A stretch of DNA of 64,000 nt from Isoetes taiwanensis. Its lineage: Eukaryota > Streptophyta > Lycopodiopsida > Isoetales > Isoetaceae. Under the pieces are notes generated by a model that was not told where the DNA came from, made no database searches, and worked only from the letters and a program-made list of their open reading frames with translations. The translations under genes and the position numbers were made by a program. This document shows positions 1-64,000 of this stretch, piece after piece; position 1 is the stretch's first letter; every line of letters begins with the position of its first letter. Where the stretch lies: the NCBI GenBank assembly GCA_021234155.1, contig JAJEKV010000035.1, positions 7,251,891 to 7,315,890 of the forward strand. The letters are read 5' to 3'.

Positions 1-402
1 TACTTCAATAATCATCAAAAATAGCCCTCGACTCGTGGTGGGCTACTAGCCCCTTCCTCTATGGCTGGCTTAAGCATAAATTCCGAGACTTCTTTGCAAG
101 CCTTACACATGCACAGGCATAAAGTTTATCTAGTAAGAAGCCTCGTCTAATAGTTCATATAAAGTCTAATGCAGAAAGTCTTGAGATGTTGTTGGAATGG
201 TATGTTCTTTGTGAATTTAGAGTCCGGTAGAAATTCGTCCAGTAGAAATTTAGAGTTAGGCAGAAATTCGTTAGAAATTCTTGCCTCAATTTCGTATCAT
301 GTTGAGAAGATCTCTCATGTTTGGTGTGAAAGAAGATCTCTCATGTTTGGTGTGAAATCTCATTTGTTCATTTGTATCAGAAAAGCATGCCAATGAAGAT
401 AA
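1..402. other. Intergenic DNA with a 26-bp tandem duplication
   Basis: No gene is recognised here. A 26-bp unit starting GAAGATCTCTCATG is present twice in direct tandem at 306-331 and 332-357. Short degenerate copies of GTAGAAATT also occur around 225-280. The short reading frame across this region is explained by the repeats and shows no known domain. Confidence 0.5.
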
Positions 403-450
403 ATGTTTGCCTTTGCTTCATTACAGTTGATAAACAGATCCTACACTAAC

Positions 451-1070
451 ATGGCATTGCAAACTGGATCAACCTGGGCATCTTTGGATGAGTTGAAATT
501 GGCTGTGAAGGATCATGCAATCGCTCATAGTGTTGAATTGAAGATTCTTAAGAGCGATCGGAAAAGGTATGCCTTTCAAACATATAATGTCTGTTTGTTA
601 TCTTCCTTCTCCAATTTGAGTTACTTTGATCCTCCTGTAAATATAGGTACACAGTAAAATGCAGTGTTGATAGTTGCAGTTGGCGTCTCCATGTTTCTAT
701 TGTTGAAAGAGGCCCCAGATGTGCTATCAAATGCATAGATGGTGAACACACATGTGCTGGGAGTTCACAACTTGGCAACAAAGAAGCCAATACTAAGTGG
801 CTTGCACATGAAACAGTAGAGAGGTTTAGGGACCAGCCGGACTTAAGACCAAAGGTGCTTATTGGTGACATGAGAAGAGAAAAGAAAGTCACTATAAAAT
901 ACGGTGTTGCTTGGAAAGCGAAAGAGGCAGCACATGCACATATTCAAGGGGACCATACTGAAGCGTACAGGAAGTTGCATGGTTACTGCAATGGAATTTT
1001 ACAGACTAATCCTGGAACTGTAGCATTCATGCAGAAGACAGACGATGGCCGAAGCATATTTGATTTTTGA
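451..1070 (+). pseudogene. MuDR/MULE transposase N-terminal fragment, two exons
   Basis: Exon 1 is 451-566 and exon 2 is 647-1070. They are joined across an 80-nt intron with a GT donor at 567 and an AG acceptor at 645-646; the junction codon AGG gives KSDRKR followed by YTVKC. The 179-residue product matches the plant MuDR transposase N-terminal domain: a basic KSDRKRYTVKC strand, SWRLHVS, then the zinc-binding HTCAGSSQLGNK and TKWLA segments, and a second part with IKYGVAWKAKE and LQTNPGTVAF. That order is typical of MULE and MULE-derived proteins. It stops at a TGA just after the NPGTVAF block, where intact transposases continue into the DDE catalytic core and SWIM finger, so no catalytic domain is present. 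It could be a truncated MULE or a captured fragment; terminal inverted repeats were not identified. Confidence 0.8.
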
Positions 1071-1476
1071 CTCAAATAATATGCTGTCTTTATCTTTAAT
1101 ACAAAATGTAATAGGCTACAACTTCTATGACAGATGTTAGGTATGGATACCAGAAGAAAATTTAGAAAGAATGCTATACGGATTCAATTGTGCTACAGTA
1201 ATTGGATCAGCTAGGATATGTACTCAACCTTAACCACATAAATCTAATGTTTTGAACCTTATCATTTAATTTACTTGTTTTGAATCCTAACCATTAAGCT
1301 ATAGTTTTGAACTTGACCATTGAATGTTAAGGTTAATATTTGGATTGCCTTATGGACTTGTTTGGATTTGATTCCCAAAAGGCTTTCTTACTTTCTTACC
1401 TTAAAATAAATGTACTTTTTAAAAGACAATTGTTTCTCCACCTATTGTTTTTCAAAACATTACATGTCTGAAAGGG
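1071..1476. other. AT-rich intergenic DNA with a degenerate short repeat
   Basis: Nothing coding is supported. At about 1226-1335 a degenerate unit of roughly 40 bp built on TTTTGAACCTTA and CCATT occurs about three times in direct orientation. Confidence 0.4.
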
Positions 1477-1950
1477 CGTGGGATAGTTTTACCCTTGATT
1501 GGGGGATCCCGGAGGTGGTGATCCCGTTCTCCGGGATCACCATCGAGAAAAAGATCCGATCCTCAGGGATCACGGTCAAGCTACTTGATTAATGGGTTCT
1601 TGCGCGGTTTTAGGAACTGATTTTCGGCGGATTGAAGCTTCACGATTCTGGTGGCTTCGCTTTGATTCCTCCTTTGCTCCTACCGCCCCTCGATCCGGCC
1701 CATTCAGACCATCCTCGGCCCGACCCCATTCGATTTGGTTGCGGATCAAGGGAGAAAATCCCACACGAAATCTGCCCCATTTTTTTTTTCAAGGGCCAAA
1801 AAAAAAAATGCGATTCTATTTAGCGATAGGGGATTAGTCCTCAGGGATCACTGCGTCGTGGGGATCGATCCTCGGGATCACCGTCGTGGGGATCCAGATC
1901 CTCGGGATCACACCTCAGGGATCCCCAATCAAGGGTAAAACTATCCCACG
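1477..1950. mobile_element. 474-bp TIR element built from GGGATCC words (MITE-like)
   Basis: The ends form near-perfect 33/34-bp terminal inverted repeats. The left end starts CGTGGGATAGTTTTACCC (1477-1510) and the right end is its reverse complement (1918-1950), differing by one G. Just inside each end are further inverted copies of short blocks such as GGGATCACC and CTCGGGATCA, so the whole body can fold on itself. No transposase is encoded; the open frames inside are by-products of low complexity. I found no clean target-site duplication: the flanks are CTGAAAGGG and ATGCGAAAG. The size and structure are those of a non-autonomous DNA transposon or foldback element; the superfamily is unknown. 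Confidence 0.75.
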
Positions 1951-3509
1951 ATGCGAAAGCATAAAACAACCTTGTAGTATTCTTTATAGTGTAATGAAAA
2001 TTGGCTTCCCATAAGGAACAACATGTATCTTTTTAGATAACATTGGTTCTCTACATATTGAGTTGATAGATATTACATGTCTAGAATGCCTAAAACAATA
2101 TTATTTTGCCCTCTGATTTTTTTCGGGGTGTTGAAAATTGGTTTAAAAACCATTGAACAACATGTGTTTATTTGGAGATATCAATACATGGTTTATGCTA
2201 AGCAATGGGGTTTTTTCCCTTCTCCTATATGTGGTTATTTATTTAGTCTTTTATTTATATATTGTTATTACATTTTCCACATGTATTTATATGTAAACCC
2301 ACTGTCCTATTTTTTAGACAAACAACCAGTGGAACCACATAAAACCACAATCACGTGTCCTAATATCGAGATCTACGCATGTAATTCTGAAGGTAAACAA
2401 TACATGGTTCCACTAAAAACAACAGTGATTACACGTTGACAAAAAATCACAAAAGCGTGTCAATTTTTTTTTCTAAGCATGGATTTTTTACGCAAAAAGA
2501 CCACAATGAGAAATTTTTATGAAAAGAAACCACTTTGTCTCTTTGTGTAAATCCGGATAAATGGGCCACGTGGACTTTTGGTGTTGTTTTTGGCATAAAA
2601 AACACTTAAAAACAACTATGGACCAAAAATTGGGGTCAGTGTGATATGGTTTTCCAATATCCTTGAGGCAATAACCTACCATCCCCTTAAAGCAATGTTT
2701 TGAATCCTTCAAAACCTTGCAAATTAAACATACCCAATTGGCCATTATCCCGTCAACTTCGGATATTGCTTAATTAATCCGTTCAAGCACCAACATTCAT
2801 AGCAACAATCCTCATGACACCTTACAAGTGCGCAGGTTGTCATTCTCGATCCCTCTCTACATTAACAACACCGACCATATACATGGTCCTCATAGAACAT
2901 GTTAGCTTTTCAAAAATGAGAGGTCAATGTCCATCCCACTACAAGAAAGAGTCCGAGATATTGATGATGATCCACACGCCATCACGAGGTTGGAACAATT
3001 TAGCCTTCCTTTCTTCTTAGAGTATGTACCTCGGCAATAGCAATTGTCCTTGCAACCTTCCTCATATCGACAAGAGCAATGATAGATAGAAGAACGATAA
3101 CAAAAAGCAAAGATAGAGCAAGATTGGGAGGCATTGCCACAATAAAGACTTCCATGGCAAATGGATTGCCACTGACACTGAGAACCAAGCATGATCCTTC
3201 CAGCTTCAAGGTGCAGACAAGAACACTAAAAAAAAAAAGGCAAAAGGTAAGAATGAACACGGAATAGAAGGCACGGCAACTAGGCACGCATGCCTGAAAA
3301 CATCCATACCTTTGCCTCCATTGCCAAAAAAGAAAAAAAAATTTGAATGCACCTCATAGCCAGAATATAGACTGTATAAGTTTGCCCTAGTTTCCAATCT
3401 CAATACTCAATGGTTCTTTGCAAAAAATAAAATCCAAATATAGGAACTTCCTTGCTCATACGGTCCTTGAGGCCAAGATTATGGGTTTCTTATTTCCTAG
3501 ATCAACTTA
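1951..3509. other. Intergenic DNA, no gene recognised
   Basis: About 1.5 kb without a supported gene. Short frames at 2077-2439, 2814-3020 and 2902-3287 show no domain or splice pattern. Several poly-A/T runs are present. Confidence 0.45.
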
Positions 3510-3708
3510 GGCTACGTTCCCATGCGCCTCCGCTACCGGGCTCAAGATTCAAGGCAAGTAACCGGAGAGTTCAAAACCCCCCCTCAATTTCTGAAAAATT
3601 CAAGCCAGCCTTGGAAGTTGACCTCAAATTGTAAAGTTAAATATGAACATGGGAACTGGCCCTGGACAAGAAATTTGGAATTCACGTGTGTTTCGTGGGA
3701 ACGAAGCC
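3510..3708. mobile_element. 199-bp MITE with TTA target-site duplication (Tourist/PIF-Harbinger-like)
   Basis: The element begins GGCTACGTTCCCATG and ends with the near reverse complement CGTGGGAACGAAGCC, giving TIRs of about 15 bp with two mismatches. It is flanked on both sides by the trinucleotide TTA (3507-3509 and 3709-3711). TTA duplications with GG-starting TIRs are the signature of PIF/Harbinger-derived Tourist MITEs. There is no coding capacity. It lies about 90 bp upstream of the promoter motif of repeat-protein gene 1. Confidence 0.7.
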
Positions 3709-3794
3709 TTAGACTATAAACTAGTTCAAAGGTTGGGACAATTTGGGTTCAAGCATTTTATTAAGGAAGATCATTGAAGCGTATATTCATTATG

Positions 3795-3902
3795 GACGAG
3801 TAAGATACTGCCACGTAGGGGAGAACGCCTCGTTATATTGGGAGCTTGCGGGGTTCATTCGCAACTTCTAAGGATTCCGCACAGCGTTCATTTGCAGCTA
3901 AG
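3795..3902 (+). promoter_or_regulatory. Promoter and 5' leader of repeat-protein gene 1
   Basis: GTAAGATACTGCCACGTAG at about 3800-3818, then GAACGCCTCGTTATATT, aligns with the region upstream of gene 2 (37329-37403) and with the duplicated copy at 36251-36320. The core here, CCACGTAG, is a decayed version of the G-box CCACGTGG found in the other two. Gene 1 (GTTCATTTGCAGCTAAGATG) and gene 2 (CTTCATTCGCAGCTATG) share the same leader just before the start codon, which supports the start at 3903. Confidence 0.6.
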
Positions 3903-5078
3903 ATGCATTCGCAGGATTCTTCCGGCGAATCGCCAAATCGTCCACATCCCCAAATCGTCCCAGATCACTCTATTCAGTCTTCTTCTGCACAGTATTCTTC
4001 CGAATCAATCGATCCTGAAGGCTCGACTCCGTCCCACTCAGAGCAATTTATTGAAGAGGATCAATCTTCCGGTTCAAGAACCGCCACAGATCAACCTATC
4101 CAGTCCTCCGGCTCATTTCCTGAACAGCATTCTTCCGAATCGATGGATTTTGAAGTCTCGCCTCAGGCCGGCACAGTGCAATTTACTGAAGATGACCAAT
4201 CTTCCGGTCCAAGAACCGCCGCAGATCAGTCTATGCAGGCCTCGGGCTCATCTTCCGAACAGGATTCGCAAGAACCTGCAGAACTTTCAATTGAAGAAGC
4301 CTTGTTGTGCCATGAGGAGCTTGATTTTTCAGAACAGCATTCTTCCGAAGCAATGGATCTTGAAGGCCCGATTCAGGCCGGCACAGTGCAATTTACTGAA
4401 GATGATCCATCTTCCGGTTCAAGAACCGTCGCAGATCAGTCTATTCAGGCCTGGGGCTCATCTTCCGAACAGAATTTGCAAGAACCTGCAGATCTTTCCT
4501 TAATGTGCTTTTATGAGGAGCTTGATTCTTCAGAAATTCTCCAAGCGGGGGCAGATTCAAGTCATACACAACGCCAAGTCGACGCGAATCACTTCTCGGG
4601 CTCATTTGCTGAGGAGAATTCTTCCGATCAAGCCTTTGGCTCATTTCCTGATGAGAATCCTTTCGATCACTCCTCGGGCTCATCTTCTGAGGAGAATTCT
4701 TCCGATCATTCCTCGGGCTCATCTTCTGAGGAGAATTTTTCCGATCACTCTATGCAGGACTCGCGCTCATTTTCCGAGCAGAATTCTAATGCATCAACAG
4801 ATTCCGAAAATGCCATGCAGGTCGACACAGTGCAGAGTATTGAACGCGCTGAGTATTTTGGCAGATCTCCAATGATCATCGAAAATGAGGTCGAAAATGA
4901 GGAGCAAGAAACAGGTTCTGAACAGGGCTTTTCTAACGGAGATGAATCAACAGAATCCAGAGCCGCAATTCCGGTCCAAGCATTGGAAAATACCGCAGAA
5001 GATCCTTTTCGCTTCGCAAGATCTCAGCAAATTCGGTCAAACAATGGAGGCGGAAGAATTTCAAGGACAGTTCTATAG
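3903..5078 (+). CDS. Ser/Glu/Gln-rich repeat protein, family member 1 (391 aa)
   Basis: I do not recognise the protein family. The start at 3903 is chosen over the upstream in-frame ATG at 3846 because the leader before it aligns with that of gene 2. The product is acidic and low in complexity, dominated by Ser, Glu, Gln and Asp. It is built from degenerate repeats: a unit of about 60 residues with QSSGSRTxxDQ, SSEQxSxE and GTVQFTEDDxSSG in the first half, then short SSGSSSEENSSDHS units around residues 230-270. The last 90 residues (VDTVQSIERAE, IENEVENEEQETGSE, SRAAIPVQ) align with gene 2. There is no signal peptide or membrane segment. Sequence homologous to the C-terminal coding region of gene 2 continues at about 5205-5256, past the stop codon, so this copy may be shortened. 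Other frames are also open because the repeats lack stops; those are shadows. Confidence 0.6.
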   Translation: MHSQDSSGESPNRPHPQIVPDHSIQSSSAQYSSESIDPEGSTPSHSEQFIEEDQSSGSRTATDQPIQSSGSFPEQHSSESMDFEVSPQAGTVQFTEDDQSSGPRTAADQSMQASGSSSEQDSQEPAELSIEEALLCHEELDFSEQHSSEAMDLEGPIQAGTVQFTEDDPSSGSRTVADQSIQAWGSSSEQNLQEPADLSLMCFYEELDSSEILQAGADSSHTQRQVDANHFSGSFAEENSSDQAFGSFPDENPFDHSSGSSSEENSSDHSSGSSSEENFSDHSMQDSRSFSEQNSNASTDSENAMQVDTVQSIERAEYFGRSPMIIENEVENEEQETGSEQGFSNGDESTESRAAIPVQALENTAEDPFRFARSQQIRSNNGGGRISRTVL

Positions 5079-5900
5079 AGCAAATTCCAGATTAGCAATT
5101 CTGGCCGACGCGGCGATGCTGGTTAGAAGAAGAGAAAGAGAAGAATCTGTAAGAAGAAGAAAGAGAAGAATCTGTAAGAAGAGAAAGATCTGTAAGAAAC
5201 CAAAATGCAGAAAGAATCTGGCGCCATAACCGGAGCATGCAGATGATCGAAGGAGCGGAGCTGAGGGCCTGTGACACCGCGGTCGGATTTCGGAGCTTTC
5301 GCGGAGTATATCAGCAATATGAAGATCCGGCCACATCCAGCCGGGGCAAGAATGTATTTGGTATTCCAATTTGGGCATTTCGAAAGAATTACGGTACTAG
5401 CAAATCTCGGCAAAATTCCTCGCGCCGGAGTAAGAATTCGATTCAAGCTCCTGGATGGCGCGCGCTGGCTATGGCTGATGGGCCTGCACATAAAATCTCC
5501 GGGCCAAATTGCTGTGGAAATGGAGGCTTCTGGGCCGCAGACTCAATTGCAGTGGATTTCTTTTGAAGATCACGCTCGTTTGAAGAATTGCAAATATGAA
5601 AAATTGCTTCCAGTTCTGCTTCAATTTTTTGCCGAATTCCATAGCTGTTCGATTTGATCATAGCTCGTTGGATTTACTTAGGTCGTATTTTCTGTACTGC
5701 TTATGCAGTTTGAGACAATCTTTTGTACTATTTGCTTTTCAAAGCTAAGTTAATTGGACGGTTATTTATTTAATCTAAAGGTAGACTTGCAAGTTCTTGA
5801 TGGAAATACCCATTGCTTTTGCCACTTATTATACTCCTGTTCAATCCAATCTGTGTATTAGGATTACGTCTATAATTTAAAAAGTTGCACAGCTTTGCTT
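5079..5900 (+). other. 3' region of repeat-protein gene 1, conserved with gene 2
   Basis: A purine-rich (AGAAGAAAGAGAAGAATCTG)-type stretch at 5127-5215 is followed by a segment matching gene 2's C-terminal coding sequence, GCATGCAGATGATCGAAG (compare 38058-38077). Further down, CATAGCTGTTCGATTTG at 5641-5657 and CATAGCTCGTTGGATTT at 5659-5675 recur at 38144-38160 and 38200-38218. At 5700-5880, CTTATGCAG, ACAATCTTTTGTA and TGGAAATACCCATTGCT recur in the same order at 38240-38570. This reads as a conserved 3' untranslated and downstream block duplicated along with the gene. Confidence 0.55.
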
Positions 5901-7612
5901 GGCTTTAGTGGGGATTAATTCTCAAAAATTAACAAAGATATGGCTTAGAACGTCTAGTTGATATGGTCTCTACTTCGACTTCACTTATGATGAAACAATA
6001 TAGAAGTTGGGTCCGTTTTTTTCCTCGGCATGCATTTTCGTGGCGCCATGTGGCGAGCCCAATATTGCGGAATGGTAGTTGGGTTAATGCATTCCGCTTA
6101 ACCGGCTGCGCAGGTTAGGGTTCTCCATTTTGTTTTTAGGGTTCATCTTTAGGGCTGCCGCCAGTTCTTCAGATGAAGCAGGTGCACACAGATCGTCAGT
6201 GCTTCATGCAGATCGAAGATGAGCATATGAAGCTTGTTTTTTACATAGATCCCCAGTGTAACACAGAAGCAGAAACGTAAAACTTCTGATTTTTTAAATC
6301 TGTTTGCTTTGCTCGCCATACCAGAGCATTTTTGAAGCCCCTTTGATCTGCTTTTGGGATCTTCTGGGATCTTGAAGCCTGGCGTGTTTTGCGGATCTTG
6401 AAACTGAGCGATTTGCGGGGATCTGCTCTGTTTTGCTCGCGCCGTTAGATCTTGAAGCCCTACTGCTTTCTTGGGATTAAAGAAGAAGCCCCGCTCTGTT
6501 TTTAAGCCCGCTCTCTTTGTTGCATTTGAAGCTTCGCCAGATCTATGAGGGAAAAAACGTCCCCAACTTCTATATTGTAGGGGAATGGAGGTTGGGGCCT
6601 CCATTCACCTATACATCATGGTTGACAAGAAAATGAGCTCAAGAAAAGATTGTGGCTTTAAATTGGACCATATAAGAGGCAAATCAATGTGGGCGAGCAT
6701 AAGGGCGAAGGAGCATTAAGGGACTAACATGGGCCCGCAAATTAGGATCTTCTAGCATGTCTCTCACGAACGTAAAGGACGGTTAGGCTGCATTCAGCCT
6801 TATCCGCCAATGTTACGTCGCCACGTGTCATATTTTCTTTTTGTGGATTTCTCCTGGCGTGGTTGCTGGTCGACATTCTGTTATTGCTGGTCGACATTCT
6901 GAATCTTGTTCCGCTCTTGCTCCACATTCTGTACAAAGAACATCTGCACCGTCCACGTGGCAGATATCAACGGCTGAAATGCGACCCCAAATCCCTTCCG
7001 TTAATCGAATGCATTTGGGCTTGATTCAGCCTTGATCAAACCGGCCTCGCCTCCGGCGTCGGCCGATTTTCTATTTGGAATCAAACTGCCTTTTCCTCTG
7101 AAACCGCTCAATACTTGTAGTGTCGTTTGCTCTTTTTAAAAAATAATCTAGATTATACATTCCTATATGGCAAAGTTTGGAACATAGTCACCTTATAAGG
7201 TTGGTATTGCAAGGCTTGTTTAATGTTGCAATTGACTACTTTTATTGATGGAAGGTGTTAGTGTCAAGCGGAAAAGATTAGCATCGTTTATATGTTTAAT
7301 TAGGGAGCAGTGTGATGTAAGGTTGGAAGATCAATTGGTTAATAGACAAATATACATGTGTGCATGTGTTTGTTCAGTTTTCAACATGAAAAATTGACCA
7401 TTCTTAATTTGGATTATTTTTAAATTTCAATACACATTTAGAACTCTATTTAGATTCTGGATTACTTGTTCTTTATTTTCTTCTTGATCAACAAAATGAT
7501 CAATTCACGTATTTCTATAGGATGTCTTCTTTGTTTAATTGGACAAGATGTTTAATTTCATAACATAAAATAGAACATGGGAAAACAATATTAACTAGGC
7601 ATGAAAAAATAG
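5901..7612. other. Intergenic DNA, no gene recognised
   Basis: No conserved protein is seen on either strand; the 151-codon frame at 6149-6604 shows no domain. A short direct repeat TTGCTGGTCGACATTCTG occurs twice near 6862-6900. CACGTGTCA at 6821 and CCACGTGG at 6953 are G-box-like words, but no transcript can be attached to them. Confidence 0.4.
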
Positions 7613-7625
7613 TTTTTTTTTTTTT
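7613..7625 (-). other. LINE 3' poly(A) tail (T-run on the plus strand)
   Basis: Thirteen T residues on the plus strand are the poly(A) of a minus-strand LINE. Read on the minus strand the sequence before it, ATATATTTGATCCTTC followed by the A-run, is the 3' end expected of plant L1-type LINEs. The ORF2 stop lies about 120 bp upstream of it. No convincing target-site duplication was found. Confidence 0.7.
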
Positions 7626-7748
7626 GAAGGATCAAATATATATTAATTGAAACTCATCAATGACATACACACACCCAGTGATATCATACACCTACATAAC
7701 TTATTTGTTTATGTAGGGATAACCACTCGGCTATGAAGCTGTAACTTT

Positions 7749-10700
7749 TTATAAAAATGATGACAGAGAGTCGTGGGCTTGGGAAGCCCACTCCTCCTCC
7801 TCAAATGCTGCAAGATATTGGCGAATCTTTTGTTTCAAAGATGGCCATATGTTACTAGGGTGTAGATATTCTTGGGAGAACACAAACTTTCTCCACCTCT
7901 TCCATATTAGCCATAGGAGCCATCCTTTGCATAGATTCAAAGCAACTCTTTTTCCAGTTTGTCAAGTTGAAGGATACAGGCCTAACAAGATCTCCTTTTC
8001 TGAAATAGAAGTCTCAAACTCTTCCTTCAATTTTTTCCATAATGATCGGAGTTCCTTGCAGTGCATAAAGCAGTGTTCAATTGTTTCTTCTTCTCGCTCG
8101 CATATTGGGCAACTCGATGATACATCTCTGTGAACTTGTTCACTAATATTTTACCCTGCATGCTCTGTGAATAATTTGCCATAGCAGTGTGGAAACCTTT
8201 GGTGGCGGTGGCTCCTCAAACTCCTTTCCATATTTTGGTGACATGGTTATCTTCTAATGTTAACTCCCATTGAGAGGGAGATTTATCAATTCATTCACAT
8301 GTAGGACCTTGCTTTTGAAACAAAATGTTTTTATCAAGATTTTTTCACGAGGTAGCGAAGCACCTACTTGTGGAACCGCATAAAGCGGAATATTATCACT
8401 TACCATGTTCCAAATTTGCTTATCACACGTCTTCAGGTTAAACTTGCTTTGGAATGACTCCCAGGAACATTGTACCCCACTTTGATACCAATCTCCAATG
8501 CAAGATAAACCTGCCCCCGTCCATCTATTTTGTGTTCTTTTGTTCACCACCAAGAAAAGTGGCTCACGGCCTCTGTTGATTTCCATTTGCAGCTACCACA
8601 AAGGCATAGACACGGAGGTACAATTTTTGATATCCAGACGCCATAAAACTTTTACTACCTCCCAAGCTTCTAATAGTCCTTTAAGAAATGGCGAGACTCC
8701 TGCATATGGTCTCAATTTATAAAAGAGGGCCCAGGGCAATTCTGCTTTATGAGAAGGTTTTCTGCAAGGCGTGCAATGAATTAGTGATTGTTTTAAAAGC
8801 TCAAGGCCTGGGGATTTCGAGTCCTGTTGGAGAATTTCCCACATGAATTTGCAGACTAAGATCTTATTGTGCAACTTAAAGTCGAGCTTTCCTAATCCCC
8901 CTTGAGCTTTGGATCCCCGAACACTTTCTCCACGCTACTTTGACATTTGCTCCTACCTCATTTCCACCCCAGACAAAATTTCGCACCATTTTTGTTAACT
9001 CTGCTAGCTTTGATTCAGGAGCCAACAACACCGATGTAGCATAAATATGATTCTTAGCTACAACGATCCTTCCTGCCATGGAGAGTTTACTAACCTTCCA
9101 CCATCTCAAATGTTTGTCTAAATTGAGCAAGATCTCATCCCATAAGTTCGAGGATGAGGTGCATACCCCGATTGGAATGCCGAGCAACTTCGATGAAGAC
9201 CCAACAGGTACTATGGTCCAAGGGAAAGTGGTGACATGAGTCAGAAGGGGCTCATCTAATGGCCAAATAGCTGCACATTTGCCCCAATTGAGAAAACACC
9301 CTGATGCTATAGTGAAAGAATCGATGAAACGCGCGGCATTCAAGAGATTATCTTAGAGGCTTTTAAGAACAAAAAAAAGTATCATCGGCATATTGATTCT
9401 GATTTCTTTGCGATCCATCGACATCTGTAGGCACTGTTATAACCCTATCTTTCCTTTGCCATAAGTAGCACTTGAGATAGTCATACGCAACAATGTTAAA
9501 AAGGAAAGGCACCAAGGGGCATCCTTGTCTAATGCCCCTGCTTACGTTGAAAATAGGGGAGGTCTCTCCCAAAACTAATACAGATGCACGCGATGATTTC
9601 AATAGCTTTGTCACAATACTGGTAAACTTCTGTCCACAGCCGAAAGCAAGCAACATCTTGTGTAAAAAGGACCAGCTCACACTGTCATATGCCTTCGTAA
9701 AGTCAAGTTTTAGGTAAAGCACCTTTTGACGTGTCTTTCTTGCCCAATGTATGCCTTCAAAAGTAGCCGCAATATTACTGAGAATACTTCTGCCTGGAAT
9801 AAATCCGGACTGAATATCAGATATATGATCCATTAGAATAGGTTTTATTTTTTCTGCATAACCTTTTGCTATAATTTTGTAAAAGGTTGATAGCAGTAAT
9901 AGGTCTCAATCCCCTCACGGTTTCAGTTCTTTCACCTTTGGGATTAGGGTGATACAACCAGTATTTAATTTGCTATCAAGTTTACCTACATGTAGAAAGT
10001 CCCGATCAGCACTGTACACAAGAGGTTGTACCCATTCCCGGTATTCTTGAAAGAATTCTGCTGGAATGCCATCAAGACCCGGACACTTATTTTTGGCTAG
10101 AGAGTAAACGGCCTTACGCAACTCTTCAATGGATAACGGTTGTCCTAGCTGTTCCCTTTGCGTAGGGATACCTTAGATATAACTTTTGAGAGAATTAACT
10201 TCTCAAAGCAATCTTGAAAATATATATTCTTCTTCTTAAAAAAATCTTCAAAATGTTTAGAGACGAACTCCTTTACCTGTTGTGGGTTTCGAATAATGAG
10301 TCCATCCTCTCCCTGTACTGAAGATAATATGGCTGCTTGTTTCCTCTGCTTTGCTACTCTAAAAAAGAAACCTGTGCATTTTTCACCTTCTTTGATCCAC
10401 GTCAATCCTGCTTTAGTCCTTGCTTGTGAATTTTGATTTGTTCTAGCCTCTTAATTTTCTCTAGAACCATCTTTTCCGTTTCGCCTGTGCTAGTACCATT
10501 TCTTTTAAGTTCTGTCAATTCTTTGTAAAGTGATTCCAACAAAGCATTTTCCTCGGCCACCTTGTTACGACCCCAAACCTTAGCAAATTTTTTAACTGCT
10601 GCCAGAGATGCAATCATTCCATGTCTGTTTCTGCTAGCCGCTGTCCAAATCTGCTTACACTGATCTTTAAAATCTGCATCTTTAAGAAATCTGGGGTTCA

Positions 10701-11462
10701 ACTTGAAGATTGTCTTTACCAGTTTAGAAGTATTAACTCTGGAAGAGCATATAATCTGCAGATTGTGATCCGAAATAGAATTCTCTAAGAAATTATGACG
10801 GTATAGTAATATGTTCATTTCTTGCACGACCTGAGAGTTTACATAACACCTATCATGTCGTGCATATGCCCTATCATCTCCAATCCAACCATTACACCAC
10901 GTGAAACCTGGGTCTCCCTGTAGTTCCATAAATCCCAACTCATTAAGCATGCTCAGCCACTGTTCCCTTTCGAATCCACGCACAACCTCGATCCCGCTCC
11001 CATATCTGTCGCTACTAGTTTCCACCATATTAAAGTCCCCAACCATAATCCACCATATATCTCTATCAAAGTTTTTCAGCCTGTTCTTCACACTGGCCCA
11101 CATGGAAGCTCTTTGTCTGGCTTGATTATGTGCGTAGATATTTATTACTCCCCATTTTTTACCATGAGCGTACTAGGTTACTATTGCGCACCTCCCAAAA
11201 TGATCTGTATATGTCGATAAAAGATTCAACTATTTTCTCCATGCAATAAATGTTCCCGCACTAGAGCTGCCACTAGACGACATGATGCCCATATAATCTT
11301 TTCCTAGTATGTTAAGCAGAACCCCAATTTCTTCCTTTTTACATTTATGCTCCTGCAAACAAACAATATCTGGAGAATTTTTTTTCAATGCTAGAGCCTA
11401 CTGCCTTTGGCCTCGGAGGATTTTACCCCCCTGATGTTCCAGCTAAGGATTTTATGTTCCAT
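7749..11462 (-). pseudogene. LINE ORF2: endonuclease and reverse transcriptase, decayed
   Basis: A plant L1-type non-LTR retrotransposon ORF2 read from an ATG at 11462. An apurinic-type endonuclease comes first: the start MEHKILSWNIRG, then a QEHK block, GDFNMVETSSDR and SISDHN. The reverse transcriptase follows: KNKCPGLDGIPAEFF, SGFIPGRSI, KLDFTKAYDSVSW, GIRQGCPL and the catalytic YADD at about 9370. Next comes the conserved region with KLLGIPIG, LSMAGRIVVAK and FVWGG. The C-terminal part, with WTGAGLSC and a CPICER.E.IEHC-type zinc segment near 8100, ends with a stop at 7749. Frameshifts and stops break the frame in several places (for example near 10400, 10140, 9910, 9360 and 8880), so the copy is inactive. 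Its ORF1 is displaced to 19723-21283 by an insertion. Confidence 0.92.
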
Positions 11463-11517
11463 TAGAAAATATATTCGACTGATTGACATCTCAAAGTGTT
11501 GTTCTCCCAATCTTGGT
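11463..11517 (-). other. LINE ORF1-ORF2 linker, proximal part
   Basis: Read on the minus strand this segment is open and continues directly into ORF2. Joined to 19723 and above, with a single AT at the junction, it continues the frame ending PRKKRV at about 19730 and runs through to the ORF2 methionine without a stop. This fixes the edge of the 8.2 kb insertion to within 2 bp. Confidence 0.8.
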
Positions 11518-12422
11518 ATTCTAGGGAAAGGTCCTTATGCACAAATATCAGCATCCGAAGTGAAGTGGTGTTTTCATTGAGCTGAATGAAAAGAGTACAA
11601 TGAATCATAGGAGTTTACAAATAACCCCAAATGAGTGAGTAACAACATCCTAGGCAGCCCAAACACCCCAAGTTATGCATCAACTGCTTCATCTCAAAGC
11701 ATATATGACTGCAAAAAAATCCCTCGATGACTCCACCAGACCAGCATCATTTTTCCGCCGCCTCATCGAATCCAGGACCCGACCCCCAAACACATAGAGA
11801 CTGTTCGAGAACTGCCAAGAAAGAGGATCGTCCAGTCCCTGCATACAACCGACCTCATAGAAAGTCAAGGCAAGACAATGAGTTAGAAGCCTGACAGGCC
11901 AAGCATCAACAAACGTTTTATGTAAGAAAGAACAAAAAGATGAATGGAAATCGAGAGAAATTGGTTCACTCGGAAGCCCATAGCTTCTGTAGGGAGAGAG
12001 AGTAAGATAGACTAGGCCCGACCCCGGGGGTCATCCCCAAGGTGCCCTCCAGAAGCGACAAGTGCTACGCTGGGAAATTGCAGAGGCCACCAGCCCTCAA
12101 CGAGACAGAAGAGAAGAGTAGAATCAGCCCTCACGGGGCGGGATGAACAGAAACCAAACGAAGCCAAGCGAACCAACCATGCGACCAGCCATAGAGGAGG
12201 GAGGAGGGAAACTTGGAACAAGGAGAATTCAGCTCAAAGGAAACGCCGATGAAAATTGCATGGAAGCTCTGAGGGGATATATAGCGCATGAGCTAAAGAA
12301 ATCATGTGCCAAAGAAAGCTCACGCTAAAGATGACTCCTACGTTCAAAATAGCGTGGCGCTTAAAGCAGAGGCGTCCCTTTCCCGGAATGATGGTTCTCT
12401 TCTATAAGAAGAGAACCATAGC
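11518..12422 (+). mobile_element. Hairpin-ended tandem element A1 (905 bp)
   Basis: Starts ATTCTAGGGAAAGG. It ends in a block holding the inverse of that start, CCTTTCCCGGAATG, followed by a terminal hairpin with arms ATGGTTCTCTTC and GAAGAGAACCAT and then AGC. The next element starts at once with the same ATTCTAGGGAAAGG. The first ~39 bp equal those of element A2 (12423), and the last ~215 bp (from about 12207) equal the end of A2 (from about 19508); the middle is unrelated. No coding region is recognised. One end is a short inverted repeat and its partner is subterminal, next to a terminal hairpin, which is the arrangement described for Helitron2/Helentron non-autonomous elements. Confidence 0.7.
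12207..12422 (+). repeat. 3' terminal block of hairpin-ended element, copy 1
   Basis: About 215 bp from GGAACAAGGAGAATTCAG to the terminal hairpin, repeated at 19508-19722 with about 90% identity by eye. Read on the minus strand, the hairpin and the GACGTC-like word are followed by a TATA-like TATATATCC and then the conserved CATCGGCGTTTCC and TTTGAGC. The same arrangement is seen in the related blocks ending at 56082, 59116 and 60328. Confidence 0.75.
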
Positions 12423-15400
12423 ATTCTAGGGAAAGGTCCTTATGCACAAATATCGACATCCAGACACAAAGAGGAACCTCCCTCAAACCCCATCATACAT
12501 TGAGACCCACGAGAGATTGTAAGGCACACCTTTGCTAGGAAAGTGTAATAATCATGAGATGAGGTGGGATGCCACTTGCAAATAGAGGGGAAGGGGTAAA
12601 GAAACCCTAAGACAACTGGACCGCATAAGGCAAAGAAGGCATGAAAATCGAACACAAACAAGATCAATGGCCACCACCAAAGCACATGAAATCAAATTGT
12701 AGAACCAACGTACCAACAAACTACAGAAAAAACCTAACGACAAGACGCTACGGAAGTAAGAACAACCATACCTAACTTATATTATTCATGCAGGACAGAC
12801 TCAAGCGAACTTTCATGAAGACAATGCAAATCCCATAATAAAAAAGACTAAAAACTATGCACCGTAGAATGCATAAAAAGAGAAGACATCAAAACCGGAC
12901 ATATTCAACAAGCAAACAAAGAGCACCTGGAACTAAAACTCAAGAATCAACGTACCAGCAGTGAACCACAGTGAATACTATAATGACAAAACACTACAAC
13001 AAACAAGGACTAAAACCTAAACATATACGCTACATGCATAACTAGTTCCTACGGGAACAAGACGATAGGGACCCCGAGACACAAGAACAAAGAAGGTTTT
13101 ATAAGGTGACAGAACAATTATGCAATTGAGAACACCGGTAGACGATGCCACAGAGTCAGCGAGGATGGGATCAAGGCCAAGAAAAAGAATGGATGAAGAA
13201 AACTGAGTGCAACCTGAAACAAGAACAAATACCATTTAAGAATGCAGGACAACGGACCACAAGAACCACTACAACATGCACGAATTTGCGATGCAACCGC
13301 ATTTGAAATTTAAAATGCAGGCCAAATGGGAGAATGCCGCGGGAAAAAGGGAACACCAAACAACTCCTTCAGTTTGTAAGAGGTCAACATAGAAAAGGCA
13401 TGACGACTGGACCAACAAGACAAGAAGAACTACGTCAAATCAAGGGGCAGACAAAGGAGGGAATCAAGACAACAACAGAGCAAAGATGTATCTCAAGGGA
13501 TAAAATGGAAACAAGAGGAAAGGAACAAACATAGGGTGAAAAAAGACAAACAGGAGACCAGAATAAAATGGATAGAAAAAGGGATCGAGAATAGAGAAAC
13601 AAAGCAAACGAGATAAAATGGCCGAGGACACTAATGAGACACTAAGAATCTATGACAAAGAGCGAATATAGGCCCTCATAAGGGCATCCATGAGAACCAC
13701 TGAGAACACATGAGAAGATTGGAGTAAAAGAACAAATAGAGCAACAACAAGAAATAGCAAGGACTAAAATTCATGAATGTATACCCACATGCATAACCGA
13801 TCCAAGCGAATTTTCAACGTAGAAACAACGATAGGGATCTTGAGATTCAAGAACAATCTAGAGGACTGGACCAAAGAACCCATTATGGTGAGAGAAAGAT
13901 GGGGAAAGATGGGTGCTATATGACATCGTCAGAAGAAGCAGAGATAAGAGAACAACTCGGTGAACAACTTGCAAATTTGGTTGACGAGGGCAAACCGGTC
14001 ACCGAGACCAACAAGAATAAAAAAGGCCAAGCAAGGTGAATGAAACGACTGGGGTCAACATAGTAAAACAACAAAATGAATGGACACCACCAGGGCAAAA
14101 AGCACTATGATGAGTCAAGAGGCGGGCAAAGGAAGGAGTCAAGACAATAGAAGAGCAAAGACGATTCAAGAGATAAAATGAACAAACAAAGAGGAAAGGG
14201 ACAAAATGCAAAATGAAAAAGGAAAGGAATGCGAGATTATAATGAAATGGATGGAATAAGGGATTAGGAATAGAGGAACAGAGCAGATTGGGACAAAGGA
14301 GCTAAGGCCACCAATGCAAATAAAGCCCTCGAAGGCATTCACGAGAAACTAAGAATCAATGATAAAAGAGAAGAGTATAGGCCCTCATAAGGGCATCCAA
14401 AAGAACAATTGAGAATATATGCGAAACAAGCACGCACTTGCCCACCTATACATACACCTGAAAACAAAGCTCAAGAATCTTAGAGCAAAAAAGGGAAGCA
14501 AAACAAATGAAATGGATGGAGAAATGGGATAAAGAAAAGAGGCACTAGAAAACCGCTGTGAAATGGAAAGGCGAGGGAAATAAATTGGGCAATCGAACAA
14601 ACTACCACTGAAAAGACCACGGAAAAGCACGAGTGAGAGGAACAAATCACGCATACGCAAGTGAACAAACTACTGCTGAGAAAAACATGAGACAAGAATG
14701 CTATAAGCAATCAGACAGATGGGACAACTCAGGACAACTCGGACAAGCAGAGCAGCGTAATGACGTATGGAAGCAACTCAAGCACAACCCGGACTGCAAG
14801 AGCTAGGACTCAAGGGACACCATAAGAGCTCAACGAGACAAATGGAACAACAGTCGACCAAAGGGAATAATGGACGTCATGTAGTAAAGGGAACGAGTAA
14901 AGGCAGTCCAAAGAAGCCAATTGACCAAAAGAATTGAAGGGGCACCCGGCTAGGTGGTCAACACAAGTACATGGAACTAGCCACATAAAGGAATATAAAA
15001 GAAGATTTGCAACTAAATGTCACAAGCACCAATGCCGCAAGAATGCAATAGCTCAACCCACACAAAATGCCAACTGAGATATGGCACTGGCAAAAGCCAT
15101 GTATAAATGAGCCAAATGATTCTAGCAAATACCACCAATTGTAAAACTCCTGCAAAACGACCAAAATGTAAGCGACCACCACAAATGGCACCAATAGACC
15201 AACGACGGGGAAACATGAGATCCAGGACCACATCTAAGTATGGAAGCAAAGCGCAACAAAAGGACTAATTGTGGTAGAAAATAGAGACGTTATGGACCAC
15301 AACCATGTCGATGAGATTTGAAAGTGTCGAGAATAACCAAAAGCAACATGGCATGAACTAACATGAATCACCAACTCATGACGAATGCAGCTAAGGAAAA

Positions 15401-16621
15401 GTTCATGAGTAGAAAAATGCCAGAATATCCAAATGGAGAAGGTTATATTCAAGAAACTGGAAATACCTGACTCGCCCGACAACTCATGCTAAAGTCCGTA
15501 GGTTAAGTGCCAAAATGTCAAGAAAAGGGGGCAACGGGCATGTGTTGATTAAATACAGGATATAGTGAGGAATTGCCCAAAATGCAATGAAGCAACTAAA
15601 TGCAAAACTGACTTGGCGTAAAAAAGCAACATACAAAGTAGTTAGTCCCTTGTTGAACTCTATGGACAAAGATTTGACAACGATCCCCATCAATGTCGAA
15701 CCCCTTCATAATGACAAGACGAGAAAAACTACCAAGAAGCCAGTCCGACATTGACCCCTCTAGTCGCCGTGTCAAAAAATGATTCTTATCCGCATCTACT
15801 CGAGATGCCATCCCCAACCGAACCCTAGCTCGAAGCTTTCCACACCAAGAACCCTGCAACTAAAACCAACGAAGGCTGTAAATGCAACATTTGCAAAAAG
15901 GAGGGAACCATACATGGTCAGGCCACCAAAGGAAAAAACCATCAACTCTGACAAATATACTAATCTAAACAGCAACTGGCCCAAGGGAACTTGATAAAAA
16001 CATCTGACAACCCTACTTTTACCCACTACGTAACTTCCAAAACAAGACAGAGTTCCAAACCTTCAAATCCGAAAGAGAGAGCAAAAGGACATAAAATAGA
16101 CCACCAAAGAGAGAAACTATCACTAGAACGAATCTACTAAATCAAACACGCCAATCACCACTAAAACTAGAAGGACTAGTCAATATTTAAAATGAAGGTA
16201 AACAAGAAATAAGATAGGCGACAAGAAGATAGATAGGCCACCCAAGGAAACATACCACCACAACAATTATACAAAGCTAAATGCAAACCGACCCAAGAAA
16301 AAAACCAGACAACTCTGCAAAAATGAGCAATAACCCATAATTTATACATTTACAAATACACGCAAGTAAGAAAGCCAAAAAAAGATTTGACACGTAAGAT
16401 GGTTAATCTAGATACGGAAAAATACAATGAGGATGGACACCATAAACCGACCAACCCAAAAAGCTGAAAGAAAGAACAAAGAAAGCGCATACCATTACCT
16501 AACACGACCCATGCAAGAACCAGACAACCAAGAAAGCAACGAAGCAAACAAGGACTGACTCTAGATACCAAGCTCAACAAACAAGAAAATCTTTGAGGAG
16601 GGGAGGGATAGGGCACAACGG

Positions 16622-16993
16622 ACCCAAGCACAACCAACCTATGCACCAAGACCTTTGTGTTAGTAACGGCTAATAATATGCACGAGGACTTCTTGTTATT
16701 AATATTTAATAATATCATGCACAAGGACCCTTGATTATAATGTTTATAACAAAAAATGTTTAAGGTTGGTAACAAAAATAAAATAAAAGGGCACAATGGG
16801 CATCAAAACAACAAGGGGAAGAGAAGGCGTCGAATAGACGGACCAAACTCAACCTAGGCACAACCAACCTATGCACCAGGACCTTTTGTTATTAATGTCT
16901 AACAATATGCACCAAGACTTTTGGGTATTAATGTTTAATAATATTATGCACAAGGATCCCTTATCATAATGTTTATAACAAAAAGGTTTAATG
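16622..16993 (+). repeat. ~135-bp direct repeat inside element A2
   Basis: Blocks beginning ACAACCAACCTATGCACC and ending AATGTTTATAACAAAAA occur at about 16622-16757 and 16860-16993, separated by about 100 bp. They differ by scattered substitutions. Function is unknown. Confidence 0.7.
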
Positions 16994-17457
16994 CTATAAA
17001 AAGGGGGAACAATTGACTTATGCATAGATGAGGCAAGGACTAGACGAACCAATCTCAACACAGAACCGATAAAAAGGAGGCAACGACGAGAGTAATCAAT
17101 CTCAACATAGAAACTATTGTAACCATCCTTTAAAGACCTCGTAATCATCCCTTTAACATCCTTTTAAGACCTCGTAATTCATCCTTTTAAGACCTCGAAC
17201 ATAACCAACCCCCCATGCATCAACCTACAAAAAAAAAGAAGCATAACTTGACCGAGGCCACTTTCGCACCTGGAAAGAAAACCTTATAAGGCTAAGAACA
17301 AGACAAACAGAGCGAGAAAAAACTTTTGCTATGATCCAACACTACACACTGCCTTAAGGATGTGAAATCCAGACAAACCACTTTGGAACTGGAACTAGAA
17401 ACAAGAAACTTGCACATATAAACATTTTAGAAGCAAGAACAAGATAAACAAGCAAGG

Positions 17458-17582
17458 CAAATGATTCAGATACACATACGGTGCATGATGGCATGCAAGG
17501 CAATCTTTAGCTTTTGCATATGATCCAAATACCATACGGTGCATGATGAGGCACGCAAGGCAATCTTTTGCTTTTGGTGAGG
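17458..17582 (+). repeat. ~64-bp tandem repeat inside element A2
   Basis: The unit containing CATACGGTGCATGATG, GCAAGGCAATCTTT and GCTTTTG is present twice in direct orientation with small changes. Confidence 0.65.
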
Positions 17583-19507
17583 CAAACAAGGTAAAAACTT
17601 TCACAAACCTTACCCATTGCTTTCGTGAGGATGGTTACTCAAGATAGAAGTTGTGAGACCGTTTTGATGAGGTTTTTAACTCTAGCCTCTATGACAACAA
17701 ACCATCTACACAACAAAATGATTTTCTAACAATATGTAATCATAATAAAGTTCCAAAAGTCTATTTGAAACCATGACTTCTTTATAACACTGGGCTTCTG
17801 CATAATATGAAGTCATGTAACAAAGAGGATGCTGCAATCTAAATTCAACATTCTAATTAGTATGAGTGTAAATGGACGTAAACTGATGAAGAAGACAAAT
17901 AAGGATGTTCAGCCAGAAGAGTGATAAACGTCGATGAAGCTGTGCGCAAGCAACAAATCCAGTGCCAACCTGCTTTAAACATAAGATTCATACATGGATA
18001 GAAACAAGGGTGTACATGGTACAGACTGGAGAAAAATAAGTTGGAACAAGGCTCCGGGTGGGTATGCCGAAAGAAAAAAGGGGAGTGAGAACCACATGAA
18101 CAAAGACAGAAAAAATACCGGAAAAAACATAGGAAGGAAAAGACAAACAACGAAACCAACAAAAGAAACACACCATCGAGAACCAAGGCGAAAAAGAAAA
18201 AGAAACGAAACAAATCATAAAAAACTGACACTATCTAGGCAAAAAGCCCCCCACAGACCTCCATGAGATATAGATCATAATGGCAATTGTCCACACATAG
18301 GCTTAATAAAATCACACTATAAGAACAAAAAGGGGCAAAACAATCAGAATAACAACATTAAATAAAGAGACAAGTGATGAGAGAATTAGACATCTAGCAA
18401 AAAGCTAATGCGTTGATATGATCATATACATACTAGCCATAGGTTCTCCGTAAAAAAGTACTTCCTTAGTTTAAAACAAATATGAATGCGCATGCAAAAG
18501 TTCATGAGATCACACACATAACCTTGAAAAATAAAACAAAACAAACCATACATAACAACCCACACACCATCGAACCTTAAAAACCATTCACTACCTTACA
18601 AACCCAAATAAACATTACAAAAAACACTACATAAAAAAAACCATTAACCATAGCAAAAAACCAAACTAAACCTAGGAAAAAAGGAAAAGAAATCACGAAA
18701 AGGAAGGGGGGGAATTGGGATACCGGGACTCGGGACCACCTGACTTCGTCGGGATACCCCGACTTGGGATCCCCCGGCAAAAAATACAGGCCGGGCAGAC
18801 CAGTTCTGGCGGCCGATTGGAGCAGGGACCGCCCAAACCTGGGACTTCGGCTATGAAGAAACTCGGATTGGGCTTCAGAGAGATGAGAGGGGAAGGAACA
18901 TATGCTGGGAAGGAAACAAGTTAAGAACCCAAGAGCCAGATACCAAAGGAGATGAGAGAAGCAACCGCAAACAGGATCGTGGGGCAAAAAGCATGACGAA
19001 TCCCACAACCAGAGCAGATGAACAGACCCAAACCGGAGCAGGAGGGCTCGAAACCGACAGGCAAACAAGGGAAAGATCGAAGGTAAGCATCCCGCTGCTA
19101 GTCAACAAAGGAGAGCAGAAGAACATGGCGAATCAGAATCATGGAGAATCAGAAAGGATAGAATCAGAAAGGATAGAGCAGAAGAAAAGGGCGAATAAAA
19201 AAGGATGGCGCAGATAACAGAATAACATGGCGAATCAGAAAGGGTAGAGCAAAAAAGGATGGCGAATCAGACAGGATAGAGCAAATAACAGAATAAGTGG
19301 ATCAGAAGGGCTAGCATCATAAAACAGAAAAGACTAGCACGAAAAAGTTTTGAGGGAACAAGCCAAGCAAGCACGAGTAAATGCCCATTGGTTTTAAGGG
19401 ATCGGGACTGCAAGAATACCGTGATCCCCAAAAGAGCTGGTAATTCTGAGCCCAATCCATCTGGAGCAGTCAGAGAGCAGTACCTGAATGAAAGAATAAG
19501 CTGTAGG

Positions 19508-19722
19508 GAAACACTGGAACAAGGAGAATTCAGCTCAAAGGAAACGCCGATGAGAATTGCATGGAAGCTACAGGGATATATAGCAGACAGAGCTAAAGAA
19601 ATCATGTGCCAAAGAAAGCTCACGCTAAAGATGACTCCTACGTTCAAAATAGCGTGACGCCAAAACAGACGTCCCTTTCCCCAGAATGATGGTTCTCTTC
19701 TATATAAGAAGAGAACCATAGC
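19508..19722 (+). repeat. 3' terminal block of hairpin-ended element, copy 2
   Basis: Second copy of the 215-bp block at 12207-12422. On the minus strand it reads hairpin, GGGACGTCTGTTTTGGCG, TATATATCC at about 19573 and CATCGGCGTTTCC. The position of the TATA-like word suggests this end could drive transcription of the minus strand of the element; no transcript evidence is available. Confidence 0.7.
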
Positions 19723-21283
19723 ATAACTCTCTTTTTTCTTGGCATTCCATCCGCAGGATTCTCTATATTTTCATCCATTGGTAAATCCGCCCATCTGTTA
19801 TTATGCACTGGAAACTGCTCATTGGCAGATTGATATTCTATTGCCATATACTCAGTTAGTGCTTCCTCATTATGATTCTCTGTTGCTTGAACATTGAAAA
19901 AGTTAAACCTGTGTATTTTTTTGTGTTATCTCTCGAATTCGGTAATCTCTTTCGTATCTGATTTTTAAGCCTGCCACCATTTCTGTGTTGTACCATGACC
20001 CATCCATCCTCATTCACGTGTTCCTTTCTATTATCTATGTTTTCCCCTCGTTCTAGCTTCTTGTCCAATTCTGGATTACCTTTAGATGGTAAATTAACTT
20101 CACATTCCATTTCACCTGAGTTTAAATGACTCTTCTCTTTTTTTTTCCCCATTTAGCTCTATTTCCTGTTCACCTGTTACCTTGACATTGTCTTGCAGTT
20201 TTGTGGCCTTTTCTCCTGCTATGACGTTACCTTGTGATTCTCTCTGGAACACAAAGCAATCTTCCAGACCCTTAATTTCCATTGTGGGAAACATTCTTCT
20301 AATCTCCCACCCGTTTATGAGTCTTAACTTGAATAGTGAGTAGTACGTCCCACTTTGCACAAGAGTGAACTGTGGAACCATCTGCTGCTGTAATACCCAC
20401 ATAGATTCTTGGCCCTTTTGCAATCGAATGAGTTATGTATGTGCCCAGATTCTTTGCTATGGCAATTAAAAATTCTGAGTCATGGAAGCTGTTCAATCTC
20501 AAGCCAGCAAGGAAGTTTAACAGCTGACAGTTTATCTGGGGTAAAACCTGGAGAAGAGTATTGGTACAACACAAATTCCCCCGCGAAGCGATCTACTCCT
20601 CTGGAGACTATGTTTTCCACAGCTTTCTCATCATCAAATAATATTAGGAAAAAGTTGCTCCCAATAGCTTTGATGCTTTGAAATTGCGGCATATTCAAAG
20701 CATCGAGATGCAAAACCTCACCACTGCCTTAGAGATTAGATTTTCCATTTTTTAATATGCCTCGAATGATTTATCTCAGTTACTTTAATATTGCAATGTT
20801 CTGGCTTGAGGCCTGCTGATTGGAGAAGCTGTTCTAGATTGGTAGACATGTTCTTAGAGGAAAGAGAGTTCAAGGCTTCTTCTACTCTGTCACTACGGGA
20901 TTCATTTGGAACTCCTTTCTTAATCCACTCAGAGAACCTGGGTCTTATAATTCTTTCTACAGTATTTCCCTGTTTCCACGAGTTCGATCTCTTAGCTTCA
21001 TTATTGTTCACAGTAAGCTTCAAAATTCTACAGTTATTCAGCTCCTCTTGTTTTATCATCGGTATTAAGATCTGCGACTGTATGCTCAGGAATAGAATTA
21101 GATGGGATGCTTATCCCTTTTTTTCCCTTTCCAAACTTCTGGCCTGTCACTTCCATGTCCTTGCAAACCCCAGATGGCGCCGCAAACCCCTTCTGCTTCT
21201 TTTATTGTGCTGCCGGGTTTTTCCCCTTTGTCCACTACAGTATTTTCCTTTTTGAAGTCGTATTTAATTAAAGTGGGTCTCAT
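19723..21283 (-). pseudogene. LINE ORF1 (DUF4283-like RNA-binding protein), decayed
   Basis: Minus-strand frames from a methionine at about 21283 form a typical plant L1 ORF1. An N-terminal basic/charged part is followed at 20480-20713 by a DUF4283-like core, FLILFDDEKAVENIVS, then GEFVLYQYSSPGFTPDKL and KLPCWLEIEQLP, which matches the usual pattern of phenylalanine, SPGF and W(L/V)xLxxLP. A segment with AKNLGTYI and GPRIYVGI follows, then a charged C-terminal tail ending RKKRV at the insertion edge. Several frameshifts separate the pieces. It belongs to the LINE whose ORF2 is at 7749-11462. Confidence 0.8.
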
Positions 21284-21984
21284 TCCATTCCCACTTTTTT
21301 TCGGAATCCTGTTATTTTACACAAAAAGGAGCACCCCGACCCGAAAACTGTCCATAATTCGAATTTTTGTCTCTTAGTGTGCATCCAAGCTTTCTTCCAG
21401 TTTTCTTGGATAGCAAGTCGAGAACAAGAAAAATGCAACAAACATAGGAATTTCATTACAGATTGAAACCAAAGTTCTAGTTGAAAAAGATTCTTAGTTG
21501 AACATTTTGGCTCTATTTTCTTAGGTGGGTAGACAAGAGATCACAAATTCCAATAAAAATTAAGCAAATTGTTTACTTAATCACCAAAAAATACTAGTTT
21601 TGAGATACCTTATATTTATAAATGGGCTCATTACGATATATATTACAGTGGGTGAAGAGACCACAATGATTACACCCTCTTCACACATAAAGCACCTAGT
21701 GCAAATGGCGCGTGGAGCTCTCTCCAAGTCACGGAGCAACTTACAGACGATAGAAATTTGTATGAGGAGTTCCTTCATGGGCCACGTGCTTGTATGTCCA
21801 ACTGATGTCACCACCCTCTTCTCGTCACCTTTCTTCAATGAACTGGTCTTTTCATTGCTCCCAAGCATGTACTATCTGGTCGAGATAAGGACTGCAAAAG
21901 ACAAAATCAAGTTAGTCAAGTGATGCTACAGGCAAATAAAATAAAATAAAACACAGTTCTTAGGGCCATTTTTGGAAAATACAG
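21284..21984. other. LINE 5' flank and unassigned DNA
   Basis: The LINE 5' end is not defined. A 95-codon minus-strand frame at 21581-21868 has no recognised domain. A run of about 120 bp near 21900-21970 leads into the palindrome array. Confidence 0.35.
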
Positions 21985-21994
21985 GACTGAGAGC

Positions 21995-22695
21995 CTTTTC
22001 TCCACTCGCGAGTCGAGAAAGCCAGATCAAAATTAAAAAGGCAACTCAGAGTGATGCAATGCTGAAGGCCTTTCTCGACTCGCGGCAGCTCAGAGGGAAA
22101 AACACAGGTCAGAAGGCCTTTCTCGACTCGCGAGTCGAGAAAGGCAGCTCAAAGCGAAAAACACAGGTTTTAGGGGTCAGAAGGCCTTTCTCGACTTGCG
22201 AGTCGAGATAGGCAGCTCAAAGCGAAAAACGCAGGTTTTAGGGGCCAGAAGGCCTTTCTTGACTCGGGAGTCGAGAAAGGCAGCTCAAAGCGAAAAACGC
22301 AGGTTTGAGGGCCTTTCTCGACTCGCGAGTAGAGAAATGTAGCTTAGAGCCCAAAAAAACAAAAAAACAAGAAAAAAAAATTTCCTTTTTTTTGTAAGTA
22401 GGAAAAAAAAAATTTTTTTGAGGGCCTTTCTCGACTCGCGAGTCGAGAAAGACCCTCAAGGGCCCTCTAATGGCCTTTCTCGACTCGCGAGTCGAGAAAC
22501 GTAGCTCAGAGCAAAAAAAAAAAAAATTTCCTTTTTTTTTTTAACTAGGAAAAAAAAAAGTTTTTTGAGGGCCTTTCTCAACTCGCGAGTCGAGAAAGAC
22601 CCTCAAGGCCCCTCTAATGTCCTTTCTCGACTCGTGAGTCGAGAAAGACAGCTCAGAGTGAAAAAACGCAAGTCTGAGAGTCTTTCTCGGCTCGC
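21995..22695. repeat. Array of a 28-bp palindrome (CTCGACTCGCGAGTCGAG core)
   Basis: About nine full and two half copies of a self-complementary word occur in 700 bp. The perfect form is CCTTTCTCGACTCG followed by its own reverse complement (22117-22144). Other copies start at about 21995, 22185, 22253, 22312, 22425, 22474, 22572 and 22621, with half-sites at 22070 and 22682. Spacers are 21-125 bp and partly repeated (CAGCTCAAAGCGAAAAAC, CAGGTTTTAGGGG). Some copies extend the palindrome further: around 22418-22460 TTGAGGG and CCCTCAA lengthen the arms to about 20 bp. A/T tracts between copies (22365-22418, 22512-22565) are themselves inverted. A further variant copy lies at 24798-24824. Confidence 0.9.
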
Positions 22696-24145
22696 AATCT
22701 AAACCAATCTAAACCTATGCATTAAACCTATGAAAGATATACATTAAAAATATGTAAATCTATGTAATATACCGCTTCAAGCACATTGAAATGATTAAAT
22801 CAATGTAAACATGTGCATTAAACCTATGAGAGCCTATTAGACCTATGCATTAAATCTATTAATATGTAAACCTTATATTGTGTTAGGAACTATAGAGGAT
22901 AATCATGTGCTTTCAAGAGTACTTGTCCCCATTTTGTGTCTTAAACCTTCAAAATGGGTTAAACAAGGTGTAAAGTATATCATAATCTTTGAAAAGTTAA
23001 ATTTTTACCTTAGAATAGAAATATATGCCTAGAAAACGTGCACCATGGCAACATAATGTTTAACGTGTGAACATAGTAGCACACACATAAGAAGAGAAAT
23101 TGGGGACATATAAATAAACGCCAAGATATAATCCTATTGTAGCATTTATTTCACTTTTTTTTCAACATATTTTTTTTACCCCGCTTTTTTCTAATACCCC
23201 GCCCATCCTTTTTTTCCCGCCCATCCTTAAAATTTAAAATTTGGTGCATACCTTTGAGTTCTAATACCCCGCCTTTTTTTCCCGCCCATGCTTAAAATTT
23301 AAAATTTGGTACATACTTTTGAGACGAGATCCTTTGTACCACTTGGACTCTTTGTTTCCGGAAGAAGCTCCCATAGCCATAGTTCCCACCGGAATGCTTC
23401 ACACCTATGGAGAGTCGAGATAAAAAATGCAGAGCAAAGGACAGAAAGAAGGAGGCAGATGAAAGCCTCGCATTTTTACCTCGGATGCGTGCCCAGCCAA
23501 CGCCCATTTTCCCGTTCTTCGCAACCCATTTTCCCGTTCTTCGCTGCCTCACGCCCACAAATCGGCTCCTTTTGCGCCTGGATTTTAACGCAGATGGCTA
23601 TCAGTGCCGCTGCCCACTGTATCTTCTGTGCCTGGATTAAAAAAACAACTCAGAACAAGCTTAGCAGCAAAATACAAACAAATTGGGCTTACCAGCAACG
23701 GAATGGGTGTCGGATTGGAAGGAAAATTTTCCCAAGTAAACTCTGTGAAAGTCTGATCGGAAGTAGATTGGTGAATAGATAGCAAAGGAAGAGGACCCAT
23801 CTCGTGTTTTTTTTGTTCTACTTGTTTTGGGGGGCTATGGTGGATTTTGGGTCATAGACAAGAGGAGGCGGCCTGACCTGATAAACTCTGAGCCATGTTC
23901 TGGCAGGCACTGAGAAAACGGTGCTTTTTTTCACACTGAGACAGAGGCAAAGGGGCAGACAGGGGCTTGTGGGGGTCCTTTGCCGGAATGGGCATTCTTC
24001 CTTTTTCTTCTCTTTGCCCTGCGGCTTTACTTCTCCTACAAAAATGCCTACGGCGAAAAAGCCCTTTGCCTAAGCTGACTGTCTAGGCAAGGCAGAGGTC
24101 CCTTTTGTTCTTGCCTACCTTACTCCGTCACATGGTGTACAGATT
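22696..24145. other. Unassigned DNA downstream of the palindrome array
   Basis: No conserved protein is recognised. At about 23205-23310 a short block (TCTAATACCCCGCC, CCGCCCATCCTTAAAATTT, TTTGGTRCATAC) is repeated in tandem. Frames at 23306-23782 lack domains. The DNA before 23200 is AT-rich. Confidence 0.4.
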
Positions 24146-24367
24146 AGAAAAATAAACTAGGAACTTCCAAATTCACCTCTGATCCATGGCCACCAGTGTG
24201 ATCATCCCCTACCTCGTTTTTCTCCTCTTCTTTGTCACCTTCCTTACCAGAACTTGGGTCTTGCTTTTCCTCTTCTTCCTTCTCACTGGATTCTGGTCGA
24301 AGAACAACGTAAACGCGTTGCACATCAGAAGCGCCATGTGCTTCTTCTTTGATAAATTTTGGGTCGA
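24146..24367 (-). pseudogene. Possible captured exon of an unrecognised gene
   Basis: On the minus strand, an intron-like ending ACAAATCAG is followed by an open stretch starting DPKFIKEEAHGASDVQRVYV and continuing VLRPES, then a Glu/Lys-rich tail, to a stop near 24146. Composition and the acceptor-like AG suggest a real exon rather than random sequence. I cannot name the family. No partner exon with a matching donor was confirmed upstream; the frame at 24370-24609 on the same strand may be intron. Confidence 0.3.
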
Positions 24368-27300
24368 CTGATTTGTGGTGCTGGAGTGGACTGAAAAGCC
24401 CACAGATAAAATATGAAGACCCTGCTCGGATTTACAGCAGAAATGTCCCCGATTAGCTCCACTGCCCTGCTCGGTTCTAACAGATTAAACTGCCACTCTT
24501 CTGTATCACTCCCTATTTTACTCCACATGCTTTTTGGAGCTTGGCAGCGATGGCGGCGGCAGCAGTAAAAGGAGCCAGAGCCGTCAGCTATGGCGCCGGG
24601 TTTATCCAAATCAAGCGTTAAAAATACACTCGGTCATGGTTTTTTTTTTTGGCAAACCTCTGCTTTTGAGAGCGCCATTCTATACCAGCTTGAGGGCAAA
24701 GAATGGAAATGGAGCTTTAGTCTGGAAAGCCTTCGTGCTCATTCCTCGCTGCCTCTTGCCTCTGTCACAATGCTTTTTTGGTGCTGGAATTAGATTGCCT
24801 TCTCGACTAGTGGGTCGAGAAAGGTTTCTAATGGAGTATTGATTTATAAATAGATTAATTTAATTTATTATTTATATCAATCTTGTTAATTTGAAAATAT
24901 CCGGTATGGCAAAAAATGTTTTTGGATTTTTTTTTAAGTTGATTTTCTAAGATTGTTAATTTTTTGTTGCCGGAATATTTTACCGTTTGTTCCAAAAATC
25001 GGGAGCAATGGTTTTCCAAGATTTTCCAGATTTTCCAGGGTTTATGGGTTTTCTTTGCATGCACGACGAATTCCTATCCTTCCACATCGGAGGTTCTAGA
25101 TGTCCAAATTTTGCCATGCGCTTGAATCGTGTATGTGGATTTTTGGGGCGTTCAAATTTACGTTTCTTTATCAGACCCATAATTTTTACAAGAGTATTCA
25201 TGCAAAGGTTTAATCCGCCACACCAGCTCTTAAGGTGCGTTTGAGCATTGATAGGCGTGTAGATCCCGGCTCTCCTACCCTCGAATCTTAGTTCTATGTT
25301 TCAACCATTTGCAGAGGCCCCAATATTCGATTTCGTTATCAAATTTGGTGGTTAAAATGCTTGAATTTGTTTCCTTTTTCGTCTACAAGATCTTTGGATC
25401 CCTATTCATCTCAGATCAGATTCATCCGTCTTCAAAACCGCGGGGTTTCGGGGATATTCAAAAACTGCGGGGTATGCAAAATCGCCAAAAAATCCTCAAG
25501 GTAGAACGGAAACGATGTCTTTCGCTTAATCTAGAGGCTTAGTCCTATTGTTGATTGTTTGATTAGATGTGAAAGCCCAGTTCCGTTGTTTTATTTTGGA
25601 ATAGCCTCCATTTTGGTGTGCAATAGATGCCCTTTTGTGCTATCTTAATGTCAACATCATGCCCCCGATCATGCGGGATTTATTCAAGACTGATTAGTTT
25701 GGAAGCAACTGTTATAAAAGCAATCAAATGAAGCCGAACATTCTTGCCTTAGTGATGAGGGTCGGTTTGTGGTCGATTTGTTGGGCGGTACAGGTGAGGT
25801 AAGTCATAATCTGTTTAGTTTTGGTTGGACAACACTTTTGTTTACTCAACTCATGTCGATGTGAGATTGTAATGTTATAAGATGCCGAAAGCTTGAATAA
25901 ATCCAAAGATGGCTTAATTTCAACTACTTACCCCGATCTCCATGAGCAATCACGAAGGCAAGTTCGAGATTTTGTTTGCTCAAGAGTACAAGATTTTATA
26001 TTCTCTATAAGGTGTGCCATATAAAACAACACATCTAAGGATGCCCTAATTGCCATTTGAAACAATGTATAGTAGAAGCTAGATGTTTGTTTTTGGATGC
26101 AAATTAGGTGACCACCACTAGGAATTGCAATTCCTTACCCGATGTTTTCCTGTGGAAAGAAGAGGGAGCTTCATTGGATCTGTTCCATGGGTATGAAGGG
26201 AAGCTGACTATCTCTCTTCCAAGGTTTTATGGTCGAAAACCACATTGCATCCCTCTTGCTAACATTGAGTCCATCATTCAAGTCTGTGGGTGGAGGGTTT
26301 TTGTAGATGAAAGCCCCTTTTGAGGTACAACACATAGATCCCCTTGCTCCGGATATGGGACATGGCCACGAAGTTAAGCTTTGGCATAGAGCTTGGTTTT
26401 TTTCAGGTAAGTTAATCAAGCCTAGAATTAGAAGCAATATAAAGAAGACTCATTTTCTAGCCGGTCAATAAGTAGATCCCTGTTTTCTCGCAAATCTCAT
26501 TCCCTTTCACATCTCTAAGGATTCGGTAGCAATGGTTTATGAGAGTCTAGGGCATCACGCAGGGGACCTTTTCTATTGATTCCAAGTCTGATCCTTTAGT
26601 GGTCTGCATTTCATATATGGCACCAAGTTATGATTCTCCCATTTGTTCTCTATGTCTTTGTTTTATAAGTTTCAATTTTAACCACATTCTCATTCGATCC
26701 GGATGCACATCTTTGTCGTGTGTTGCATTGTGTTTGCAGAATGCTAGCCATTTTAAGGTATGTGAATTAATGTTATAGAAGGTGCCAAAGGTGATGGAAT
26801 GGACAACAAGAGCTTTGAATAACTTTAAAACCATGTTAGCTTGCAATGTGATTGATTAAACATGGAACAACGTGGATATCGAAGAAAAGGAAGATTATAA
26901 TCGTTCTTGGACATCCATCTCTAGGTCCGGGCAGAATTTTGAAATAGGTTGGTAAGCATGCTTCAATTGGGCACATGCTGATGTATTATGCTTGCCGCTT
27001 GCGATCGTATCGGCAGGGGTGTTTCTTTAAAAGCATGGCATGAATGGGAAATCATTATCTCCCAAATATCATTTCCATTTATTGTGTTTTCGAGAGAACT
27101 TATACTTGGGCAACCGGAGAAAGTTAGAAGATTAGCCCGGATAATGACTTCAAACTAGAAACCAAATCGAGTATAATGGCGGGCATTATTACTTTGGATG
27201 TTCTGCCACAAAGAGCAAGAAACGGGTGAAACACTTCTCTTTTTCCATTTGAAGTTGTTGAGTTATTGGATGGTTTTCAAATAGGCGATTGAATCCTACT

Positions 27301-28006
27301 CCATAAAGCTAATATAGATAAGTAGACGGCTAGAATAGAAAGTTGTCTATGTTCTTACTACGGGAATTTGGCTATCCGTGGATTGTTTTGTGCATATCTT
27401 CTTTTACAGGTTTATAAATTCTCTGTTTCACCTCCTTATGCTTTGTTGCTTTGTTGCGGCTTTCTTGCAATTTGTTATAAGCAACATCTAGCCTGGCTGT
27501 GGTTATTTTTTTTTAGCATTTCTTTGGGTGAGACATTTGCATAAAATCTATGTGTTTAGATGCTACGCCTTTCAAAACCATGTTTCTTAGGTTCGTCGAT
27601 GCAAAGAATGACATTCTTTTCTCGCATCCCATCTTCATGCAATATGAAGGAGCCTCTAGCCGAGTGCTTCTATGATGAACTCCATTTCCTTGCTCTAAGT
27701 TAGTTTGGTTGCATATTGCTTTATGGAGAATAATGCTCCTCTTAGAATGCTCAATGTTTTTGTCTTTTCTATGTTTTTGCCTAACTTCTAATTTCACGGA
27801 ATCCAATGCACCTTATATTTCATCTTGAGGAGCTCATGAAAAGTCCCCAGTGCAAGCTAACGGAGGAGAACCTTGCAAAGAAAATCAATTGGAAGAATTG
27901 TAATTATAGAATTTAAAAAACCGCTTATGCTCTAGGATAGCTATGTTTTTTAATTGATTGGTTTAATGTGCTATTAAAAATTGTTCCATAACATGTTTCA
28001 TTAGGG
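24368..28006. other. Unassigned DNA, probably composite transposon territory
   Basis: A variant of the 28-bp palindrome lies at 24798-24824. The rest is moderately AT-rich with short frames (25309-25542, 26108-26323, 26628-26846) that I cannot assign. The presence of captured gene pieces further along, and a Helitron-type 3' end at 32199, make this likely to be part of one or more Helitron-like insertions, but no 5' end was identified. Confidence 0.35.
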
Positions 28007-28193
28007 GGGGCAAGCTTCGAATGGGTACTTTTAGGGAGGCATTCAAGTGAGGACATCTTTGGGGTTCAAATTTGTGGTCCATATGCCGATACCTTTCTTT
28101 GGAATTGTGGAGCTCATTGAACAACAATATCTGATTGATTTTATTGACATAAATGTGGGTTCCCCTATTGATTAGTTGTTAAGAAGGGAGCTG
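28007..28193 (+). pseudogene. tRNA-dihydrouridine synthase 3 (DUS3-type) fragment, copy A
   Basis: Degenerate coding sequence preserves the DUS3 order: a short QASEW-like start, then EDIFGVQICGPYAD-like (here with substitutions), LIEQ, DFIDIN and GSPID followed by a lysine/glycine segment. DUS3 reduces a uridine in the tRNA variable loop using FMN; the DFIDINMGCP motif belongs to the catalytic TIM barrel. Stops interrupt the frame and the catalytic CP is SP here. It is preceded by TTGTTCCATAACATGTTTCATT, the intron sequence also found before copy B, so the copy came from genomic DNA and not from mRNA. Confidence 0.7.
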
Positions 28194-30549
28194 CCTTATT
28201 CCTCCTTACGGCCAAAGAAAACTTGGACAGATAGTCAAAGCTTGCTCATTTGTGATGAACAATCCACTCGGCCTCAAAGTATGTACTATGATGCATGTTG
28301 TTTTGAAAAGAAAAGCATAAGTTTGACATGTTTTCTAATTAACAAGGTTAGGACAAACTTACTTTGGATGCACGGGAACTATATTCACTCAAATGACATG
28401 AAACAATCGGGATGAACAAATTATCTCGATAACGGCAAAGCGGCCCGGCCCTAGGAGTTGGTTAATTTATTCGGCTGCTACATAATTGGTGAAAGTGGAT
28501 CATTCAATGTCAATCTATTTCATTTCATAGCCAGATCTTTGATCTAATAATTTTGGGCTTTATTAATGTCTAAATCGCAATGTGTTCGTTACTTGCAGGA
28601 GGAACCTCCGTTTTTCCTGTAAATTCGTCCATACTATTTTCATCTATGCATTTCAAAAAAAATTGAGCCATCCGAATTAGGTAAGTGCCTCAAATTTTGT
28701 GTTCCTTTAAATCTTGGCGGTGTTGTAGTTTGACATGGTGTTTGATTGATTCGGCATACAAAATTTAAATTCACAACCAAGTACGTGTGTTAGCAAGGGG
28801 TATTTGATGCAAAACATGGAGGCAATATGTTGTAGAGTCTGATTTTACAAATGACTAGGTAAACATGATTTTAACATTTTCTGATGTCAGTTTGTAGGTC
28901 GAGGATATCTGAAAAGCATGTAAATAAAAATTTCTATTACAATGCGTACATGAAGGAAAAACGTTCTCATCATACATACTAGATCACAATATGTACATGA
29001 AGGGAAACTATGTTGAATAGCTCAAAGCCATCATGATTCATGCTAGATCACAACCACCAGACAATTTGATGAATGGGATTTGTATGGAGAATAAAAATTT
29101 AACTTGATGAACTCTGTTTTAAAGGGTTTCAAAATACAGGTGTCCATCTTCATAAATAGCCCAACCTAAGTTAAAATTCATGTTCTTTTGTTTACTTGGA
29201 TATCGGTTTAACTTTGCTGCATGAAGGGGCTAAAAGCTCTTTTCAAATGCAATTCTTAAATTCATACATCTACCATTTGTTTGTTTGTGTATCCATTTGT
29301 TTGAAACCAGCCTAGGAAAAAGCAAGGTCCAGTTTCGACTCCAAATATCTACATTTACATGCACTATGACAAAAGTTGAAGCTCAAATGAGATGCTACTT
29401 TTGTGTTGGCTTCCTCTAATGCATGCACAACCCCAATTTGCATACATCCATATGTCGTTGCATATGTTTTCAAAGACAAATTAAGATGACATGCTAACCC
29501 CAATTTGCATAGATCCATATGCCGTTTCATATGTTTTCAAAGACAAATTAAGATGACGTGCTTCTTTTGTACTTTTATGACGTCTTCATCCTACTGCATC
29601 CTCTAACTCCAATTTCCATAGACCCATATGCCGCTTTTTCAGATTAAGACAAATTAAACATTACAAAAATCAATCACAACGTTGTAGGCAAATAACTTTT
29701 TCTTCCTTTTTCTTTTTGTTTCAACAGAAGATATGTATGATTTGCTATTTGTATGGCAGATCATCTTTCAAATTGGCATGAACTCAAAATGCCTATAACA
29801 ATTTCACAATGAAATTGGCATGAACCCAAATCTCATATTACGATTTCACGATGTTGAACAAATATTAACTTTTATGCACCTGGCTAATCAGCCTTCATAT
29901 TTGACTAAGATAAATCCAAAACGAAGACCATCATTATCTACAACATATGTTTATAAGCTAGGATATTCATATGTTTGAAGCCGATTATGTTACAATTCAC
30001 TTGGGGGTTTTTCTCCGAACTACTTAGTAGAGATGATTTAGATCTAAAACTAATATGGTCCACTTTGTTCATTTCCAATTTTTAAAGACAGGCAGGTAGG
30101 CCACCCCTTTTCTTTTATCATCACTTACATAAGATAGAAAAATCCAACCACTAGACATAAACTTTACTTAAATTGGGATAATCCTTTCTCACAAGGAGTA
30201 CATGTCTATTTGAAGAGTTAAGAGATCTACATTGGATTTCCAACATGCAAAAATCTCGAGCACAAATTCAAAGCTTACAATCCACTTATTATGTCTTATT
30301 CTTTATTTTGTATACCTATCACGTGTTTTGCTACGTGGTAATTGCAACCATCGAATTTATTAATATTTTCAAGTTTATTTTTTATTTCATTTAGTCTGAA
30401 ACAAAAACGAATCGAGTTGCATATTCACACAGCTGTAGTAAACTAATTGATAGGTCTTTTATTAAAGATTGCTCCTACTTAATATTCAAAGGAAAATTTG
30501 CACACTCGAATTTTATTTTTGCACGAAAACAACCACCTCTTCAAATTGT
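28194..30549. other. AT-rich DNA between DUS3 fragments
   Basis: No gene is supported. Tandem copies of a unit of about 67 bp occur at 29429-29640 (listed separately). AT-rich elsewhere. Confidence 0.4.
29429..29640 (+). repeat. ~67-bp tandem repeat, about 2.5 copies
   Basis: The unit begins AACCCCAATTTGCATA and contains CCATATG, then GTTTTCAAAGACAAATTAAG. Copies start at 29429 and 29496, and a diverged, partial one at 29605. Confidence 0.75.
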
Positions 30550-30555
30550 TACTAC

Positions 30556-30577
30556 GCCTGGCAACGCCGGGCACCAT
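30556..30577 (+). repeat. Internal Helitron-type 3' hairpin lacking its CTAG
   Basis: GCCTGGC, loop AAC, GCCGGGC, then ACCAT. This matches the 3' terminal hairpin at 32172-32193, but where that one continues AACTAGT this one runs directly into GAAGGGAGCTGGC, a copy of the DUS3 sequence at 30977. The terminus therefore lost its last six bases or was joined during a rearrangement. Confidence 0.65.
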
Positions 30578-30578
30578 G

Positions 30579-31157
30579 AAGGGAGCTGGCTCCTAAATGA
30601 ATTCAGGTCTCCAAAAATTACATTGAAAATTTGTTTGCACTAGCAAACTCAAAGTATGTCCTATTTGTGCTCGAAATTATGAATCCAAGATATTGAATCG
30701 TGCTTTTCAGTTTGTCCCTCCCAAGGTCTCCAAGCTCTGAAGACTATGATAAGGAAGCATCACATTAAAAGTTGTTCCATAACATGTTTCATTGCGCAGG
30801 GGCAAGCTTCTGAATGGCCACTTTAAGGGAGACATTCAAGTGGGGACGTCTTTGGGGTTCAAATTTGGGGTCCATATGCTGATACCTTGGCTAGAACTGT
30901 GAAGCTCATTGAACAAGAATGCATAGTTGACTTTATTGACATAAATATGGGTTCCCCTATTGATATAGTTGTTAAGAAGGGAGCTGGCTCTTAAATGAAT
31001 TCAGGTCTCCAAAAATTGCATTGAAAATTTATTTGCACTAGCAAACTCAAAGTATGTCATGTTTGTGCTCCAATTTATGAATCACAAGATATTGAATCTT
31101 GCTTTTCAGTTTGTGCCTCCAAGGTCTCTAAGCTCTGAAGACTATGACAAGGAAGCA
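30579..31157 (+). repeat. 181-bp direct duplication, period 398 bp
   Basis: 30579-30759 and 30977-31157 are near-identical, both starting GAAGGGAGCTGGCTC and ending AAGGAAGCA. The first copy abuts the internal hairpin at 30556; the second continues the DUS3 fragment B. The interval contains DUS3 intron and exon sequence. Confidence 0.85.
30798..30994 (+). pseudogene. tRNA-dihydrouridine synthase 3 (DUS3-type) fragment, copy B
   Basis: Clearer than copy A. After an intron acceptor (CATTGCGCAG) the exon reads GQASEWPL, then RHSSGDVFGVQIWGPYADT, LARTVKLIEQ, VDFIDINMGSPID and KKGAG. This is the DUS3 catalytic-barrel start, normally QxSEWALLRRHxSEDxFGVQxxG and VDFIDxNxGCPID. A TAA interrupts after QASEWPL, a second stop or frameshift follows KKGAGS, and the conserved CP is SP. 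Function is excluded. It is likely captured by a Helitron-like element whose 3' end is at 32199. Confidence 0.85.
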
Positions 31158-32171
31158 AGAATTTGTACAACGCCATCTTCTGTACCCCGAGTATTCTTTA
31201 TGCTATTTATTGAATCCCAATTAGTTCACAACTAATTGATATGCTAATGTAGAAAGATCATTGAGCCTTAACTGTCTGTTATGAGTCTAAATCCTCAATC
31301 CCTTTTTATGGCAACACATTTACGATTTAGTTCCTCCTGCTTCCTGTTGTAGGCATGATAACGAAATGTTGTTCTACTGTGCGAACAAATTTCATTGATT
31401 GGATCATGTAAATTTTTTGACGTTGCTTAATTTAAATAGGGCCTTAGAGTCTTCTGTTGATTCCTTTGCATTTGAATGACATCACCATTTATTGACTATG
31501 TATCTTCACTCAAACCCAAAGGTTATTGCATAAGAATATAATGAACAATATAGTTGGTTGGCCCTCACGTTCTGTGAGTGCCAAACAACTTAATGCTGAG
31601 GTAGATAAACTATAACAAATTATACCCCTTATTATTATTATTATGTAACTTAGCACCAACCAGTATGTATTCACTAACCGTCTCTAAGATAAATTACTAA
31701 CATCATTTGCAACATCATTCCATCTAAACAACTTTAGGTCCTAATGGATCCTGAGCAATAACTATAATTTGAACCTGCACAAAATCACATTGAAAGCTTC
31801 GCAACAATGATCACCTTCATAGGGGAAAGCATATTATTGTCACATTTGAATTTGATATTTGCAAACTTAATGGCTCATTAAATTCATGTTACGTGCCTTT
31901 GGAACTATTTCATGGAGTCGTTTCACACTACAACAATGACCAATAACAAGCTAAAGCATTTCGATGTTTCACGATGATTCTACATTCTTGGCCAAAGTTG
32001 TATTACTCACAACAATAATACGCACATAAACACCAACCTCACATATATGTACCTATATAAAATGGACATCCATCTTGGACAATAACTTAAAATTAGCATC
32101 ATTGACAACCCTACATATGTTTTTAGATCCTAGATCTTATTCATATAATTCTACAATAAAATTGTATTTAC
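31158..32171. other. AT-rich DNA inside the Helitron 3' region
   Basis: No gene or repeat of note is seen beyond AT-rich sequence, with a short ATT microsatellite near 31630. It lies between the DUS3 fragment and the Helitron terminus. Confidence 0.4.
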
Positions 32172-32199
32172 GCCCGGCAACGCCGGGCACCATAACTAG
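32172..32199 (+). mobile_element. Helitron 3' terminus (hairpin plus CTAG, next base T)
   Basis: GCCCGGC, loop AAC, GCCGGGC forms a perfect 7-bp stem; ACCATAA and then CTAG follow, and the next base is T. A GC hairpin about 7-10 nt before a CTRR end inserted ahead of T is the diagnostic 3' end of canonical plant Helitrons. No Rep/helicase was recognised upstream, so the element is non-autonomous. The 5' end (A followed by TC) could not be placed with confidence; the body may include the DUS3 fragments. Confidence 0.85.
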
Positions 32200-32235
32200 T
32201 AATTATCTAATTAGCTTAATTACTTATTGATTATA

Positions 32236-32692
32236 TATTAATCATTAATACTTTTTTTTTGAGGGGGGGCTTTCCCCCCTTTGCCCCTCCCCCTCCCCCT
32301 TTGCCCCTCCCCCTCCTCTGCTCTCCCTCCCCTCCCTCCCTCCCTCCCTCCTCCCCCCCTCCCTCCCCTTCTTCCAACTTATCCCTCCCCTCTCGTCCTT
32401 TGCCCTTTTGCTCTCCTCTCCCTCGCCCTTGCCCCTTCTTCCAACTTATCCCTTCCCTCTTCAACGTGTGGCCCCTCTTTCTTTCTCCTCCTACCCTTCT
32501 CCCTATCAAGGTGTGCCCCCTCTCCCTCCCCCTCCTCCTTTGCCCTTTTGCTCTCCCCCTCCCTGCCCCTTCTTCCAACTTATCCTCTTCCCCTCTTCAA
32601 TGTGTGGCCCCTCCCTCTTTCTCCTCCTACCCTTCTCCTTATCAAGGTGTGCCCCCTCTCCCTCCCCTCTTTTTTTTTTTTTGTATGAGTCT
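32236..32692. repeat. Pyrimidine-rich tract with a ~170-bp tandem unit
   Basis: The plus strand is almost pure C and T. A unit running CTTCCAACTTATCC, TTCAANGTGTGGCCCCTC, TTTCTCCTCCTACCCTTCTCC and ATCAAGGTGTGCCCCCTC occurs twice (about 32438-32530 and 32570-32665), and a third partial copy of the CTTCCAACTTATCCC part lies at about 32371. It ends in a T-run at 32669-32680. The minus strand is G-rich, and runs of four or more G suggest quadruplex potential. Pro/Leu-rich frames here are low-complexity artefacts. Confidence 0.75.
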
Positions 32693-34450
32693 CATTTTCA
32701 GTCTGAGTCCCAAATTTCGAGATTTGACCCACTTTAATTAAATGCGACTTTTTGCCCTTTGTCTGGACAGATTCGCCCAATGCCCCAGGTTCGTTGCTGT
32801 TAGATGCTATCTGGTTGCTGCAGATCGAACTTACTACTCTGATTCCTGAGGGAGGCTCTAGTCCTCCGATTTTTCCTGCTGGATTCCCATTAGTCGCAGA
32901 GGCGGCAGCCCTGATCGTTGCCCAGTTCGATGCCCTGTTCATCTCTCTCTCTCGGCTCATGAAAAAATAGTATTAACCATTCCTCTTTAACATAAGATTA
33001 GAGACCTTAGTTCAAATATTGACACATGCCGTTTACATATATCCTCTACCTCATGCTAGAGACCATAGTTCAAATGTGGGCTCATGTCTTAGACATATGT
33101 CCTGCATTTTAGGTTATTGTCCAAGTAAAATGATTGCATTTTCAAAATGTGAGTACCATGCAAAGTACCTCATTCAAAGGTAGTTTGGTGTATTGCTTAG
33201 GGGATGATCATGGAGAAGAGTTGCAAATTAATGCATATATGAAGCAATATGTCTTAGGCCATATAGGATAACTCTATTCATGGAGCTAACCATTTCCTGA
33301 AGAATGCAATAATGCCGCAACAATAATTAGCTTGTGCGAAAACACCTAAGCTACATGATCTAGTTTGTGGAAAATAGATCTTCCAAACCTCATGACAAGG
33401 ATTTCAATCCATTCAAAGATGTGAAGGACATTATTATGGGTGCGCTGATGATATCTTGTGCCCGACCAGGGTAGGGTATGCTGCTAAAGCTCTCCAAATA
33501 GACGATAAGAAAGAGAATTTCAAGACTATTCAAGTGACTGGTGGGAGCCTGTTCCTGTGTGGAACCAAGTGTACCCATCCAATTATGTCAATTGTTGGAA
33601 GAAGAGATGGAGGCCAACATCGGCTAGCGACCGCATTGAAATAGACACTATTGACTATGCTTGGACTCCGTCAATACGAAGAAGCTTTCCAATGTCAAGG
33701 TTCTTGTGCTCGTTGCTGAAGCACACTCAACACTCGTTGGGGATGTCAATTAATTCATGCAAACTTGTACTGAAACAAGAATTTCAAAAATGGACCACAA
33801 ATTTAGGTTTTGCCAAAAAATAATAAAATTGTGCTTTCGATGAGTTGCATTCTCAATAAAGTGGTTGTTGCACGAGGGAATTTATTGGGCAAATCGATGA
33901 AACCTTCTTGTTGACACTCGAGGTCACGGGTTCAAACATGGCCAATATCAGTCTAGTAATGGGGACTTTAAAAATCCATTGCCCTGAGGTCACGGGTTCA
34001 AGTACGACCAATTGGACCTGTGGTAACCTGTGGTAGAGATTGTAAGTCTGCCATATGTACTCGATAATCACATGTGAAGCAGCTCCTAGCAATATCTAAT
34101 ATCTATTTTTAATCTAAGGATTTACAAGGGAAAAATGCTAGATATGCTAATGAAATTATTTTTCTAATGTTTTTTGCAAAGGTCAAGATATCTCATAATA
34201 GGGTTTGTTGAAGCCGAAATGGGGCAAAGCTAGAAACAGGGTTGTTTGAGATGGCGATTGCATGAGGCCCGGACATGACTCTTTGTGATGACAATGTTTG
34301 AGATGTCAAATGGGCATTTTGCTTCGCTTTTCCGTTCGAGCTTCTCATATTTCCCTGTCTTCACTTTCTGGCGGTCTCCAAGTCCAATAAAACCTCTAGC
34401 GCTGTAATCGAGATAGATGGATAGCACTGCTTTGTTGCTTAATACTATTT
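32693..34450. other. Unassigned DNA with two tRNA-box-B-like words
   Basis: No gene is recognised. GAGGTCACGGGTTCAA occurs twice, near 33919 and 33985, resembling the B box of a tRNA-derived SINE. No matching A box or poly-A/T tail was found, so I do not call a SINE. Frames around 33456-33823 lack domains. Confidence 0.35.
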
Positions 34451-34584
34451 TTAGCACTTATTTTTCCAGCAGAGGTAATATCTTCTTCTTGTTTCCTTTG
34501 TTTTGTTATAAATCCCTTAGCACTTATTTTTCCAGCAGAGGTAATATCTTCTTCTTGTTTCCTTTGTTTTGTTATAAATCCCTT
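34451..34584 (+). repeat. 66-bp tandem duplication
   Basis: TTAGCACTTATTTTTCC to TTGTTATAAATCCC is present twice back to back (34451-34516 and 34517-34582) with no visible changes, implying a recent duplication. Confidence 0.9.
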
Positions 34585-34642
34585 ATGATCTTCAATCTGT
34601 TGCATACCTAGTTAGAAATGCCTCTGCTTTAAAGTCGGAAAT

Positions 34643-35264
34643 GTAGCATCTGTAGTTAGCAATGTAGTCGCTCTTGCTCTATAATGTTGCTACAGCCAGT
34701 TTTTACAGATGGAGTTTTTGAGTTTTCATAGATGTAAGCAAAAGTTGATGATTTTGATTTTTTACAGGAGATGGATACTAATATGAATAAGGATTCTCGT
34801 TCTGGTACAAATGAAAATCTCTATTGTATTTCTTATAAGAGAAAGAGATTAGAATTATTGGAACAATGTTACTGTGCAACTCCTGCTAGTTTATGTCATG
34901 GTTTTCATCAAATATTTCATTATTCAATTTGGCTACATTTAAGAGCAAAGCATAGCATCCACAACTGAAGGCACTATTGAAGGTTAGGGAAAACTTTTAC
35001 ATTAATTGTGTAGCATCTGTAGTTAGCAATGTAGTTGCTCTATAATGTTGCTATGGCCAGTTTTTACAGATGGAGTTGAATTTTCATAGATGTAAGCAAA
35101 AGTTGATGATTTTGATTTTTTGGAGGAGATGGATTCTAATATCAATAAGGATTCTTGTTTTGGTACAAATGAAAATCTCTATTATACTGCTTGTAAGAAT
35201 ACTATCGTTTATTTCTACATGAAAGGTATTAGAATTATTGGAAATAAATAGAATGATGTCCTTC

Positions 35265-35305
<41 letters not shown>
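34643..35305 (+). repeat. ~200-bp direct duplication ending in a 37-nt poly(A)
   Basis: 34643-34850 and 35010-35195 share GTAGCATCTGTAGTTAGC, TTTTTACAGATGGAGTT, AAGCAAAAGTTGATGATT and GATGGATWCTAATATSAATAAG-like sequence. The second copy is followed by A37 at 35269-35305. The A-run suggests a retroposed transcript or SINE/LINE tail on the plus strand, but no LINE protein or Pol III box is visible. Confidence 0.7.
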
Positions 35306-35309
<4 letters not shown>

Positions 35310-36177
35310 CTTATTGTGTATCTAAAGCTTGATTTTGCAAGGCTTGCGACATTGTTAGTTAGGAGTTTATGCACCTGTGTATGCTCAGATTGGAACTTGG
35401 AAAGCAAATCACATCAGATGTTTGTAGCTGCATGTCTCTGCTCGGGCTGCTATGTTGTTCCACCGTGAGCGTCAGAGTTTTTCTCACTTGGTCACGGCAT
35501 TCTCTAAGGTCTCGCTATGGAGGCATGGTATGCAGAAAGTTTGCACTCAATATGCATATTATACGTTTTTTCTTTCGGTCGCTAATGTTGAGAATCTAGA
35601 AGTTGCAAAATTGCGTTTAGATAAATTTTCACTTGGCTTCTAGTGTGCTTGTGGGGTGGCAGCACTAATAGAATTATCGAATCCTTTTGCTGCCACAACT
35701 ATGATATGGTCTGTCTGTTATGTAGAATTAATATTTCTTTTGCAACTATCTATGGTCTATCTTCTTAAATTATTCCATCACAACCGTTTAAAAGGAAAGG
35801 GCTCTCAAGATTTTCGTGTAAGGTGCTAAGGTTGTAAGTTTTTTATTTGCATCCATTTCATTCATTGTGTAAAAAATTCCGATAGCTCAGGGTGGGGCAA
35901 CATCCTTAATGAAATTCTTTTGACATGCTGGTAAATGTCCGTTGAGGCTTTGGTTGTCGGCCAATCAACAAAAATCAAGACTTGTTGGGCAAAGCCGGTT
36001 CTGACACTTCGCATGGATGGATGACCATGTGGCAGATGGAAAGGAAAAAGTTTGTTAAATTGTTTGCCCCAGAGTTTCCCCAACATTGATTATTCTGCAT
36101 GATAATATTGGAAGAATAATACATTAATGAAGCTATTGGAAGAATAACACATAGGAGGCTAATGTTTACTTTATGAA
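35306..36177. other. Unassigned DNA with a weak open frame
   Basis: A plus-strand frame at 35452-35643 is open for 63 codons, but the product has no recognised domain. Nothing else is supported. Confidence 0.3.
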
Positions 36178-36331
36178 CTAGTAGTTGTGTTCCATTTGAG
36201 AATTAAATTTGATTATTTTGTTCGTGGAATTCAGTGGTTTGTTTGGAAGGAGTAAGATGTTGCCACGTGGAACGGACGCCTTCTTATTTTAACGAAAACT
36301 TGCAGTCTTCATTCGCAGCTATGGATGACGA
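36178..36331 (+). promoter_or_regulatory. Duplicated promoter of repeat-protein gene 2, truncated after the start codon
   Basis: This 154-bp block aligns with 37256-37414. It carries the same TGTGTTCC, GTGGAATTCAGTG, GGAAGGAGTAAGATGTTG, a G-box CCACGTGG (36263-36270), ACGGACGCCTTCTTATTTT, CTTCATTCGCAGCT and ATGGATGACGA. Homology stops about 11 bases after the ATG at 36321, where the pogo-like transposase fragment begins. The G-box is the bZIP/bHLH-type CACGTG element. Confidence 0.75.
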
Positions 36332-36710
36332 GCTTCCACCACTTATTGCCTGATATGCCACTTCTTGAAGAGGTTCCACCACTGGCATACCATCTGATAC
36401 TTATGTCCCTAGCATTTGCCATTTGGGATGCCTTTGCCTTGACTGCACTCAAGGTAACCCCCATACCCGAGTTCGCTCTATCAAGAGCCCAGACAACTAG
36501 TTTTTCTTCCTGCTTGGGAGTGAGAACGTGAGGATGCTTCTTTTGTTTATGGGTAATTCTACCATATTGCCAATCACATATGGTACGCTTCATATTGTTT
36601 ATGGGTATACCGGATCTCCTAGAGCCTCTCTAATTGAAATGCCATATTCACTAACCTCTTCCAAGATGTCCTCCATCTGTTGTTCCGTCCATTGGCCTCT
36701 CTTGGATGTT
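36332..36710 (-). pseudogene. Pogo-like (Tc1/mariner superfamily) transposase N-terminal fragment
   Basis: On the minus strand, from about 36710, the sequence reads RGQWTEQQMEDILEEV, then GISIREA, a frameshift, and IPINNMKRTICDWQYG. This is a psq-type helix-turn-helix with a short basic/aromatic linker. It continues LTPKQEEKLVVWAL, then GVTLSAVKAKASQMA, the start of a CENP-B/Tc5-type second DNA-binding domain, and breaks off against the duplicated promoter at 36331. No DDE catalytic core is present. A separate pogo-type C-terminal piece is at 39649-39760. Confidence 0.75.
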
Positions 36711-37255
36711 AGGCTGCCCTGCCATGGTATTATCCGGAGTTTGATCTGTCCTTCTCTTCCTCACCCGTTTTGCCCTAACCCTTTTGGTATTGGCAGGTAC
36801 TTGAATTGGCGTGGCATTGCCATGACCCTGTTCGATCTGGTCTGTGCCATCGAGCTAGTTGAAGCAGTAGAAGCTCCTGATATGGCGATACACACCACAA
36901 TTTGGATTCAAAACATTTTGAATTACCAGTCCACTCCATTTGGAAAAGGGTTGATCGATCTGGCTGCCAATTCGAAGTAGAACGCAGTGAATTGCCCCTA
37001 TCTTGATGAAATGGGCGGGCTTTACCGAATGTGCTGTGTCTGCCAAAAGGGCACGACATGGGTTCGGGAGGCCTCGCGGGATGCACCATAGCCATTGACG
37101 TAGGGCGTGATGTGTCACGATTGTAAGTCCTGCGTGGTGTTAGGGCCCAGCATACGTGCAGGGCATTTCTAGGTTGCGCGGTACTTGGGGGCCTTGCAAC
37201 ATGGCAGGAGCCCTGGTCCCAGGCAAGTCGAGGTAGGGGGCGACCATACCCTACG
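36711..37255. other. Rest of the segment between promoter copies
   Basis: No recognised protein. Together with 36332-36710 it forms a segment of about 925 bp flanked by the two promoter copies. The last 150 bp are GC-richer (GGGCCCAGCATACG, CCCTGGTCCCAGGC). Confidence 0.35.
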
Positions 37256-37403
37256 AACTAGTTGTGTTCCCTTTGAGAATTGAATTTGCTTATTTTGTTG
37301 GTGGAATTCAGTGATTTTTTTGGAAGGAGTAAGATGTTGCCACGTGGCACGGACGCCTTCTTATTTTAAGTGGAACGAAAGGTTGCAGTCTTCATTCGCA
37401 GCT
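37256..37403 (+). promoter_or_regulatory. G-box promoter and leader of repeat-protein gene 2
   Basis: Contains the 10-bp palindromic G-box GCCACGTGGC at 37339-37348, then ACGGACGCCTTCTTATTTT (AT-rich, a possible TATA-type region) and the leader CTTCATTCGCAGCT directly before the ATG at 37404. The same block occurs at 36178-36331 and, more diverged, at 3795-3902. Confidence 0.65.
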
Positions 37404-38147
37404 ATGGATGACGAATCGCAAGAATCTGGATTTTCATTTGGACTTGAATGTGTAGCTCTGCGGTGCAAGGATTACGATTACGATTTCGAAACCGTGGATT
37501 CGCCTGATTCTTCCGGCGCACTTCAACCTGCGGCAAATTCAAATGATGCGCACCACCAAATCGTCATGCATCACTCTGTTGAGGCCTTGTGCTCATTTTC
37601 TGAACAGAATTCCATCCACGCCCAGACAGTGCAGATTTCTGAACAAGCTCAACCTTCCGGCACCCGATCTTCAAGAATCGTGGAAATTGAGAAGCAAGAA
37701 ACAGGTTATGAGCCGGATCTTTCTAGCAGCGGTGATCCAGCAGATCCCAACGACGCAATTCCGGTCCAAAGAGTGCATATTACTGAACAAGATCAATCTT
37801 TTGGCACAAGATGTTCAAGAATCGTCGAAATTCAAGAAGAAGCAACAAATTCTGTGCAGAAATTTCCTAGCAGAGGTAAAGTCGCAATTGTGGCCCCGAC
37901 AGTGCAGATTATTCAAAGAGATCAACCTTTCGGCACAAGATCTTCAAGAATCGTCGAAATTCAGGATCAAGAAACAGGTTCTGAGAAATCCCAAAACAGG
38001 GGAAATTTTCCGGAATCAAGAAACCAAATTGGAGTAAGAATCTGGAAAGTTAACCGAAGCATGGAGATGATCGAAGAAACTAGACGAAAAAGGTGTTGTT
38101 GTGGTCTGTGCGAAGGTATTACTTCGTGCTTTTTTCCGGCTCCATAG
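37404..38147 (+). CDS. Repeat protein, family member 2 (247 aa)
   Basis: The start is taken at 37404, where the leader matches gene 1. The product is Ser/Gln/Glu-rich and contains three copies of a unit of 50-60 residues: TVQISEQAQPSGTRSSRIVE, then IEKQETG; VHITEQDQSFGTRCSRIVE; and TVQIIQRDQPFGTRSSRIVE, then QETGSE. Between the first two is DPNDAIPVQ, matching SRAAIPVQ of gene 1. The C-terminus is different: basic, then Cys-rich (RRKRCCCGLCEGITSCFF), which could bind a metal or be lipidated; this is inference. There is no signal peptide or membrane helix. The family is unrecognised. The 3' side carries the conserved CATAGCTGTTCGATTTG block. Intact frame plus complete flanking elements make this the best candidate for an expressed member. 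Confidence 0.65.
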   Translation: MDDESQESGFSFGLECVALRCKDYDYDFETVDSPDSSGALQPAANSNDAHHQIVMHHSVEALCSFSEQNSIHAQTVQISEQAQPSGTRSSRIVEIEKQETGYEPDLSSSGDPADPNDAIPVQRVHITEQDQSFGTRCSRIVEIQEEATNSVQKFPSRGKVAIVAPTVQIIQRDQPFGTRSSRIVEIQDQETGSEKSQNRGNFPESRNQIGVRIWKVNRSMEMIEETRRKRCCCGLCEGITSCFFPAP

Positions 38148-38575
38148 CTGTTCGATTTGAAAGGCGGTTTTTATGTATTCCTTCGTTCTTCTATCCCACT
38201 CCATAGCTCGTCGGATTTAGAAATTAGTTCTTGTTGTGCTGCTTATGCAGATTGAAACAATCTTTTGTAATACAGCTTGTTCTTCCAATTCGAGGCTCTT
38301 TTCTTTTCCTGATATTAATTTAAAGGTTAATTTTCAATATTTATTAGGATCGGTTAATTTTGATTTGTGCACGTTTTTGATGGAAAATAGCCATTGTTTT
38401 CTTTTTTTTCTCCCAGATATTAATTTAAAGGTTACTTTTTATTCATTGGCGAAGTTGCAAGTTTTATATGGAAATACCCATTGCTCGCCATTTAGCATGC
38501 ACGTAATTATACCCATGCAGTTATCCTCAATCTAATCCTACCATACGTTTTAGGATTACTATCATTTACAGGCTG
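38140..38575 (+). other. 3' block of repeat-protein gene 2 conserved with gene 1
   Basis: Contains CATAGCTGTTCGATTTG (38144) and CATAGCTCGTCGGATTT (about 38202), then CTTATGCAGATTGAAACA, CAATCTTTTGTAATA, TGGAAATACCCATTGCTC and TAGGATTACTATCATTTA, in the same order as 5641-5880. A short internal direct repeat (GATATTAATTTAAAGGTTA) occurs at about 38311 and 38416. Confidence 0.6.
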
Positions 38576-39648
38576 TAGGCCTATACCTTCTCCATTTGAA
38601 ATACGTAACGGGACACACTAGGCAATTTCATTGTGTTTCACCCTGCCATTATAAATGATAATGGCCTAGTCTTTTCTTAAGTTTTTAATCTTAATCAACT
38701 TCAACAACCAATAATCCAACAACTTATATAACATTTGAAAGTTCCTAAAAAAACATATTTCCATTGCAATCAAAAGTTTCAAGTACAGCAATTATGAGAT
38801 CATAGATCTTCATTATGAAACAAAAAAGGAATTAGGTCTTCAACATTTTTTAGTTAAACCTTGAATCATAGAGTTCATATCTTTCAGATCAGGACAGTTG
38901 ATGAAGAAGTTGTTGATTTGTTTACAGAAATATCCCTAAGCTCAGTTGAAATGGCCTTCCTCCTTCTGGCCAAGATTTAAGAGCCTTGTCTAGCAACTCA
39001 TTAGTAATACCATTGTGAACATCGTAGTTCTCCTTCGCTGACGTTTGCAAATCCTGTCTTGAAGTCTTCACACAAGGCACCCAAAAATGAACTGCCATAT
39101 AAAAATAGTATCGGATAATCTAAAAACGATGATAAACATGGTTTTTTGTTCAACAACTTATGTGATAAAAGAAAACCACATGCTATAGTGGTTTGTCAAA
39201 ATGAATAGTGGTTTACCACATGGTTATTAATGTCAAGTTACTAATAACATAGTGTTATAGTTTATGAGAGCATTTTACAAACTAAAAGTAGTAGTGGTTT
39301 ATTAAAGCTAGTAATAGTTTCTTAAGATCTTTAAATGAATAATGAAATGATTTGAAGATCAATATGTTGTGTTCAAGAACCATGGATCACAATATGATCC
39401 TTGCAATCACTAATGACTTATTATGTCATGGTGTTATCAACAACCATCTAGCTCAATAGTTCAGTTGCTTATCTATTGTTGATGTATGATTAAAGAGATG
39501 CTATTTGACAATAAGATTTTGCATTGTCTCACCTCCACCATGTCGAACCCTTCCAATTCGTCTTCTCCTCAGTTCCCTTCTCCAACCTGCTCCACCCCTT
39601 CTGCAATATCTTCCACATGCACTGTTCCAAACCTTGTACCCTCCTAGC
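38576..39648. other. AT-rich intergenic DNA
   Basis: No gene or notable repeat was identified. Confidence 0.4.
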
Positions 39649-39765
39649 CTAGCTTAACTTTTCAGGATCGAAGGGCCAAATACCATTTGCCCTGAAACCT
39701 GTCTTGATGTTATTAGATGTTAGTCCACATGCAATTGACTGTGATATCAATCTCCTGGTAGCCTC
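39649..39765 (-). pseudogene. Pogo-like transposase C-terminal fragment
   Basis: The minus-strand residues LTSNNIKTGFRANGIWPFDP match the conserved end of plant pogo-type DDE transposases (KxxFRATGIxPFNP). Sequence on the N-terminal side, from about 39766, is unrelated, so only the last ~35 codons remain. It is not collinear with the N-terminal fragment at 36332-36710: on the minus strand the C-terminal piece lies upstream, so these are two elements or a rearranged one. Confidence 0.65.
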
Positions 39766-40027
39766 GGTACACCATGTGTGTATGCATATCTCCTCCATGC
39801 ATGCATGTGCGTACATACATGTGTATATACTTGTCATATATGAACATGGATACGGTCCCCTACACCACCCCAACAATCACTACAAAAAATGGTTTTCCAA
39901 TCCCTGCAACTTTCAGAATGGGTGCAGAAGTTAGAACCTCTTTCAACTACACTTCGATCCATTTGAAATCCATATCTTTCCTCAAAAGTGAAGTCATTTG
40001 GAGCAGCAATTTTAGCAAACTATGATA

Positions 40028-41640
40028 TAAATTTTCTGTAATAACTAGTTAACCCCAAGAACAATCTAACCTCTTTCACCATCCTTGGTTGCAGCCATTC
40101 CTAAACTGCACTAGTTTTTGTTGGATCTAGCTCGATTCCTTGACTCAATACAACATGATCCAAGTATAGGCCATCCTTTCCTTCGCAAACTCGCTTTTTG
40201 ACATCATTGCAAACATCTTTTCTTTCTTTAAGATAGCCAATACTGGACTTTAAATGCTCAACATGCTTTTGTAATGTTTAAGAATATATCAATATATTGT
40301 CAAAGAGTACTATGGCATATTTATTAAGTTGTTCTCTAAATATGTCATTGTTGCAAGTGCATTGGTTGGCTCAAATGGCATCATTACAAATTCATGATGC
40401 CCACACCTAGTCCTCAAAGCAGTTTTGTCGATATCAGATTCCTTAATTCTAATTTGATGGTAGCATGATCTTAAATCAATTTTTGAAAAATACTTTTCAT
40501 GTCCGATTTGATCAAATAATTCATCAATGCGTGGTAGTCCATATTGTAATCAACGCAACCACAAGGATCCATCTTTTTTCTTAACAAACAATATCGAGGC
40601 TTTAAATGGTGAACTTATAAATCCTTGCTCAATGAGTTCATTCAACTGTTTCTTGAATTCTGCTAATTTTAATGCACGAGACCTATAAGGTGGTCTAGAC
40701 ATTGGTACAAATCCAGGAATCAACTCAATTTCATGTTCTACTGGTCTACGAGATGGCAACTCCTTCAGCTCATCATGAAACACATCCCTATATTCCTCAA
40801 GTATTTCTTGAATTATTTTAGGTAGAAGTTGATTTTTAGTTTGTTTAATATTATCTAGATATACATAAGCCCTTTTTCTCAGGTTTCTCTTTACTTGCTT
40901 GTGGGACATGAGGGCAACTGCAGCACATTGCAAATTACTCTCCAACATGTACTCTTTGACCTCCTAAGGGGGGGTTTTTTAATCTGGGTAGCAACGGGCT
41001 TGCTGCACCCGTGTAATTTGGGTCCCATAGGCCGATTGACCTCCGCGGACGATAAAAGAACCTTCCTTCCTTCCTTCCTTCCTCCTCGTCGGTTGGATAA
41101 CACGGCTCTTTTATCACAATCTATCATGAAGAGCTCTTGACATAACTATGTCATTCCCAATATCAAATCATATTTACCTAGATTAAGGACTTCAAACTCA
41201 ACATTAGAAAGAAAAACCTTTTATTTCAAATTCCAAAGCAGGGATCATAGAAGAAGAAAATTCAAGCTTCCTATTTGCAAGCTCGGATTTCCTAGCTTTG
41301 CATTCTTTAGAACTTAAATGCAATGGTTGCACCAATCTTGGTGAGATAAAATTATATATGCTACTACAGTCTATTAAGAAACACAACATCCATGTCCTTA
41401 TTGGTTGTTACTCTACATGACCTTGATTTATAGCAGCATAGATAAGCATCTCCTCTGAGTCGGATTCTTCCAATGTAATTGCTTGGGCATCAGTTCTTTT
41501 TGAATTTCTATGTTCTTGTTGCCTTCTTATTTATGTAATGTTTAACATTGTTAATATTTTTCTTTGGGCATTCAGTTGCAAGATGTCCCTGCTCTTGACA
41601 ATAAAAGCATCTGCCTTTCGCTTGGCATCTTTCTCTCTCT
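40028..41640 (-). pseudogene. Ty3/Gypsy pol (zinc knuckle, protease, reverse transcriptase), decayed
   Basis: Read on the minus strand: a CCHC zinc knuckle CFYCQEQGHLATEC (about 41565-41610), then an aspartic-protease region with LIDCSSIYNFISPRL at 41340-41389, then reverse transcriptase. The RT has ELPSRRPVEHEIELIPG, ALKLAEFKKQLNELIEQGF, VKKKDGSLWLR (40550-40948), then YGLPRIDELFDQIG, KIDLRSCYHQIRI, TRCGHHEF and GIELDPTK. It ends near 40028 around FLGLTSYYRKF. Stops and frameshifts are frequent and the catalytic YxDD block is degraded. RNase H and integrase are missing. A foreign stretch of about 150 bp with a CCTT microsatellite (about 40962-41095) interrupts the protease-RT spacer. Confidence 0.88.
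40962..41095. mobile_element. ~135-bp insertion in the Gypsy pol spacer
   Basis: The Gypsy reading resumes on either side (DCDKRAV before, YMLESNLQCAAV after on the minus strand). The insert has a poly-G/poly-T start (CCTAAGGGGGGGTTTTTTAA), GGGTAGCAACGGGCTTGCTG, CGCGGACGATAAAAGAACC and (CCTT)5. The family is unknown; it may be a SINE or MITE fragment. Confidence 0.4.
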
Positions 41641-42495
41641 TTGTTAGTTAGATGACATATTTAACAAAATTTGGACTTATTCAAATCTAATAAATGTGCT
41701 CCAAGGATGCCATGATAATATTTTATGTATTTTTAACTCTTATTGATTTTAATAATTTGTTATGTTTATCTTTAAATAAAAAATATGATACTTACTAAAG
41801 TTTAAAGTTGCTTTCTAAATTAATTCTCGATTTCATCTATTTAGAATTAAATTTTCATCTAAGATAACTCTGTATAATTAAAATACTATGCTTTTCAAAA
41901 TATTTAAAGAAAGTTTTAGATTGAAATTAATTAAATGATTACGTATATGTTTAATAAAAAATGAATAGTTTATTATCGATTAAATGTAAATATATTTTAT
42001 TTCATCAATAATAAATTATTCATTAGTTATTATTAAACCAATAACTTTATATCATTTAATTAATTTCAACCTAAAACTTTGTAAAGTGTAAAAATTTGTA
42101 AATTTTGAAATTCTAATAATAGTTTTAAGTCAATCGCTTATCAAACCATCAGATTTCATTTAATTATCATGATTGCTAAATTTTGAATATGTTAAATAAC
42201 TACAAATTAAAATTTTTATATTCTTGAAATGTCTAATTCTAAATAGATTCAAATGGAAATTAGTTTGGAAATCAAGTTTATTATTTGATAACCATTATAA
42301 TTTTAATTGAAAGATAAACTTATATAATTAAAACTTATATAAAAATTATAACAATCAAGAAACAAGGTTCTAATGACATTCATACTGATGTTTATATTTA
42401 ACTTTGGTTGCAACTGATACAAAAGCAGTGAGTTTCATGCAACATTACTGAATACTTTTTCTTACCTTCAACCTATTCTAAGCTTTACCATGCAG

Positions 42496-42824
42496 GTTGG
42501 AGAACTTGCTGCTGTAGCTCTAGGGGCAACTGTGTATCTCAACATCTTTATAGCAGGGTGAGTAAAGCAATGTTCAAATTTTTAGCCTTTGTAAAATAAA
42601 GATCAGGTCATGTGATGGTGGGATCCATTAATTTTTATGACAGGCCCGTGTCTGGAACATCAATGAATCCAATGCGCACATTCGGTCGAGCAGTTGTAGC
42701 TAACAACTACACATGATTGTGGTTATATTTTGTTGGCCCAATTTTAGGAGCCCAATTAGGTGCTGGAGCATACACTTTGATGCGCTCCAAAGGATCTGGC
42801 AAGAAGCAGGGGTTTGCAAATTAA
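42496..42824 (+). pseudogene. NIP-type aquaporin, last two exons, with an in-frame TGA
   Basis: Exon 42496-42557 follows a TGCAG acceptor and reads VGELAAVALGATVYLNIFIA; it ends at a GTGAGT donor (42558). The next exon starts at 42644 after ATGACAG and reads GPVSGTSMNPMRTFG, then FVGPILGAQLGAGAYTLMR, ending KKQGFAN and TAA at 42822. This is the final third of a nodulin-26-like intrinsic protein, including the second half-helix. The usual NPA is NPM here, while the aromatic/arginine-filter Arg following it is kept. A TGA at 42714-42716 interrupts the frame between NNYT and LWLYF, so this copy is a pseudogene. No upstream exons are nearby. Introns are retained, so it was copied as genomic DNA. 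Confidence 0.85.
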
Positions 42825-43612
42825 AAGGATGCCTTTGCTATATTCCATTGCTTATATAGATAGAACCCCAATTATGAGATTTGCAGTATATGAAACGTAC
42901 CAAAGTTGTAAATTAACTGAGTAAAGCTAACTACTTTTTAGACGGTTCACCGCTACCGCTTGACATACCACTTGAGAAGTCAAGAAGAACCTGGATGCTT
43001 GAGAATGCAGATTGGCATAGTTTAAAGGTACAACTACAATAAAAATCACATCACGTAGGAACCAATGTTTTCATCTTGTGGTAGTGGTTTCAGAGTTGTG
43101 ATAGTGTGCCTCTAGAGCCACCGCGTAAAAACTTTTCAGCTGTCTTTTTCCGCTGTCTTTTTCCGAGCATCAAAAAGTGCTTGCTGAAGCTGGAAAAAAC
43201 GAAGAACGTTTGGGCTGCCTGAAAGAAAAAATAACATGTTATATAACTACGAGAAAAAAATATTTAACTAATTACATACTTACACTCTTGAAGGTCCTTG
43301 CTTATCAGAAATCTATAGAGCGTGAGGACCATAAACTCATCTTCAATAGCGTACGGTGTATCCTTTAAGGCTCTCATACAATCCAAAAAGACATTCTGAG
43401 GCACAGGGAATTTCCTATACTTACGGCGAGCGTCCAAGAAAAAATTGTGAGCCGCTCTGCACGTACCTTTTCTTGAGTTCGTTCACTGCCGCTTGACATA
43501 CCACTTGAGAATCTAAGAACTCGTCTCTTCTTTTTAGACGGTTCACTGCTACCGCTTGACATACCACTTGAGAAGACAAGAAGAACCTGGATGCTTGAGA
43601 ATGCAGCCATAT
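42825..43612 (+). repeat. 78-bp direct repeat, period about 594 bp
   Basis: TTTTTAGACGGTTCACYGCT, then ACCGCTTGACATACCACTTG and AGGAAC-type sequence ending TGAGAATGCAG, occur at about 42937-43014 and 43531-43608. A shorter copy of the CGCTTGACATACCACTTG part lies at about 43490. On the minus strand this is adjacent to the gag end, so it may mark the insertion edge or a later duplication. Confidence 0.75.
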
Positions 43613-44958
43613 AGCTTACCTCTTTGGCTATTTCCTCTATCAGCCATCTTAATAGTCATACCTGAAGGGTTTCCTCTATAAGGTTGCTTACTTGCAGTTT
43701 GCAAATTTTTCCATGTCCACTCTGCATCTCTCTTTTTGCTTGCCTGTTGCTGAATATGTTCCTTAAATTTTGTCGCATATACTGCATCCTCTAAGTTCAC
43801 AAAAGAAACACCTTCCACAAGTATAGATAACTCCGGTTTCAATCCTTTAACATCTCTGTCAATCAATTCATCTAATCTGAAAGGTTGTCCATATTGTAGG
43901 AGCATAAACTGATTGGTATAGTGATCAACAGACTCAGTTTGCTTATATTCAAGAAATTGATGGATCTTAAGTAGTGCATATCGGAAGAAAGGTAATGTGA
44001 TTCAAATGTTTACTTAAAGATTTCCCAACTGTTTTGACCAATTTTCAACTCATGTTCTCTTTTATGTTGATCCCACCAAAATTCGGCATCGCTCTTAAGG
44101 AGTAAATCGTCAATGGTGGATTTCATCAAAGGAGGAGTTTCCTTTACCTCAAAAAATAAACTCCATACCTCTCATCCATGCATCAGCTTCATCTCCATTA
44201 GTATCTTTTCCAATAAACGTGGGTCATTTTATATCTTTCATCACGCTGTTCAGTTCATCGTCTTCTTTATTACGATGTTGGGGGATAACTTTCTACATGG
44301 AATTAATCTGTTGTTGCATTGCCAAAAGAAGCTGTTCATTAACAGATGGAGAATCAACAATAGGGATTTCTTGTCCCTTGGCACTTGTTCATGTCCTAGA
44401 TGTTCCTCTACGACTCATTATTGGCGTATGCACACATATTTGCATTCACAACTTGTTTATTTTATTATTATTATTAGATATTTTTCCTTATCTTGATCGC
44501 TGCTGCTACTATTTTTCCATAGAAAGAAAATAGTCTTATTCAATCCAAGATGGTCACACTGTTAATTTCTCTAATACATAAATTATTCAAAGAATTCCTC
44601 TTGTTTAGTACTAATAGAGAAAACATCATAGTTCTGACATCAGAACATAGTTCAAGACATCAAAAAATATTTATCCAACTCGTGCATCTCCTCAAGAAGA
44701 TTCTCATATCGCTCTCTAGAGATAAAAATATGCCATAAGGAAACTTCTTATGATGATCTCATTTGATGATCGAGCCTCCTCTTAGAACCTTCCCATCACC
44801 TTCACAAAATTCTTTGTCTATAACAATCGGATATTTATACGATTTCGTAGCTCCTATACCTGTTTAAAACTCAGAAAATAATCTTGCATAATAGCCATGC
44901 ACAATAATCTTCCTTTATAGTTACAACCTTTTACCAAATCCCAAGATTCGTAACCTAA
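43549..44958 (-). pseudogene. Ty3/Gypsy gag, decayed
   Basis: Minus-strand frames carry typical plant Gypsy gag features: PTFIGKDTNGDEADAWMRGM near 44220, DAEFWWDQHKREHE near 44075, and a 118-codon frame (43549-43905) with QYGQPFRLDELIDRDVKGLK, AVYATKFKEHIQQQ and a basic tail ADRGNSQRGK, where it is interrupted by the 2-kb insertion. Frameshifts and stops are present. It belongs with the pol part at 40028-41640. Confidence 0.8.
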
Positions 44959-44971
44959 GCTTTGATACCAT
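44959..44971 (-). promoter_or_regulatory. LTR 3' end and initiator-Met tRNA primer-binding site
   Basis: On the minus strand, GGGACCGTTACA (an LTR-like end in CA) is followed at once by TGGTATCAAAGC, differing by one base from TGGTATCAGAGC, the complement of the 3' end of plant initiator tRNA-Met. This places the 5' LTR of the Gypsy element above 44971. The matching 3' LTR is not seen, which agrees with the truncated pol. Confidence 0.75.
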
Positions 44972-45101
44972 GTAACGGTCCCAAGAATTTTTGCTAGGAA
45001 ACTGTTAAATTCAAGTAGTTGTCCATCCATATCTAATTCTTATAACTAATTTGAGTTCGACTTTAAAATCTTATCACTTTTATATATTCACAACAAAAGT
45101 G

Positions 45102-45488
45102 AACACAAACCATTGCATTTGACACATTTAAATTAAAATCCCCCTTAAACCCCCTTTGGTTTGGGTGCATATTCACACGGGGGGTTACTTCGGGCAACGA
45201 GAGCCTTCGGATGGGCATATTTGCCCTTTATTCCAAGATCTGGACCATACATAGCGATCCTCGTTTGTGGGATATGCATGTACAAGTTTTTGTATACTGT
45301 ATATTAAGGTTTGCAAAATACTATAAGGTTTTAGAGAATGTACTTAATGGTGTTAATTTTGTACATGTGTTGTAAGTTTTTTTAGGCTCTCGCTGCCCTA
45401 CGTAACCCCCCGTGTGAATATGCACCCAAACCAAAGGGGGTTTAAGGGGAATTTTAATTTAAATGTGTCAACTGCAATGGTTTGTGTT
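45102..45488. mobile_element. 387-bp element with ~105-bp terminal inverted repeats
   Basis: The left arm 45102-45205 and right arm 45384-45488 are reverse complements with about 95% identity by eye. Shared blocks are AACACAAACCATTGCA, TGACACATTTAAATTAAAAT, CTTAAACCCCCTTTGG and GTGCATATTCACACGGGG. The loop is about 180 bp and AT-rich, without coding capacity. Long TIRs and no ORF fit a MULE-derived MITE or foldback element. It sits in or next to the remaining 5' LTR of the Gypsy element. No clean target-site duplication was found. Confidence 0.85.
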
Positions 45489-46744
45489 AACAATGTTAGT
45501 TGTGTGCTAATAGTTTGTGTTAACTAAAAAAAAAATTTGTCCCCTTCGGGGCCTTAAGGATGGTGTAGGGGTGTAGGGTTTGGCAAAGCTAGAACCATAT
45601 GGAGGTAGTAGGAAAAAGATATTGCAAATACTCAAAGTAAAATTTCTCTAAACTAAAATGAATTTCTGAGGACGGAACTCTGTTTGCCATGCATTCCGAA
45701 TGAGCAACAAAAGAAAGAGACAAAACAAAGAAACAAAAGATAGATAATAAAATTGGGCCGAATCTTGTGCACAACACAATAGAAATTTACGTTTAACCTG
45801 CTCATCTAATGACTTAATAAGACCAATTCCACCGAGAGCTTGCCAATATGCAGGACTACCTTACAAGTTAATAAAAAAGGCTACCCAACAAAAATCCATA
45901 TAGAGGAATTTCAGGATATGCATAATGTCAGAATAAGAAGAAAACAACTCTTGTCACAAACTGACTTTCAATTATCACCTTCAACAAAAACAGCCAAAGA
46001 ATGGTGATCCAGATTAGCTCCAGTAAAGAGGCACAAAACAATCATTATAGCATTCTATAAATCCCCACTATAGTGGTTCATGTAAAGGCATCATGAAGTA
46101 TCAACTTCTTTTCATTTCAAGCTAAACAACTGCATCTCACTAGGTCATATGGCCTTTATCTGAGTCATGAGTACAATAATTAGAGCCCAACAATATAGCT
46201 TGTTAAAGAAGCACTTACACGTCTGCTTTCCTCCCAACGATGGACATGTACTTCAAATACTGTCTCATACTGCAAAGAAGTTGATCCTCCGTGGTTGAGT
46301 TTTGTCATAAATTTTTCATGGAAGCACTTTTTATTTATCTGCTACCATCTGTCTGCTCCATGTTTACTGACAAACACCAAAGCCTTAAGAAAGGAGGCGA
46401 TGACCAGACAAGCGCAACAATGGATCAACTTTAGACAGAAGTGTCTTAAATTTATGCTTCTACCCTCTGCATATACTGCAAAATCCATAGGTGAATATTT
46501 TTATTTTCCTTCTTTCCTTTCAGAGAACTGCATAGCTCTCCTGCAAGAAGATTGAACAGCATATACAAAAGCTTCTAATACAAGGCAGAATTCTAAGCCT
46601 TTTAGCAATGTACAACGACCCACTTATTGCCCCTTCTAGAAATCAAAATCAAAATCAAATTAGACGGATTGAGCCTGATATGGCATTAGAGAATCATGGT
46701 ATACTAAGGAAGATACAAAAAACTTAGGCCATCCCAACCCTGTT
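45489..46744. other. Intergenic DNA, no gene recognised
   Basis: Contains an A-run at 45525-45534 and no supported gene. Short frames (45589-45777, 46295-46555) lack domains. Confidence 0.4.
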
Positions 46745-47050
46745 GTATATTTAGCTGAACCAGAGGCAGCATTCTCCGCTCAGGAGTTTGTTAATACCGT
46801 TATTCAGGTTGGGACTGAGGTGCATAGGATTGCAGCATCACTGCGTTTGCTTAGGCAGCAGGTTAGGGCATTCTATATGTTCATTGACAGTGCTATATCT
46901 GTTGTGGACTGGGAGCACTTGGGTGTGCCTGTTTCTGAATTGCACATATTGCATTCTCATATGAGCCTTGCAAGGGCATTACTTGTGCAGGAAATACGTC
47001 AATTAGATGCGGTGATAAGGCATGCGCAAAGTGTCTCGGCTATGAACTAG
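46745..47050 (+). other. Open frame of about 100 codons with helix-like composition, unrecognised
   Basis: The frame is open from at least 46745 to a TAG at 47048, with a first ATG at 46820. The product, with FSAQEFVNTVIQVGTEVHRI, RLLRQQVRAFYMFIDSA and LVQEIRQLDAVIRHAQ, has the heptad-like spacing and composition of an alpha-helical domain and good codon quality. I cannot assign it to a family. It is followed by a TTTATG microsatellite. It may be a captured exon or a small lineage-specific gene. Confidence 0.35.
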
Positions 47051-47079
47051 TTTATGTTTATGTTTATGTTTATGTTTAT
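47051..47079 (+). repeat. TTTATG microsatellite
   Basis: Four to five tandem copies of a six-base unit, immediately after the stop codon of the preceding frame. Confidence 0.8.
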
Positions 47080-47394
47080 GTTTTGTTAGTTTGTTATTTC
47101 TATATGAAGTTCATGGAGCTTGATCTGGACTTGTGTTGTAGTGCTTGCAGGAGCATCTTGGTGTTGGGGAGCTCAACTTTGTTCACCTGGTTGAGTGTCC
47201 TTCAAGATTGTAAAGTCTGTTTTGAGTTATTAATGTATAGTTGTGGTTATGCTGGTTGTGGGAAATGATTTGTTAATAATTATGAGTAAACTGAAATTGG
47301 TAAGGGGCGATTATGAGGTCACTTTTTATTGATTTTTCGTTATGTAAATGGGACTAACTTGTTTGATGTCTTAGTGGGCTTCGGCCCTGGGCAT

Positions 47395-47475
47395 AGCACG
47401 TATCCCTTTTGTGGAATGCCTGCTATGCTTGGATGAGCATGGGAATTTATACTAGGGTTCGACTCCCAGTCTCAT
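47395..47475 (+). repeat. tRNA-derived SINE-like fragment (weak)
   Basis: GGTTCGACTCC at 47456-47466 is a good match to a Pol III B box, followed by CAGTCTCATTG. An A-box-like TGGATGAGCATGG lies about 30 bp before it. The region does not fold into a full tRNA by eye and no A-tail follows, so this is only a candidate. Confidence 0.3.
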
Positions 47476-48961
47476 TGTAATTTATGTGGTGGTTGATGCT
47501 TGAATTATGTGAACCAAATTATGGTTATGGGATTATGTGGCCGCAATTTGAAATGGTATTTTTAGAAGCTAAGGTTTTCAATGGTTAGTATGGCTCTAAG
47601 GGGTAAGTCAAATACAATGGATTTGACGCCATCTTGACTTGGATTCAAGGGCTGAAATTTGATGAGGTGGAATATGTTGTGCAATATGCTTGCATCCAAT
47701 GGTCCAAAAAAAATTTAGACACCTCAAATGATAATAAACATTATCTTATGAAATTGTTGATTGGAATAGGTATAACTTAAAGTTTTATATGGTTTTGGCA
47801 AGTATAAGTATGCCAAAATGTATAATGCTGATGTCAGATATATAGTTTTGGGTTTTCCAATGTCTTGTGATTTGTTTGTTTTAAAGTTCAGTTCAAAACA
47901 GGGTTTCTATTTAGGGCGCAGATTAGTGCGGCGTGACCATGGCGGTGGGGTTCAAGAGGAAGCCAGAGAGCGAAGTGAGCGACCGGTTTTTGCAGGGGCC
48001 TTTCTCTACAGTGCTACTCCTTTTTCCTTTTCTGTGGTTTGTGTGCAGAGATTCAGAGCGGAGTTGGACAGGAGAGGGCTTGGAGCAGGAGCGGAGTTTA
48101 GCTATGGCTAATCTGGATTTTCTTGTGAGCGAATAATAATTTGAAGTTTTAAGATGGAGTCTGTTGGATTGAAGGTATCTGAAGAAGGATTTCCACAGGC
48201 TTTTCGGTATGCGTTTATTATTTTAAGAGGTTGTTTTTTCCTGGATTCTAAGCTTCGTGTTCTTAAGCTGGGCCGGATTCAGCTGTTGTTGTTTATTTAT
48301 GGCATTGTGGTACCGATTCATCTGGTGGGGTTCAAATCCCCATTTTCACATGTGAATGTGTGTAGCAGTTTTGGATTTGTATTACTTTCCAGTGCTGTGT
48401 GTACAAGCATCTGGTTCTGGCTTGAACTATAGAGCAAAGTAAGCAAGCAAAGCAAGCGCGAGCGTGTGCTTCCGAAGTACATGCAAAGCACAATGTTGCT
48501 TTCAGATTTGGCAGGGGTTTAGAGTTTATGCCTGGAAAGCCTGTTTATGTTTGTTGTGGTAGATCCATCTAGTTCTCAGCAGTATCTCTTGTTTAAATTT
48601 GGTTTTTCCGGCGCCCCAAAAACTTTTTAGATTTTTCCCTTAGATTAATTTGCTATGGTTTGGGGTTTTTTTGTCGCCGGAAGTTTTTCCAGGTGAACCA
48701 AAAATGAGACGAAGGAAAAAAAAAAAAAGAGAGTGAACTAAAATTAGGGGTTCGAGAGGTTCAGATTGGCCTTCTTCACGTGCGCCACGGTTCGATCTTC
48801 TTCATCTGTCACAGTTCGATCTTCTTCATCTGTCGGGAGCTCGATAGGGATGCTGGCAGGGTGGAGCTACATGCAAATTTGGGACATGCAGATTCTGGAG
48901 GTATAAGAAGAAGGTCTTTGATTATCCTGGTACGACTTCATCCTTTTTGTGATCGTTTGAA
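47476..48961. other. Region upstream of the RPA1 pseudogene, possible exon pieces
   Basis: An ATG at 47939 begins MAVGFKRKPESEVSDR, followed by a GTTTTTGCAG-type boundary and, after a pyrimidine-rich stretch, GTGTGCAG at about 48048. This looks like a first exon with an acceptor, but the downstream product is not recognisable. Frames at 48154-48432 have no domain. The 200 bp before 48962 may be the RPA1 leader. Confidence 0.3.
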
Positions 48962-49435
48962 ATGGCTGGTCCTGGTAGTTGTGCTGTTGGTAGTCTCCAT
49001 GCTGCGGGTTCTTTGCCAGGTAAAGAAATGGTTGGTAGCCTTGGTATTGCATGCTCTTTGCCAATTGATGAAAGTTCTGTTAGCTCTTTGCCAATTGATG
49101 AAACTCCTGCAAGCTCTTTGCCAATTAATGAGAGTGCACCTGTTTCAACCACCTATGACCTTAATGAAATTGTTGCTAGCGTTGATGCTCCATGTTCTTT
49201 GCGAATTAATGAGCCAAGTAGTAGCTCTGCTGTTCCAAGTAGTTTGCCAAGCAATGATTCTAGGTTTGTGCCTATTCGTAGTCTGAGCCCGTACATGCTT
49301 GCTTGGAGGATAAAATGTAGGGTGACAGCAAGAGTGGATATGAAGAGGTTTGCGTCCTCGAGAGTTACAGGTAGCGTATTTCATTTTGACGTCATCGATT
49401 CTGAGTCATGTGAAATACGAATAGTACGGTGCTTC
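48962..49435 (+). pseudogene. RPA1 (replication protein A large subunit) 5' part
   Basis: From the ATG at 48962 a linker with degenerate CSLPIDES, SSLPIDET and SSLPINES repeats (residues 30-65) leads into the start of DNA-binding domain A: SLSPYMLAWRIKCRVTAR, FASSRVTGSVFHFDVID and EIRIV. The usual plant form is NPYxxxWTIKARVTxK then GEGKxFxxDLxD. RPA1 is the large subunit of the single-strand DNA-binding heterotrimer used in replication and repair. The N-terminal protein-interaction OB fold (DBD-F) is not seen upstream, so this is a short form or is missing an exon. The frame is interrupted at 49435 by the insertion 49436-50843. Confidence 0.85.
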
Positions 49436-49469
49436 GATCGGCTCCCAAAATTGAGTTCGGGAGCCAGCC

Positions 49470-49770
49470 GGGTTCGCCCAAGCGAACCCAGGAAATTCGC
49501 TTAAGCGAACCCAGGGATTCGCCCAGGCGAACCCAAGAAGTTGACGTGGCGGTGAGGTGGCGCTACCCACCGGGTTCGCTTGGGCGAACCCGAACCAGGG
49601 TTAAGCCGGAGGCGGGTCGGATGGGCAGGTGCAGGGTGGCAGGCGCCCACCGGGTTTGCCTGGGCGAACCCCAGGTGAAATCGTGGTGGATTCGGTCGGA
49701 TTGCAGGTGAAATCGTGGTGAAATCGGATCGCGCGCTCAACGAGGCAGGGTTCGCTTAAGCGAACCCTGC
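49470..49770. repeat. Palindrome array, left flank (GGGTTCGC words)
   Basis: Six copies of GGGTTCGC, a 2-6 nt centre, GCGAACCC: 49470-49489, about 49495-49513, 49517-49534, 49572-49591, 49652-49672 and 49745-49770. The last is a perfect 26-bp palindrome whose half is GCAGGGTTCGCTT. Centres differ (CCAA, TTAA, CCAG, TTGG, CTGG). The arms, not the centres, are conserved. Confidence 0.9.
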
Positions 49771-49809
49771 TTTTGGGTAGCCAAATTTTCACTTCCTTGA
49801 TCCCTCTTT

Positions 49810-50183
49810 ATGTCCGGCGCTATGTCTTCCGTCGCCATGTCAAGCAGCTTGAAGAAGAATATGGCCAGTATCTTGCAGAACAGGGCGTTGATTTGTCGCC
49901 GAATCTGGATGATCAACACGAAAATTCAAAACAGGGGATTGATTCATCCCATCACGAAATTTCAGAACAGGGCATTGATTTTTTGCCCAATTGGAATATA
50001 CAACAGGGCAATTCAGAACAGGGCTTTGATTTAGCCCCCAATTTCAACGATCAACATGAAAAATCTAAGATGATTAGTATTTCTGAGGGCAGCACGCTGT
50101 TAGATCCCCAGAATCCCGAACCTCAAAAGGTCGTGGCAGTAAAAAAATCACGTTTTAGGGTGAAATATATTGCAGAACCATAA
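49810..50183 (+). pseudogene. Repeat protein, family member 3 (short, start uncertain)
   Basis: A frame open from 49773 to a stop at 50183 has no early ATG. Three ATG codons at 49810-49842 lie in another frame (MSGAMSSVAMSSS), and a one-base change between about 49845 and 49860 would join them. The product, from EEEYGQYLAEQGVD on, carries four degenerate copies of a unit of 15-20 residues: AEQGVDLSPNLDDQHENS, KQGIDSSHHEI, SEQGIDFLPNW and SEQGFDLAPNFNDQHEKS. It ends in a basic tail (KKSRFRVKYIAEP). Ser/Gln/Glu-rich composition, the SEQG motif and the 3' word CATAGCTGTTC link it to genes 1 and 2. It is flanked by the palindrome arrays inside the RPA1 insertion. Confidence 0.5.
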
Positions 50184-50356
50184 ACAATCTTCACGAAAAT
50201 GCTCAGAAAGATTTGGGGGAGGATTCTGCTGAAGAAATCTAAGCACCCAATTCGCGATTATATCCGAGGCAAGGAACAAAGGGGCGATGAATCAAATCCC
50301 ACGTAAATTGTATCCGGAGCACGATGTCGCAGTTCTTCTTGGCCGGGTAGTTCTCT

Positions 50357-50395
50357 TATACTTCATAGCTGTTCAATTTGTCGGATTTCCGGTTA
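50357..50395 (+). other. 3' block of repeat-protein gene 3 shared with genes 1 and 2
   Basis: CATAGCTGTTCAATTTG followed by TCGGATTT. It combines the two words CATAGCTGTTCGATTTG and CGTYGGATTT that are separate in genes 1 and 2, as if the intervening part were deleted. Confidence 0.55.
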
Positions 50396-50586
50396 TTTTG
50401 ATCTCGTATTTCGCAAAGTAGGGATAATGTTTACGCTTTGAGAAAAAAAAAATTGGGACCCGCGCCCTCGCCGCGGACTGCCGGTGCCGTGGGTTATGGG
50501 TTAAAGCGACCCGCCTCGTCAGCGACCGCTGGGTTTTAATGGCTGACACCCACCACCGACGCTGACCCGCCCGCCGATTTGACTGG

Positions 50587-50800
50587 GGGTTCGCCCGAGC
50601 GAATCCGCAACAGTCGCGATGGGCACCCCGTACCTATTCCGACCTTCCTGCCGACGCCTGTACCGCTTAACTCGGGTTTGGGTTCGCCCAGGCGAACCCG
50701 GCAGCAATGCCACGTCCGCCGCCACGTCCCCTGCGGGTTCGCGTGGGCGAATCCGCCGAGTTCGCCTGAGCGAATCTTCGGGGTTCGCCTGGGCGAACCC
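50587..50800. repeat. Palindrome array, right flank (GGGTTCGC words)
   Basis: Five copies: 50587-50606, 50680-50699, 50735-50754, 50760-50776 and 50781-50800, with the same arms as the left flank and variable centres. Flanking text such as GCCACGTCC mirrors GGACGTGGC-type text of the left flank in part. Confidence 0.88.
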
Positions 50801-50843
50801 GCTTGGCGGTTTGACCCAATTTCGGGAGCCAATAAAGTTGGCG

Positions 50844-51540
50844 CGAATAGTATGCTTCAATTCACTTGCCACTAAGTTCGATAGGTTGATCCAAATTGGT
50901 AAGGTATTTAGCATATCAAAAGGGATATTGAAGCCAGTGAATAGGATTTTTAATCAGTTGAGCCATTCTTGGGAGCTGTATTTGCAAGATAGTTCCTTGG
51001 TTGAAGAGTGTGCGGATGATAAAAATATTCGTCGTCATATGTATGAATTCATATCCATTGCAGACCTTGAGGTTAAAGAGAGGGATTCGATAGTTGATGT
51101 GATTGGTATTGTTATTGTAGTCGAGCAGGCATCACGTGTGTATCGCAAGAACGGAAGCCCTGTTGATCGTAGGGTGATGTTTATAAAGGATGTGTCTGGT
51201 AAACAGATTGAGGTTACAATGTGGGGCTAAGTATCATTGAGAGAAGGTAGACAAATTGAAGATCAGATGAATGCTAACAAAGAACCTATTGTTGCGATAA
51301 GAGGTGCCAAGGTTAGTGATTACGCAACCAAGTCCTTGGTTACTATTCATTCGACACAGTTGCAAATAAACCCTACTATTCCTGAGGGTAAGGAGTTGAG
51401 AGATTGGTTTATTAGAGAGGGAAAGAAGTCTGCATCTATTTGCCTGTCAATGTGTTCGCAGCCGCTGTCTATTAGTCCTTCTGTAAAATTTGTATCAGAC
51501 CTATCAGAGCCGGCACTTAGAGACATAGCAAAACCAATCT
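50844..51540 (+). pseudogene. RPA1 middle part (DBD-A end, DBD-B), with a nonsense codon
   Basis: Resumes with RIVCFNSLATKFDRLIQIGK, VFSISKGILKPVNR and SWELYLQDSSLVEEC (end of DBD-A), then FISIADLE, SIVDVIGIVIVVEQ and VMFIKDVSGKQIEVTMWG (DBD-B). A TAA at 51228-51230 follows directly; the same frame continues VSLREGRQIED, AIRGAKVSDY, STQLQINPTIPE and LRDWFIREGKK, matching the RPA1 order. The TAA is therefore a nonsense mutation. The frame runs to LRDIAKPIS, where the CACTA element is inserted. Confidence 0.88.
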
Positions 51541-53809
51541 CACTACAAGAGAATGACAGCTAAACGTCAGGAAAATCGTCAGAGGGTCTAAAATAGTTTG
51601 TCAAATGTATATTTGACTATTAATATGACACTTGATCTGACTAACAAACTGACGTTTAGGTCTGACGAAAAATCTGACTAATAAACTGACTAATAAGCAT
51701 CTGACGAATTACCTGACATTTAGACTAACGTTTAGCTTGACTAATTAGTTGTCTAATAATCTGACTAATGAGGTGACGAGTAGTCGGACGAATCATTTCT
51801 GACGATTTTGCTGACTAAGAGTCTGACTTGTTGCCTGACTATTTGTCTGTCCAAATGTTTGACTAATTAGATGACTTATAAGTTGAGGATTACACTGATT
51901 AATTTTGTGACTATTATGCTGACTATCTTCCTATATTCGTCAGAATAATGGTCATGCATAATATCTATTGTAATTGCTGTTATTCCCTAGTTCCTTTATT
52001 AATATAATGATGTAAATGATATATTAAGCATCTAGACTTTCTCATTTATCGAATAACATCTCTATTTAATTGACTCTAAATGTTTTGTAATTTGAGGAGA
52101 TCATATTTCACCAACTCCATTGCAATGGGGAAATAGGAGTTGGTAGTAAATTCTGTGTTTGTTTAGGTGTTGTTTACTACAATTTCTTTCTCCTCTCACG
52201 TACCTTCAAACTTAAAAGCAACCAGGAATATATATCACACGAGATCCACTTTTAGACATTTAACAGCAACCAAACATCAACTTGCCCGCTTGAGGAACTT
52301 CTTTTAGAAAAATTTCACACCTACAATTTATAATGATGCACTTCTTGCTTAACAACATATCCAGCACCATGATGCATGGTGAGTTTAGAGAGGTTTTATC
52401 CAGCACCAGCAAGTTATGCTCCTGCGGAAGTGAGCAACGAGCCTTGAAATATTCCACTAACATTTGTGAACAAAAGTTTGCTATATTTACAGACATGATA
52501 TTTCCATATAAGGGGAGCACCAAGCAGACATCTTAAGGTAACGGAATCTGTATTCTTCTGCCACAGGAATCTTCTTAAGGAATCTGTATTCTTCTGCTAC
52601 AGGATTATGGAATTTATTTAACATGTCTTGGATGCCTATGTAGTATGGTATACTAACACATAAGATATGGTTTTGAAAAAATACCAATAAGCAGGGGATC
52701 TTATTGATACTAAGGCCGAAATCACATTAGGGCTAAACCCAAAAAATAATATTCAATTTACAAATAAAAGAATGCCAAGTGGATATTTTAGGCACCCACC
52801 CTATTACACCATCGTGCCTAATTGCTGACTCATCGATTAGGCACCCTTCACATTTTGGAATGTCACCTGCTAGGCTGCAAAATATGTGGAACGTGAGCGT
52901 TCATTTTCATCCGATGAGAAGAAGCAAGCAAAAGTTTTAAAGGTGAGTTGCAAGTTGAATGATGCTACTTGTATGCTGAAGTTGAAGATAACAATTTTAA
53001 ACCTGGCATAGATTCCCAGAACAGGTTTGCAAAGATTATGCATTCATTTTGCAGTTGCCAGTTGATACGATTGCTGAGTTAATATTCAGGGATGCGAGGA
53101 CAAAGTTGAAGAATTTAAAGCAGAAGCAAGCAAAATACAATAAAAAGCAAGCAACATTTACAGCAATATATTTGCAAATCTCAGGATTCCCAACAGTAAG
53201 GTAATGCGCTCTCTGGATTTAGCATCTATGCATGTAGTTGGCTTTTCTTATGAATTTGTGGTACTTGCATTTGTTTTTCAAGAAACAACAACCCGTCGAT
53301 GACATATGCCAATCTTAAGGAAGGAAATGGACAACTTATGGTATGTACGGACTAGTGGAATTGAGAGAACAGGTGGCCTTGGATCATACAAATTATACAT
53401 GTATTTCAGTGAACTTGGGGTCGATTTGAAGTCCTTCCAAGTATAATTTGTTGTAATGGACGTTCTCATGCATATATGAACTACATACAGAAGTTGTTGA
53501 ATCAATCCATAACGCCGACGACAAAATATCAGACATGTAAACATGATGTCATTTTCGATGCTTGTGCCCAGAACTATACCTGCAATTTGGCGTCATGGAT
53601 ATTCAGGGACACTCTTGGATATTGCAAAATTGGTAAGTCGTCTTATGGTGTAAGCATAATAGCAGGAGCAGCGTCCCTTGTGGCAAAGTTACAGAGGAAC
53701 CATTTATTGATATTGCTGGGAAGTTCTGGAAGCTTTTACACCTCACATGCTATCTTATGAAGACTGTCTGACAATTTGTCTGACGTTTAGCAGTCATTCT
53801 CTTGTAGTG
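51541..53809. mobile_element. CACTA (En/Spm-type) non-autonomous element, 2,269 bp
   Basis: The left end CACTACAAGAGAATGACAGC and right end (ending CTTGTAGTG) form 30-bp TIRs with a single mismatch at position 18. Flanking trinucleotide TCT at 51538-51540 and 53810-53812 is the 3-bp target-site duplication typical of CACTA elements. The left 400 bp carry many short subterminal repeats of the form CTGACGA or TCTGACTAA in both orientations, as expected for transposase-binding sites. No transposase is encoded. The two RPA1 halves join in frame across it. Confidence 0.95.
51560..51960. repeat. CACTA subterminal repeats
   Basis: More than twenty variants of CTGACKA/CTGACTAA with spacing of 10-20 bp within the left 400 bp of the CACTA element. 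A few more lie at the right end (GTCTGACAATTTGTCTGACG). Confidence 0.8.
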
Positions 53810-53812
53810 TCT

Positions 53813-54288
53813 TGGTTGAGTTGAGAGGTACGATTATGAACATAAAATATGATTTCATGTATTACATGGCTTGCCCATTGAGATCTGCTAGTCGTGAATG
53901 CTTGAAGAAGGTTGCAGCGACTGAGGATGGATTGTCGCATTGTAGTAGTTACAATGTTCGCGTGAAGGAATGTTCGTACAGATATGTGGTTTCATTGCAA
54001 GTTTTAGACCACACAGGAGCTCTGTGGGTGACAGCTTTTCAAGATGTTGGTGAAGAGCTATTTGGCTGCACAGCAAAGCAACTAGATGCTTGGAAACTTA
54101 CAAATATTCAGAAATTCAATCATATTGTCCAGGAGACCTTTTTTAAGACATCCGTATTCAAAATAAGAATTAAGGAAGAAACATATAATGACATCCAGAG
54201 GAATAGATATGTTGTTGAAAGAATTGAGAAGGTAAACTATTCCATGACCTGCACGAAATTGCTCCAGGAAATCTATAAGCTGGCTTGA
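53813..54288 (+). pseudogene. RPA1 3' part (DBD-C) with a lost zinc ligand
   Basis: Continues the RPA1 frame after the CACTA element: VELRGTIMNIKYDFMYYMAC, then the zinc-ribbon region C-x8-C-x13-C-x2-Y, YRYVVSLQVLDHTGALWVTA, FQDVGEELFGCTAKQLDAWK, and FKIRIKEETYND with EKVNYS, ending with a stop at 54286-54288. This is the C-terminal OB fold that holds the trimer together. In active RPA1 the ribbon is C-x8-C-x13-C-x2-C in plants; here the fourth Cys is Tyr (codon TAC at 53950-53952, one base from TGC). Together with the nonsense codon and two insertions this supports long-term loss of function. Confidence 0.9.
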
Positions 54289-55097
54289 TGTTTATATGAG
54301 TCGAACAGTTTCAGATGGTGTTTATAAATATTTTGGATGTCCATTTCGAGAGGTATTGTGAATACCTTTTGTATAGATTGTGAATATGCCTTGGTTTTTG
54401 TATAGCAACGTTCATTTTGTTATCCCATATTATGCAAATAAATTCGAACATCTTTAGAGGTTGGATCTTCGAGCGGTTAGAGTTATTCTGGAGAATGTTT
54501 TTATGTTATGTCTGAAACTTAGGAAGGCATCAAGATCAATGCTTTATGTGACAGAACCAGTTCTTGCTAAATAAATAATAATATGTGATACGGATCAAAA
54601 AACGTCTGCAAGAATAAAAAGATTCACTATAAATTATAAGACTACTTTTAATAAGTTGACAATTGCAGCAGACAATGCAATTCAAGCCTACAGATATGCA
54701 TGCGGCATGCACATGTGATTGTTATAACTGCAAAAAGTACTAACATCTTATTATGCCAGGAAGAAAATGTTACTGAGCTACAGTTCCTCTAAATTATGTT
54801 GCAGCGAGCAATTTAGGCAAAGCGGTGTAGATAGGAGTTCAAAAATTTATCTGGCGCATGGCAGAAATGGTGGATGCATAGGTTTGAATTGCTATGTAAC
54901 AAGAAAAGAAGGTTCAATGCCGTGCAACCGTTTGGGCCATGAGCAGCAATGTACATTAGATTAGGTTAGATGGAATTTTGAACAAGAGCACTGCGACCAG
55001 TCTTTGTGACAAGAAAGGAACTTAGATTAGATTAGATGGAATGTTGAAGAAGAGCACTGCGGCCAGTCTTCCCCAACAAATTAGGGTACTTCATAAC
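54289..55097. other. RPA1 3' flank and unassigned DNA
   Basis: About 150 bp after the RPA1 stop may be its 3' untranslated region. A 65-bp direct duplication is at 54969-55003 and 55035-55070 (GATGGAATKTTGAA, AGAGCACTGCG, CCAGTCTT). No gene is supported; the 65-codon frame at 54767-54964 has no domain. Confidence 0.4.
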
Positions 55098-56082
55098 ATT
55101 CTTGGAAGACTACAAACAACAACAAAACACCATCGTGAAGTGAAGTGGCTTTCCTATTGAGCGTTCCAAAAACATCGAGTACAACAGTAGAGTACTAACA
55201 ATGAATGGCCAAAAACATATCAAAACCAAACATGTTTAAGACCCCGAAACTAGACAATCATCGAGGGTCTTAATAAAAAAAATATAAAGCCACACAGACT
55301 CAAAGTCCAAAATCTTATCAACTGGACTAAAAACCCCGCCCTTTCGAGTTTTCGGAGAAAACCATGAAGATAAAAAAATGGACTAAGAGCAATACGACTG
55401 ATGAAGCTAAGATTTGAACCAGCAGCAATATGTCGAACAATCTCCATGTGCCAGAAGACTCCACGCGCCAAAAATTGCAAGGACCATGAAAAGTCTTTGA
55501 AATTGCATCGGCAAACTCCCAAAATCATCTCAACTGCAAAAAGAGAGTAAAACGACCTGGAGAATATGACTCAGGCAGAAGAGAAGAAAACTGTTAAATC
55601 TTTGTTAGCAGCCCTAAAAAGGGATAAAAAATGACAAAGAGTATAAAGAAATCTCCAACTCTTTCAACAAGTGCCCTTTAGAAAAACTAAGTCCATTAAT
55701 TGGGTCGGGGAAGAGCATCCGCCTAGCCAAGAAAACACATCTGCAAACTAGTGCGGGGAAGAACATCCGCCCATGTCTAATTTACCATAAAGCAAAGGGG
55801 TCGGGGAAGAACATCCGTCTAGTCAGGAATAATCATCTGCAAACTAGCCAGGGAAGAGCATCCGCCCCTATATTATTGCACCAAGAAACAAGGCTTGAAT
55901 GAGGGTTGGGAGGGAGGCAAAGCTAGAAGCACAACATAGACAAAGTTGGAAACGCTCAAAAAGAAGGCCGATGAAAAAAGCCTGAAACTGAATCAATATA
56001 TAGGCAAAAGTGCAAGAAAAAAGGTTCAAGCTATTTCCGTCTTTCCAAGAATGATGGTTCTATGTTTCCATAGAATTATTGC
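55098..56082 (+). mobile_element. Hairpin-ended tandem element B1 (985 bp)
   Basis: Starts ATTCTTGGAAGACTAC. The 3' end has the inverse word GTCTTTCCAAGAATG followed by a terminal hairpin (ATGGTTCTATG and its complement) and ends ATTGC. The next element follows immediately with the same start. The first ~37 bp match element B2, and 55927-56082 match 58960-59116. Subterminal words (AAGTGAAGTGGC, TATTGAGC, GAGTACAA) match those of element A1 at 11556-11600. An internal word CCCCGAAACTAGACAATC at about 55240 recurs in element C1 at about 59490. Confidence 0.72.
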
Positions 56083-59000
56083 ATTCTTGGAAGACTACAA
56101 ACAACAACAAAACATCATCTCAAGGCCGAAAGAAGAGGAACACTCTACCTCCTCATCAAAGAAATGGAAAACCATAAGATGTTCGCCAACACTAAGTGTG
56201 TGTGCGCGCATGTGCGTGTGCGTGTAAATGACAGATCTCGAAAGAACATGGACAACAAATACATATGCATGGCAATAAAGTGTGAGAGCCTAAACAAAAA
56301 ATTCATAAGGCCTCTGCGAAGATGTCTAGAAAGAGAAAGGAATTGAAACTCAAATCAAGCTTGGAAGATATGGTTCAGATATCATGAACTCGACACGTGA
56401 AGAAGTTTTGGTTAAAACAAATGCAAAAGTGAGAGAATATAAGAAGACATTGATTTTTGTGAACTTGAGGTAATGTGAGGATTAGGGACAAAAACTCAAT
56501 ATAAACCGTGGACTAAAGGCTAAAATTTGAGCTTGACCTACGGAAAAGAAACAAAGGCTATAGGTGCGATAATTAAAGAAGGTACCTCCATAGTTTGAAA
56601 CGTTAAAAAAAAATGGAATAAGAGAAGAAAGTAATGGCTTAACAAAAGGTCTCGTGCTAGCCAAACATCCAAAAATCCTGCATATTCCCCCATGCTAGAC
56701 ATAGCAGAAAGCATTAAGGGAGCAAAGCAAAAGTTTGAGCAAGTAGAGTAGAGCAAAGGGACCAATTCGGCCATGGGATACAACTTGATGAGGGAAATGG
56801 AAGAGCTAGAAACAAAAGATTGGTCAAAATAGATAGGAAAAAACTTAGAGCAATGGAGATAAAAACGTAGCACTTAAGGACATAATAGAATAGAAATTGA
56901 AGTAGCAATGGAAAAAATAAGGAGTAGAACAAAGCTGTAAGCGTCGGGGCGACAAACCACACTATGGGGAGCAAACTTAGAATAATTGGGAAAAACATGA
57001 ATATCACAAATAAACTAAAAGATCCACCTGCAAAGCTGACAGTACATGATGAAGAAGCTACACAATATGTTAGGAGCATTTTTAGAATCCCTAGTGCAAG
57101 AGTGCAAACAAAAAAGTAAGAGAAACATAGCATAATCTTGACTAGCAAAGGAGCTTAAAAACCAAATAGAAAATAACAAAAAGGCATTGTTGAGGGCATA
57201 ATTCGACAACTAAGAATCAAGCAGATGTGCCCAAATTTACGAACCATTTCGTAATTGTCAACCTACATGGGTAACACAATATTTCTTTGACATGGAGTTA
57301 CCATTGAAATAAAGAAAGTTGGATGTTCCCTAATTCTAATGTTATGGTGCACTTTGGAAAACCTTAGGCTAGGAGACACTAGTGCAGAGTGACATATTCT
57401 ATGCCTAGGGCCATTGACAACTATGTCTAAGGCATTGGTATAGTTTAATTACCAAATAGCCAAAGACAACTATGTCTAAGGCATTGGTATTAATAAACAA
57501 CTAGCCAAATAACATATCCGCATCAGACTCATGGGGATGTGTGCTATAGTCTCCATGCTCAAGTGGTTAACAACTATGTTCATCAGCACTTAAATTGCAG
57601 CAAAGTGCAAAATGCGACCCTTAATATCAATGCAGATACTATTCCACCCAAAGTGAGAGATGTAATACCATGGTTTTAAAAGCAATCTGGTCATCAAATG
57701 TTGTAGGCGACTGCAAACTCCCAAAGGAGCAATATGATCTCTAGCTAAGGATATAAAAACCCCTTAATAAAAAGGATATAGCAAAGATAAGGGAGCAAAG
57801 ATATGAGCGCCCCTAAAATCGGGGAGCACCGACATGGTTCCGCCATGAATCCGGAGGCAGCCAGAGCTGGTTTCCTACCCTGTAGCAGGCCAAATCGGCA
57901 CAACTCTGAGATAAGAATATTTAGATAGCCTGAGAAAATTCATGAGAAGCAGATGAAACCACGGTTTTGGAGCTTTGGATCCGGGTAACAAAAGTAGCAG
58001 AAAAGGCTCACCTTAAGCTAAATTAAGCAGAAGAAGATTAAGACAGAGCAAGAAAGAAAGGCCCACTGTAAGGAAATAGCCGGACAAAAACAGACCTGAT
58101 AGCCATTTTTAAAAGACAATAAAAGATACTAAGAAGAAAAATCGACAGGCAAAACAAAGACTTTTAACATTCTAGACAAATGGGACAAACAAGACAGAAT
58201 CAGAGCTACAATCTGTGCAGAAAACTACCTGCCTCCTTCCTTATCTACGTTAGCAGTTTTGGACGACAAGCTGCCATCGAATGTGCGAGAAAAAGAAGAG
58301 TAGGATCAAATTAGAAGTACCAAAAAAGGCCAAATTGGAAGGCCAGCACCTCAGAATAGAAACATGGATGTACGAAGAAATTAGGACAGAATTGGGCAAA
58401 CTAATCTAACACTATCCATGAAAGGTATCAGAAAAGATCAAGAAGAAGATACCTACTGGAAATCTCAAAAATTGGATTCAGAAAAGATCAAGAAGAAAAT
58501 GGAAATCTCAAAACTGGAATCAGAAAAAATATGCATGGATAAACAGAAACGCAAATGTTTATGAGCATGAGATTTTAGTCACAAATGTGATGTTTACAGG
58601 ACATCAGCCTGACGAAAAGTAGAACACATTTTCAGACTGACGAAAAGCAGAATACCGTTTAAAAATTTTACTACTCTAAAAATCATAGGAGAGAGTTGGA
58701 AGAGATTTTGCTTGAAAAGTTGGAATCGATAGAAACCAGACCCGGCCATAACTCGAGAGATGAATTTACAGAGGGGACCATAAATTTCTATGTCATTCTG
58801 AGCAAACGACTCCTATGAGTTAGAATCAAAAAGGAAAATCGAACTTTCAGTTCTTAACATCTAGAAAGAATAACGCCAATACGAAGAGCACGCCTATCAA
58901 ATTCTAAACGTAAACAAACTAACTAGGAAAGCTAATAAACAAACCAACTAGGAAAGCTAGAAGCACAACATAGACAAAGATGGAAACGCTCAAAAAGAAG

Positions 59001-59116
59001 GCCGATGAAAAAAGCCTGAAACTGAATCAATATATAGGCAAAAGTGCAAGAAAAAAGGTCCAAGCTATTTCCGTCTTTCCAAGAATGATGGTTCTATGTT
59101 TCCATAGAACCATTGC
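56083..59116 (+). mobile_element. Hairpin-ended tandem element B2 (3.0 kb)
   Basis: Begins ATTCTTGGAAGACTAC and ends at the hairpin at 59116. The body is purine-rich on the plus strand over 56.1-57.2 kb and 57.9-59.1 kb, with a different middle (57.24-57.9 kb) that includes a short direct duplication (AACTATGTCTAAGGCATTGG, twice near 57410-57490). No coding region is recognised. The flank resumes at ATTTCC after 59116. Confidence 0.68.
58960..59116 (+). repeat. 3' terminal block of element B2, copy of 55927-56082
   Basis: 157 bp from GCTAGAAGCACAACATAG to the hairpin, nearly identical to 55927-56082. On the minus strand it shows the hairpin, then TATATATTGATTC at about 59025-59037 and CATCGGCCTTC, in the same order as the 215-bp A blocks. 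Confidence 0.85.
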
Positions 59117-59339
59117 ATTTCCTTCCGTCTGAGTCTAGATATGGAACAAGAATACTGATACTTGCTATTTTGGAACCAAGTTGTAGTACTTCAACAGTTT
59201 TCCTTCGTTAGAAATGACGAACAATTCTTTCCTTTATTTATTAATCTTATTTAAACTGCATGGTAGTTCTCCTGCATCTCTTAGAACAGGCCATATAATA
59301 GAACGTTCTAATAACAATCTGACTGTGGTGTTGTTGCCA

Positions 59340-60328
59340 GGATATAATAGAATAATCTGCGATGATGTTGTAGAAAAGCTTAATTATCATGCTTCAGAGT
59401 GGTGTTCTCATTGAGCTTTGTAAAACATTGAGTACAAATGGATCCCTCACTAGGGATAGATAAATTTGAAAATATGAACTTTAAAGGCCCCGAAACTAGA
59501 CAATCATCGAGAGCATGATGATACTGAAGAATACAACATAAAAAATGGTTTTATCCGCCACTTGGTCGATGCACAGGTAAGAAGACCCGGTGACTGCTCC
59601 TCAGCGGGAAGAAGAACCACACCTTCTTAGGTTTTTGAGGAAACCCAAGCAAATAGTTGAAGCACGACCCCACGCACTATGTCAACCACAAAAAAACCGT
59701 AAACAATCCTGCAAAATCAAGGCTGAAAGAAAAATAACCCGTCAATGAGTTAGATGCCATAGGCAAGAAGACTCGGAGGCTCTAGGGCCACGCCGAGAAA
59801 GAAACAACAGCCGACCAATCGGAAACCGTCCGCGGAATGACCATCGCGGGAAAAAACAACCGATTAGTGCTGCCTCGGAGGCTACAGCGTCACGCCGAGA
59901 AAAAACAATAAATATGATCTCGGAGGCAACAGCGCCACGCCGAGAGAAAATATGAATAATAAATATTGACTCAAAGGCGACAATGCCACACTGAGAGAAA
60001 ACAGGAATGAACAAATAAAATACTATTGCCATGTCGAGAAAGAGTAAACCAAAAAGTATGCCTCAGAGGCTACAAAGCCACGCTGAGGAAATAAAGAAAG
60101 CAAATTCAAAGGATATAGAAAAGGAAATAACGAACACGATCAAATGAAAAAACCATCAAGGGAGGGAGGGTGAGGGAAACTGATAGGATAGAGAAGAAGG
60201 AGAAATCTAGCTCAAGAGAACGTCGATGATAGAACAATGAAGAGAGGCTGAATAAATAGGAGGAGTGACAAAGGGACGTCCCCATCCAAGGAATGTCGGT
60301 TCTATTGCTGTCGCAATAGAACCATGGC
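59340..60328 (+). mobile_element. Hairpin-ended tandem element C1 (5' end unclear)
   Basis: Homology to B1 begins near 59388 (GTGGTGTTCTCATTGAGC, ACATTGAGTACAA) and CCCCGAAACTAGACAATC at about 59494. Its own ATTCC-type start is not clear. The 3' end carries CCATCCAAGGAATG, then a hairpin with arms GGTTCTATTGC and GCAATAGAACC, ending ATGGC at 60328. Inside, a degenerate unit with CGGAGGC, ACAGCGCCACGCCGAGA and AAAACAA repeats four to five times (59770-60090). Confidence 0.65.
59765..60095 (+). repeat. Degenerate ~60-bp tandem repeat in element C1
   Basis: About five copies of a unit containing CTCGGAGGC, then a variable base run, GCCACGCCGAGA and AAAACAA. Copies are at about 59772, 59875, 59921, 59970 and 60062. 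Confidence 0.7.
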
Positions 60329-60330
60329 AT

Positions 60331-62850
60331 TCCTAGGATGGGTCCTATGATAGGCATATACTGGCCGATAGAAGAGGAACAAACTCAAAAACTACTCAGC
60401 ATGGAAACTGAAATGAAGAGACGCTAAAGAGAAATATAGTATAAAGAAAGGGAGAAACGAGTCTACAAGGTCACTGGAAACGAATGCATAGATCACTGGA
60501 AACGAATGCATAGATAAGGCTGACGGCAATCAGAGTAAAATGAAGGAAGAGGAAACTAAGAAAAATGGAAGAAAAAAGGGGATAAAGAGAAGACAGAGAC
60601 AAAAGAACAATGAAGAAGCAGAAAGAGCAAGTAATGCCAGAATGCACGAGAACAGACAAAACATCGAACGAGCCGATGGGAGGAATGACGAGTGAAGAAG
60701 AACACATAGAAAGGAAGAACATAATACGGTAGAAAAGGAGCCAGGTAAGTGGGAGCCAGAACGGATAGGCATGGGAAACAAGGCGAATAAGAAAACAGGC
60801 AAGAGAAGCAAAGTAAAAAAGTTCGGAATAAAAGAGAGTGGAAAGGAAAAAGAGGAGAAGGTGGAAGGGGACAAAACTCAGCAGGAAAAGCGGGCGGAGA
60901 AAAGGAAACAGTAATGAACAAACAATGAAAAAACCCACATGGAGCAAATGAATACATAGAACAAAAAGAAGGATAGAAACACGAACCAACAAGGAACTAA
61001 AAGAGCAAAAAGAAGTCAACAAACTTGCCAAACAGAGAAAATGGTAAAATAGGATGGCTAGAATACACAGGCAGATGGGACAAACAAAAAGCTGAGCAAG
61101 GCTATGAAGTAACCGAGATAATCAGAGCCAAGAGAAAAATCTAGGCAAAACAAGAGGTGAGGGAGATATGACAAATAAGAAACGGAAGAACTAAATACGA
61201 AACAAAAAGGACTAAGCAAACATGATGCCGTCGAAAGAACAAAAGGAAGAGAACAACGGGGGGCAACAAAGCAAAAATAAAAAATAGATTAAAGGAGCAA
61301 ATAAGAAAAAGAAGGCGAAGAGCAGGGAACAAGCAGCGAAAAAAGAAACAGCCGAACGTGGCAAATGAAAAAATGCAGATATGACCAAGGGACAGGGGAG
61401 AAAATGTAAAAAGAGACAATGGAAAAACTGTAATAAAACCCATAGAGTTATCAAACAAAAGAAGAGAACTAGACAGGAAAATGGAAAAAATAAGACCCAT
61501 GGTGCTAAACTAAAAACACGGTAAATGGTCAAATAAAGGCAAAAAAGGAAACAAATAGAAAACCATGGAACAACTGATACCAAACTATGACAACAAAAGA
61601 AGGTGACAATGCAACAACTCAGAAGTGACCAAGGGTATCAAAACCAAAGGCAAACAAGAAAATGGAGCAAGCACAGGTGACAATGTGCATGATAGATAAC
61701 GTCACGCAACAAGAAAGAAATGAATTAAGCAATAACTTGAAAATTCACGAAAAAAACAATAGTTTGAAAGTTGACAGAACAAAAAAGGAGGTCAAATGGG
61801 AGAAATAGGGTACGAATAAAAAAGGCCAAACAAGAAGGCATGGATATATAGAGAAACAACCGACCTAAAGGCACAAAGTACTTGGAAACCAAGAAAAATA
61901 GATAAATAGATAGTATGTAATATCACGCCATGGAAAGAACAGACGAGACTAGCAAACAAACTGAGACTAACGAAACAACAACGAATGGCCTAAACTAACA
62001 AACAAATTCGAGAAAAGACAAAAAACTAGAATAAGGAGATTAAGCAGCAAAGTGGAGTAACCTAGAGCAAAGGACAAGTGACATAAAAAGATGAAGTATA
62101 ACAACAGGATGCAAAAGCCGCCGCATGAAACAACCAAACAAGGATATTAACGAAGCGAGAGGGACCATCATAGAACAAAAAGCATTAAGGAAAACCCATC
62201 TATGTGAAGCTCAGCATCCTGAAGCAAGGGATAAATGGATTACAAGGGCTATCGCATACAAAGAGGTCAAAAGAACTTAAGAAAAACCAAGAGCAAATGT
62301 AAGCAAAGACACGAAGGGACAATGGTCTAACAAAGTCGACTGGATGAAAAGGGGCAACCCAGTGAAAAAACCAAATTAGAATACATATGACCAACTACAC
62401 GAACTCGACATAACTTGCACAGAGCGAGACATCGGAGTAAGGACCAACCATTAAGAGGGTCAGAAACAGAAGAGCAAAGGAATACAAATCCATCGACATC
62501 ACAAAAATTACTAGAGAAATTCACGAACGTGGAAAAAGCGAAACGTGTGGAAACCTAGAAGCGTAAGACCATAGAGAGGATCAGAAACAGAAGAACAATG
62601 ACGGAATACAAAATTATCGACATCACAAAAGTTACTAGAGAAGTGGTTGAGGTAACTTCAGATGTACACATAGACGTAGGATGATAGAAACCACAAAGTC
62701 TACGAACAATATGCAGGATATCCCAAATATGCATCCAGTGACCAAATGAACACATGAGCTATAAAGGATACCAACTAAAAAATGGATCTAATACCCGCAC
62801 ATATCTAGAGAAGAAGAATACAACAGATGAAATCATATAGGCAGATGTAA
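60331..62850 (+). mobile_element. Hairpin-ended tandem element C2, 3' end not found
   Basis: Starts TCCTAGGATGGGTCC directly after the C1 hairpin and AT; the inverse of this start is the CCATCC-AAGGAATG word at the C1 end, as in groups A and B. The body is purine-rich on the plus strand to about 62.85 kb. No matching 3' hairpin was found before the composition changes, so the element is truncated or rearranged. A direct duplication (AGAGGRTCAGAAACAGAAGA, ATCGACATCACAAAA, TTACTAGAGAA) is at about 62455-62520 and 62575-62642. Confidence 0.5.
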
Positions 62851-64000
62851 AAAGCCATTAGGGCGGATTTGGGGTCTCAAAATGGCCCATATCTTGGATG
62901 CCAGAATTCCACGTCATGTTTCTCGCGACCAATGATGTTTGCGCATTTTTTTCCAAAGTCAGTATTAGTTGGCAAGTAGAAAGAGGAGCAGGCTTACTTG
63001 GCATCCACATGGCGAAATTTCATAGGACATGTGTGTGCATTCATTGCAACCACATTAATGGCCCGCATTTTTCGAAAATCGTATCGCGGACCAAAATAAT
63101 GGCTACTTTTCCCGCCTATACTGTGCACATGCCCACATGCACCAACCACCTTATCAAATTTTGGCACCAAAATTTCCATTGTTCACATTAGCGCCGCTAC
63201 GTGCATCCTCTCCGCCTTCGCTCTTCATTTGGAATCCAAGTCTCCAAAAGTGTCTGTGTGCGGGGCGAGCATAGAGTTAAGCAACAACAGCGAGGCGATG
63301 TGCGGACAAGCAAACGTACGTTACATGCCATGTTTTTACTACCCAAATTTTCATTCTGAAGTTTTCCTACTTTTCAACTCTTCCCATTCATCGTATTGCT
63401 CTCTGCCATTCATTCTTACAATTCAACGACCGATCGATCTGACGGTGGAAGGATATCTATCCATAGGCTCGTGGGTGAGAATGCTATCCTTAACGAAGGG
63501 TGACTATGGAGTTACATCGCCGGAGCGACATTCATACGCAATGAATATGTAGAACTATAGGGTTCAAAATAAATGCTATGGATAGTATATTGCAAAAAAA
63601 AAAAAAGGAAGGGAGGGGGGAAAGGGATTTGAAGACGAGGATATTTGCAAATTTGCACCCTCAATAATACATGGATCACACCATGCGAAAATGCATATGC
63701 ACTTTGTAAATGTGTAGTGAGATTTCGCGTCATGTGATCCTTGCTTCTTTTTTCTTCCCTCTTCTTGATTTATATTCACTCACTGGATCAAATATTTTTC
63801 TTTGGGCTATATTTATCAGATGTCGGGGATTTGAGACTAGGGAAAAGCATTACTAGCATCGTTGTTGTCTAACATATGGACATAAGAGACATGCTTTTCC
63901 AAGATATACATTCAGGGCAATGGGCATCTAGTTTTACGTTGTAAAGTTGTGGGAGCCGAGCTTGAAAGTCGTCCCATGATCTCTTTTAAGCGAGTTGTGC
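62851..64000. other. Intergenic DNA at the window end, no gene recognised
   Basis: Composition is mixed and not purine-rich. The 107-codon plus-strand frame at 63229-63552 has no known domain. An A-run with a G-rich tail lies at 63594-63620. Confidence 0.4.

What the first reader, a model, noticed from the sequence alone, without database searches (positions are those of the whole stretch)
11518..19722. Two unrelated-bodied elements with identical ends sit head to tail and end in a hairpin
A1 and A2 share ~39 bp at their starts and ~215 bp at their ends, with nothing in common between. The short start word (ATTCTAGGGAAAGG) has its inverse not at the far end but just inside a terminal hairpin. 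This asymmetric inverted repeat plus 3' hairpin and tandem habit resembles Helitron2/Helentron non-autonomous elements, which are less documented in plants than canonical Helitrons. It does not match canonical Helitrons (no CTRR end) or LTR elements.
Basis: partly seen in the sequence, partly recalled or inferred. Interest (0 to 1): 0.85.

Follow-up and report, generated by a model that had tools for sequence, protein, structure and literature searches.

The report
Paired jumping DNA travelling as one
In a plant genome (very probably the quillwort Isoetes), two stretches of gene-less mobile DNA with the same ends, each closed by a hairpin, were found inserted as one clean unit, and the same head-to-tail pairing recurs across the genome, which points to rolling-circle "jumping genes" that regularly run past their own stop signal.

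Summary
A1 (11518-12422) and A2 (12423-19722) share 37/39 bp at their starts and 202/222 aligned columns at their ends, with unrelated bodies. The start word recurs inverted (13/14) just before a 31-nt 3' hairpin. The anatomy is that of non-autonomous Helentron/Helitron2-class (HINE-like) rolling-circle elements. New evidence: 12 of 12 repeat paralogs read show the empty site, so A1+A2 together are one precise 8,205-bp insertion without target duplication, against LTR and ordinary TIR transposons. The family is large: 592 3' ends and 270 head-to-tail junctions, reversed controls 0. The pairing is not casual: of the 40 best-scoring A2 copies, 38 directly follow a short leader element, and in 13 composites with both ends listed no further unit was seen behind A2. 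I read the pair as a leader+trailer composite that moves by bypassing the leader's terminator. Helentron-type Rep/PIF1 genes exist in the same genome; those bounded have other ends. No autonomous partner was found (most ends could not be listed), and A1-A2 show no transposase remnant. The 5' hairpin of Helitron2 proper is absent. New variant of a known kind; class strongly suggested, enzyme unproven.

The parts
11518..12422 (+). A1, the leader element (905 bp, no coding remnant found)
   Evidence: ends by empty site and by 20 loci of the 3' end; upstream of A2, 13 of 15 loci have an A1-type leader body, 1 (L061) a B1 type, 1 (L059) only the shared end was matched
12423..19722 (+). A2, the trailer element (7,300 bp; A 42%, T 17%; no coding remnant found)
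   Evidence: 40 best of 223 candidate copies
11518..11531 (+). 5' asymmetric inverted repeat of A1, ATTCTAGGGAAAGG
12207..12422 (+). 3' terminal block of A1 shared with A2
   Evidence: 202 of 222 columns identical to 19507-19722
12377..12389 (-). inverted copy of the start word in A1, one base shorter
12391..12419 (+). 3' hairpin of A1 (bypassed terminator, inferred)
   Evidence: DNA fold z -4.5, 0 of 200 shuffles
12420..12425 (+). head-to-tail junction AGC|ATT between A1 and A2
   Evidence: 270 matches genome-wide to loop + second hairpin arm + AGC + start word with up to 3 mismatches, reversed control 0
12423..12436 (+). 5' asymmetric inverted repeat of A2
19507..19722 (+). 3' terminal block of A2
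19674..19687 (-). inverted copy of the start word in A2 (13 of 14)
19689..19719 (+). 3' hairpin of A2 (used terminator, inferred)
   Evidence: DNA fold z -6.4, 0 of 200 shuffles
11398..11517 (.). left flank, part of an interspersed repeat (LINE-like by eye)
   Evidence: joined flanks run uninterrupted in 12 of 12 paralogs read
19723..19822 (.). right flank, the same repeat continuing

Best explanation
A1 and A2 are non-autonomous rolling-circle transposons of the Helentron/Helitron2 class. They share the two sequences the transposase would need: a short 5' end, and a 3' end made of the inverted start word plus a hairpin. Here they form one composite: a short leader followed directly by a long trailer. 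Shown: the pair sits in its target as a single precise insertion without target duplication, and trailers like this one nearly always follow a leader. Inferred: a Rep-helicase supplied in trans nicks at the leader's 5' end, fails to stop at the leader's hairpin, runs on to the trailer's hairpin, and inserts the whole strand at a Y^ATT-type target. Stopping at the first hairpin would give solo leaders, which exist.
For: Exact ends, 20 of 20 loci ending at the same AGC. Empty site without duplication or loss at the join in 12 of 12 paralogs read. ATIR and 3' hairpin. 592 3' ends and 270 junctions, controls 0. 38 of 40 best A2 5' ends directly preceded by a leader's 3' end, 2 by host DNA. In the 20 first loci 9 of 14 leader-type 3' ends run into a trailer start and 0 of 6 trailer 3' ends do. 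13 composites with both ends listed: second unit 6.1-8.0 kb, 0 followed by another listed junction; for 9 of the 13 host letters are printed behind A2. C1-type leaders carry their own diverged trailer type, 2 of 2. Unique host 3' flanks start with A in 78 of 81, ATT in 53 of 81. Helentron-type Rep, PIF1 and a weak endonuclease-like domain in the genome. Hairpin as terminator and its bypass are reported for Helraiser in PMC4778049 (passages).
Against: No autonomous copy with these ends: nearest of 198 listed ends lies 123 kb from 68 Helentron-type Rep places and 35 kb from 150 canonical ones, though most ends were not listed; 14 stretches downstream of Helentron-type Rep hits lack these ends. 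5' end folds no better than shuffles (z 0.11). Leader and trailer distances correlate only weakly, r 0.33, Mantel p 0.117, 12 of 19 loci usable. A1-led and B1-led trailers are alike, so leaders are swapped, or A2 joined more than once. Two of 40 A2 copies are solo. One of the first 20 loci, L008, has the reverse order: an A2-type fragment (A2 6551-7121) runs straight into an A1-type body (from A1 base 40) without an intact junction. Some junction hairpins are damaged (L052, L058, L077), so bypass there may follow damage.
Confidence: 0.75

Rival explanations
1. Same class, but the tandem is made by A2 inserting on its own at the 3' edge of leaders already in place, because that edge offers a preferred target.
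For: The junction AGC^ATT looks like the genomic target Y^ATT. A1 and B1 leaders both carry the same A2 type. Leader-trailer distances correlate weakly. Solo A2 exist, 2 of 40.
Against: A2's own 3' edge has nearly the same last 220 bp yet no further unit was seen behind it: 0 of 6 and 0 of 13 by listed junctions, 9 of these with host letters printed, against 9 of 14 for leaders. By my own arithmetic the one-sided chance of 0 of 6 is about 0.012 if loci were independent, which the C1031 copies are not. C1 leaders have their own trailer type (2 loci).
Confidence: 0.25
2. Heterodimer made through circular intermediates that recombine in their shared ends before insertion.
For: Shared ends of 39 and about 220 bp would allow it; the 3' block is alike between bodies (A1-bodied L003 is 99% identical to A2 in it). 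L008 shows an A2-type fragment before an A1-type body. Joined-end products are reported for FoHeli1 in PMC5148889 (passages).
Against: Would be expected to give both orders with intact junctions; with an intact junction only leader then trailer was seen in the loci read.
Confidence: 0.12
3. A canonical plant Helitron family mobilises them.
For: Canonical-type Rep is abundant (150 scored of 1,813 candidates); A^T insertion is compatible with the ambiguous junction.
Against: No 5' TC and 3' CTRR; hairpin 3 nt, not about 11 nt, from the end; an inverted start word, not part of canonical ends (canonical features from PMC4067079 passages).
Confidence: 0.1
4. LTR retrotransposon fragments or a TIR transposon.
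For: Repeated termini and non-coding bodies.
Against: No target duplication, insertion exact; the repeated blocks are not LTRs of one element; the inverted word is not terminal at the 3' end. PBS/PPT were not searched for.
Confidence: 0.02

Closest known systems
HINE / DINE-1, non-autonomous Helentrons (PMC4067079, passages read)
   Same: short inverted repeat near the 5' end, its copy some tens of bases before the 3' end, a 3' palindrome, T-rich target
   Different: recurrent leader-then-trailer pair; a 7.3-kb non-coding trailer; start word at base 1 (mite HINEs: 2-4 nt in) and 3' copy 35 nt from the end (mite HINEs: about 38-60); host is a plant, where that paper could not rule out contamination for its few hits
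Helitron2 (PMC3627910, passages read)
   Same: asymmetric terminal inverted repeats of 8-15 bp, 5' copy 0-2 bp from the end, 3' copy directly before the hairpin
   Different: no 5' hairpin; Y^ATT rather than TTTT^T/C target; 3' copy 35 bp rather than about 20-30 bp from the end
Helraiser / Helibat read-through (PMC4778049, passages read)
   Same: hairpin as terminator; bypass carries downstream DNA along
   Different: there bypass is occasional (about 12% of events in the assay described); here the bypassed arrangement is the common state of the A2 copies examined
Helentron-type elements of this genome (L025/L026 family)
   Same: inverted start word about 40-48 nt from the 3' end and a small terminal hairpin sequence (weak fold, z -1.83)
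   Different: different terminal sequence; code for Rep and helicase pieces

Membership tests
Helentron / HINE | 12-15 bp inverted repeats near both ends, the 3' copy set back from the end | tested here: met
   14-nt word at base 1, inverse (13 of 14) 35 nt from the 3' end; spacing slightly outside that given for mite HINEs
Helentron / HINE | palindrome near the 3' end | tested here: met
   13-bp stem, fold z -6.4 and -4.5
Helentron / HINE | precise insertion without target duplication | tested here: met
   12 of 12 paralogs read show the empty site; one insertion only
Helentron / HINE | insertion in TT or T-rich target | tested here: inconclusive
   81 unique host 3' flanks: A 78, AT 65, ATT 53; cut position ambiguous within ATT
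Helentron / HINE | same ends as an autonomous Rep/helicase/endonuclease element | tested here: inconclusive
   not found near 198 listed ends nor in 14 Rep-downstream stretches; most ends were not listed
Helitron2 | asymmetric inverted repeats with 3' copy directly upstream of a hairpin | tested here: met
Helitron2 | 5' hairpin that includes the 5' repeat | tested here: not met
   first 60 nt of A1: fold z 0.11, 100 of 200 shuffles as good
canonical Helitron (Helitron1) | 5' TC and 3' CTRR | tested here: not met
   3' CCATAGC in 20 of 20 loci; 5' ends seen start ATTCTAG
canonical Helitron (Helitron1) | hairpin about 11 nt from the 3' end | tested here: not met
   3 nt
LTR retrotransposon | direct LTRs and target duplication | tested here: not met
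   PBS/PPT not tested

The most novel reading that the evidence does not exclude
A two-part rolling-circle transposon in which a small, swappable leader supplies the working start. The long trailer, though it carries the same start sequence and its own terminator, is rarely mobile alone, so terminator bypass has become the normal way of moving rather than an accident.
Probability: 0.4. Interest if true: 0.68.

Novelty: new variant of a known kind. Interest (0 to 1): 0.5.

Why it matters
It gives a natural, many-copy test of terminator bypass, the step by which Helitrons are thought to pick up foreign DNA: 270 junctions keep the loop and second arm of a hairpin that was passed (the first arm was not part of that pattern). 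It also places Helentron-type Rep-helicases and Helentron-like non-autonomous elements on multi-megabase contigs of a land plant genome, where PMC4067079 could not exclude contamination for its few plant hits.

Tried and rejected
Hunt for the autonomous partner. Pfam PF14214 over the genome (150 of 1,813 candidates scored), PF20209 (37 of 37 scored, 24 matches), a Helentron-type Rep protein (79 of 528 scored), 12 stretches downstream of Rep hits (one of them, L038, extends L024) and two more divergent ones: none carries these ends. The L025/L026 family was bounded by alignment of its two copies and has different ends. A shared 3' boundary was also read for the L034/L037 family; the other families were not fully bounded.

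Coding remnant in A1-A2: Pfam on 3 of the 4 listed frames of at least 130 aa that touch A1-A2, tblastn and profile search with Rep, helicase and endonuclease alignments found nothing convincing. No positive control was run for the profile search.

Leader with the ATTGC end as possible autonomous element: tblastn found no transposase in L052 and L053; L053 contains a reverse-transcriptase-like reading frame, called so by eye. Leader with the GGC end: L085 and L086, no transposase by tblastn.

Co-divergence of leader and trailer by distance: weak and not significant.

Substitution spectrum of A2 (15 loci, first 1.4 kb): C>T 24 and G>A 20 per 1,000, so no clear strand bias of deamination; T>C 18 against A>G 6.5 and T>A 8 against A>T 1.3 are uneven and unexplained. 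It does not explain the T-poor strand.

Literature: among the titles and abstract starts listed by the searches, and the passages read, I saw no description of a fixed-order leader/trailer Helentron pair; no paper was read whole, and the library is open-access only. Tandem insertions of Helitrons in general are mentioned in PMC5148889. The HELIANO paper (gkae679) is not held and may report related plant elements.
Full report
WHAT IS THERE. The window is G000:C1040:7251891-7315890 of a 1,658,258,908-base assembly in 1,110 contigs. Size and make-up fit the published Isoetes taiwanensis assembly, 1658.30 Mb in 204 scaffolds and 909 contigs, together 1,113 (PMC8566536, passages). A land-plant-like RuBisCO small subunit is present. 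The species name is my inference, not a tool result. A1 (11518-12422) and A2 (12423-19722) abut head to tail. They share 37 of 39 bp at the start and 202 of 222 aligned columns at the end, and BLAST found nothing else in common. The start word ATTCTAGGGAAAGG recurs inverted at 19674-19687 (13 of 14) and, shortened by one base, at 12377-12389, each directly before a hairpin.

EXACT ENDS AND EMPTY SITE. In 20 of 20 loci of the 3' end the similarity stops after the same AGC. The window insertion lies in an interspersed repeat, LINE-like by eye. A query joining 11420-11517 to 19723 onward gave 40 matches, 138 candidates at first look. I read the 12 returned as loci, and 12 of 12 run uninterrupted across the join...CTTGG[T/C]^ATAAC..., with no target duplication and no loss at the point of insertion. 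The window copy lacks 7 bp some 35-40 bp left of the join that 11 of the 12 have; L040 has a larger gap nearby. I take this as ordinary variation of the repeat. The cut is ambiguous by two bases, because target and element both continue AT. So A1+A2 are one precise 8,205-bp insertion.

A LARGE FAMILY WITH A PAIRING RULE. The 3' terminus has 592 matches with up to three mismatches and its reversed control 0. The junction (loop, second hairpin arm, AGC, start word) has 270 and control 0. The two patterns differ, so the ratio is rough, but it is near the one-half expected if most copies are pairs. Of 100 listed exact 5' ends (160 in all), 51 follow a clear leader end, 3 a near match, and 46 host DNA, sorted by eye. 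From the A2 side, 40 of 223 candidates were scored. All 15 loci returned have a leader's 3' end directly before A2: 13 with an A1-type body, L061 with a B1 body, L059 with only the shared end matched. Of the other 25, 12 do by printed flank letters. I read the remaining 13 by fetching DNA: 11 have a leader, and two, L072 and L075, have host DNA. That is 38 of 40 with a leader and 2 solo. The 40 are those most like the window's copy, so old or odd copies are under-sampled. Some are local duplicates (C1031 copies; C908 17.957 and 17.969 Mb; C941 copies). The leader hairpin is damaged in L058 and L077.

DIRECTION. Among the first 20 loci, 9 of 14 leader-type 3' ends run straight into a trailer start, while 0 of 6 A2-type 3' ends do. 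Of the 82, 13 have the next 3' end listed: 12 second units measure 7.3-8.0 kb and one 6.1 kb, and none of the 13 next ends is itself a listed junction. For 9 of the 13, one search prints host letters behind A2; for the other 4 it rests on absence from partial lists. Against a strict order, L008 has an A2-type fragment (A2 6551-7121) running into an A1-type body from base 40, without an intact junction. Solo leaders exist (L003 and L009, host DNA on both sides). Other leader types are B1 (about 1.1-1.2 kb, 3' end ATTGC; L061, L052) and C1 (3' end GGC; L085, L086). Over the first 97 bp of the trailer (19 loci: 14 labelled A1-led, 3 B1-led, 2 C1-led), A1-led and B1-led trailers are alike (median difference 0.03 within and between), whereas C1-led trailers form a distinct type (about 0.22 from the others, 0.03 from each other). 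Over bases 41-700, A1-led against the one long B1-led trailer differ by 0.068 against 0.052 within A1-led. This suggests that leader and trailer co-diverged at least once, and that leaders were exchanged at least once. Distances of leader and trailer among the 12 of 19 loci with enough leader body correlate only weakly (r 0.33, Mantel p 0.117).

TARGET. From 81 unique host 3' flanks, not counting 5 that begin ATTCTAG: first base A in 78, AT in 65, ATT in 53. From 43 unique host 5' flanks: last base C in 21, T in 15, A in 5, G in 2. The patterns needed a fixed set of letters 11 bases out, so about a quarter of copies were not seen. The rule is about Y^ATT, with the element itself starting ATT.

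ENZYME. The genome holds many canonical-type Helitron Rep domains (150 scored of 1,813 candidates) and a separate Rep type with DUF6570 (24 matches). The L022 reading frame scores on Helitron_like_N (68.7 bits) and DUF6570; L024 adds PIF1. The motif FQxRGSPHDHMLLW is visible in these frames; that it marks the Helentron type is recalled, not tested. A downstream domain looks like the exo/endonuclease of Helentrons only weakly: Pfam E 0.096, under the cut-off, and no PDB match. It recurs in 9 of 12 downstream stretches fetched. The L025/L026 copies bound one such element: start AAGAGAAGGAG in L025 (two bases shorter in L026), inverse 40-48 nt before the end, then GTGCGCAAGCAC near the end; its 3' fold is only somewhat better than shuffles (z -1.83, 10 of 200 as good). 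None of the Rep stretches examined bears the A1/A2 ends, and no transposase remnant was found in A1-A2. The partner is therefore unidentified. It may be extinct, or among the ends and Reps that could not be listed.

MECHANISM. Shown: shared termini, precise duplication-free insertion, abundance, a strongly preferred order. Inferred: trans-acting Rep-helicase, nick at the leader start, bypass of the leader hairpin, stop at the trailer hairpin. PMC4778049 (passages) reports for Helraiser that the start is essential, the 3' hairpin is a terminator, and bypass transduces flanking DNA. The strongest rival is that A2 inserts by itself at leader ends. The 0 of 6 and 0 of 13 counts at A2's own, nearly identical edge speak against it; leader exchange and weak correlation speak for it.

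COMPARISON. By structure it works like, and is probably one of, the Helentron-class non-autonomous elements (HINEs). It is not Helitron2 in the strict sense, since the 5' hairpin fails, and not a canonical Helitron. PMC3627910 lists Helitron-5_SMo among Helitron2 elements; I recall SMo as Selaginella moellendorffii, another lycophyte, so the class in lycophytes would not itself be new. The Isoetes genome paper has no occurrence of 'Helitron' in its main text.

Noticed in passing
window 12423-19722 and 54000-64000: Strongly A-rich, T-poor strand without matching GC skew in A2 (AT skew about 0.46 over 12001-16000), and up to 0.60 at 60001-62000, there with GC skew 0.26; the second stretch has no similarity to A2. 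Unexplained.
   Followed up: partly
window 22084-22666: Tandem units of 68 and 147 bp carrying the palindrome CTCGACTCGCGAGTCGAG.
   Followed up: no
window 50583-51227: Reading frame with a Replication protein A OB domain (REPA_OB_2, E 6.9e-13), possibly from a canonical plant Helitron.
   Followed up: no
window 3981-4747: Tandem repeats of 135 and 39 bp, multiples of three, in a 419-aa open frame without Pfam match.
   Followed up: no
L024, L025, L026, L028-L037: Helentron-type Rep/PIF1 elements in several families on multi-megabase contigs of a plant genome.
   Followed up: partly
L003 against window 19507-19722: An A1-bodied solo copy carries a 3' block 99% identical to that of A2 though the bodies are unrelated; the shared ends seem to be exchanged or homogenised.
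   Followed up: no
L006, L007: A leader copy followed by ATTCTAGTGAAGGG, a near-copy of the start word, in two related loci; may be an older member or chance.
   Followed up: partly
L008 2040-3216: An A2-type fragment directly followed by an A1-type body lacking its first 39 bases, the reverse of the usual order.
   Followed up: no
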